The position numbers and the translations under genes were made by a program. Below are positions 1-40,734 of a stretch of DNA of 40,734 nt, in pieces. Numbering within the stretch: position 1 is the first letter of the stretch; every line of letters starts with the position of its first letter. The notes beneath the pieces are model-generated. The model made no database searches and was not told the origin of the DNA. It saw only the letters and a list, made by a program, of their open reading frames with translations. The DNA is from Accumulibacter sp. (lineage in GTDB: Bacteria; Pseudomonadota; Gammaproteobacteria; Burkholderiales; Rhodocyclaceae). The stretch spans positions 1 to 40,734 of the forward strand of contig NZ_JAMTDV010000022.1 of the NCBI RefSeq assembly GCF_023806565.1, read 5' to 3'.

Positions 1-9
1 CGGCAAGAG

Positions 10-51
10 TTGATCTGTGTCAAATTTGCCAGTGGCAGGTTAGAATAGCAT
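10..51 (+). promoter_or_regulatory. FNR/ANR-type promoter of the cco operon
   Basis: Positions 10-23 read TTGATCTGTGTCAA, which matches the FNR/ANR consensus TTGATNNNNATCAA at all but one defined base. A -10-like TAGCAT lies at 46-51, which would put the start of transcription near 58 and the box about 41.5 bases upstream of it, the usual place for a class II FNR activator site. TAGAAT at 41-46 is an alternative -10. Oxygen-responsive control is known for cbb3 operons; its use here is inferred. Confidence 0.7.
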
Positions 52-91
52 CCGCATAGTCAATGCTCGCGATAAGGGCATTTGGGGGCGG

Positions 92-107
92 TGAAAACCG
101 GTTTTCA
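92..107. promoter_or_regulatory. 16-bp perfect palindrome in the ccoN leader
   Basis: TGAAAACCGGTTTTCA is a perfect 16-bp palindrome lying between the predicted transcription start and ccoN. It could be an operator for a dimeric regulator or a small leader hairpin. No regulator can be assigned from sequence alone. Confidence 0.4.
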
Positions 108-127
108 GTCAAGAATGAGGTGAGTCC

Positions 128-1555
128 ATGTCGGAAACTCAGTCAACATATAACTACAAGGTGGTGCGGCAGTTCGCCGTGATGACAGTCGTCTGGGGCA
201 TCGTCGGCATGCTCGTCGGCGTGATCATCGCTGCGCAAATGGTATGGCCGGAATTGAACCTGGGGTGGCTGCATTTCGGTCGCCTGCGCCCGCTGCATAC
301 CAATGCGGTGATTTTCGCCTTTGGCGGCAGCGCGCTGTTCGCCACCTCCTACTATGTTGTCCAGCGTACCTGCCATACACGAATCTTTTCCGACGGCCTG
401 GCTGCTTTCACCTTCTGGGGTTGGCAATTGGTGATCGTCCTCGCCGCTGTCACCCTGCCGCTGGGAATCACCCAGGGCAAGGAGTATGCGGAGCTCGAGT
501 GGCCGATCGACATCCTGATCACGGTTGTCTGGGTCGTTTACGCGATCGTTTTTTTCGGCACGATCGCCAAGCGCAAGGTCACTCACATCTACGTGGCCAA
601 CTGGTTCTACGGCGGTTTCATTCTCGCTGTCGCGCTGTTGCACGTCGTCAATAGCGCGGCCATCCCGGTTTCACTGACCAAGTCGTATTCGGCTTATGCC
701 GGCGTGCAGGACGCGATGGTGCAGTGGTGGTACGGCCACAATGCGGTCGGTTTTTTCCTCACCGCCGGTTTTCTCGGCATGATGTATTACTTCGTACCGA
801 AGCAGGCCGGCCGTCCGGTCTATTCGTATCGTTTGTCGGTCGTACACTTCTGGGCGCTGGTTTTCACATACATGTGGGCGGGGCCGCACCACCTGCATTA
901 CACGGCGTTGCCGGACTGGACGCAGTCGGTGGGTATGCTGTTCTCGCTGATTCTGCTGGCGCCGTCGTGGGGAGGCATGATCAACGGCGTGATGACGCTC
1001 TCCGGTGCATGGCACAAGCTGCGTGACGATCCGATCCTCAAGTTCCTGATCACTTCGCTGTCCTTCTACGGCATGTCGACCTTCGAAGGTCCGATGATGG
1101 CCATCAAGACGGTGAATGCGCTTTCGCACTATACCGACTGGACGATCGGGCACGTGCATTCCGGCGCTCTCGGCTGGGTCGCAATGGTTTCGGTTGGCTC
1201 GATCTACTATCTGCTGCCGCGACTGTTCGGGAAGACCGAAATGTTCAGCGTCAAGCTCATTACCGTGCACTTCTGGGTGGCGACGATCGGTGTCGTTCTC
1301 TACATTGCCTCGATGTGGATTTCAGGGGTGATGCAGGGCCTGATGTGGCGCGCCGTCAATGCCGACGGTACGCTGACCTACAGTTTCGTCGAATCGGTCA
1401 AGGCCTCTTATCCGTTCTGGGCAATCCGTCTCATCGGTGGTGTCCTCTTCCTGGCCGGCATGCTGATCATGGCTTACAACATGGCCAAGACGATCGCCGG
1501 TGGCCGCTCGGTAAATGACGCTCGTGTGCTGTTGCCCACTGCCAGCCACGCCTGA
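128..1555 (+). CDS. ccoN: cbb3-type cytochrome c oxidase subunit I
   Basis: Catalytic subunit of the high-affinity cbb3 terminal oxidase in the inner membrane. It reduces O2 to water with electrons from CcoO and CcoP and pumps protons. The 475-aa product is a heme-copper oxidase with about 12 membrane helices. Histidines in the expected contexts are visible: H57 (RPLHTN), H204 (WYGHN), H254/H255 (GPHHLHY) and H342/H344 (GHVHSG), matching heme b, CuB and high-spin heme ligands of the family. A Shine-Dalgarno sequence (GAGGTGAG, 117-124) precedes the ATG. It is first in ccoNOQP, behind an FNR-like box. Identification is firm. Confidence 0.97.
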
Positions 1556-1567
1556 GAGGGGAATCCA

Positions 1568-2182
1568 ATGAAATTTACGCATGATGCAATTGAACGGAAT
1601 GTCGGCCTGATGGTACTGCTCACCCTGCTGGTGGTCAGCGTCGGTGGCCTGGTCGAGATCATTCCTCTGTATTTCCAGAAGTCCACCACCGAGCCGGTCA
1701 CCGGTCTCAAGCCTTACGATCCGGTGCGGCTGACCGGGCGCGACGTGTATATCCGCGAAGGCTGCTACCTCTGTCACTCGCAGATGATTCGTCCATTCCG
1801 CGCCGAAACCGAGCGTTATGGGCATTATGCGGTGGCCGGGGAATTCGTCTATGACCATCCGTTCCAGTGGGGTTCGAAGCGCACGGGTCCGGATCTGCAA
1901 CGAGTCGGGGGGCGTTATTCGGATGAATGGCATCGTGTTCACCTGATCAACCCGCGCGATGTAGTTCCGGAGTCGAACATGCCTGCCTTTGCCTTCCTCG
2001 AGAAGGCGCCAGCAGACGCGAACAGCATCGAAGCGAAGATGCGTGCCCTGCGCAAGGTTGGCGTCCCCTATACCGATGACGAGATCGCGGGCGCCAGGAA
2101 GCAGCTCGAAGGCAAAAGCGAACTCGACGCGTTGATTGCCTACCTGCAGGGGATGGGCCTCGAAATGAAGAACGTCAAGTAG
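1568..2182 (+). CDS. ccoO: cbb3-type cytochrome c oxidase subunit II (mono-heme c)
   Basis: Membrane-anchored monoheme cytochrome c subunit that passes electrons towards CcoN. The 204-aa protein has one N-terminal membrane anchor (about residues 12-33) and a periplasmic domain with the heme c motif CYLCH (C66, C69, H70). A likely axial methionine, M138, lies in ESNMPAF. Length is normal for CcoO. It starts 12 bases after ccoN and is followed 6 bases later by ccoQ, so all four structural genes are probably co-transcribed. Confidence 0.97.
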
Positions 2183-2188
2183 GCAGGC

Positions 2189-2383
2189 ATGGACATCAAC
2201 GATCTGCGATCCATCGTGACTGTCGTTTCGCTGCTGACCTTCCTTGGGGTGGTCTGGTGGGCCTACGGCGTCAAGGGTAACCAGAAGCGCTTCGAAGAAG
2301 CGGCCATGCTCCCATTTACCGATGAGGAAGCTGATCGGGTCGAACTTGGCCTCGATCGCAACGGACAAAGGAAAGCGTCATGA
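2189..2383 (+). CDS. ccoQ: cbb3-type oxidase small subunit
   Basis: Small 64-aa protein with one membrane helix (about residues 8-28) and a charged cytoplasmic tail, in the ccoQ position between ccoO and ccoP. CcoQ proteins stabilise the cbb3 complex and are poorly conserved in sequence, so the call rests on size, topology and position. Its last codons overlap the ccoP start by 4 bases (ATGA), which suggests translational coupling. Confidence 0.9.
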   Translation: MDINDLRSIVTVVSLLTFLGVVWWAYGVKGNQKRFEEAAMLPFTDEEADRVELGLDRNGQRKAS

Positions 2384-3288
2384 ACGATTTTGTGAATCAG
2401 TTTTGGAACTGGTATGTCATCCTCCTGGTGCTGCTTGGCATTCTTGCTTGCGGCGTGCTGCTCTGGTCGCAGGACGCGGCGCCCGCCAGCAGCAAGGTGG
2501 ACACCACCGGGCACGTCTGGGACGAGACCCTCGAAGAGTACAACAACCCGCTGCCGAAGTGGTGGATGTGGTTGTTCTACGTAACGGTCATCTTTTCGCT
2601 GATCTATTGCTTCCTCTACCCGACGCTCGGTTCCTATCAGGGTCTGCTGGGCTGGTCGTCGACCGGTCAACTTGCAAAGGAGGTGGCGAAAGCGGACGAA
2701 CAGACCAAGCCGCTCTACGAGAAGTACAGGAAGATGGATTTTAAGGCTCTGGCGGCCGACAAGGAGGGAAACGAGACCGGCAAGCGTTTGTACCTGACCT
2801 ACTGCATGCAGTGTCACGGTGCGGATGGGCGCGGGTCGAAGGGTTTTCCGAATCTGACCGACAACGACTGGCTGTGGGGTGGCCAGCCTGAACAGATCGT
2901 CGAAACGATCAGCAACGGTCGGGTGGGAATGATGCCGTCGCATGCGCATCTCGGTGCCGAGACGATCAAGGATCTCGCCAACTATGTGCGCTCGCTGTCC
3001 GGTTTGCCTGCCGACTCGGTGCGCGTTGCCAAGGGGCACGAAGCGTTTGCTACCGCGGGATGCACGGGTTGTCATGGGGTCGACGCCAAGGGCAACCAAG
3101 CGCTGGGCGCTCCCAATCTGACCGACAAGATCTGGCTGTACGGAAGTTCTGAAGCGACGATCATCGAGACGATCACCAAAGGTCGCAATAACCAGATGCC
3201 GGCGTGGAAGGAGTTCCTTGGTGATGACAAGGTTCACGTTCTGACCGCTTACGTACTTAGTCTCGGTACCGCTCCAGGCAGCAACTAG
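2380..3288 (+). CDS. ccoP: cbb3-type cytochrome c oxidase subunit III (di-heme c)
   Basis: Diheme cytochrome c subunit, the entry point for electrons from soluble or membrane cytochromes. The 302-aa protein has an N-terminal CcoP domain with two membrane helices (about 10-30 and 62-82) and then two periplasmic cytochrome c domains. Heme motifs are CMQCH (C142, C145, H146) and CTGCH (C228, C231, H232). Both domains end with the expected distal methionine region (GMMPSH, NQMPAW). It is the last gene of the operon and is followed by a strong terminator at 3303-3338. Confidence 0.97.
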   Translation: MNDFVNQFWNWYVILLVLLGILACGVLLWSQDAAPASSKVDTTGHVWDETLEEYNNPLPKWWMWLFYVTVIFSLIYCFLYPTLGSYQGLLGWSSTGQLAKEVAKADEQTKPLYEKYRKMDFKALAADKEGNETGKRLYLTYCMQCHGADGRGSKGFPNLTDNDWLWGGQPEQIVETISNGRVGMMPSHAHLGAETIKDLANYVRSLSGLPADSVRVAKGHEAFATAGCTGCHGVDAKGNQALGAPNLTDKIWLYGSSEATIIETITKGRNNQMPAWKEFLGDDKVHVLTAYVLSLGTAPGSN

Positions 3289-3302
3289 TCTGAAGCGAAG
3301 CG

Positions 3303-3338
3303 ACGGAGCGGCTTACACCCCGCTCCGTTTTCTTTTTT
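3303..3338 (+). terminator. Rho-independent terminator of ccoNOQP
   Basis: A perfect 9-bp stem (ACGGAGCGG at 3303-3311, CCGCTCCGT at 3320-3328) encloses an 8-base loop and runs into a T-rich tract (TTTTCTTTTTT). It begins 15 bases after the ccoP stop, so ccoG downstream probably needs its own promoter. Confidence 0.9.
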
Positions 3339-3566
3339 CGGGGCGCCGGAATGTGTGGAGCAGGGAGAGTGTGCCGCGTAGCGAACGACATTCAGCTGCT
3401 CCGGAGGGCCGAGATTTCTTTCGCTGGATCGCTGCCATGGATTTCCCTGGCTGTCGATCGAGTTGCCCCCTTATCTTTCCTCGTCTGACGCAAGTCAAGA
3501 CCGGACTCAAGCCGAGATGTAGTATTAGAGTTTCATGTAATTCTGAATGAGGTCGGGGTCGAGATC

Positions 3567-4982
3567 ATGAACCAGGCGGTCGGCAGCGATGCCAAGGCGG
3601 TTCCCGTTAACGTCGATGGCTTGTACGAAAAGCACAAGACTGTTTATGCACGCAGCGTTACCGGAAAGTTCAACAACTGGCGCTGGGCGATGGTCGTCGT
3701 CACCCAGACACTGTTTTATGGTCTCTGTTGGCTGTCGTGGGATGGACGCCAGGCGGTGCTGTTTCACATCACCGAACGCAAGTTCTACATTTTCGGGATG
3801 GTCTTCTGGCCACAGGACGTGATCTATCTGGCCATTCTACTGGTGATTTCCGCGTACACGCTGTTCTTGGTCACTGCTGTGGGCGGACGTCTCTTCTGCG
3901 GTTATGCGTGCCCGCAAACGGTTTACACCGAGATCCTGATGTGGATAGAGCGCAAGATCGAAGGCGAACGTCCAGCGCGAATGAAGCTAGACGCGCAACC
4001 GATGAGTCCGCGCAAGTTTCGACTCAAGTTGCTCAAGCATTTTCTGTGGCTGCTCGTCGCACTATGGACCGGGATTACTTTCGTCGGCTATTTCACGCCG
4101 ATCAAGGAACTGCTAGGCGAAATCGCCTCGCTCGAACTGGGGCCATGGGAAGCTTTCTGGGTACTGTTTTACGCGGCGTTTCTTTACATGATGGCGGGCT
4201 TCCTGCGCGAGCAGGTCTGCAAGTACATGTGCCCCTACGCCCGCTTCCAGGGGGTGATGTTCGACCCGGACACCCTGATCATCAGTTACGATCCGGAGCG
4301 TGGTGAGCCACGGGGCGCTCGCCGGAAGACGGCGGCTGGGCAGGCGAAGCCGCTTGGTGACTGTGTCGACTGCAGGATTTGCGTACAGGTCTGTCCAACC
4401 GGTATCGACATTCGCCGAGGTCTGCAGCTCGAATGCATTGCCTGTGCAGCTTGTATCGACGCCTGCGACCAAGTAATGGACAAGGTCGGTTCGCCACGCG
4501 GGCTGATCCGCTACTCTACGGAGAACGCTCTGGCCAAGCACTACACGGCCCGCGAAGTGGTCTCCCACCTGCTGCGGACGAGAACGCTGCTGTACGCGAG
4601 CATTCTGCTGGGGATCATCCTGGCGACGGTATGGAGTCTCAGCCAGCGGATACCCCTAAAAGTGGACGTGCTGCGCGACCGGTCCACCCTTTCCCGTGAG
4701 GCGGATGACGGGCGCATCGAGAATGTATATCGGCTGCACATCTCGAACACCGACGGAGTTCCCCACCGTTACTCGATTGGCGTCAGCGGCATCGACGGGA
4801 TCGACATCGTCGGCGAGCGGCTGGTGGAGATCCCGGCGGCCTCCTCGACCACCGTGGCGCTGTCCGCACGCGTCCAGCCGGAGTCCGGCAAGAAAGGTTC
4901 GAACCAGATTTTCTTCGAGATTCGCGCCATCACGGACGACAAGCTCGCGATCCGCGAGAAGACCAGTTTTTTCCTGCCATGA
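3567..4982 (+). CDS. ccoG: cbb3 oxidase accessory polyferredoxin CcoG (FixG/RdxA)
   Basis: Membrane iron-sulfur protein that takes part in cbb3 oxidase maturation; family members have been linked to reduction of copper for the CuB site. The 471-aa product has several N-terminal membrane helices and cysteine motifs CGYACP (about residue 113) and CKYMCP (about 218). A double 4Fe-4S ferredoxin domain follows, with CVDCRICVQVCP (about 266) and CIACAACIDAC (about 290). The C-terminal part, after a last membrane helix near 345, is an Ig-like FixG domain. The stop overlaps the ccoH start by 4 bases. About 230 bases lie between the ccoP terminator and this gene; TAGTAT near 3518 could be its -10 box, but that is weak. 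Confidence 0.95.
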   Translation: MNQAVGSDAKAVPVNVDGLYEKHKTVYARSVTGKFNNWRWAMVVVTQTLFYGLCWLSWDGRQAVLFHITERKFYIFGMVFWPQDVIYLAILLVISAYTLFLVTAVGGRLFCGYACPQTVYTEILMWIERKIEGERPARMKLDAQPMSPRKFRLKLLKHFLWLLVALWTGITFVGYFTPIKELLGEIASLELGPWEAFWVLFYAAFLYMMAGFLREQVCKYMCPYARFQGVMFDPDTLIISYDPERGEPRGARRKTAAGQAKPLGDCVDCRICVQVCPTGIDIRRGLQLECIACAACIDACDQVMDKVGSPRGLIRYSTENALAKHYTAREVVSHLLRTRTLLYASILLGIILATVWSLSQRIPLKVDVLRDRSTLSREADDGRIENVYRLHISNTDGVPHRYSIGVSGIDGIDIVGERLVEIPAASSTTVALSARVQPESGKKGSNQIFFEIRAITDDKLAIREKTSFFLP

Positions 4983-5533
4983 ATCTGAAATTGAATCCTG
5001 CTCCGCGGGCTTGGTATCGCGAGCCGTGGCCGTGGTTGCTGATGCTGGGTCCGGCGATCGTCATCGTCGCCGGATTGACTACCGCTTACCTGGCGATAGT
5101 CACCAGCGACGGCCTGGTCGACGACGATTACTATAAACAGGGTCTGACGGTCAACGAGCGCGCCGTCCATGATCGGCGGGCCGCAGATCTTGGACTGGAG
5201 ACTGAACTCGTGCTTGGTGGCGACGGTGACCGGATTCGCGCGTTGCTCCGCGGCAAGGAGGGTCTACGCTTGCCGGAGACGCTGCGTTTGAACCTTGTGC
5301 ACCCGACCCGCCCGGGCTTCGATCAAAAGATCATCCTGCATTCGGAAGGCGGCGGTGTTTATGCCGGTGTGGTGAAGCCGTTCGTCGGAAGGTGGCACGT
5401 CACGCTCGAGGATGAAGGGCAGGAGTGGCGCCTGTTCGGTGACTGGAGGGTGACCGACAAGCGGTCGGCGTTGCGACTGGCAGCGTCGGGTATCGCTTCT
5501 CCGACGGGATTTTCTGACTACAACGGGAGGTAA
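4979..5533 (+). CDS. ccoH: FixH/CcoH family protein
   Basis: Small single-pass membrane protein required for assembly or stability of cbb3 oxidase. The 184-aa product begins with a cytoplasmic stretch and a membrane helix (about residues 20-42). It then carries the FixH hallmark DDDYYKQG and a periplasmic beta-rich domain that ends in a typical WRLFGDWR. The ATG overlaps the ccoG stop, so the two are translationally coupled. No ccoI (copper ATPase) or ccoS follows, unlike many ccoGHIS clusters. Confidence 0.9.
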   Translation: MNLKLNPAPRAWYREPWPWLLMLGPAIVIVAGLTTAYLAIVTSDGLVDDDYYKQGLTVNERAVHDRRAADLGLETELVLGGDGDRIRALLRGKEGLRLPETLRLNLVHPTRPGFDQKIILHSEGGGVYAGVVKPFVGRWHVTLEDEGQEWRLFGDWRVTDKRSALRLAASGIASPTGFSDYNGR

Positions 5534-5536
5534 GAG

Positions 5537-5677
5537 GTGGCTTGGGATCTTTTGTTTTCGAGTGACTACGGCTTGTTCAGCCTGTTCGTGATCGTCTTCG
5601 TCATCGGCATGGCGGTCTGGTTTTCGCGCTTCTTCAGCCGGAATATTCGCGCCGACGAAGCGCGCCCCCGCAAGTAG
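5537..5677 (+). CDS. DUF3149-type small membrane protein
   Basis: A 46-aa product beginning at GTG 5537, three bases after the ccoH stop, with an overlapping Shine-Dalgarno (GGGAGGTAAGAGG). The translation opens MAWDLLFSSDYGL, has one membrane helix (about residues 14-32) and ends with a basic tail (IRADEARPRK). This resembles the DUF3149 family of short betaproteobacterial membrane proteins often found beside cco genes. Function is unknown; a role in oxidase assembly is only suggested by position. Confidence 0.75.
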   Translation: MAWDLLFSSDYGLFSLFVIVFVIGMAVWFSRFFSRNIRADEARPRK

Positions 5678-5716
5678 CGGCACGTACGAAGAGGCTGGCG
5701 GGCCGCTTCGATCGGG

Positions 5717-6463
5717 GTGGCGCGGGTAGTGGTTCGCTGCTTGGCCGGGGTTAGGGAGTTGCGACCCTCTCTCGGCGTTCATCCCGCCGATTTCGGGGAC
5801 GGAGAACGTCGTCTCGGGCTGGCTTTGGCGGCGTCCGTGCTGATGCACCTGGCGTTGCTGGCCCCTTCGGCTTCGCTTTTGCCGGTTCGCTTGACGGTGG
5901 CAACGCAGCCGTTGCAGGCACGCATCCATGCGACAGACCACCGCCTGGTACCTTCCACGGCATTGGCTGGCGCGCCGGCGGACCGGCAGCGGCAGACCCG
6001 ATCGTCGTCGGGAGATCAACCGGTCCGGGAATCCGGCATGCGCGACACGCGTTCCCGGGTGGCGACCGCGCCCGTCGCACAACGCAGTTCCTGGTCGGCC
6101 CCCGCTACGGAACCGGCGCCCATACCGAGCCTCGCTCCGCCGGCTCCCAACGGGGTGAGCGCGGAAGATTTGCGTCAGTATCGGGTGGCGCTGGCGATCG
6201 CCGCGCGCCGCTTCAAGCAGTACCCCCTGGAGGCACGGGAAAGTCGTTGGGAAGGGCGGGTCGAGATTGCGTTGAGCGCCAGCGCCGGGCAACGCGTGCC
6301 CCACGCCTCGCTGGTTCACTCAAGCGGGTACCGCGCGCTCGACGAGCAGGCGCTATCGATGGTTGCGCAGGCCGCGGCTGTTACGCCGCTGCCGGAAAGC
6401 CTCCAGGGTGCAGAGATTCGCGTTTTGCTGCCAATCGAATTCAGTCTTGAGGCCACTCGTTAA
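5717..6463 (+). CDS. TonB-like energy transducer protein
   Basis: A 248-aa protein with an N-terminal membrane segment (about 33-50, LGLALAASVLMHLALLAP), a proline-, alanine- and arginine-rich low-complexity middle, and a C-terminal TonB-like domain (about 155-245) containing FKQYPLEAR, WEGRV and a closing LLPIEF strand. TonB family proteins couple the proton gradient to outer-membrane receptors. No exbB or exbD is nearby, so it is an orphan. The start is uncertain: GTG 5717 keeps a short cytoplasmic N-terminus before the membrane helix. It converges on the Nudix gene and overlaps it by 4 bases. Confidence 0.75.
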   Translation: MARVVVRCLAGVRELRPSLGVHPADFGDGERRLGLALAASVLMHLALLAPSASLLPVRLTVATQPLQARIHATDHRLVPSTALAGAPADRQRQTRSSSGDQPVRESGMRDTRSRVATAPVAQRSSWSAPATEPAPIPSLAPPAPNGVSAEDLRQYRVALAIAARRFKQYPLEARESRWEGRVEIALSASAGQRVPHASLVHSSGYRALDEQALSMVAQAAAVTPLPESLQGAEIRVLLPIEFSLEATR

Positions 6464-6999
6464 CCCCGGTGCGGTTGCAGATCTTCCTCGTGGAAGGAGA
6501 AATGACGCGCCAGTCGGTCGGCAAAGTACGCTCGCAAGCAAAGAGTGACACTCTGGAAAGCAAGATCCTGCCAAGGCACTGCTTCCTCCGAGAACAAGGC
6601 GGTCGCCAGTGTTTCGCGGCCAGCGGCGAAACCGGTGTCGACCAGTCGAGCACGGTAGAACAGGTGAACCTGGTTGATGTGCGGCACGTTGACGAGCGAG
6701 AAGAGCGGTCCGATCTCGATCCGGGCACACGCTTCCTCGAGCGTTTCGCGGATGGCCGCTTCGCTGGTCGTCTCGCCATTTTCCATGAATCCCGCTGGAA
6801 GCGTCCATAATCCGTAGCGCGGTGCGATCGATCGCCGGCAAAGCAGAATCTGGCCGTTCCACTCGGCAACACAGCCGACCACCAGCTTCGGGTTAAGGTA
6901 GTGAATCGTTCCGCAACGCTGGCAGACGTGGCGGGGCAGATTGTCGCCCTCCGGAATTGCCAGATTGACGACTCCGCCGCAATGACTGCAGAAATTCAT
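6460..6999 (-). CDS. Nudix hydrolase with N-terminal zinc ribbon
   Basis: A 179-aa Nudix hydrolase of the NudC-like or ADP-ribose pyrophosphatase-like group, which hydrolyses nucleoside diphosphate derivatives. The N-terminus has a four-cysteine zinc ribbon (CSHCGG near residue 4, CQRCG near 27). The Nudix box GFMENGE...RETLEEACA begins near residue 70; the late glycine of the consensus is cysteine here, which does not touch the metal-binding glutamates. The substrate cannot be told from sequence. The gene stands alone on the minus strand. Confidence 0.88.
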   Translation of the reverse strand: MNFCSHCGGVVNLAIPEGDNLPRHVCQRCGTIHYLNPKLVVGCVAEWNGQILLCRRSIAPRYGLWTLPAGFMENGETTSEAAIRETLEEACARIEIGPLFSLVNVPHINQVHLFYRARLVDTGFAAGRETLATALFSEEAVPWQDLAFQSVTLCLRAYFADRLARHFSFHEEDLQPHRG

Positions 7000-7118
7000 T
7001 CGCGCAATTCCTTCGACCGTGTTCCAAGCAGACGCCTAGTGTAAATGATTCGGGCCGGCGCTCGTGTGGCCGAAAGGTGCCCAGCGTACTGGCTACTATT
7101 CCTGGTTCGCAATCTGGT

Positions 7119-7124
7119 TACAAT
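7119..7124 (+). promoter_or_regulatory. possible -10 box for motAB
   Basis: TACAAT sits 62 bases upstream of the motA ATG. No good -35 is visible at the right spacing and no sigma-28-like pattern was seen, so this is a weak call. Confidence 0.3.
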
Positions 7125-7185
7125 ACGCGACAATGCTGGGTTTCGGCCAGCGCGGTACGCGCGATGCACTGACAAAGGGGGGCGG

Positions 7186-8043
7186 ATGTTTCTGATTGTT
7201 GGCTACGTGATCATCCTGGCGGCTGCGCTGGGAACCTACGCGGTTCACGGCAGCCTCGCTGCCTTGTGGGTTCCCCTCGAATACATCGCGATCGTCGGTC
7301 TCACGATCGGAGGCTTCGTCGCAGCGAACGACATCAAGATCATCAAGTCGACGGTTGCCGCATTGCCGGGAATCTTCAAGGGATCGAAATTCACCAGGGC
7401 CCTTTATGTCGATTTGCTGGCGATGCTCTTCGAGGTGCTGGCGAAGGTGCGCAAGGAAGGCCTGATGTCGATTGAGAATGACGTCGAAAATCCACACGAC
7501 AGTCCCATCTTCAGCAAGTACCCGGCGCTGGCCAACGACCATCACGTGATGGAATTCATTACCGACTATCTGCGGATGATGGTTGGTGGCAATCTCAACG
7601 CCATCGAGATAGAAAGCCTGATGGACATCGAAATCGAAACGCATCACCACGAAGCCGAGACGCCTGGCCATGTGATGTCCAAGGTGGGCGACGCAGTGCC
7701 GGCCTTCGGTATCATCGTGGCAGTGATGGGCGTCGTCAATGTGATGGGCTCGGTGGGGGAGCCTCCCGCGGTACTCGGAAAGATGATCGGTGGCGCCTTG
7801 GTCGGTACCTTCCTGGGTATCCTGATTGCCTACGGATTCGTCGCACCGGTGGCCAGCCTGCTGGAGCAGAAGGCGCAGGACGGAGCGAAGATTTATCAGG
7901 TGATCAAGGTCGTTCTGCTGGCTTCGATGTCCGGTTACGCTCCGCAAGTGGCGGTCGAATTCGGGCGCAAGACCCTGGTTGCCGGTGTCCGGCCAACCTT
8001 CCGTGAGCTCGAGGAGGAGCTCAAGAGTCGCAAGGGCAAGTAA
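7186..8043 (+). CDS. motA: flagellar motor stator protein MotA
   Basis: Inner-membrane stator subunit that, with MotB, forms the proton channel driving flagellar rotation. I place the start at ATG 7186, directly after AAAGGGGGGCGG. This gives 285 aa beginning MFLIVGYVII, a typical MotA N-terminus, and drops an unsupported 47-residue extension. Four membrane helices are visible: two at the N-terminus and two at about 155-215, separated by a cytoplasmic domain rich in acidic and histidine residues. The conserved VKVVLLASMSGYAP-like C-terminal segment is present as KVVLLASMSGYAP. motB follows after 39 bases. No other flagellar or chemotaxis genes are in the window. Confidence 0.95.
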   Translation: MFLIVGYVIILAAALGTYAVHGSLAALWVPLEYIAIVGLTIGGFVAANDIKIIKSTVAALPGIFKGSKFTRALYVDLLAMLFEVLAKVRKEGLMSIENDVENPHDSPIFSKYPALANDHHVMEFITDYLRMMVGGNLNAIEIESLMDIEIETHHHEAETPGHVMSKVGDAVPAFGIIVAVMGVVNVMGSVGEPPAVLGKMIGGALVGTFLGILIAYGFVAPVASLLEQKAQDGAKIYQVIKVVLLASMSGYAPQVAVEFGRKTLVAGVRPTFRELEEELKSRKGK

Positions 8044-8082
8044 GCAGGCAGCCATGCTGCAGCAGCGGAGCGGAGAGGCGGG

Positions 8083-9045
8083 ATGAGCGACGACGTACGG
8101 CCGATAGTCATCAAGCGCGTGAAGAAGTTTGCCGCCGGGCACCACGGCGGTGCCTGGAAGATCGCGTACGCCGATTTCGTCACCGCGATGATGGCCTTTT
8201 TCCTCCTGATGTGGTTGCTTGGATCGACCGCCAGCGGGGACCTCAAGGGAATTGCCGACTACTTTCAGAACCCGCTCAAGATCGCTTCGCAGGGGGGAGC
8301 GGGAACGGGCGACAGCTCGAGCGTCCTGAAAGGAGGTGGCAAGGACTTGACACGCACTGCCGGGCAAGTCAAGGCGGGCGATCTGGATGCCAAGAGCAAG
8401 TCGGTGAACCTCAAGGAAACGAACGCCGATCAGGCGCGAAAGGAGTTCGAGGAACGCGAGCAGGTGATGCTCGGCGATCTCAAGCAGACGATTGAGAAAC
8501 TGATCGACAGCAACCCCGCGCTCAAGCAGTTCAAGAATCAGTTACTAATAGACATCACCAGCGAGGGCCTGCGGATTCAGATCGTCGATGAACAGAATCG
8601 TCCGATGTTCGATACGAGCAGCGCTGAACTGAAACCGTATACGCGAACCATCCTTCGCGAGATTGGCAAGGCGCTGAATACGACGCCAAACAAGCTGAGC
8701 CTGTCGGGACATACCGACGCAGCGCAATACGGTGGCGGCGACAAGGGCTTTTCGAATTGGGAGCTTTCCGCCAATCGCGCCAATGCCTCTCGCCGCGAGC
8801 TGATCGCTGGCGGTATGGATGAACACAAGGTCCTGCGGGTGGTCGGACTGGCTTCGACTGTGCTGTTCGACAAGAATGATCCACTCAGTTCGATCAATCG
8901 CCGTGTCAGCATCGTCGTCCTCAACAGGAGGTCCGAAGAATTGCTGCTCCAGGAAGATGGCAAGAGCGATGCGGTCGAAGTCGGCGGCCAGGGGATCGAC
9001 GCCAGACAACTCGCGCCGCCGGTCGCCCCTGCGGGCAGGAGCTGA
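8083..9045 (+). CDS. motB: flagellar motor stator protein MotB
   Basis: Partner of MotA that anchors the stator to peptidoglycan. The 320-aa protein has a short basic N-terminus and one membrane helix (about 30-48). D31, in the YADFVTAMM context, is the conserved proton-binding aspartate. A plug/linker region rich in lysine and glutamate follows. The OmpA-like peptidoglycan-binding domain (about 175-285) has the SGHTDA motif and NWELSANRAN. A 30-residue low-complexity tail ends the protein. It is co-transcribed with motA. Confidence 0.96.
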   Translation: MSDDVRPIVIKRVKKFAAGHHGGAWKIAYADFVTAMMAFFLLMWLLGSTASGDLKGIADYFQNPLKIASQGGAGTGDSSSVLKGGGKDLTRTAGQVKAGDLDAKSKSVNLKETNADQARKEFEEREQVMLGDLKQTIEKLIDSNPALKQFKNQLLIDITSEGLRIQIVDEQNRPMFDTSSAELKPYTRTILREIGKALNTTPNKLSLSGHTDAAQYGGGDKGFSNWELSANRANASRRELIAGGMDEHKVLRVVGLASTVLFDKNDPLSSINRRVSIVVLNRRSEELLLQEDGKSDAVEVGGQGIDARQLAPPVAPAGRS

Positions 9046-9092
9046 GGCGCGGCTGCCGCGGGTCAGCGGGGCCGGCACAGGTTCAGGCGCTG

Positions 9093-11186
<2,094 letters not shown>

Positions 11187-11212
11187 TGCACGGCTCCGGG
11201 AAGACTACTTGC

Positions 11213-11518
11213 ATGCCCGAGCCAACGAAGGTCGATGATACTCCGGCGACGATCGTATGCCCGAGCTGCGAACGGGAAGTCCCCGGCGACGCCGCGCATT
11301 GTCCCTACTGCTGCGGCGACGATGGGAGGCGTGGTGCGATCAAGCGCGGCGCCTTCGTCGGCGCCGTGTTCGGCTTGCTGACCGGTGGCCTGCTGGCAGC
11401 CCTGTGGTCGTCGATCGTCGGCCCGGAACAGGCCAACGGCGAAGTCGTCGTCGCCATGACACTGGCCTGCGCGACGTGCGGCGCGCTGCTCGGTGCGATG
11501 CGCAACCGCAAGGAGTAA
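11213..11518 (+). CDS. zinc-ribbon small membrane protein
   Basis: A protein of about 101 aa from ATG 11213; an in-frame ATG at 11186 would add 9 residues and overlap the purB stop. A zinc ribbon (CPSC near residue 16 and CPYCCG near 30) precedes two hydrophobic helices (about 46-68 and 76-93) and a short basic tail (RNRKE). Zinc ribbon plus two membrane helices suggests a small membrane protein, but I do not recognise a characterised family. It lies between purB and a DUF2322-like gene that starts 3 bases later. Confidence 0.6.
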   Translation: MPEPTKVDDTPATIVCPSCEREVPGDAAHCPYCCGDDGRRGAIKRGAFVGAVFGLLTGGLLAALWSSIVGPEQANGEVVVAMTLACATCGALLGAMRNRKE

Positions 11519-11521
11519 GAG

Positions 11522-11842
11522 ATGGGGCAGTTTGCAGAAAACCTGAAGAAGTTGCCTGGCGTTTCCCACGTCGCAGAGATCAAGCTGCTCGATGCGCGAG
11601 GCGAGGTAGTCGCGACGATCGAGAACAAGTCTGGCAGCCTGGGATCACTGGCGGTCTACAATCACCTCGCGCAGACCTACGGCGCGATCACGCCCGACGC
11701 CGCCGAAAAGGGTCTGGAGATCTTTGCCGAGCACGCCGACGACGCGCGCAGCAATCCGGGCAAACATCCCCACATCGATCGTCTGTTGGCGCTCCTTGAG
11801 GAGAAGAACACCCTGCGTACCAAACACGTATTCGCCGTTTAG
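11522..11842 (+). CDS. DUF2322-like protein
   Basis: A 106-aa soluble protein with no signal or membrane segment. The opening FAENLKKLPGVSHVAEIKLL, the ENKSGSLGSLAVYNHLA segment and FAEHADDARSNPGKHPHIDRLL resemble the uncharacterised DUF2322 family of Proteobacteria. The ATG follows the previous stop by 3 bases, with an overlapping Shine-Dalgarno (AAGGAGTAAGAG). Function is unknown. The family name is from memory of the pattern. Confidence 0.65.
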   Translation: MGQFAENLKKLPGVSHVAEIKLLDARGEVVATIENKSGSLGSLAVYNHLAQTYGAITPDAAEKGLEIFAEHADDARSNPGKHPHIDRLLALLEEKNTLRTKHVFAV

Positions 11843-11909
11843 GATCGTGGCAGCGACACTCGGGGGAGAGCCTCCGCCAACGCTCGGAATGATCCCTCAG
11901 TCGGGGGGG

Positions 11910-12854
11910 CTAGACCACGGCGCCGTCTGCGTTGGCACCTTCGATCTGTCTCTTCGGCTTGACGAACTGTTCGCGCGATACGCCGAGCCACATCACCAGT
12001 GGGCTGGCAACCAGTACCGAAGAGTAGATGCCGAAACAGATGCCGATGGTCAGCGCCAAGGCAAAGTAATAGAGTGTTTCGCCACCGAAGAGCAACATCG
12101 AAAGCACCATCATCTGCGTCGAGGCATGCGTGATGATCGTTCGCGAAATGGTGCTGGTAATCGCATGGTCGAGGACCTGCGGCGTGGTGAGGCCGCGCGC
12201 CTTCTTGAATGTCTCGCGCACGCGGTCGAAAACGACTACCGACTCGTTGACCGAATAGCCGAGTACGGCCAGCACGGCCGCGAGCACCGAGAGTGAAAAT
12301 TCCCACTGAAAAAAGGCGAAGAAGCCGAGGATGATGACCACGTCGTGCAGGTTGGCGATGATCGCCGAGACCGAGAAACGCCACTCGAAGCGGAAGGCCA
12401 GGTAGACGACGATGCCAATGACTACCAGCAGCAGCGCCAGAGCGCCGTTCTCAGCCAGTTCCTTGCCGACCTGCGGGCCGACAAACTCGACGCGACGCAG
12501 GGTGGCACCCGGGGCCTCGACAGCGAGCGCCTGCATGACTGCCTCGCCGATCTTGGCAGTGTTCTGCTCCGCCTTCAGGGGCAGGCGAATCAGAACGTCC
12601 TGGCTGGAACCGAAATTCTGCACCGAGAGGTCGGTATAACCGGCAGTGCCGAGCGCATCGCGCACCTTTTCGAGATTCGCTGCTTGCGGGTAATTGAGTT
12701 CGATCAACGTGCCACCGGTGAACTCGACCGACAGGTGCAGGCCACGGCTGAAGAGGAAAAACACGGCGAGCAGGAAGGTGAGCAGCGAGATGACGTTGAA
12801 CGTCAGCGCATGGCGCATGAACGGGATGTCTCTTCTGATCCGGAAGAATTCCAT
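11910..12854 (-). CDS. secF: protein translocase subunit SecF
   Basis: Inner-membrane subunit that with SecD uses the proton gradient to complete protein export through SecYEG. The 314-aa protein has the first membrane helix at about 16-34, the periplasmic domain starting with the FTGGTLIELNYP motif, and five more helices from about 135. The conserved VLGYSVNESVVVFDRVRE region in helices 4-5 is present (normally GYS-NDTVVVFDR; asparagine-glutamate-serine here). It is the last gene of tgt-yajC-secD-secF and lies 98 bases after secD. Confidence 0.96.
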   Translation of the reverse strand: MEFFRIRRDIPFMRHALTFNVISLLTFLLAVFFLFSRGLHLSVEFTGGTLIELNYPQAANLEKVRDALGTAGYTDLSVQNFGSSQDVLIRLPLKAEQNTAKIGEAVMQALAVEAPGATLRRVEFVGPQVGKELAENGALALLLVVIGIVVYLAFRFEWRFSVSAIIANLHDVVIILGFFAFFQWEFSLSVLAAVLAVLGYSVNESVVVFDRVRETFKKARGLTTPQVLDHAITSTISRTIITHASTQMMVLSMLLFGGETLYYFALALTIGICFGIYSSVLVASPLVMWLGVSREQFVKPKRQIEGANADGAVV

Positions 12855-12952
12855 TTACGTTTTTCCTCAAGGTGGCGAACGTCGGACTGATTTCCATGGC
12901 GCATCGTGCCGCAATGCGGGGACGGAGGAATCGACAGCGACGGACATGACCG

Positions 12953-14830
12953 TTAGCGGGCGGTAGCGCTGCCGGCACCTGCCGGTTTCCAGACCTGGCC
13001 GATGGCGAGTGATTTGACCTTGCGACGCCGGCCGTAGATCAGGTTGATCAGCGCGCGTGACACGACGACGGCGGAGAACAGGGAGGTCAGAATCCCGAGA
13101 CAGTGCACCACGGCAAAACCGCGCACCGGGCCAGAGCCGAAGATCAGCAAGGCGATGCCGGCGATCAGCGTGGTGATATTGGAGTCGAGAATTGTCCCGA
13201 ACGCCCTCTCGTAACCGGTATGAATCGCCGCCTGCGGCGTCGAGCCATTGCGCAGTTCTTCGCGTATGCGCTCGTTGATCAGCACGTTGGCGTCGATTGC
13301 CATGCCCAGTGCCAGTGCGATGGCGGCGATCCCCGGCAGGGTCAGCGTCGCCTGCAGCAGCGAGAGCAGGGCCACGAGGAATAGCAGGTTGGATGCCAGG
13401 GCAATCACCGAAACCAAACCGAAAAGCACGTAATAGGCGATCATGAACACGGCAATCGCAGCAAAGCCCCACATCGTCGAGAGAAAACCCTTCCGGATGT
13501 TTTCCGCGCCGAGGCTCGGACCGATCGTCCGCTCTTCGATGATTTCCATCGGGGCGGCGAGCGAGCCGGCGCGCAACAGCAATGCCGTGTCGTTCGCCTC
13601 CATGGTGCTCATGCGCCCCGAAATCTGCACCCGGCCGCCGCCTATCTCGGCGCGGATGACAGGCGCCGTGATCACCTCGCCCTTGCCCTTTTCGACCAGC
13701 ACGATGGCCATGCGCTTGCCAACGTTGTCGCGCGTGACGTCCTTGAAAATGCGCGCACCCGCCGAATCGAGCGTCAGGTGTACGGCAGGTTCGTGCGTCT
13801 GGTTGTCGAAACCGGGCTGCGCGTCGGTGAGGCGGTCTCCGGTCAGTACCACCTGCTTCTTGACCAGCAGCGGCAGCGCCCCCCGTTCGACGTAGAGCTC
13901 GCTGCCAAATGGCGTCTGGCCCGCCTGTGCCGCTTCCAGAGCACCCGGGGTGTCGTCAACCATACGGATTTCCAGCGTCGCGGTTCGACCAAGGATGTCC
14001 TTGGCCTTGGCGGTATCCTGCACGCCGGGTAACTGAACGACGATGCGGTCGGCACCCTGCTGCGCGATCACCGGTTCGGCGACACCGAGTTCGTTGATCC
14101 GGTTGTGCAGGGTCGTCGTATTCTGCTTGATGGCAAACTCCTGGATACGCTTGATCGCCTCCGGTTTGAGCGTGGCAATCAGCTTCAGGTCGTCGCCTTC
14201 TCCCTGGTCGGCCAGGAGCAGGTCGGACTGATTGTCCTCGAGTACGACGCGGGCCTTGTTGCGTGTCTCGCCGTCACGGAAGCGGATCACGATGTGCTCG
14301 CCTTCGCGAGTGATTCCGGCGTGACGAACCGCCTTGTCACGCAGCAGGCTGCGCAGGTCGCCGCTGATGGCGTCGAGACGCTTGGTGAGCGCTCCGCGCA
14401 TGTCGACCTGGAGCAGGAAATGTACGCCACCCCGCAAGTCGAGGCCAAGATACATTGGCAGGGCATGCAGGCTGGTCAGCCAGCGCGGCGAACTCGACAG
14501 AAGATTCAGGGCAACGACGTACTGTGGGTCGGCCGGGTCCGGGTTGAACTGTCTTTCCAGGAGGTCTTTCGCCTGCAACTGGGCATCGGTCGTGGGCAGC
14601 CGAACCTTGACGCCGTTGCTGTCGAGGAATATTCCGCTGTCGGTTATGCCCCCCGTCTGCAGGGCAAGGGCAACGCGTTCGCGCGTCTTGTCATCGATCT
14701 TGAGCGTCGCCTTGGCGCTGGAAACCTGGACTGCGGGCGATTCGCCAAAGAAGTTCGGCAGCGTGTATACCAGGCCGAAGAGCAGGGCAAGGACGACAGT
14801 GACATATTTCCAGAGCGGATAACGATTCAT
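12953..14830 (-). CDS. secD: protein translocase subunit SecD
   Basis: Partner of SecF in the SecDF-YajC complex. The 625-aa length is typical of proteobacterial SecD. Features in order are a first membrane helix (8-26), the large periplasmic P1 domain (about 30-450) containing GLDLRGGVHFLLQVD, and five helices from about 455. The conserved ALGMAIDANVLINERIREE segment lies near 525, where the aspartate is the proposed proton-relay residue. The start MNRYPLWKY is standard. Confidence 0.97.
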   Translation of the reverse strand: MNRYPLWKYVTVVLALLFGLVYTLPNFFGESPAVQVSSAKATLKIDDKTRERVALALQTGGITDSGIFLDSNGVKVRLPTTDAQLQAKDLLERQFNPDPADPQYVVALNLLSSSPRWLTSLHALPMYLGLDLRGGVHFLLQVDMRGALTKRLDAISGDLRSLLRDKAVRHAGITREGEHIVIRFRDGETRNKARVVLEDNQSDLLLADQGEGDDLKLIATLKPEAIKRIQEFAIKQNTTTLHNRINELGVAEPVIAQQGADRIVVQLPGVQDTAKAKDILGRTATLEIRMVDDTPGALEAAQAGQTPFGSELYVERGALPLLVKKQVVLTGDRLTDAQPGFDNQTHEPAVHLTLDSAGARIFKDVTRDNVGKRMAIVLVEKGKGEVITAPVIRAEIGGGRVQISGRMSTMEANDTALLLRAGSLAAPMEIIEERTIGPSLGAENIRKGFLSTMWGFAAIAVFMIAYYVLFGLVSVIALASNLLFLVALLSLLQATLTLPGIAAIALALGMAIDANVLINERIREELRNGSTPQAAIHTGYERAFGTILDSNITTLIAGIALLIFGSGPVRGFAVVHCLGILTSLFSAVVVSRALINLIYGRRRKVKSLAIGQVWKPAGAGSATAR

Positions 14831-14885
14831 GGCTGCTTGCGGTCGGAAGGCGAGGCCGCCATGCGAAGAGCGGCCGTCAAGTGGG

Positions 14886-15212
14886 TTAGAGCGCTTTCAG
14901 CGTACCCTTTGGCAGAACCAACGTGACGGCCTGCTTCTGTACCTGGATTTCGACTGCCTCGGCGACTTCGAGCGTCAGGAAGTTGTCGCTGACACGGGTA
15001 ATGCGACCGGCAATACCGCCGCCGGTGACCACTTCGTCTCCCTTGGCCAGCGCTTCGATCAGCGCCTTGTGCTCCTTCGCACGCTTCATTTGCGGGCGAA
15101 TCATCAGGAAATAGAGGACAACGAACATCAGAATGATCGGCAGCAACTGCATGAAGCCACCCATGGGGTCTGCAGCGGCAGCTTGTTGAGCGTGGGCGGT
15201 GCTGATCAGCAC
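14886..15212 (-). CDS. yajC: preprotein translocase subunit YajC
   Basis: Small membrane partner of SecDF. I prefer the GTG start at 15212: GAGGAG lies 6 bases upstream and the product then begins MLISTAHAQ, the usual YajC N-terminus, giving 108 aa. An in-frame ATG at 15230 would add six residues. One membrane helix (about 20-40, LLPIILMFVVLYFLMIRP) is followed by the cytoplasmic GDEVVTGGGIAGRI domain. It lies between tgt and secD in the common proteobacterial order. Confidence 0.95.
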   Translation of the reverse strand: MLISTAHAQQAAAADPMGGFMQLLPIILMFVVLYFLMIRPQMKRAKEHKALIEALAKGDEVVTGGGIAGRITRVSDNFLTLEVAEAVEIQVQKQAVTLVLPKGTLKAL

Positions 15213-15260
15213 GTCGGTCTCCTCAGGCAAAATATTCTAATCAAACTTGTCATTCTAACA

Positions 15261-16379
<1,119 letters not shown>

Positions 16380-16494
16380 TCAGTGAGTGGGAATGCGATT
16401 GCGGATCAGGTCTGCCGCGACGATGCGGGTGGCCGGAGCAGAGGCAGCTTCCGCGGGGCACGATGCCCGGCTTGCAGAGGAGCGCACTCGGCCG

Positions 16495-16528
16495 AAAAGC
16501 ACGCACCCCGGGCAGAGCCCGGGGTGCG
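16495..16528 (-). terminator. terminator downstream of ppdK
   Basis: A perfect 12-bp stem (16502-16513 with 16517-16528) around a 3-base loop is followed on the minus strand by TGCTTTTC. It lies 53 bases past the ppdK stop and separates ppdK from tgt. The T run is short but the stem is very strong. Confidence 0.7.
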
Positions 16529-16580
16529 AGGTATGATCGGCCGTGCTCGCTGGCGGGCGCGGCCGGGGCAGAGATACCGC

Positions 16581-19313
<2,733 letters not shown>

Positions 19314-19419
19314 ACATACCTCGCGGGTGAGGGAACAAGGAAAGGACACCTCGAACCGATGGTCCGAAGTGCCCCCAGATTTGGTGACCCGGCCAGCGGC
19401 GCCGGCTCACGGGATTCTT

Positions 19420-19450
19420 GCGCCCCTGTCGTGAAAGCGGTCAGGGGCGC
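19420..19450 (-). terminator. hairpin between oxidoreductase genes and ppdK
   Basis: GCGCCCCTG (19420-19428) and CAGGGGCGC (19442-19450) form a perfect 9-bp stem with a 13-base loop in the gap between the flavoprotein gene and ppdK. No T tract follows on either strand, so it may be a weak terminator, an mRNA-stability element or a processing site. Confidence 0.4.
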
Positions 19451-19468
19451 GACGCAATGCGGCGGCGC

Positions 19469-21091
19469 TCAGATTTCTTCGGCCTCCATCCTGATGGCGC
19501 CACAAGGACACTCGGCGACACACACACCGCAGCCCTTGCAATAGTCGTAATTGAACTGGAAGCGTTTGCCGGGACCGAGTTTGATCACCGCGTTGTCCGG
19601 ACAAACGCCGTAGCAGTTGTCGCATTCGAAGCAGTTGCCGCAGGAAAGACAGCGACGTGCTTCAAACAGGGCATTGTTTTCGTCGAGTCCGCCCTGGACT
19701 TCGTCGAAGGTCGACTGGCGACGGATGATGTCGAGCATCGGACGCACGGTCTTTGGTGCGTCGGTGTAGTACCAGGTATTGAGCCTCTCGAAAGCGGCGA
19801 CCTCGTGTTTCGCTGGTGCGACGTACTGATCGCCACGTAGCCACGCATCGATGTGCTTTGCTGCCGCTTTGCCGTGGCCAATGGCGACGGTCACGTTGCG
19901 CTCGGCGGGAACCATGTCGCCTCCGGCGAAGATGCCCGGATGGCCGGTCATCATGTTCGCGCCGACCTTGACCACGCCGTCGCTGACCTCGAGGCCGGGA
20001 ACTCCCTCCAGCAGTCCGAGATCGACATCCTGACCGAGCGCAAGAACCAGCGAGTCGGCCTCGATCGTTTCGAATTCGCCGGTTGGCTGGGGAAAGCCCT
20101 TGCTGTCGAGCGCCATTTTTTCGATCGTCAGCGAGGAGTCGCCGGCCTGCTTGATGGTCGATAGCCACTTGACCATCACTCCTTCCTGCAGCGCCTCCTC
20201 GACTTCGAAGTCGTGCGCCGGCATCTTCTCGCGAGTGCGGCGATAGACGATCAGCGGTTCGGCACCCATTCGCTTGGCGGTACGTGCCACATCGATGGCC
20301 GTATTGCCGCCACCGTACACGACGACGCGGCGACCGAGCAATGGCTTGTCTTCTCCTTCCATGCTGCGCAGTAGCGAAATGGCATCGATGATCTTGGCCG
20401 CGTCACCTGCCGGGATCATCGCACGTTTGCCGATATGCGCACCGACTGCCAGGAAGGCCGCGTCGAATCTGCCCGCCTGCATCGTGTCCAGGATGTTCTC
20501 GACCTTGCTGTTCAGTTGCACGTCGACGCCGAGGTCAACGACCCGTTGCATTTCCGCTTCGAGCACATCGCGCGGCAGGCGGTACTTGGGAATGCCGAAG
20601 CGCATCATGCCCCCCAGCAGCGGACCCGCTTCGTGCACGGTGACGCGGTGTCCGAGCCGGCGCAGGTGATAGGCTGCCGACATGCCGGAAGGACCAGCGC
20701 CGACGACCAGAATGTGCTTGCCGGTTTCGCTACTGGGTGCCGTCAGTTTCCAGCCGCGTTTGAGCGCCTCGTCGCCGAGAAAGCGCTCGACCGAATTGAT
20801 CCCGACCGGTTCGTCAAGCTGCCCGCGATTGCAGGCACTTTCGCAAGTGTGATAGCAGACACGTCCCATGATCGCCGGGAAGGGGTTGTCTCTCGTCAGG
20901 TGCCGCCAAGCGCTTTCGTAGTCACCCGACTCGGCGTGGAACAGCCAACCCTGGATGTCTTCCCCGGCCGGGCATTGCTTGTTGCAGGGCGGCAAGCGAT
21001 CGACATATACCGGACGGGAGGTACGCCACGAACCGGTGCGGTTGGCTAACGAAGAGCCCGGGTCCAGGGTGATTGCAAAAGGTTTTTCCAT
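19469..21091 (-). CDS. GltD-like flavoprotein fused to a 2[4Fe-4S] ferredoxin
   Basis: A 540-aa electron-transfer subunit, probably linking the neighbouring 2-oxoacid oxidoreductase to NAD(P). The N-terminal iron-sulfur helical domain has CNKQCPAGEDI and CYHTCESACNRG (about 36-88). An FAD site, VVGAGPSGMSAAYHL, is near 130 and an NAD(P) site, VYGGGNTAIDVA, near 258, as in the glutamate synthase small subunit. The C-terminus (about 470-540) is a ferredoxin with CLSCGNCFECDNCYGVCP and CKGCGVCVAECPCGAI. The start overlaps the beta-subunit stop by one base. In phenylglyoxylate dehydrogenase (Pad) these functions are held by separate subunits; here they appear joined. It is not a glutamate synthase, as no gltB is near. 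Confidence 0.85.
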   Translation of the reverse strand: MEKPFAITLDPGSSLANRTGSWRTSRPVYVDRLPPCNKQCPAGEDIQGWLFHAESGDYESAWRHLTRDNPFPAIMGRVCYHTCESACNRGQLDEPVGINSVERFLGDEALKRGWKLTAPSSETGKHILVVGAGPSGMSAAYHLRRLGHRVTVHEAGPLLGGMMRFGIPKYRLPRDVLEAEMQRVVDLGVDVQLNSKVENILDTMQAGRFDAAFLAVGAHIGKRAMIPAGDAAKIIDAISLLRSMEGEDKPLLGRRVVVYGGGNTAIDVARTAKRMGAEPLIVYRRTREKMPAHDFEVEEALQEGVMVKWLSTIKQAGDSSLTIEKMALDSKGFPQPTGEFETIEADSLVLALGQDVDLGLLEGVPGLEVSDGVVKVGANMMTGHPGIFAGGDMVPAERNVTVAIGHGKAAAKHIDAWLRGDQYVAPAKHEVAAFERLNTWYYTDAPKTVRPMLDIIRRQSTFDEVQGGLDENNALFEARRCLSCGNCFECDNCYGVCPDNAVIKLGPGKRFQFNYDYCKGCGVCVAECPCGAIRMEAEEI

Positions 21092-22104
21092 CAGTTCGCC
21101 TCCTGGTCGAGCAGTCCGTACTTACGAATATTCTTGTCGGCCGCCGCTTGCAGGCGGGCGATCGTTTCCACCGCCGGCTTCTTGCCGAACAGGTGGGCAT
21201 AACGTTTCTGCAGTTTCAGGTATTCCTCGACTGGCTGCTGTCTGCGGATCTTGAGAACGCCGGTGACTTCGCCGTGCTCCGCTTCGAATACCGGGAAGAC
21301 GCCGGTCTCCTTGGCCAGGCGGGCCAGCTTGATGGTGTCCTGCGACGCCGCTCCCCAGCCGAGTGGACAAGGAACGAGGATGTGGATGTAGCGCGCGCCA
21401 CGCATGCCCATTGCCTTGGTGACCTTGTATTCGAGGTCGTGCAGGCCGGCGACGGTAGCCGTCGCGACGTAAGGTATCTCGTGCGCCATGGCGATTGCCG
21501 GGACGAATTTGCCCTGGCCGAAGGCGTTTCCGGGTTCCGGGCCGACCGGCATGGTGGTGGCAGTACGCGCTGCCGGCGGCGTTGCCGAACTGCGCTGGAC
21601 GCCGGTATTCATGTAACCGCCATTGTCGTAGCAGATGTACAGGACGTCGTCGTTGCGCTCGAACATTCCGGAGAGGCAGCCGAAACCGATATCGGTTGTG
21701 CCGCCGTCGCCGCCCTGGGCGACGACGCGCACGTCGCCCATTTCACCTTTCTGTCGTTTGACCTTGATCGCTGCGGCGATGCCGGTGGCGACTGCCGCCG
21801 TATTGCCGAAGAGCGAGTGGATCCAGGGGATCTGCCAGGACGTTTCCGGGTAGGGCGTCGAAAACACTTCAAGGCAACCGGTGGCATTGGCCGCGATCAG
21901 ACGACCACGTGCGGCGTTCATCGCCGCGTCGATTGCGAAGCGTGCACCGAGGGCTTCGCCGCAGCCCTGACAGGCGCGATGCCCCGAGTTCAGTGAATTG
22001 GTGCGCCCGATGTCGGCCTGCACGGTGCGGTCTTTGTCACTCAGCAGGCGGTTGCCGACAGTGAACGTGCCGGTCTGGTAGAAATGGAGTGGTTGGAAGC
22101 TCAT
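21091..22104 (-). CDS. porB: 2-oxoacid:acceptor oxidoreductase beta subunit (TPP-binding)
   Basis: Holds thiamine diphosphate and a [4Fe-4S] cluster in a pyruvate:ferredoxin oxidoreductase-type complex. ATG 22104 has GAGG 8 bases upstream and gives 337 aa starting MSFQPLHFY; an earlier in-frame ATG (22134) overlaps the alpha gene. Expected cluster cysteines occur in RACQGCGEA, ATGCLEVF and LVPCPLGWG. The TPP motif GGDGGTTDIGFG runs to YDNGGYMNTG. Pyruvate is the likely substrate given ppdK, but phenylglyoxylate or other 2-oxoacids cannot be excluded from sequence. Confidence 0.88.
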   Translation of the reverse strand: MSFQPLHFYQTGTFTVGNRLLSDKDRTVQADIGRTNSLNSGHRACQGCGEALGARFAIDAAMNAARGRLIAANATGCLEVFSTPYPETSWQIPWIHSLFGNTAAVATGIAAAIKVKRQKGEMGDVRVVAQGGDGGTTDIGFGCLSGMFERNDDVLYICYDNGGYMNTGVQRSSATPPAARTATTMPVGPEPGNAFGQGKFVPAIAMAHEIPYVATATVAGLHDLEYKVTKAMGMRGARYIHILVPCPLGWGAASQDTIKLARLAKETGVFPVFEAEHGEVTGVLKIRRQQPVEEYLKLQKRYAHLFGKKPAVETIARLQAAADKNIRKYGLLDQEAN

Positions 22105-22114
22105 GTTGGGTTCC

Positions 22115-23368
22115 TCAGCCAATGCGGGCGGCAATGACGCCCACGTCGCGCAGCATGCTTTCGGCTGCCGGGCCCGAACGGCGCGTGGCGCGCTCGCGTT
22201 CGAGCTGCTTGTTGATCACGTTCCAGTCGAGGTCCAGGAAAGAGAGGTGTTCGAGTTCGCCGCGGGCAGCCTTGGCAAACAGGGCGCGCAAGGACTTCCT
22301 GGTGATCGCCCGTCCGCCCAGCCCGGCGACGACGGTGTGGCCGTGCAACTGGAGCCCTGACATGGCCATGCGAACGTCGGTGGACAGGATGCCGCCGATC
22401 CCGACGGCCAGGCTCTTTTCGAGCACGACGACGCGTTGCGCATTCTGCAGTGCCGCGCGAACGCTCTCGATCGGGAAGGGACGGTACGAAGTGATTCCCA
22501 GTACGCCGATCTTCTCGCCGGCAGCGCGCATCTCGTCGACCGTGTCCTTGATCGTTCCCAACACCGAGCCCATCGCCACGACGATGGTGTCGGCATCGTC
22601 GGTCAGGTACGAATGCGTCAAGCCGCCCGACTCGCGCCCGAATACCGCCTTGAACTGCTCGGCCATTTTCGGGATCAGTTCGAGCGCCTGCATCTGTTTG
22701 GCGTGCGCGAGGTAGCGTACTTCCGCGAATGCTTCCGGGCCGACCATGGCGCCAATCGACACCGGATTCTTGGGATCGAGCACCTGCCGGGGTTCGTACG
22801 GTGGCAGGAAAGAGTCGACCTGTTCCTGGCTGGGTACGTCCACGCGCTCGTAGGCGTGCGTCAGAATGAAGCCGTCCATGCACACCATCACCGGCAGGCT
22901 GACCTCCTCCGCCAGCTTGAACGCCTGGATGTGCAGATCAAGCGCTTCCTGGTTGGTTTCGGCGAACAACTGAATCCAGCCGGAGTCGCGTTGCGAGAGC
23001 GAGTCGGAATGATCGTTCCAGATGTTGATCGGTGCGCCGATTGCACGGTTGGCCACGGTCATCACGATCGGCAGGCCGAGCCCGGATGCGTTGAACACCG
23101 CCTCGACCATGAACAACAGGCCCTGCGAAGCGGTGGCGGTGTAGGTGCGCGCGCCGGCGGCAGATGAGCCGATGGCGACGCTCATTGCCGCGAATTCGGA
23201 TTCGACATTGATGAACTCGCAATTCTCGACATCGCCGGCCTTGACCATCTCGCCAAGTCCTTCGACGATGTGCGTTTGCGGTGAAATGGGATAGGCGCAG
23301 ACGACCTCGGGTCGGCAAAGGGCTACTGCCTCGGCGACGGCGTGTGAACCTTCGGTCTGTTTAAGCAT
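22115..23368 (-). CDS. porA: 2-oxoacid:acceptor oxidoreductase alpha subunit
   Basis: Pyrimidine-binding/transketolase-like subunit of the oxidoreductase, 417 aa from ATG 23368. The frame stays open 88 codons further upstream, but that part overlaps the gamma gene and has no Shine-Dalgarno; AGGAGGCAGCAC precedes the chosen start. YPISPQTHIVE near residue 26, the VESEFAAMSVAIGSSAAGARTYTATASQGL segment (split: VESEFAAM then GARTYTATASQGL) and the C-terminal VVVLEKSLAVGIGG match PorA-type proteins. The start overlaps the gamma stop by 8 bases and the stop is 10 bases from the beta start. Confidence 0.9.
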   Translation of the reverse strand: MLKQTEGSHAVAEAVALCRPEVVCAYPISPQTHIVEGLGEMVKAGDVENCEFINVESEFAAMSVAIGSSAAGARTYTATASQGLLFMVEAVFNASGLGLPIVMTVANRAIGAPINIWNDHSDSLSQRDSGWIQLFAETNQEALDLHIQAFKLAEEVSLPVMVCMDGFILTHAYERVDVPSQEQVDSFLPPYEPRQVLDPKNPVSIGAMVGPEAFAEVRYLAHAKQMQALELIPKMAEQFKAVFGRESGGLTHSYLTDDADTIVVAMGSVLGTIKDTVDEMRAAGEKIGVLGITSYRPFPIESVRAALQNAQRVVVLEKSLAVGIGGILSTDVRMAMSGLQLHGHTVVAGLGGRAITRKSLRALFAKAARGELEHLSFLDLDWNVINKQLERERATRRSGPAAESMLRDVGVIAARIG

Positions 23369-23957
23369 GTGCTGCCTCCTCCTGACGCGCCCCTGCAATC
23401 TCGTCAAGGACGAACTGATACGCTTCGCTGGCGGCCGCGATGTTGTTGCTGGCGACCTTGTCCGAAAACTTGGCGTTGATCGCCTGGATGACCGACTCCA
23501 GCTTGATGATCGCCGATGCCGCGGCGAAGCCGGCGAGCAGCGGAACGTTGGGCATGGGGCGACCGACGTGCTTGCGACTGAGGTCGGTCGCAGGAACCGT
23601 GCACAGCCTTTCCTTTGGCCAGTCGCGGACATAATCGCCGAGGCCCAACTCGTCGAAGGTGCGGCTGGTATTGATCAGGATGTAGCCGTTCTTTTTCAGT
23701 CCGGCGAAGACGTCGACCTGGTGCAGCAAGGTTGGATCCTGAATGATCAGGGCATCCGGTTCCATGATCGGTTCGCGCAGCCGGATTTCCTGGTCGGCGA
23801 TCCGGCAGAAAGCAACGACAGGGGCTCCGGTACGTTCGGAACCAAAGCTCGGAAAGGCCTGAGCGTGGCGGCCTTCCTCAAACGCAGCAATCGACAACAT
23901 CTCGGCAGCCGTGACCACGCCTTGGCCGCCGCGACCGTGTATTCGGACCTGGAACAT
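23361..23957 (-). CDS. porG: 2-oxoacid:acceptor oxidoreductase gamma subunit
   Basis: First gene of the four-gene oxidoreductase operon, 198 aa. The N-terminus VRIHGRGGQGVVTAAEML is the classic gamma-subunit CoA-binding start, followed by FPSFGSERTGAPV and the ending common to POR gamma domains. A good Shine-Dalgarno (GGAGG) lies about 4 bases before the ATG. The delta (ferredoxin) subunit often next to gamma is missing here; its function is in the C-terminus of the flavoprotein gene at the end of the operon. Confidence 0.9.
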   Translation of the reverse strand: MFQVRIHGRGGQGVVTAAEMLSIAAFEEGRHAQAFPSFGSERTGAPVVAFCRIADQEIRLREPIMEPDALIIQDPTLLHQVDVFAGLKKNGYILINTSRTFDELGLGDYVRDWPKERLCTVPATDLSRKHVGRPMPNVPLLAGFAAASAIIKLESVIQAINAKFSDKVASNNIAAASEAYQFVLDEIAGARQEEAAHA

Positions 23958-24321
23958 AACTCCTCCATGATTTCACATCGTTCTTTCGACGTTCGCGCAG
24001 CATAGCTGAGTTCAAGTCCGATGAAAACAACGATACCGCGGCGTATGGTCGAACTTTTTGCAATTTCTGTTGCCGCCGTGGTCGGTTCTGGGTCCACCGC
24101 AGGCTGCGCGCCGCCCGTGCATGTCTTCGTCATATGCACGAAAAACGAGTGGCGTGTTCGCTGACACTTGCGTCGCGGGGCGGATGATGCCGAATGACGA
24201 TTCGTCGCTGGTTGGCTGGCAGGTGGTCGCTCGCCAGTTAGGGCCGGGGTTGGCAACGGTCACCCGGCAGCACTTCCCCGCGCTTTACCATGCGACCTTT
24301 TTCTGCACTGAGGCGATCCGC
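23958..24321. other. 364-bp intergenic region upstream of porG
   Basis: Separates the oxidoreductase operon from mch, both on the minus strand. No convincing coding frame is seen. CGTGCAT (24116-24122) and ATGCACG (24134-24140) form a perfect 7-bp inverted repeat with an 11-base spacer. A promoter for porG should lie here, but I see no clear -35/-10 pair. Confidence 0.5.
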
Positions 24322-25380
24322 CTACATCCTTCTCGGCATCAACACCGTGTAGTCGAAATCAAGCAGCACACTCGCATCGTAACGGCCATCGGCCATCTTG
24401 TAGGGGAATTCAGCACAGGGTCTATCCTTGGTGGCCACCGTGCGCAGGCGGAGCGCGCCGAGATCGCTGCGTCCCGGAACGATCAGTTGCTCGAGCACTT
24501 CCGACCAGGCATACACCGTGTCGCCGGCAAATGCCGGCGAGACATGGCGGCCGCCGTTGATTGCGGCGACGGTGAAGGCGTTGGCGAGGCCGTTGAAGGA
24601 CAGCGAGCGGGCTAGGCTGATGATGTGACCGCCGTAAATGATTCGCCTCCCGAAACGGCCGGTCTTTTCCGCCTGCTGGTTAAAGTGCACGCGGGCGGTG
24701 TTCTGGTACAGCCGGGTGGCCATCATGTGTTCGCTTTCTTCGATGGTCATGCCGTCGACGTGGTCGATGCGCTCGCCCACCGAATAATCCTCCCAGAGTT
24801 CGCGACTGCCGGCGAGTGCGGTGTCGTACTGCTCCATGCGGAGCAGGCTAGGCACTACCAGGTCGCTGGCCGCAACAGCGGCGGGAAGATCCGGTACGAC
24901 GGCTTCCGGTGCCGGCGAAGCGGGATCGCGTTTGCGCACCATGACCCAACGGCAATAGTCGAGCGCGATCTGGCCACGCTGATTCACTCCACAGGAGCGG
25001 ATATAGACGACGCCGGTCTTGCCGTCACTGTTCTCCTTCAGGCCGATCACCGTGGAATCGGCGTTCAGCGTGTCCCCCGGATACACCGGGTGACCAAAGC
25101 GACCGGCCGCATAGCCCAGGTTGGCCACGGCATTGAGCGAAATGTCCGGCACGGTCCTGCCAAAGACCATGTGGAATGCGAGCAGATCGTCAACGGGCGC
25201 ACGCGGCAGGCCGAGCAGGTGGGCAAAAGTGTCGGCCGAGGAGAACGCAAAGCGCGAGCCGGTCAGCGCCGTGTACAGCGCCACGTCGCCCTCGGTGATG
25301 GTTCGCGGAGTTGCGTGTACGATCGTCTGTCCGATGGAGAAGTCTTCGAAAAAGTTGCCCAGCGTGGTCTTTTCGCTCAT
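24322..25380 (-). CDS. mch: mesaconyl-CoA (2-methylfumaryl-CoA) hydratase
   Basis: Interconverts beta-methylmalyl-CoA and mesaconyl-C1-CoA, a step shared by the ethylmalonyl-CoA pathway and the 3-hydroxypropionate bi-cycle. The 352-aa protein has two MaoC-type hotdog domains (about 8-165 and 185-350), with FFEDFSIGQTIVHATPRTIT opening the first and WEDYSVGERIDHVDGMTIEE the second. Length and both openings match characterised Mch proteins. It is last in mct-mcl-mch, 35 bases after mcl. A second, divergent MaoC-type hydratase lies at 33276. Confidence 0.92.
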   Translation of the reverse strand: MSEKTTLGNFFEDFSIGQTIVHATPRTITEGDVALYTALTGSRFAFSSADTFAHLLGLPRAPVDDLLAFHMVFGRTVPDISLNAVANLGYAAGRFGHPVYPGDTLNADSTVIGLKENSDGKTGVVYIRSCGVNQRGQIALDYCRWVMVRKRDPASPAPEAVVPDLPAAVAASDLVVPSLLRMEQYDTALAGSRELWEDYSVGERIDHVDGMTIEESEHMMATRLYQNTARVHFNQQAEKTGRFGRRIIYGGHIISLARSLSFNGLANAFTVAAINGGRHVSPAFAGDTVYAWSEVLEQLIVPGRSDLGALRLRTVATKDRPCAEFPYKMADGRYDASVLLDFDYTVLMPRRM

Positions 25381-25415
25381 TGGATGGTGTCTCCTTGTGC
25401 CATCGAGTGCGCTTG

Positions 25416-26471
25416 CTACAGGCCGTACGCGGCGGCCAGTTCCGGGTCGCGCCTGGCCACCAGTCGCGCGAGGTCGACCATCACGCGGGCTTGCTTCCAG
25501 GTGGCATCGTCCTGCATCTTGCCGTCAATCGTTGCCACGCCGCTGCCGTCGGGCATCGCCTCGAGGATGCGCTTGGCGAACAGCACTTCCTTGACGTCGG
25601 GGCTGAACACGCGCTTGGCGATGACGATCTGGTTCGGTGCCAGCGACCAGGCACCACTGCAGCCCATCAGGAATGCATTGCGGAACTGCGCCTCACATGC
25701 TGCTTCATCCTTCAGATCGCCGAAGGGTCCGTAGAACGAGCGCAGACCATGCGCGACCGCTGCGTCGACCATGCGGGCGACAGTGTAATGCCAGAGATCC
25801 TGCTGGAAGAATGCACGCTCGCCGGGGCCGCCTCCCTGGTTCTCTCCCGGATCGGCGAGCACACCATAGCCCGGATGTCCGCCACCGACCCGGGTGGTCT
25901 TCATGCCGCGCGAAGCCGCCAGATCGGCCGGACCCAGGCTCAGCCCATGCATGCGTGGGCTGGCGGCGCAGATTGCCTCGACATTGGTCACTCCCTGTGC
26001 CGTTTCGAGCAGGGCGTGCAGCAGAATCGGCTTCCTGATCGCGTACTTCGCTTCGAGCAGCGCCACGTACTGATCGACGAAATGGATGTCCCACGGGCCT
26101 TCCACCTTGGGGATCATGATCACATCGAGCTTGTTGCCGACGCGCCCGATGATCTGGTCGAGGTCGTCGAGCACCCAGGGGCTGTTCAGAGCGTTGATTC
26201 GCACCCACATTGCGGTGTCGCCGAAATCATGGCCGGCCAGCAGCTCGATGAAGCCGGCGCGCGCTGCGTCCTTGGCTTCGATCGGGATGGCATCTTCGAG
26301 ATTGCCGCACATGACATCGCACTGCCTGGCGGTTTCTGGCGCCTTGGCGCGAATCTTCTCGATATGTGGCGGAAAGAAGTGGATCATTCGTTCCGGCCGC
26401 ACGGGCAGTTCGCGGAGAGGCTGTGGCGCTCCGATGGCGAGCGGTTTGTAGAAGTGTACTGGCAGTTTCAT
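25416..26471 (-). CDS. mcl: L-malyl-CoA / beta-methylmalyl-CoA lyase
   Basis: CitE-like TIM-barrel lyase that condenses or cleaves glyoxylate with acetyl-CoA or propionyl-CoA. In Chloroflexus the homologue also cleaves citramalyl-CoA to pyruvate and acetyl-CoA. ATG 26471 gives 351 aa starting [11 protein letters not shown], as in Mcl proteins; 19 upstream in-frame residues are dropped. Motifs include CGNLEDAIP (metal-ligand aspartate/glutamate region, near 55), MIPKVEG near 119, LLETAQGV near 153 and [14 protein letters not shown] near 175. Between mct and mch, 60 bases after mct. Confidence 0.92.
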
Positions 26472-26531
26472 GGTGGTTTCCCCTGGTCTATGCGCGGCGG
26501 TTCGCTGCGCCGCGAATGTCGGCGGCAATTG

Positions 26532-27752
26532 TCAGTCTGGCCCCGCGACGACGCGCGCGTCGTGCAAGCGACCAACCTCGGCTTCGCTCAAGCCGAGAAT
26601 GTCGAGCAGAATCTGATCCGTGTGCTCGCCGAGTCGCGGCGCCGGCTTTGCCGGCAGGCGGGGCACACGGCCGAAATCGAGCGGCGTCGCGGGCATCAGG
26701 TAGGAGCCGATGCCGGGCTGTTCGGTCATGGCAAACATCGGATTGTCGATCGAACAATCGCGGTCACAGGCGATGGCTTCGCGCACACTGCGATAGGGGC
26801 CCCACGAAACGCGGTGGGCATCGAGGATGGCGGCTGCCTCGGCGAGGGTGCGGGCGTGGAACCATGGCTCGAGCAGGGCCGCAATCTGCTGTCGGGCGCG
26901 AAAGCGATTGCCTTCATCGCCGAGATCCAGACCCAACCGGACGCCGAGCGCGGCGAAAGCCTCCTGCAGGCCGGTGGCCTGGCTCAGACAACGCCACTGC
27001 ATGTCGGTGAGACCGACGACCATCAGACGCTTGCCGTCGAGCGTCGTGAAGTCGCGACCGAAAGCGCCGTAGAGATAGTTGCCCTGGCGCGGCCGGTCGC
27101 TGTCATTGACCATCACTTCGGCAATCATGCCGAAATTGCCGATCATTGCCAGTGCCACATCCTTCAGCGCGAGACGCACGAGCTGTCCTTCGCCAGTGAG
27201 TCGGCGATGCCGTTCGGCGGCGAGCAGGCCGAGGGCGATCATCTGGCCGCTGATGAAGTCCCACGCCGGAAACACGTGATTTACCACTTCCGGCGAACTG
27301 TTCGGCCCGGTCATCAAGGGTAGCCCGATCTGCGGGTTCAGCGTGTAATCGACTTCCGAGCTGCCGTCGCGACGACCGGTCAGGTTGATCATGATCAGGT
27401 CCTGTCGTCGCGCACGCAGCGCTTCGTAGGCCAGCCAGCCCTTGGCGGGAAAATTGGTGCTGAACAGGCCGGCGTTCTCACCTGGCGCACAGATCAGCTG
27501 GGTCAACAATTCCTGCCCGCGCGGCTTGCGAAAATCAACTGCGATCGAGCGCTTGCCCTTGTTCAGTCCTGCCCAGAAGAGGCTGTGTTTGCCGTCCAGC
27601 GTGAGCGGCCAGCGGTGATGGTCGAGTCCGCCGGCGAGGGGGTCGAAGCGGATGACGTCTGCGCCGAGCTGGGCCAGCGTCATTCCTCCCAGCGGTGCAG
27701 CGACAAAAGCGGAACCTTCGACGACGCGCAGGCCCTTGAGAATTCCATCCAT
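26532..27752 (-). CDS. mct: mesaconyl-CoA C1-C4 CoA transferase (2-methylfumaryl-CoA isomerase)
   Basis: CaiB-family (class III) CoA transferase, 406 aa. Opening LKGLRVVEGSAFVAAPLGGMTLAQLGADVIRFDP is the class III start (given here in two parts: LKGLRVVEGSAFVAAPLG, then MTLAQLGADVIRFDP). The name comes from context: beside mcl, mch and meh this enzyme moves CoA within mesaconate from C1 to C4 in the 3-hydroxypropionate bi-cycle. VDYTLNPQIGLPLMTG replaces the more general CaiB segment, in line with a specialised member. It is the first gene on the minus strand and diverges from meh across 347 bases. Confidence 0.85.
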   Translation of the reverse strand: MDGILKGLRVVEGSAFVAAPLGGMTLAQLGADVIRFDPLAGGLDHHRWPLTLDGKHSLFWAGLNKGKRSIAVDFRKPRGQELLTQLICAPGENAGLFSTNFPAKGWLAYEALRARRQDLIMINLTGRRDGSSEVDYTLNPQIGLPLMTGPNSSPEVVNHVFPAWDFISGQMIALGLLAAERHRRLTGEGQLVRLALKDVALAMIGNFGMIAEVMVNDSDRPRQGNYLYGAFGRDFTTLDGKRLMVVGLTDMQWRCLSQATGLQEAFAALGVRLGLDLGDEGNRFRARQQIAALLEPWFHARTLAEAAAILDAHRVSWGPYRSVREAIACDRDCSIDNPMFAMTEQPGIGSYLMPATPLDFGRVPRLPAKPAPRLGEHTDQILLDILGLSEAEVGRLHDARVVAGPD

Positions 27753-28099
27753 TTTCTTCTCCTGCAGCGTCGGCGCTCATCGCAGACGTATCGCAAGTCC
27801 TCTTCCGCTTGCGACAAGGTCGAGTGGAGCAGGGTACATGCCGATGCGGAATCTTTCGTAGCGCACGTCTCGTTTGCCAGTCGATCGCCTGAAGCGATCG
27901 ACAAGCCTGGACAGATGCCGATTGCAGGCGACCGAACGCCGACACAAGCGGGCTAGTATATCGGCAAACTCGCCCACTTGGCGCATGAATCTGGATCGAG
28001 TTGCAGATCAACCGGGGCTGCGTGCGGCGACGAGCGTTTGGCCGTATGCTGCGCATTGCTTGACAAAGCTTTTTCCGAGTCCTCGAAAGGATCTTCCCC
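27753..28099. other. divergent intergenic region between mct and meh
   Basis: 347 bases with no convincing gene; both divergent promoters should lie here. TTGACA at 28060-28065 is a perfect -35, but the hexamer 17 bases later is poor (TCGAAA) and would leave a very short leader for meh. AGTATA at 27955-27960 reads TATACT on the minus strand and may be a -10 for mct. A 23-bp inverted repeat sits at 27880-27902. Confidence 0.5.
27880..27902. promoter_or_regulatory. perfect inverted repeat, possible operator
   Basis: GTCGATCGC and GCGATCGAC flank a 5-base centre (CTGAA), making a perfect 9-bp dyad in the control region shared by mct and meh. Its position suits an operator for a dimeric regulator of both transcripts. 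No regulator gene is adjacent. Confidence 0.45.
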
Positions 28100-28951
28100 A
28101 TGACTGACGCAAACTACGCGAATTGGATCGGTCGCCAGGAGGTCATCGACGATGACCTGTGTCTCGCACCAGCACTGGCCGCGGCTGCGATGCTCGACGA
28201 TCCCGCCACTCGTTTCGCGCCGGGAAGCGCATTGCCGCCCTTGTGGCAGTGGTTCTACTTCCTTCCCCGCGTGCAGCAAACGATGCTCGGAGTAGATGGG
28301 CATCCGCAACGCGGCGGTTTCATGCCGCCGATTCCCTATCCGCGACGGATGTTTGCCGGTGCGCGCATGCGCTTCCATCGTCCTTTGCTGATTGGCCAGC
28401 CGGCCCGTCGGAAAGCAGTCATTCGTGACATCCGGCTGAAGTCGGGACGCTCCGGCGCGCTCGCCTTCGTCTCGGTTCTCTACAGCTTCCTGCAGGCGGG
28501 CCAATTGTGCATCGAAGAGGAGCAGGACATCGTTTACCGCGAGCCCGGGCCAGCGGTCGACCGTCCGCGCGTGCTCGACTGGCCGCAGCTTCCTTCCGGG
28601 GCGTGGGCGCGCGTAGTGAGACCCGATCCGATGCTGCTTTTTCGCTTTTCGGCACTGACCTTCAATGCACACCGCATTCACTACGATCGGCCCTATGCGA
28701 TCGAAGAAGAGGGCTATCCCGGGCTGGTGGTGCACGGACCGTTGACTGCCGTCCTGCTGATGGAACTCGTGCGTCAGCACGTGCAACACCCGGTCCAGAC
28801 ATTCCGTTTTCGCGGACTGGCGCCCCTCTTCGATCTCGCTCCGTTTCGTGTCGTGTGTTCCTCCGGCGGCGACGGTCTCCTCTGTCTGGAGGCACAAGCG
28901 CCAGATGGTATGACGGCGATGAGCGCGGACGCGGAACTCTCGGCGCCATAG
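28100..28951 (+). CDS. meh: mesaconyl-C4-CoA (3-methylfumaryl-CoA) hydratase
   Basis: Hydrates mesaconyl-C4-CoA to (S)-citramalyl-CoA, the step before cleavage to pyruvate and acetyl-CoA. The 283-aa protein is a double-hotdog MaoC/HTD2-like protein. The N-terminal part (about 1-150) holds a FAS1-like dehydratase domain with WQWFYFLP and the proline-rich FMPPIPYPRRMFAG. The C-terminal MaoC half has LLFRFSALTFNAHRIHYD near 180-197, with the catalytic asparagine-histidine pair, and VHGPLTAVLLMEL. Together with mct, mcl and mch it completes the glyoxylate-assimilation set; the name depends partly on that context. Confidence 0.85.
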   Translation: MTDANYANWIGRQEVIDDDLCLAPALAAAAMLDDPATRFAPGSALPPLWQWFYFLPRVQQTMLGVDGHPQRGGFMPPIPYPRRMFAGARMRFHRPLLIGQPARRKAVIRDIRLKSGRSGALAFVSVLYSFLQAGQLCIEEEQDIVYREPGPAVDRPRVLDWPQLPSGAWARVVRPDPMLLFRFSALTFNAHRIHYDRPYAIEEEGYPGLVVHGPLTAVLLMELVRQHVQHPVQTFRFRGLAPLFDLAPFRVVCSSGGDGLLCLEAQAPDGMTAMSADAELSAP

Positions 28952-29094
28952 CGGCCCGCCATCACCTCCCTCTTTCCCGGCCTTTCCGCAGGCCGAAGAC
29001 GGGTGGCTGTTCGGTTGCTGGGGCGGCACCGGGTTAACTGCATTGCCCTTTTTCGGTGTAGGCAAAATGGCCCTGCAAATACACCCAATCGAGC

Positions 29095-29124
29095 TTGCGA
29101 GTGGTCCGCGCGAAGGACTAGAAT
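29095..29124 (+). promoter_or_regulatory. candidate promoter for the ethylmalonyl-CoA operon or a small RNA
   Basis: TTGCGA (29095-29100) and TAGAAT (29119-29124) are 18 bases apart. Transcription would begin near 29131, immediately before the 11-bp hairpin at 29139-29162. Confidence 0.45.
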
Positions 29125-29138
29125 GATCGGGGCTCATG

Positions 29139-29335
29139 TCGCCGCGACAAGTGTCGCGGCGAGGCAGGCCGAGGATGCCGTCAGACGGACCGACGCGGAC
29201 GACGCACTTCTTTCGATGCGGATCGGGTAGCGCCGGTGGGCGGTTCGCAAGCGGTCGGAACGGCCGCTTGCAGTGGTCCGAGACGGTGCGCACGGGCTGC
29301 AAGCGGACGTCTCGGCAGCGCGATCGGCAAGCCGA
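29139..29335 (+). ncRNA. cluster of hairpins, possible structured leader RNA
   Basis: Successive inverted repeats: 29139-29149 with 29152-29162 (11 bp perfect); 29247-29254 with 29264-29271 (8 bp); 29278-29285 with 29308-29315 (8 bp); 29324-29328 with 29331-29335 (5 bp). GCAAGCGG occurs twice (29247-29254, 29299-29306) and either copy can pair with CCGCTTGC at 29264-29271. I do not recognise a known RNA family, and no cobalamin riboswitch signature was seen. GC-rich DNA yields chance hairpins, so this is tentative. Confidence 0.3.
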
Positions 29336-30064
29336 AGGCGCGGCCCGAGTGCTGCGAAGAATTCGGAATTGGCTCGTCGCAATGCGGTGGGCAGGCAGTG
29401 ACCAAGGGGAGGGCAGCCGTGGTTCAGCAATGCGTCCTGGTGTGGGGCTCCCGTGCCAGGGGCTACGCGCAGCGCAGGACTCCGCTGGTCCATCCCGACG
29501 ACTTGCGGCCGGCCCACGTGATCGCGGGCGAGGCGCGGCGGTCGAGCGTTCGCAGGAGGGCACCCCGCGGTTCGCTGATCGCTCGTCAAGGCGTGAAAAT
29601 GCCGTCCATGCGGACTGGGAAACAGTCGAGACAGGCCTTCAGGCGGGACGATGCAGGCAAGGCCCGGCTGGCGCACGAGGCAGTGCCCTTCTCGTGCACG
29701 GCAAGCCCGATTCGAGGCCAGCGTTCTCGCGCTGAGCTGTTTCCTACCCATCTTTCAGCGACTGGGGTGCGTTCCGGCCCGCAGTCGTCGACCGCGATTG
29801 CCGTCGCGCGCTCGTTTGCCCGATTGGCTACGAACACAGGCGGGCGTCGCCCAATGGCGCATGCTTTTTCCTGCTGGCCGATTCCCGCTGGCCGTGTCCG
29901 ACCGAGCCTTTCTGGCCCGGGGTCCTTTGCGCGGGCGGTCGTGCTCCAAGCCGGTATTCCCTGCGACCGGATCGTGGCCGTCGGCGGTGACCGTGGTGGG
30001 AGCGGCCGGAAATCAGCAGGATGTCGACAAGAATGTGTTTTTGGCAACGATCAGGAGGCAACAC

Positions 30065-31507
30065 ATGAAGCTCACTCTGACCCATGACGAATTGAATGCC
30101 TATTACAGCGAGCTGCACGACTCCAATGCGGTGTTCCGTGCGGATTATCCTGCCGATTCGTTCGAGAGACAGCCGGTCCACACGGTTTACGGAGGCGCCA
30201 ATCTGTTCAAGGCGAGCTTCGCCAGCAAACTGGGTGAGGTTGCTCTGAAGACTCTCGACACCTATGCACCGACCTACAACGTATTTGCACGCGTTCTTGG
30301 CCTGCCCGGATCCGAGACGCTGCCGACCAATCCGGTCTATCTGGACAGTCTGACGCGTGCGTTGGAAACCAGTCCGGAGCAGGTGCGCCAGATCAAGCCG
30401 GCTGCCTGGCTGGCGTTCACCGTGTTCAACCGTGTCGTCAAGAAGCTGCAAACCGAACCGATCGAGGACAATCGCATCGATTTCGAGGACGGCTATGGCA
30501 ATCGTCCCGATGACGAGGAGGATAGCCATGCCGTATCCGCTGCCGACGAAGTTGCCAAGGGCATGAGCGAGAATCTGCTGTCGCCATTCATCGGCATTCG
30601 GGTAAAGACGTTTTCTGACGAGTGCAAGGTGCGATCGATACGTACCCTCGACATATTCCTGACCCGATTGGCGGAGAAGACCGGTGGCAGGCTGCCACAG
30701 AATTTCATTGTCACGCTGCCCAAGGTGGTCACCCCGACGCAGGTTTCCACCTGCGCCAAGGTCCTGGAGAATCTCGAAAGCCGGCTGGGTTTTCCGCAGG
30801 GTTCGCTAAAAATGGAAATCATGATCGAAACCACCCAGTCGATCATCAACCACCGGGGCGAAAACACGGTTCCGCTGCTCGTCGCTGCCGCCGGAGGCCG
30901 CTGCCGCTCGGCCATTTTCGGGACGTACGATTATACGGCGTCGTGCAACATCACGGCCGCGCACCAAAGTCACACCCACCCCGCCTGTGATTTCGCCCGC
31001 CATGTGTTGCAGGTCAGTCTGGCAGGCACCGGCGTGACGATCAGTGACGGCGCCACCACCAGCATGCCGATCGGACCCCACAAGGCTGCCAAGGATGCCG
31101 CCCTTTCCCCGCAGCAGATGGACGAGAATCGCGCCGTGGTACACGGCGCCTGGAAGCTGCACTACGACAATATCATGCACTCGATGCGGCACGCGTATTA
31201 TCAGGGTTGGGATCTGAATCCGGGGCAATTGCCGGTGCGCTACGCAGCGGTCGATACCTTTTTCCTCAGCGGTCTGCAGGATGCTTCGGTCCGGCTGAAC
31301 GCTTTCCTCAACAAGGCAGCGCAGGCGACGCTGGTCGGCAATACCTTTGACGACGCGGCGACCGGCCAGGGGTTGTTGAACTTTTTTCTGCGCGGCATGG
31401 CGTGCGGAGCCATCACCGAGCAGGAGGTTCTGGCGACGGGAATCACCCTGGACGAACTGCGCTCCCGCTCGTTCGTTCGCATCGTCAATAACCGGGCCAA
31501 GAAATAG
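30065..31507 (+). CDS. HpcH/HpaI-CitE superfamily aldolase (DUF6986-like), putative beta-methylmalyl-CoA lyase
   Basis: ATG 30065 follows AGGAGG by 6 bases and gives 480 aa starting MKLTLTHDELNAYY; the frame is open upstream but that part has no coding character. CitE-superfamily marks are RIDFEDGYGNRPDDEE near residue 140 and MEIMIETTQSI near 258, supplying the acidic metal ligands. FGTYDYTASCNITAAH near 288 is a further segment. It is longer than Mcl (about 350 aa) and resembles the DUF6986 group. As first gene of the ethylmalonyl-CoA operon it likely cleaves beta-methylmalyl-CoA to glyoxylate and propionyl-CoA, or malyl-CoA; this is inference from context. Confidence 0.75.
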   Translation: MKLTLTHDELNAYYSELHDSNAVFRADYPADSFERQPVHTVYGGANLFKASFASKLGEVALKTLDTYAPTYNVFARVLGLPGSETLPTNPVYLDSLTRALETSPEQVRQIKPAAWLAFTVFNRVVKKLQTEPIEDNRIDFEDGYGNRPDDEEDSHAVSAADEVAKGMSENLLSPFIGIRVKTFSDECKVRSIRTLDIFLTRLAEKTGGRLPQNFIVTLPKVVTPTQVSTCAKVLENLESRLGFPQGSLKMEIMIETTQSIINHRGENTVPLLVAAAGGRCRSAIFGTYDYTASCNITAAHQSHTHPACDFARHVLQVSLAGTGVTISDGATTSMPIGPHKAAKDAALSPQQMDENRAVVHGAWKLHYDNIMHSMRHAYYQGWDLNPGQLPVRYAAVDTFFLSGLQDASVRLNAFLNKAAQATLVGNTFDDAATGQGLLNFFLRGMACGAITEQEVLATGITLDELRSRSFVRIVNNRAKK

Positions 31508-31553
31508 CCATCGAGCAGTGGTGGTCGATCGCTTGTGAAGAAAGGAATCAATC

Positions 31554-33230
31554 ATGACTGAGGTCAACAGCGACACGCTGGGGTCGCTGCAGTATCTGGA
31601 ATCAGCCGATGCGGTACTCAGACAGGCGCTGACCTGGGTAAAGCGGGAATGTGCCGGCGGCAAGGGGGTGTCGAACGAGAAACTCGACGAGCACCAAATG
31701 GCCAGCTTTGACCTGGCCTGGTGTGCGGCGGAATCGACCGCCGCACGTTTTGCCGTGGAATATGCGCGTCAGGTGGCTGCCGTTGCGCCAGTTGCCGACG
31801 GGAGCTGTCTGGAGGAGCGGATGGCGCGAGTGTTCTGCGCCGAAGCCTTGCAAAACATCCACAATCGCTTGCGGGCGCGACCACAGAGCTTCGGGCTCGA
31901 CGACTCGAATCTGGCGCCGTTTGCCGCGACGGCCGTCAGTCGCTTCTGCCAGAGCCAGCTCGATGCCGGCAATCTGGAATCACTGGGCAGAGAAGTGATC
32001 GCACGCAATGGTGCCAGCGGCGCGTACATGCTGGACGATCACGCCACGATGATGCAGGACGCGTTCCGCAAGCTGGCCACCAACGTCGTCATGCCGCTGG
32101 CCGAGGAGATCCATCGGGAAGACCGGATCATTCCGCCGGAGATTCTCGACCAATTGACAGAAATGGGCTGCTTCGGGTTGTCGGTCCCCGAGAGATACGG
32201 CGGTCTCCAGAGTGACGACCATGAAGACAACACGGGGATGATCGTCGTTACCGAAGAGCTCTCGCGCGGCTCGCTCGGCGCGGCCGGCAGCCTGATCACG
32301 CGGCCGGAGATTCTCAGTCGAGCGTTGCTCAAGGGGGGCACCGAGGAGCAGAGGCAAAAATGGTTGCCGCTGGTCGCGAGTGGCCAGCCCTTGTGCGCCA
32401 TCGCCGTGACCGAGCCGGATACCGGCTCCGATGTCGCGGCGATGCGTCTGAAGGCGACGAAGTGCGAGGGCGGATGGCTGCTCGACGGCGTCAAGACCTG
32501 GTGCACCATGGCAGGAAAGGCCGGCGTGCTGCTCGTTCTCGCGCGCTCGAATCCTGACCGCTCGCTCGGCCACAAGGGGCTAAGCATGTTTCTGGTCGAA
32601 AAGGATTCGTATGACGGTCATGATTTCGAATATCGTCAGGCGCAGGGCGGCGTGCTCAGTGGCCGCGCGATTTCGACCATCGGTTATCGTGGCATGCATT
32701 CCTACGAGGTATTCTTCGACAATGTGTTCGTGCCGGACGAGAATCTGGTGGGCGGACCGGAGGGGGAAGGGAAGGGTTTCTACTTCACGATGGCTGGGTT
32801 CGCTGGCGGCCGCATTCAAACCGCTGCACGCGCCATCGGCGTAATGCAGGCCGCGTTCGAGCGGGCGGTTTCGTATTCCCAGGAGCGCAAGGCTTTCGGA
32901 AAACCGATCGGCGAATTTCAACTGACTCTCGTCAAGCTGGCGCGCATGGCGACGCTGCTGACGGTTTCCCGCCAGTTCACCTACGCCGTCGGTCGTTTGA
33001 TGGACCAGGGGCTGGGTCAGATGGAAGCGAGCATGGTGAAGCTGTTTACCTGTCGAACCGCCGAGTGGCTGACTCGCGAAGCGATGCAGATACACGGTGG
33101 CATGGGTTACGCAGAGGAATCGCCGGTCAGCCGCTATTTTCTCGATGCCCGTGTGCTGTCGATATTCGAAGGTGCCGAAGAAACATTGGCTCTGAAAGTG
33201 ATCGCGCGCTCCCTCATCGACGCTGTCTAG
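31554..33230 (+). CDS. mcd: (2S)-methylsuccinyl-CoA dehydrogenase
   Basis: FAD enzyme of the acyl-CoA dehydrogenase superfamily that oxidises methylsuccinyl-CoA to mesaconyl-C1-CoA and passes electrons to ETF. At 558 aa it has the N-terminal extension of about 150 residues that sets Mcd apart from ordinary acyl-CoA dehydrogenases of about 390. Motifs include CAIAVTEPDTGSDVAAM near 281, GYRGMHSYEVFFDNVFVP near 380 and QIHGGMGYAEESPVSRYFLDARVL near 505 (given in part). E539 in FEGAEE near the C-terminus is the predicted catalytic base by analogy with the family. Between the aldolase and the MaoC gene. Confidence 0.94.
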   Translation: MTEVNSDTLGSLQYLESADAVLRQALTWVKRECAGGKGVSNEKLDEHQMASFDLAWCAAESTAARFAVEYARQVAAVAPVADGSCLEERMARVFCAEALQNIHNRLRARPQSFGLDDSNLAPFAATAVSRFCQSQLDAGNLESLGREVIARNGASGAYMLDDHATMMQDAFRKLATNVVMPLAEEIHREDRIIPPEILDQLTEMGCFGLSVPERYGGLQSDDHEDNTGMIVVTEELSRGSLGAAGSLITRPEILSRALLKGGTEEQRQKWLPLVASGQPLCAIAVTEPDTGSDVAAMRLKATKCEGGWLLDGVKTWCTMAGKAGVLLVLARSNPDRSLGHKGLSMFLVEKDSYDGHDFEYRQAQGGVLSGRAISTIGYRGMHSYEVFFDNVFVPDENLVGGPEGEGKGFYFTMAGFAGGRIQTAARAIGVMQAAFERAVSYSQERKAFGKPIGEFQLTLVKLARMATLLTVSRQFTYAVGRLMDQGLGQMEASMVKLFTCRTAEWLTREAMQIHGGMGYAEESPVSRYFLDARVLSIFEGAEETLALKVIARSLIDAV

Positions 33231-33275
33231 GACGGGCGGCGGGTGCCCCCAGCGTCACGCGAAAAGGATGAATCC

Positions 33276-34463
33276 ATGTCGCAGGCAATTCGTTTCCGAG
33301 CGCAGGTCGAACTGGCCAAAACAGTGCAGGTAGACCTCGCAAAGGTCCGGTATCCTCATTATGGTCGCTATCTGGAGGAGTTCGTTCCCGGCCAGGTGTT
33401 CGTTCACCCCCGCGGCTTCACCTTTCTCCGCGCCCAGATGGAAGCATTTGCGCGGACCTACATGCAGTGCAATCCGTTGTATCTCAACGAACAGTATGCC
33501 AAGGCCAGCGGATTTTCGGGTCTGCTGGCGTCACCCCAGATGGTGTTCAATGTGGTTCTCTCGCTGGGGGTGCAGAACGATTCGGAAAAGGCGATGGCCA
33601 ACCTTGGTTATTACGATGCCCGGTTTCTGCGACCCGTGCACGAGCTGGATACCATCCGTTCGCTCACCAAGGTGATCGATCGCAAGGAGCGCGGTGCCGG
33701 CAAGCCGGGGATCGTGACCATCCGGACGCTTGGCATCAACCAGAACGAAGAGGTGGTGCTGCAATACGAACGGAAGATCATGGTTGCCGGGCAGGGTGAC
33801 CGCCCGGCGACCACACCCTTGCCCCGGTCGGACGTGATGCCGCCTTTCCCCTGGGTCGATGATGCGGAGGTCGTTCTGCCGCGCTTCCCGGAACGGATGC
33901 CCTCCGGGTTGACCGGTCCCAATTCCTGTTTCGAGGATTTTGCAGTCGGCGACATCATCGTGCATGCCAACGGCCGAACGATCACCGATGAGCATCTGCC
34001 GCTGACCTATGCCGTGGGCAACACGCATCCGCTGCATTTCGACCGGATTTTCAGTTCCGGCCTGTCGGGCAAGATGAGCGGCGACCCCATCGTTTATGGC
34101 GGTCTGGTTTTTGCTTGGCTCGACGGCCTGGCCAGCCGCGACGTCAGTGAAAACAGCGTCTGGGAGCTCGGCTTTACCGAGGGGTATCACACCCAGCCGT
34201 CGATCGGCGGCGACACCGTTGCAGCCCTCTCTCGGGTGCTGGCTGTCGAAGATGCTCCCGGCGAATTGTCGGCGAAATTCGGCATCGTCAGTTTCCAGTT
34301 GATCGGCGTCAAGAACGTCAGCGCGTCCAGCGCGCTTGCGAAGTACGGCGCAGACCTGTTCATCAAGGAGAACGACAAGAAGGAGATGGACAAGGAGAAG
34401 ATCGACGGCAAGATTTTTGAGATCGAGAGACGTCTCTTGATCAGAAAAAGGGGACAGTCATGA
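33276..34463 (+). CDS. MaoC-type double hotdog hydratase, putative mesaconyl-CoA hydratase
   Basis: ATG 33276 with AAGGA 7 bases upstream gives 395 aa starting MSQAIRFRAQ. Two MaoC-like domains are seen: the first opens YLEEFVPGQVFVHPRGFTF near residue 30, the second CFEDFAVGDIIVHANGRTIT near 221, then THPLHFD and GDPIVYGGLVFAWLDGL. A lysine- and glutamate-rich insert (KENDKKEMDKEK) lies near the C-terminus. It is only distantly like the mch product at 24322. Its place between mcd and ecm suggests hydration of mesaconyl-C1-CoA to beta-methylmalyl-CoA. The stop overlaps the ecm start by 4 bases. Confidence 0.8.
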   Translation: MSQAIRFRAQVELAKTVQVDLAKVRYPHYGRYLEEFVPGQVFVHPRGFTFLRAQMEAFARTYMQCNPLYLNEQYAKASGFSGLLASPQMVFNVVLSLGVQNDSEKAMANLGYYDARFLRPVHELDTIRSLTKVIDRKERGAGKPGIVTIRTLGINQNEEVVLQYERKIMVAGQGDRPATTPLPRSDVMPPFPWVDDAEVVLPRFPERMPSGLTGPNSCFEDFAVGDIIVHANGRTITDEHLPLTYAVGNTHPLHFDRIFSSGLSGKMSGDPIVYGGLVFAWLDGLASRDVSENSVWELGFTEGYHTQPSIGGDTVAALSRVLAVEDAPGELSAKFGIVSFQLIGVKNVSASSALAKYGADLFIKENDKKEMDKEKIDGKIFEIERRLLIRKRGQS

Positions 34464-36478
34464 TTTCTTCCCGGAAAAAGCGCGATCAGCCCTGGTTGAT
34501 GCGGACCTACAGCGGTCACAGTTCGGCCAGAGCGTCCAACGCCCTCTATCGGACCAATCTCGCCAAGGGCCAGACTGGGCTTTCGGTGGCTTTCGACCTG
34601 CCCACGCAGACGGGCTACGACGCTGACCATCCGTTGGCGAGAGGCGAGGTCGGCAAGGTCGGGGTGCCCATCTCGCACATTGGGGACATGGATCAACTGT
34701 TCGATCAGATTCCGCTCGACCAGATGAACACGTCGATGACCATCAACGCCACTGCGGCATGGCTCCTGTCGCTGTACATCGGGTTGGCGCAACGGCGAGG
34801 AATCGATCCGAGAAAACTGAGTGGCACCACCCAGAACGACATCATCAAGGAGTATCTCTCGCGCGGCACGTACATCTATCCGCCGGGTCCGTCGATGCGT
34901 CTGATCGCCGACACGATCAACTACACGGTCCGGCATGTGCCGAAGTGGAATCCGACGAACATCTGCAGCTACCACTTGCAGGAGGCGGGCGCGACGCCGG
35001 TTCAGGAGTTGGCCTATGCGCTGTGCACCGCTATGGCAGTGCTCGACACGGTCAAGGCTTCCGGCGAGATCGAGGTGGCTGCCTTTCCGCAGGTCGTCGA
35101 GCGGATCTCCTTCTTCGTCAATGCCGGCATGCGCTTCGTCGAAGAATGTTGCAAGTTGCGGGCGTTCGGCGAAATGTGGGACGAACTGACGGCGACCCGC
35201 TACCAGGTCGACGATCCGAAGCTGCGTCGCTTCCGTTACGGCGTGCAGGTAAACTCGCTGGGCCTGACCGAGCCACAGCCGGAAAACAACGTGCAGAGAA
35301 TCGTTCTCGAAATGCTGGCGGTAGTGCTCTCCAGGCGGGCGCGAGCGCGTGCCATCCAGTTGCCTGCATGGAACGAGGCCATGGGACTTCCGCGCCCCTG
35401 GGATCAGCAATGGGCGCTGCGGATGCAGCAGGTGATGGCATTCGAAACCGACTTGCTAGAATACGAGGATATTCTCGACGGGTCGCCGGTCATCGCTGCC
35501 AAGGTTGCCGACTTGATCGAAGGCGCGAAGAAGGAGATCGAGAAAGTCGAGGAGCAGGGCGGAATCATCGCGGCGATCGAGTCCGGCTATATCAAGCGGG
35601 AACTGGTGGGAAGCCACATGCACCGCTTGCGTGCCATCGAGTCTGGCGATCTGCAAATCATCGGGGTCAATTGCTTTCAGGAAACCGCCGAATCGCCGCT
35701 GACCGGGGGCACCGACGGGGCGATCATGAAGATCGATCCGGCCGCCGAGCGTGGGCAGATCGAGCGCCTGCAGGCGCATCGAAAAAGCCGCAACGATGCC
35801 GACGTTCGTGCCGCCCTGCAGGGACTCGCCGATGCCGCCAAGACTGGCGAAAACATCATGCCGAGTTCGATTCGTTGCGCGCTGGCGGGAGTCAGCACCG
35901 GCGAATGGGGCGACACGCTGCGCGCGGTTTTCGGCGAGTTCAGGCCGCCGACGGGGATCGACATTGCCATTGACAGCCGCCAGGTGCTTGGCCAGAAGGA
36001 CCTGGTTGCCGAACTCAGGGAACGGGTAGCCGACACCGGCAGCGCATTGGGTCGTCCGCTGAAACTGTTGGTCGGCAAGCCCGGACTGGATGGGCATTCC
36101 AATGGTGCCGAGCAGGTCGCCGTGAAAGCCAGGGACGTTGGCTTCGAGGTCGTTTACGACGGCATTCGGCTGACGCCGCAACAGATTGCCCAGGCGGCCG
36201 AGGAGGAAGGAGTGCACCTGGTTGGCCTGTCGATCCTCTCGGGAAGCCACATGGAACTGGCGGGAGCGGTCCTCCGGGAACTGCATGCGCGGGATCTCGG
36301 GAACCTGCCGGTGATCGCCGGCGGGATCATTCCGCCAGAAGATGCCGAAAGACTGAAGGCGCTCGGGGTGCGCGCGGTCTACACCCCCAAGGACTTCAAT
36401 CTGAATGCCATCATGGTGGACATGGTGGATGTGATCCGCGAATGCAACGGACTGCAACGGCTCGGCCCGCGACCCTGA
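34460..36478 (+). CDS. ecm: ethylmalonyl-CoA mutase (B12-dependent)
   Basis: Adenosylcobalamin-dependent carbon-skeleton mutase turning (2R)-ethylmalonyl-CoA into (2S)-methylsuccinyl-CoA. The 672-aa protein has the methylmalonyl-CoA mutase-type substrate domain (about 1-520; RTYSGHSSARASNALYR, VAFDLPTQTGYDAD) and a C-terminal B12-binding domain (about 535-665). The base-off motif reads LDGHSNGAEQ with H546 as cobalt ligand. HSNG in place of the HDRG of methylmalonyl-CoA mutases is typical of Ecm and separates the two. Coupled to the upstream gene by ATGA overlap and followed 7 bases later by meaB. Confidence 0.95.
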   Translation: MISSRKKRDQPWLMRTYSGHSSARASNALYRTNLAKGQTGLSVAFDLPTQTGYDADHPLARGEVGKVGVPISHIGDMDQLFDQIPLDQMNTSMTINATAAWLLSLYIGLAQRRGIDPRKLSGTTQNDIIKEYLSRGTYIYPPGPSMRLIADTINYTVRHVPKWNPTNICSYHLQEAGATPVQELAYALCTAMAVLDTVKASGEIEVAAFPQVVERISFFVNAGMRFVEECCKLRAFGEMWDELTATRYQVDDPKLRRFRYGVQVNSLGLTEPQPENNVQRIVLEMLAVVLSRRARARAIQLPAWNEAMGLPRPWDQQWALRMQQVMAFETDLLEYEDILDGSPVIAAKVADLIEGAKKEIEKVEEQGGIIAAIESGYIKRELVGSHMHRLRAIESGDLQIIGVNCFQETAESPLTGGTDGAIMKIDPAAERGQIERLQAHRKSRNDADVRAALQGLADAAKTGENIMPSSIRCALAGVSTGEWGDTLRAVFGEFRPPTGIDIAIDSRQVLGQKDLVAELRERVADTGSALGRPLKLLVGKPGLDGHSNGAEQVAVKARDVGFEVVYDGIRLTPQQIAQAAEEEGVHLVGLSILSGSHMELAGAVLRELHARDLGNLPVIAGGIIPPEDAERLKALGVRAVYTPKDFNLNAIMVDMVDVIRECNGLQRLGPRP

Positions 36479-36485
36479 CAGATCC

Positions 36486-37535
36486 ATGACGCAAGTCAAG
36501 CTTCCCGATCCCGAGCAGCTGGCTTTGCGCATTTTGCGCGGCGAGCGGGCGGCGGTGGCCAGCGGCCTGAATCTGCTGGACAACAAGCTTGCCGAAGCGC
36601 GTTCCCGTTCGGCGCGGCTGCTGGCATCGCTGTCCGGAGAGCACTGGCTCGATGCCGGCCACCTGATCGGGATCACCGGCCCGCCGGGTGCGGGCAAGTC
36701 GTCGCTGGTTTCGGCACTCATTCGGGCATGGCGTTCCTCCGGCAGGAGCGTTGCGGTGCTTGCGGTGGATCCCTCGAGCCGCCCCGAACTGGGAGGCGGG
36801 GCCTTGCTCGGAGATCGCATTCGTATCAAGAATTCGTCGCATGATGAAGGCTTGTTCATCCGCTCGCTGGCCAACCGCAATCAGTTGGGGGGCGTGGCGA
36901 CCGAGGTCTGGCCGATGAGTTGGCTGCTATTGACCTGTTTCGACATCGTCGTGATCGAGACGGTGGGCGTCGGGCAGACCGAAATCGATATCGCCGAAAT
37001 CGGCGACACGGTCTGCTACGTGGCGCAGCCAGCTTCGGGCGACACGATCCAGTATTTGAAGTCGGGGATCATCGAAATCCCGGATATCTTCGCGGTCAAT
37101 AAGTCGGACCTCGGTGCTGCCGCGCGCAAGACCGCTGCCGAAATCGCGCGCAGCGCATCGCGGCAGGACCGCCGGGCCGACTGGGATTACCCGGTGTGCT
37201 TGGTGAGCGCGGCAATGAGCACCGGGATCGAGCAATTCCGCGACCATTTCGACAGGCATCGCAGCTTTCTCACCAATGCCGGATTACTGGGAAAGCTGCG
37301 CGCCCGTCATCAGAGCGCCTGGGTAGTGCGCTTGCTGAAAGAGGAATTTGGAACTTTCGGCCTAGAACTGGCCGGTGGCCGCACCGCTGTCGCCGAGCGT
37401 CTGAGCAAGGGTGTACTGAACCAGTTCGAAGAATACGAGCGCCTGCGCAAGCAAATTCTTTCCCGATTCATGTCGGTAAGCCGACCGAGCAGTCCAACCA
37501 AAAAGGAGCATCCTGATGAGCAAGCAATTGTATGA
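36486..37535 (+). CDS. meaB: MeaB/ArgK family GTPase chaperone of the mutase
   Basis: P-loop GTPase that loads and protects B12-dependent mutases. The 349-aa protein has Walker [10 protein letters not shown] near residue 65, [10 protein letters not shown] near 93, [16 protein letters not shown] near 154 and the base-recognition motif NKSD near 205, all typical of MeaB. Next to ecm it most likely serves ethylmalonyl-CoA mutase. Its last 20 bases overlap the start of ccr in another frame, so translation of the two is probably coupled. Confidence 0.94.
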
Positions 37536-39270
37536 GTTAGGCGAGAAACCTCCCCTCGGAGAAGTGCCGGAGAAGATGCATGCCTGGCTGGTCCGCCAGG
37601 ATCGCTTTGGCAAGCCCACCGAGGCGTTTCAGAAGGAGGTGGTGAATACGCCCTCCATCGCCGACGATGAAGTGCTGGTTTATGTCATGGCGGCGGGTAT
37701 CAACTACAACAACGTCTGGGCGGCACTGGGTATTCCGGTCAATGTGATCGCTGCCCGCAACAAGGGCGGGGAACCCGAAGACTTCCATATCGGCGGCAGC
37801 GACGCATCGGGGATCGTCTATAAGGTTGGCAAGGACGTGACCAACGTCAAGGTAGGCGACGAAGTCGTGATGCATTGCGGTCAATACAGCCGAAACTGCG
37901 AGTGGGTCAAGAAGGGGGGTGACCCGATGTACTCGCCGTCGTTCAAAATCTGGGGCTATGAGACCAATTATGGCAGCTTCGCCCAATTCACCCGGGTACA
38001 GGCGCAGCAGTGCATGCCCAAGCCCAAGCACATGAACTGGGAGGAGTCGGCAGCCTATACGCTGGTCGCGGCTACCGCATGGCGGATGCTGCACGGCTGG
38101 GGCGCCAGTTCGATCAAGAAAGGGGATGTCGCGCTGATCTGGGGCGGCGCCGGGGGTCTGGGCTCGATGGCGATTCAGATCGCCAAGGCGGTCGGTGCCA
38201 CTTCGGTGGCGATGGTGTCGGGCGAGGACAAGTTCGACTACTGCATGAAGTTGGGCGCAAAAGGCTGCATCAATCGCAATGACTTCGATCACTGGGGAAT
38301 GCTGCCGCACTGGAAGGATGGCGCAGGTTACGCGAAGTGGTTGAAAGGCGTACGCTCGTTCGGCGCGAAGATCTGGGAAGTGCTCGGCGAAAAGCGGGCA
38401 CCGAATATCGTTTTCGAGCATCCGGGCGAGAGCACCATCCCGAGTTCGATTTTCGTCTGCGAGACCGGCGGCATGGTCGTCGTCTGCGCCGGCACTACCG
38501 GGTACAATGCCACGGTCGATCTGCGTTACCTCTGGATGCGACAGAAGCGTCTGCAGGGATCGCACTTCGCGAATACGGAGCAGGCCAACCAGATGAACGA
38601 ATTGGCGTTGCGCGGCTTGCTCGATCCGTGCATGTCGCGTGTCTTCACCTACGAAGAGTTGCCACTGGCCCACCAACTGATGCACGACAACAAGCACCCG
38701 CACGGCAACATGTCCGTGCTGATCGGCGCCACCGAGTTCGGTCTTGGAGCCAGCGGCAAGCCCCCGGTGGCAATGGTGCATCCGACCTTGCCCAAGGGCG
38801 ACGTGCATACGACCCCCGCGCCGTACCCGATGTCCGTACCGCTGCCGAGCATCGCCGAGGGCGAAGCGCTGACCGTTGCCGACGACGGTACCAAGGTGCG
38901 CGACCTGATGCATCTGGGCATTATCTCCTGTACGCCGGACGATAGCGTCGGAACGGTCGCCAAGATCATGGTGGACAAGGAAATCCACGCGGTCGTGGTG
39001 ATGGATGACCAGGGACAGGCAGTGGGCGTCGTGTCGCAGACCGACATGGTGCTGGCGCGGCAGGGCCGGACTCCGGATCAGGCGCGATCGATGCTGGCCA
39101 GGGAAGTCATGACCCCGGGTTGCGCCACCTGCGACGCCGATATGCTTTTGAGCGAGGCGGTCAGCCTGCTGACTGCACGGCGGATGCATCGCCTGGTGGT
39201 CACCGAAAATGGCCAGCCGGTCGGCGTGCTCTCGATGACCGACGTCGTGCGCAAGATCATCGGCGAGTAG
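37516..39270 (+). CDS. ccr: crotonyl-CoA carboxylase/reductase with C-terminal CBS pair
   Basis: Reductively carboxylates crotonyl-CoA with NADPH and CO2 to ethylmalonyl-CoA, the key step of the pathway. Residues 1 to about 430 are a zinc-independent MDR protein of Ccr type: [16 protein letters not shown] near 61, [13 protein letters not shown] near 93, [14 protein letters not shown] near 146 and the nucleotide site [17 protein letters not shown] near 208. Usual Ccr proteins end near 430-450 aa. This one continues through a proline-rich linker into two CBS domains (about 458-515 and 525-584, [13 protein letters not shown] and [11 protein letters not shown] closing each). The frame is continuous with no sign of an error. 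The CBS pair suggests adenylate or other nucleotide sensing. Confidence 0.94.
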
Positions 39271-39291
39271 TCGGTAGCGTGGGCAGGCGCT

Positions 39292-39312
39292 GGTGGCGAG
39301 CGTCGCGCCACC
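39292..39312 (+). terminator. hairpin after ccr, weak terminator
   Basis: GGTGGCG (39292-39298) and CGCCACC (39306-39312) form a perfect 7-bp stem with a 7-base loop 22 bases after the ccr stop. No T run follows, so factor-independent termination would be weak. Confidence 0.35.
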
Positions 39313-39398
39313 GCGTCTGGTCCGCATCGGGGAACTGTAAACTCCCTCCTCCTCCTTCGTGATGGAGAAGGGAAACTTGTGAAACGAGGGCTCCCGCC

Positions 39399-40373
39399 AT
39401 GCAGGCCATCGTCTGCCAGGAACTCGGCGGCCCTGCCGCCTTGCGCCTGAGCGAAGTTCCTGATCCATGCCCCGGAGCGGGGCAGGTGCGTCTGCGAGTG
39501 CGCGCCTGCGGGATCAACTTCGCCGATGGTCTGATCACCCGTGGCCAGTATCAGGTGCAGCCGCAACTGCCCTTCAGTCCTGGTTTCGAGGTTGCCGGCG
39601 AAGTGCTGGAACTGGGTGCCGGCGTGGACGAATTTGCGCAAGGCGATCGAGTGATCGCCATCACGCCGCACGGCGGCTACGCCGAGCAGGTCGTGGTAGC
39701 CGCGACGCGTTGCCTGCGGATGCCGGCGGCGATGCCCTGGGTCGACGGGGCTGCCTTCCCGGTCGTTTTCGGCACTTCGCACGTCGCCCTGGCGCACCGG
39801 GCGCGGTTGCGGAAGGGAGAGCTGCTGGTGGTGCATGGGGCCGGTGGCGGTGTCGGGCTGACCGCAGTTGCCATCGGCAAGCAATTGGGGGCGACGGTGA
39901 TTGCGACCGCGAGCAGTCGTGCCAAGCTGGAGGCGGCTCGCGCACAGGGCGCGGACCACCTGATCGATGCCAGCGACGACCTGCGGTTGCGGATCAGGGA
40001 ACTGAGCAACGGGCGCGGCGCCGACGTGGTGTACGATCCGGTCGGTGGGGATTCATTCACCGCGTCGCTGCGCAGCATGGCATTCGAGGGGCGGATCCTG
40101 ATCATTGGATTCGCGAGCGGCTCCGTGCCGCAGGTTCCCGCCAACCATCTGCTGGTCAAGAATGTTGATGTAATCGGGGTCAATTGGCCGGCCTACGCCG
40201 AACTGCATCCCGAAGTGATGATCGGCAGTTTCCGTACCCTCGTTCAATGGTATGTCGACGGCGCGATCAGGCCGCACGTTTCGGCGACGTATCCGCTGGC
40301 ACAGGCGGTCGACGCCCTGCATGAGGTCGTGGGCCGAAAATCCACCGGGAAAATCGTCATCACCGTCGACTGA
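39399..40373 (+). CDS. NADPH:quinone oxidoreductase family protein (MDR)
   Basis: A 324-aa zinc-independent medium-chain dehydrogenase/reductase. It has the N-terminal GroES-like domain (GQVRLRVRACGINFADGLITRGQY near 28-50, in part), the nucleotide-binding motif VHGAGGGVGLTAVAIGK near 145 and GADVVYDPVGGD near 207 typical of quinone reductase-like proteins. Substrate is unknown; some relatives reduce enoyl-CoAs or quinones. It starts 128 bases after ccr. Both are MDR proteins, but this one lacks Ccr features, so any role in the pathway is a guess. Confidence 0.85.
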   Translation: MQAIVCQELGGPAALRLSEVPDPCPGAGQVRLRVRACGINFADGLITRGQYQVQPQLPFSPGFEVAGEVLELGAGVDEFAQGDRVIAITPHGGYAEQVVVAATRCLRMPAAMPWVDGAAFPVVFGTSHVALAHRARLRKGELLVVHGAGGGVGLTAVAIGKQLGATVIATASSRAKLEAARAQGADHLIDASDDLRLRIRELSNGRGADVVYDPVGGDSFTASLRSMAFEGRILIIGFASGSVPQVPANHLLVKNVDVIGVNWPAYAELHPEVMIGSFRTLVQWYVDGAIRPHVSATYPLAQAVDALHEVVGRKSTGKIVITVD

Positions 40374-40654
40374 GAGCATAGATGGTCGCCCCGGTTTGCC
40401 AAGCATTCATTTCGATGGAGGCGGAGAAGGTGGAGATTGCAGCCATGGAACCGGACCTTGATCGAGGCTACCCGCCCCTGTCCCTGATGGAATACGCTGA
40501 CCGGGCCCTTATCAGTGAAATGGACTCGAAGTGCGAAACTCTCATCAGGGTGTCCTGGTCACGGTCTGACCTGTCTCGCCATCACGTCATGATTGCCCGA
40601 GCAATCGGTAGATTCTCCTCGGAAGTTCGTCGTCGTTGTATTGCTACACCGTGT
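40374..40654. other. region between the MDR gene and the IS110 transposase end
   Basis: 281 bases with no recognised gene. A frame starting ATG 40382 stays open to the window end, but its product matches nothing I know and its last part is the antisense of the transposase. Some of this stretch is probably the non-coding right end of the IS110-family element. IS110 elements lack terminal inverted repeats, so the border cannot be placed. Confidence 0.4.
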
Positions 40655-40734
40655 TCAAGCCGTAGTCGCTCCGTAATCGGCCTCGTAGTCCCGGCCGTGC
40701 GCCAACAACGCCCAGGCGATTCGTGCATTCTTGT
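40655..40734 (-). mobile_element. 3' end of an IS110-family transposase (partial)
   Basis: The minus strand from 40732 to the TGA at 40657-40655 encodes 25 residues beginning KNARIAWALLAHGRDY. That closely resembles the C-terminus of IS116/IS110/IS902 transposases, a serine-dependent DEDD family using a bridge RNA. The rest lies beyond the window, so completeness is unknown. Confidence 0.75.

Follow-up and report, generated by a model that had tools for sequence, protein, structure and literature searches.

Gene content of the locus

The host of the locus is Candidatus Accumulibacter, a sewage-sludge bacterium, and the window is the whole stretch analysed, 40,734 nucleotides of contig NZ_JAMTDV010000022.1 (GCF_023806565.1). 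The original prediction placed ccr, ecm, mcd and meaB of the ethylmalonyl-CoA (EMC) pathway beside mct, mcl, mch and meh, and all of these genes were found where it put them, with mch1, mcl and mct on the minus strand and meh, mcd, ecm, meaB and ccr on the plus strand. Three genes can be added to the EMC operon as first listed: the DUF6986 gene, a second MaoC hydratase (33243–34463) and qor (39399–40373). A PFOR-type operon adjoining mch, in which an NAD(P)H module is fused to a ferredoxin domain, had been overlooked. A minus-strand ORF at 27953–29563 overlaps meh, has no family match and was taken as spurious. The features are as follows, with functions as predicted from the sequence.

19469–21091, minus strand: NAD(P)H/FAD module (Nfn/GltD-like) fused to a PFOR-delta-type ferredoxin domain (Pfam, PDB, NCBIfam)
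21091–22134, minus strand: PFOR-type beta subunit (TPP; Pfam); best PDB match 9bt4_C, PFOR beta, 298 bits
22115–23632 (ORF), minus strand: PFOR-type alpha subunit; best PDB match 9bt4_B, PFOR alpha, 405 bits
23361–23957, minus strand: PFOR-type gamma subunit (PF01558)
24322–25380, minus strand: mch1, predicted mesaconyl-C1-CoA hydratase, 352 aa; 585 bits to 4e3e (Chloroflexus), 480 to 8hgn
25416–26528, minus strand: mcl, predicted Chloroflexus-type (S)-malyl-/beta-methylmalyl-/(S)-citramalyl-CoA lyase; 657 bits to 4l7z/4l80
26532–27752, minus strand: mct; TIGR04253 842 bits; 756 bits to 7xkg, 755 to 8apq
27753–28099, no strand: mct–meh gap of 347 bp, a spot occupied by two CoA-transferase III genes in Chloroflexus and many relatives
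28100–28951, plus strand: meh, predicted mesaconyl-C4-CoA hydratase, 283 aa; Pfam FAS1_DH; 63% to C. islandicus
30065–31507, plus strand: DUF6986 protein, 480 aa; PF22484 582 bits; CitE/malate-synthase-like family
31554–33230, plus strand: mcd, predicted (2S)-methylsuccinyl-CoA dehydrogenase of EMC type with N-terminal extension; 619 bits to 8ciw, 314 to 6es9
33243–34463, plus strand: mch2, second MaoC-type hydratase; PF19315; 121 bits to 4e3e; Asn-His pair kept
34460–36478, plus strand: ecm, ethylmalonyl-CoA mutase (B12), substrate by context; PF01642 and PF02310
36486–37535, plus strand: meaB, mutase chaperone GTPase; PF03308
37516–39270, plus strand: ccr, predicted crotonyl-CoA carboxylase/reductase with C-terminal CBS domain pair; TIGR01751 556 bits; two PF00571 stretches
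39399–40373, plus strand: qor, zinc-type MDR oxidoreductase at the operon end (Pfam)

The mct, mcl, mch and meh genes stand in the same order as in the glyoxylate-assimilation half of the Chloroflexus 3-hydroxypropionate bi-cycle, and their products are 63–81% identical to those of Chloroflexus islandicus (Mct 80%, Mcl 81%, Mch 70%, Meh 63%). Mct scores above the TIGR04253 cut-off of 725 bits and keeps the intramolecular-transfer residues Leu43 and Asp165, which points to the Mct of the bi-cycle. All five Mcl reference residues (Asn58, Arg92, Glu157, Asp184 and Asp318) are kept in the window ORF, at positions 76, 110, 175, 202 and 340, consistent with a beta-methylmalyl-CoA lyase of the trifunctional kind. 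The match of Mch1 to 8HGN, the hydratase that serves the EMC pathway in Methylorubrum extorquens, suggests a mesaconyl-C1-CoA hydratase of that pathway. In a tree, the window's Meh falls within the clade containing Chloroflexus Meh (support 96/99) and is the candidate mesaconyl-C4-CoA hydratase; the hydratase at 33243 was ruled out as Meh, as the Meh gene is that at 28100.

The malate feed (malyl-CoA) of the bi-cycle is provided by smtAB, for which the CoA-transferase III pair between mct and meh elsewhere is taken. In the window smtAB is absent from this position, and the genome's four other CoA-transferase III genes are at most 44% identical to either. The window's module differs from the Chloroflexus bi-cycle in standing without smtAB and in being fed, as proposed, by the EMC pathway or isocitrate lyase and not by malyl-CoA.

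Within the EMC operon, Ccr exceeds the TIGR01751 cut-off (378.55 bits) and is predicted to be a crotonyl-CoA carboxylase/reductase, and the match of Mcd to 8ciw, a (2S)-methylsuccinyl-CoA dehydrogenase, spans nearly its full length, as would suit the (2S)-methylsuccinyl-C1-CoA dehydrogenase of the pathway. The mch2 product is possibly a further mesaconyl-C1-CoA hydratase. Ecm and MeaB are named by family membership and position beside ccr. For Ecm the mutase family is sure and ethylmalonyl-CoA as substrate comes from context: the PDB search gave 390 bits to methylmalonyl-CoA mutase with no Ecm named among the matches, and the protein is 63% identical to the homolog adjoining ccr in an alphaproteobacterium (G027). 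The start codon of the DUF6986 gene at 30065 is preceded by AGGAGG (RBS). A relationship of its product to Mcl emerged when two small alignments were compared as profiles (probability 90, E 1.6e-6), with the Glu and Asp metal ligands coinciding; a role as second lyase is putative. The sole match of this protein in a PDB sequence search was malate synthase G (E about 0.2), and AlphaFold on nine close relatives gave a mean pLDDT of 48.8, too poor for a fold search.

A CroR/PhaJ-type MaoC gene follows qor in 12 of the 16 relatives with qor fetched; the window contig stops 361 bp past qor, with no MaoC gene in that remainder. Thiolase, acetoacetyl-CoA reductase, crotonase and ethylmalonyl-CoA epimerase were not found among the typed genes of the window. 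From crotonyl-CoA to pyruvate, the epimerase is the only step without a gene at the locus.

The operon shares ccr, mcd, a mesaconyl-C1-CoA hydratase, the mutase and meaB with the EMC pathway of Cereibacter/Rhodobacter and Methylorubrum. The locus is unlike the canonical pathway in its Chloroflexus-type lyase, additional mct and meh, CBS-tailed Ccr and DUF6986 gene in the operon. The window's meh lies 1113 bp from the DUF6986 gene with a promoter-like site between them (1 found against 0.3 expected), so that meh is probably transcribed apart from the EMC genes.

In the PFOR-type operon, the fused protein matches NfnA (296 bits), PFOR delta (9bt4_G, at residues 486–539) and the TIGR02179 PorD_KorD model (67.8 bits, cut-off 60.05). 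The alpha ORF overlaps the gamma gene, and its true start is therefore probably near 23380. Its second-ranking PDB kin is oxalate oxidoreductase (237 bits), its best NCBIfam model, PorA_Arch, scores 468 bits and is below the cut-off of 550, and it was matched in 20 of 21 genomes, the window's own included. The operon is closest to PorA/PorB, with oxalate and phenylglyoxylate enzymes among the next kin; a 2-oxoglutarate enzyme was ruled out by far weaker matches. Its place next to the module weakens the description of pyruvate synthesis here as ferredoxin-free.

Linkage and distribution among relatives

Of 26 Accumulibacter-type loci, 13 have EMC genes within the stretch fetched around mct, and three relative orders occur. 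Among the other 13, nine extend without EMC genes for 6.6 kb or more upstream of mct, and four extend for less than 3.5 kb. The linkage is more than chance. In a family sample of 150 genomes, Mct was found in four and Ccr in three, all within the window's genus, which fits one shared ancestry; this sample missed Mct-bearing Propionivibrio and Dechloromonas genomes.

Ccr was over the cut-off in 15 of 20 Accumulibacter-type genomes chosen for Mct, and these 15 with G000 and G065 make up 17 EMC genomes (the 27 genomes searched include two duplicates, G006 = G172 and G007 = G126, each counted once). Mcl is present in 17/17 and true Meh (at least 68%) in 16/17, the exception being G020 with a best match of 47%. 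Both mch1 and mch2 are found in 11, mch1 only in four and mch2 only in two; as none of the 17 is without a candidate mesaconyl-C1-CoA hydratase, the glyoxylate branch appears to have been kept. Conversely, at least four relatives (G002, G003, G006 and G017) have the module but no Ccr that exceeds the cut-off, so the module would have another job. Mct is also present and Ccr missing in G033, which was screened for these two proteins alone. The retained hydratases and the Ccr-free modules both tell against the bypass of glyoxylate that the original prediction envisaged. The window's genome encodes isocitrate lyase, a further source of glyoxylate. Loss of smtAB does not track Ccr: 10 of the 17 EMC genomes keep smtAB at the locus, and G017 lacks both.

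In G004, G009 and G021, which form one clade (100/100), meh is co-directional with the EMC operon and lies at its 3' end, and at locus L101 it abuts a CroR-type gene stop-to-start. In G012, mct adjoins the EMC operon, and meh, mcl, mch1 and por lie together elsewhere. These arrangements favour a coupling of both gene sets; the relocations of meh and of mct are two events, both in draft genomes.

Further afield, the alphaproteobacteria G027 and G029 carry EMC genes and an Mct of a separate clade (Ccr of G029 is a fragment at a contig end); their Meh-like gene has a very long branch and was not counted as Meh. Loci of Marinobacter and Pseudomonadales resemble the shortcut at first glance but were set aside as a related but different pathway. 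An Mcd homolog (53–61%) is found in the fetched stretch of 30 of 32 such loci (L054–L085), Ccr over the cut-off in 0 of 13 genomes searched for L055–L085, and the two Mct members scored (L054 and L055) reach 584 and 597 against the TIGR04253 cut-off of 725. The L055 cluster also contains genes of the thiolase family and an additional CoA transferase.

A probable junction at mesaconyl-C1-CoA

The canonical EMC pathway yields glyoxylate and propionyl-CoA, and meh has no role in it. We consider it probable that two known pathways join in this locus at mesaconyl-C1-CoA, with a C1-to-C4 branch allowing pyruvate to be made from acetyl-CoA or PHB and CO2. The sharing of this intermediate, as originally proposed, holds for an Mcd of EMC type, which makes the mesaconyl C1-ester according to the available part of PMC12290011. 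Gene identities, catalytic residues, conserved linkage and stoichiometry are established. The predicted net reaction, acetyl-CoA + CO2 + 2 NADPH to pyruvate + 2[H], balances and agrees with Table 1 of PMC10521678, in the portion available. The computed balances also confirm that the direct shortcut and the EMC pathway followed by reassimilation have an identical net outcome. The likeness to pyruvate synthase (PFOR), whose type of operon is adjacent, is right for the net carbon sum and fails in the atom map: CO2 becomes C1 of acetyl-CoA in the shortcut and C1 of pyruvate in PFOR.

We infer the substrate use of these proteins, the direction of flux and the physiological timing as follows. Crotonyl-CoA would be formed from the PHB monomer pool, (R)-3-hydroxybutyryl-CoA, probably by the CroR-type hydratase encoded after the operon in most of the relatives examined. 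The EMC operon would convert it via ethylmalonyl-CoA and methylsuccinyl-CoA to mesaconyl-C1-CoA. From there, Mch1/Mch2 and Mcl would give glyoxylate and propionyl-CoA, serving PHV and redox balance, and Mct, Meh and Mcl would give pyruvate and acetyl-CoA. Both branches would feed one network, because the hydratase and lyase reactions can run either way. The C1-to-C4 branch would require no net glyoxylate, free ferredoxin or ATP, and its likeliest use would be the conversion of stored PHB through pyruvate to glycogen under oxygen. Under anoxia, pyruvate and acetyl-CoA would be handled by the adjacent PFOR-type enzyme with its NAD(P)H link. Only tentatively do we propose that Accumulibacter naturally runs this oxygen-tolerant, ATP- and ferredoxin-free route from acetyl-CoA (or PHB) and CO2 through the direct junction, rebuilding glycogen in the aerobic phase of phosphorus removal.

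The loss of smtAB in the window, the placement of meh or mct at the EMC operon, the linkage in three orders, the occurrence of Mcl and Meh across the EMC genomes and the pairing of EMC genes with Mct in the two alphaproteobacteria were counted for the junction; separate transcripts, G020 without Meh, isocitrate lyase, Ccr-free modules, the retained C1-hydratases and an smtAB pattern independent of Ccr were counted against it.

The shortcut itself, offered as a new proposal, had been published in 2021 as an artificial design, the reductive citramalyl/ethylmalonyl-CoA pathway (PMC10521678). As far as the available part of that paper goes, its reactions, via mesaconyl-CoA and citramalyl-CoA, and net equation (acetyl-CoA + HCO3- + 2 NADPH + UQ to pyruvate + UQH2 + CoA) are identical to those of the junction, with energetics given as -39 ± 9 kJ/mol. 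It is a computer design, whereas in Accumulibacter the genes lie side by side in a natural genome, whose C1-hydratases would keep the glyoxylate branch open. In the accessible portions of the open-licence PMC literature, no report of the shortcut in a natural organism was found, only the artificial design. In the methylsuccinate branch of itaconate degradation, a dehydrogenase, a hydratase and a lyase take methylsuccinyl-CoA to pyruvate and acetyl-CoA as in the junction, but that dehydrogenase yields mesaconyl-C4-CoA directly, in the available text of PMC12290011, whereas the C1-type Mcd of Accumulibacter would need Mct. A joined pathway thus stands on its shared intermediate and its balance, and falls short on the novelty of the shortcut and the bypass of glyoxylate; the locus as a new natural combination of known pathways is partly supported.

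Alternative readings

The module might act only as in Chloroflexus, turning propionyl-CoA (from propionate or PHV) and glyoxylate (from isocitrate lyase) into pyruvate and acetyl-CoA, with a separate EMC operon (redox balance, propionyl-CoA) as its neighbour by history. This is unlikely, although Ccr-free modules in at least four relatives, isocitrate lyase in the genome, the probably separate transcripts and the fact that mch1 and mch2 are never both missing agree with it, as does PMC12604563, the available part of which interprets EMC transcription as propionyl-CoA production. Yet two separate rearrangements brought meh or mct to the EMC operon, the linkage is found in three orders, and the product of Mcd is the substrate of Mct, so that keeping the pathways apart would need temporal or spatial control.

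Improbable is a reversed module in the direction of the citramalate cycle, which would convert pyruvate and acetyl-CoA through citramalyl-CoA and mesaconyl-CoA to propionyl-CoA and glyoxylate for PHV. The lyase reactions are reversible, but the Chloroflexus lyase made citramalyl-CoA only under high pyruvate excess (PMC3832036, available part); purple bacteria have a citramalate cycle in this direction, according to the accessible text of PMC8307300. Mere physical linkage of gene sets co-acquired or hitch-hiking with no common function is very improbable: the family sample has Mct and Ccr in the window's genus alone, which is compatible with one acquisition, but the linkage was rearranged yet kept, the hydratases are never both missing and catalytic residues are kept.

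Implications

In the available part of PMC12604563, the products of the EMC pathway are given as propionyl-CoA and glyoxylate. If the junction at mesaconyl-C1-CoA is real, evolution would have preceded the artificial acetyl-CoA-to-pyruvate junction described in the accessible text of PMC10521678, with the enzymes together in a natural genome, and the carbon and redox balances drawn up for phosphorus-removing sludge would have to be revised.

Gene content and arrangement

An operon for the ethylmalonyl-CoA (EMC) pathway and the mct/mcl/mch/meh module, the glyoxylate-assimilation genes of the Chloroflexus bi-cycle, do occur together in the window as the original prediction had proposed, with gene identities assigned by homology. 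The genome (3.71 Mb, 99.85% complete) also encodes isocitrate lyase. The window's Mct shares 93% identity with the Candidatus Accumulibacter contiguus protein and 92% with the A. vicinus one; as the three also form one group in the tree (support 99/89), the source is a species of Candidatus Accumulibacter. The genes are arranged as follows:

19469-23957, minus strand: operon of the pyruvate:ferredoxin oxidoreductase (PFOR) type, followed by mch1 (the module's hydratase gene), mcl and mct
Plus strand: meh, then the EMC operon in the order DUF6986 gene, mcd, mch2 (a second MaoC hydratase gene), ecm, meaB, ccr, qor

The divergent mct and meh genes are separated by 347 bp, and intergenic distances within the EMC operon range from -20 to 128 bp. 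Because the 1113 bp between meh and the DUF6986 gene on the same strand contain a promoter-like site (one found versus 0.3 expected), meh and the EMC genes probably form separate transcripts in the window.

A candidate junction at mesaconyl-C1-CoA

A partial bi-cycle (PMC6593406) and the EMC pathway (PMC12604563) have both been published for Accumulibacter, and mesaconyl-CoA as a branch point has been touched on for Contendobacter (PMC8956781). The direct junction, in which mesaconyl-C1-CoA from Mcd is converted by Mct, Meh and Mcl to pyruvate and acetyl-CoA, has been published as an artificial design (PMC10521678), so the shortcut in the original prediction is not new as an idea; our search of open-licence PMC papers found no report of it in a natural organism.

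The module proteins are closely related to those of Chloroflexus islandicus (identity 80% for Mct, 81% for Mcl, 70% for Mch1 and 63% for Meh). In the alignment, the window Mct conserves Leu43 and Asp165, both named in PMC9813914, where the first is Leu or Ile in the listed intramolecular enzymes, A. phosphatis included. The window Mcl keeps in register the catalytic and metal-binding residues named for the Chloroflexus enzyme, which cleaves malyl-CoA and citramalyl-CoA and makes beta-methylmalyl-CoA (PMC3832036), and the window Meh falls within the clade of Chloroflexus Meh (support 96/99). Sequence comparison places Mcd with the EMC type, the product of which is mesaconyl-C1-CoA (PMC12290011). 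Judged by homology, mesaconyl-C1-CoA is thus the predicted product of Mcd and substrate of Mct, common to both gene sets, and if the two were co-expressed, nothing evident in the sequence would separate them.

The junction sums to acetyl-CoA + CO2 + 2 NADPH -> pyruvate + CoA + 2[H], and the sum is identical if the EMC pathway yields glyoxylate and propionyl-CoA that are then reassimilated. The equation published for the artificial design is the same except that it uses bicarbonate and ubiquinone, and it carries a value of -39 +/- 9 kJ/mol (PMC10521678). The atom map of the junction differs from that of pyruvate synthase: one acetyl unit supplies, through its carbonyl, the carboxyl of pyruvate, a second acetyl unit supplies the two remaining carbons, and CO2 ends up in C1 of acetyl-CoA. 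This mapping relies on the established mechanisms of Ccr and of the mutase family. Reassimilation through glyoxylate would place the atoms identically.

Linkage of the gene sets across relatives

Together with the window, 26 Accumulibacter-type loci (L006-L023, L025, L026, L031, L034, L046, L051-L053) form a single Mct clade (27 rows, 98/96), which takes in Propionivibrio, Dechloromonas and a few further MAGs. EMC genes lie within the fetched stretch at 13 of the 26; at nine they are missing although the stretch extends upstream of mct by 6.6 kb or more, and the remaining four extend less than 3.5 kb upstream of mct. Four of the nine (L007, L008, L011, L026) belong to genomes without Ccr above the TIGR01751 cut-off. 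The EMC operon has its DUF6986 end toward mct/meh in the window and at L006, L009, L013, L015, L017-L019, L021, L034 and L053, its qor end toward them at L014 and L016, and lies downstream of mch1 at L023.

In three genomes (G004, G009, G021), meh has moved away from mct and is now the last gene of the EMC operon, in the order qor, CroR/PhaJ-type MaoC gene, meh; at one locus (L101) the latter two abut stop-to-start. Since these meh genes form one clade, we count a single event. At L100:9718-10587, an intact CroR-type gene is followed by a shortened second copy, a remnant, abutting meh, which is perhaps a scar of meh joining the operon. A second event is indicated in G012, where mct adjoins the EMC operon (L021) and is gone from between meh and mcl, which lie with mch1 and PFOR-type genes on another contig (L122). 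The canonical EMC pathway has no role for Mct or Meh, so these moves, only two events in draft-genome data, match what the shortcut would predict. That the gene sets merely hitch-hike, sharing linkage only, we consider highly improbable.

Distribution of the enzymes and the glyoxylate route

Ccr was sought in 20 Accumulibacter-type genomes, all chosen for Mct (loci L013, L016, L018, L020, L051 and L053 left out), and scored above the cut-off in 15, the exceptions being G002, G003, G006, G017 and G033. Those 15 together with G000 and G065 make up 17 EMC genomes. All 17 have Mcl (at least 87%), as two contig-end pieces in G016 and with a stop within the matched span in G014 and G020; 16 have Meh (at least 68%), the best match in G020 reaching 47%.

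Several observations, among them the isocitrate lyase of the window's genome, speak against a pure shortcut. As G002, G003, G006 and G017 carry Mct, Mcl, Meh and Mch1 with no Ccr above the cut-off, the module has a function of its own apart from the EMC pathway, most likely on propionyl-CoA plus glyoxylate. Both hydratase genes occur in 11 EMC genomes, mch1 alone in four, mch2 alone in two, and neither in none. The mch2 gene is absent from between mcd and ecm in an unbroken pair in G007 and G014, and its position falls at a contig end in G009 and G016; in G020 and G028, no mch1 follows mcl. From this distribution, mch2 seems to encode another mesaconyl-C1-CoA hydratase, and the glyoxylate branch seems to be retained. 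The module could also be a sink for EMC-made glyoxylate, in the case reported by PMC12604563, which is compatible with either reading.

Chloroflexus and many relatives have two CoA-transferase III genes between meh and mct, which we take from place and similarity to be smtA and smtB. Neither was found there in the window, and the best other CoA-transferase III in the genome reaches 44%. At this locus, smtAB is kept in 10 EMC genomes, absent in six and a remnant in one, and kept in three of the four Ccr-free genomes (G002, G003, G006, G017); the loss is thus real in the window but no marker of the EMC pathway.

Accessory proteins and the PFOR-type operon

Ccr (37516-39270) ends in a pair of CBS domains, a tail found at 19 loci (17 genomes) of the clade with 80-94% identity, and may thereby sense adenylates and switch the carboxylase. 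No paper combining 'crotonyl-CoA carboxylase' with 'CBS domain' was found among open-licence PMC papers. The DUF6986 protein (30065-31507) is CitE/malate-synthase-like with conserved metal ligands and is possibly a second beta-methylmalyl-CoA lyase. Its gene heads the EMC operon wherever the fetched stretch reaches that end, and among 274 genomes sampled from the class it occurs in one, the window's own. In the A. contiguus assembly (L006:4000-5471), the gene is seemingly divided between two matches that overlap. Separately, L090:1357-2349 is the sole other HpcH/HpaI-family match of its genome and lies beside a malate dehydrogenase gene (mdh label read from sequence).

The operon at 19469-23957 is predicted to encode an NAD(P)H-linked pyruvate oxidoreductase. 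Its alpha and beta subunits match best the PFOR structure 9bt4 (405 and 298 bits), and in the fourth subunit a ferredoxin domain of the PFOR delta type is fused to an NAD(P)H module resembling Nfn/GltD. Pyruvate is a likely but not proven substrate, since the top NCBIfam model of the alpha subunit, pyruvate synthase PorA, scores below its cut-off. A PFOR-type match occurs in 20 of the 21 genomes searched, the window's own included (one is a fragment), and the alpha gene follows mch1 at 16 of the 26 Accumulibacter-type loci; the window's genome has two more POR_N matches (C12, C109). The pathway itself may need no ferredoxin, yet the organism does possess a ferredoxin-type pyruvate enzyme.

Other lineages

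In the alphaproteobacterium G027, ccr, ecm and mcd homologs are adjacent, with an EMC-type Mch (63%), an Mcl (43%) and an Mct that groups in a different clade and scores barely above the TIGR04253 cut-off (726 bits). A distant Meh-like gene about 0.8 kb from mct, beyond an opposite-strand gene, was rejected as Meh for its long branch in the tree. G029 resembles G027 (Mct 701 bits, Ccr as a fragment only), and the genome search found no Mcl match. The SAR324 genome G034 has Ccr and, adjoining an Mcd homolog, an Mct-like gene below the TIGR04253 cut-off; searches of this genome found neither Mcl nor Meh. These three genomes hint that the EMC pathway and Mct came together repeatedly. In a SAR324 bacterium (L054:8938-12946), genes for a MaoC hydratase, an Mct-like protein and an Mcd homolog are consecutive, and the genome has Ccr at another place. 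A Marinobacter cluster (L055:635-12390) holds genes for a Meh-like hydratase, CitE-like lyase, acyl-CoA dehydrogenase, thiolase-family proteins, Mcd homolog and SDR, with an Mct-like gene and another CoA transferase; it is perhaps a branched-dicarboxylate pathway, and no Ccr above the cut-off was found in that genome.

Support for the proposed junction

The shortcut is partly supported: its chemistry appears plausible at each step by homology and the genomes favour it, while physiologically it is unproven.
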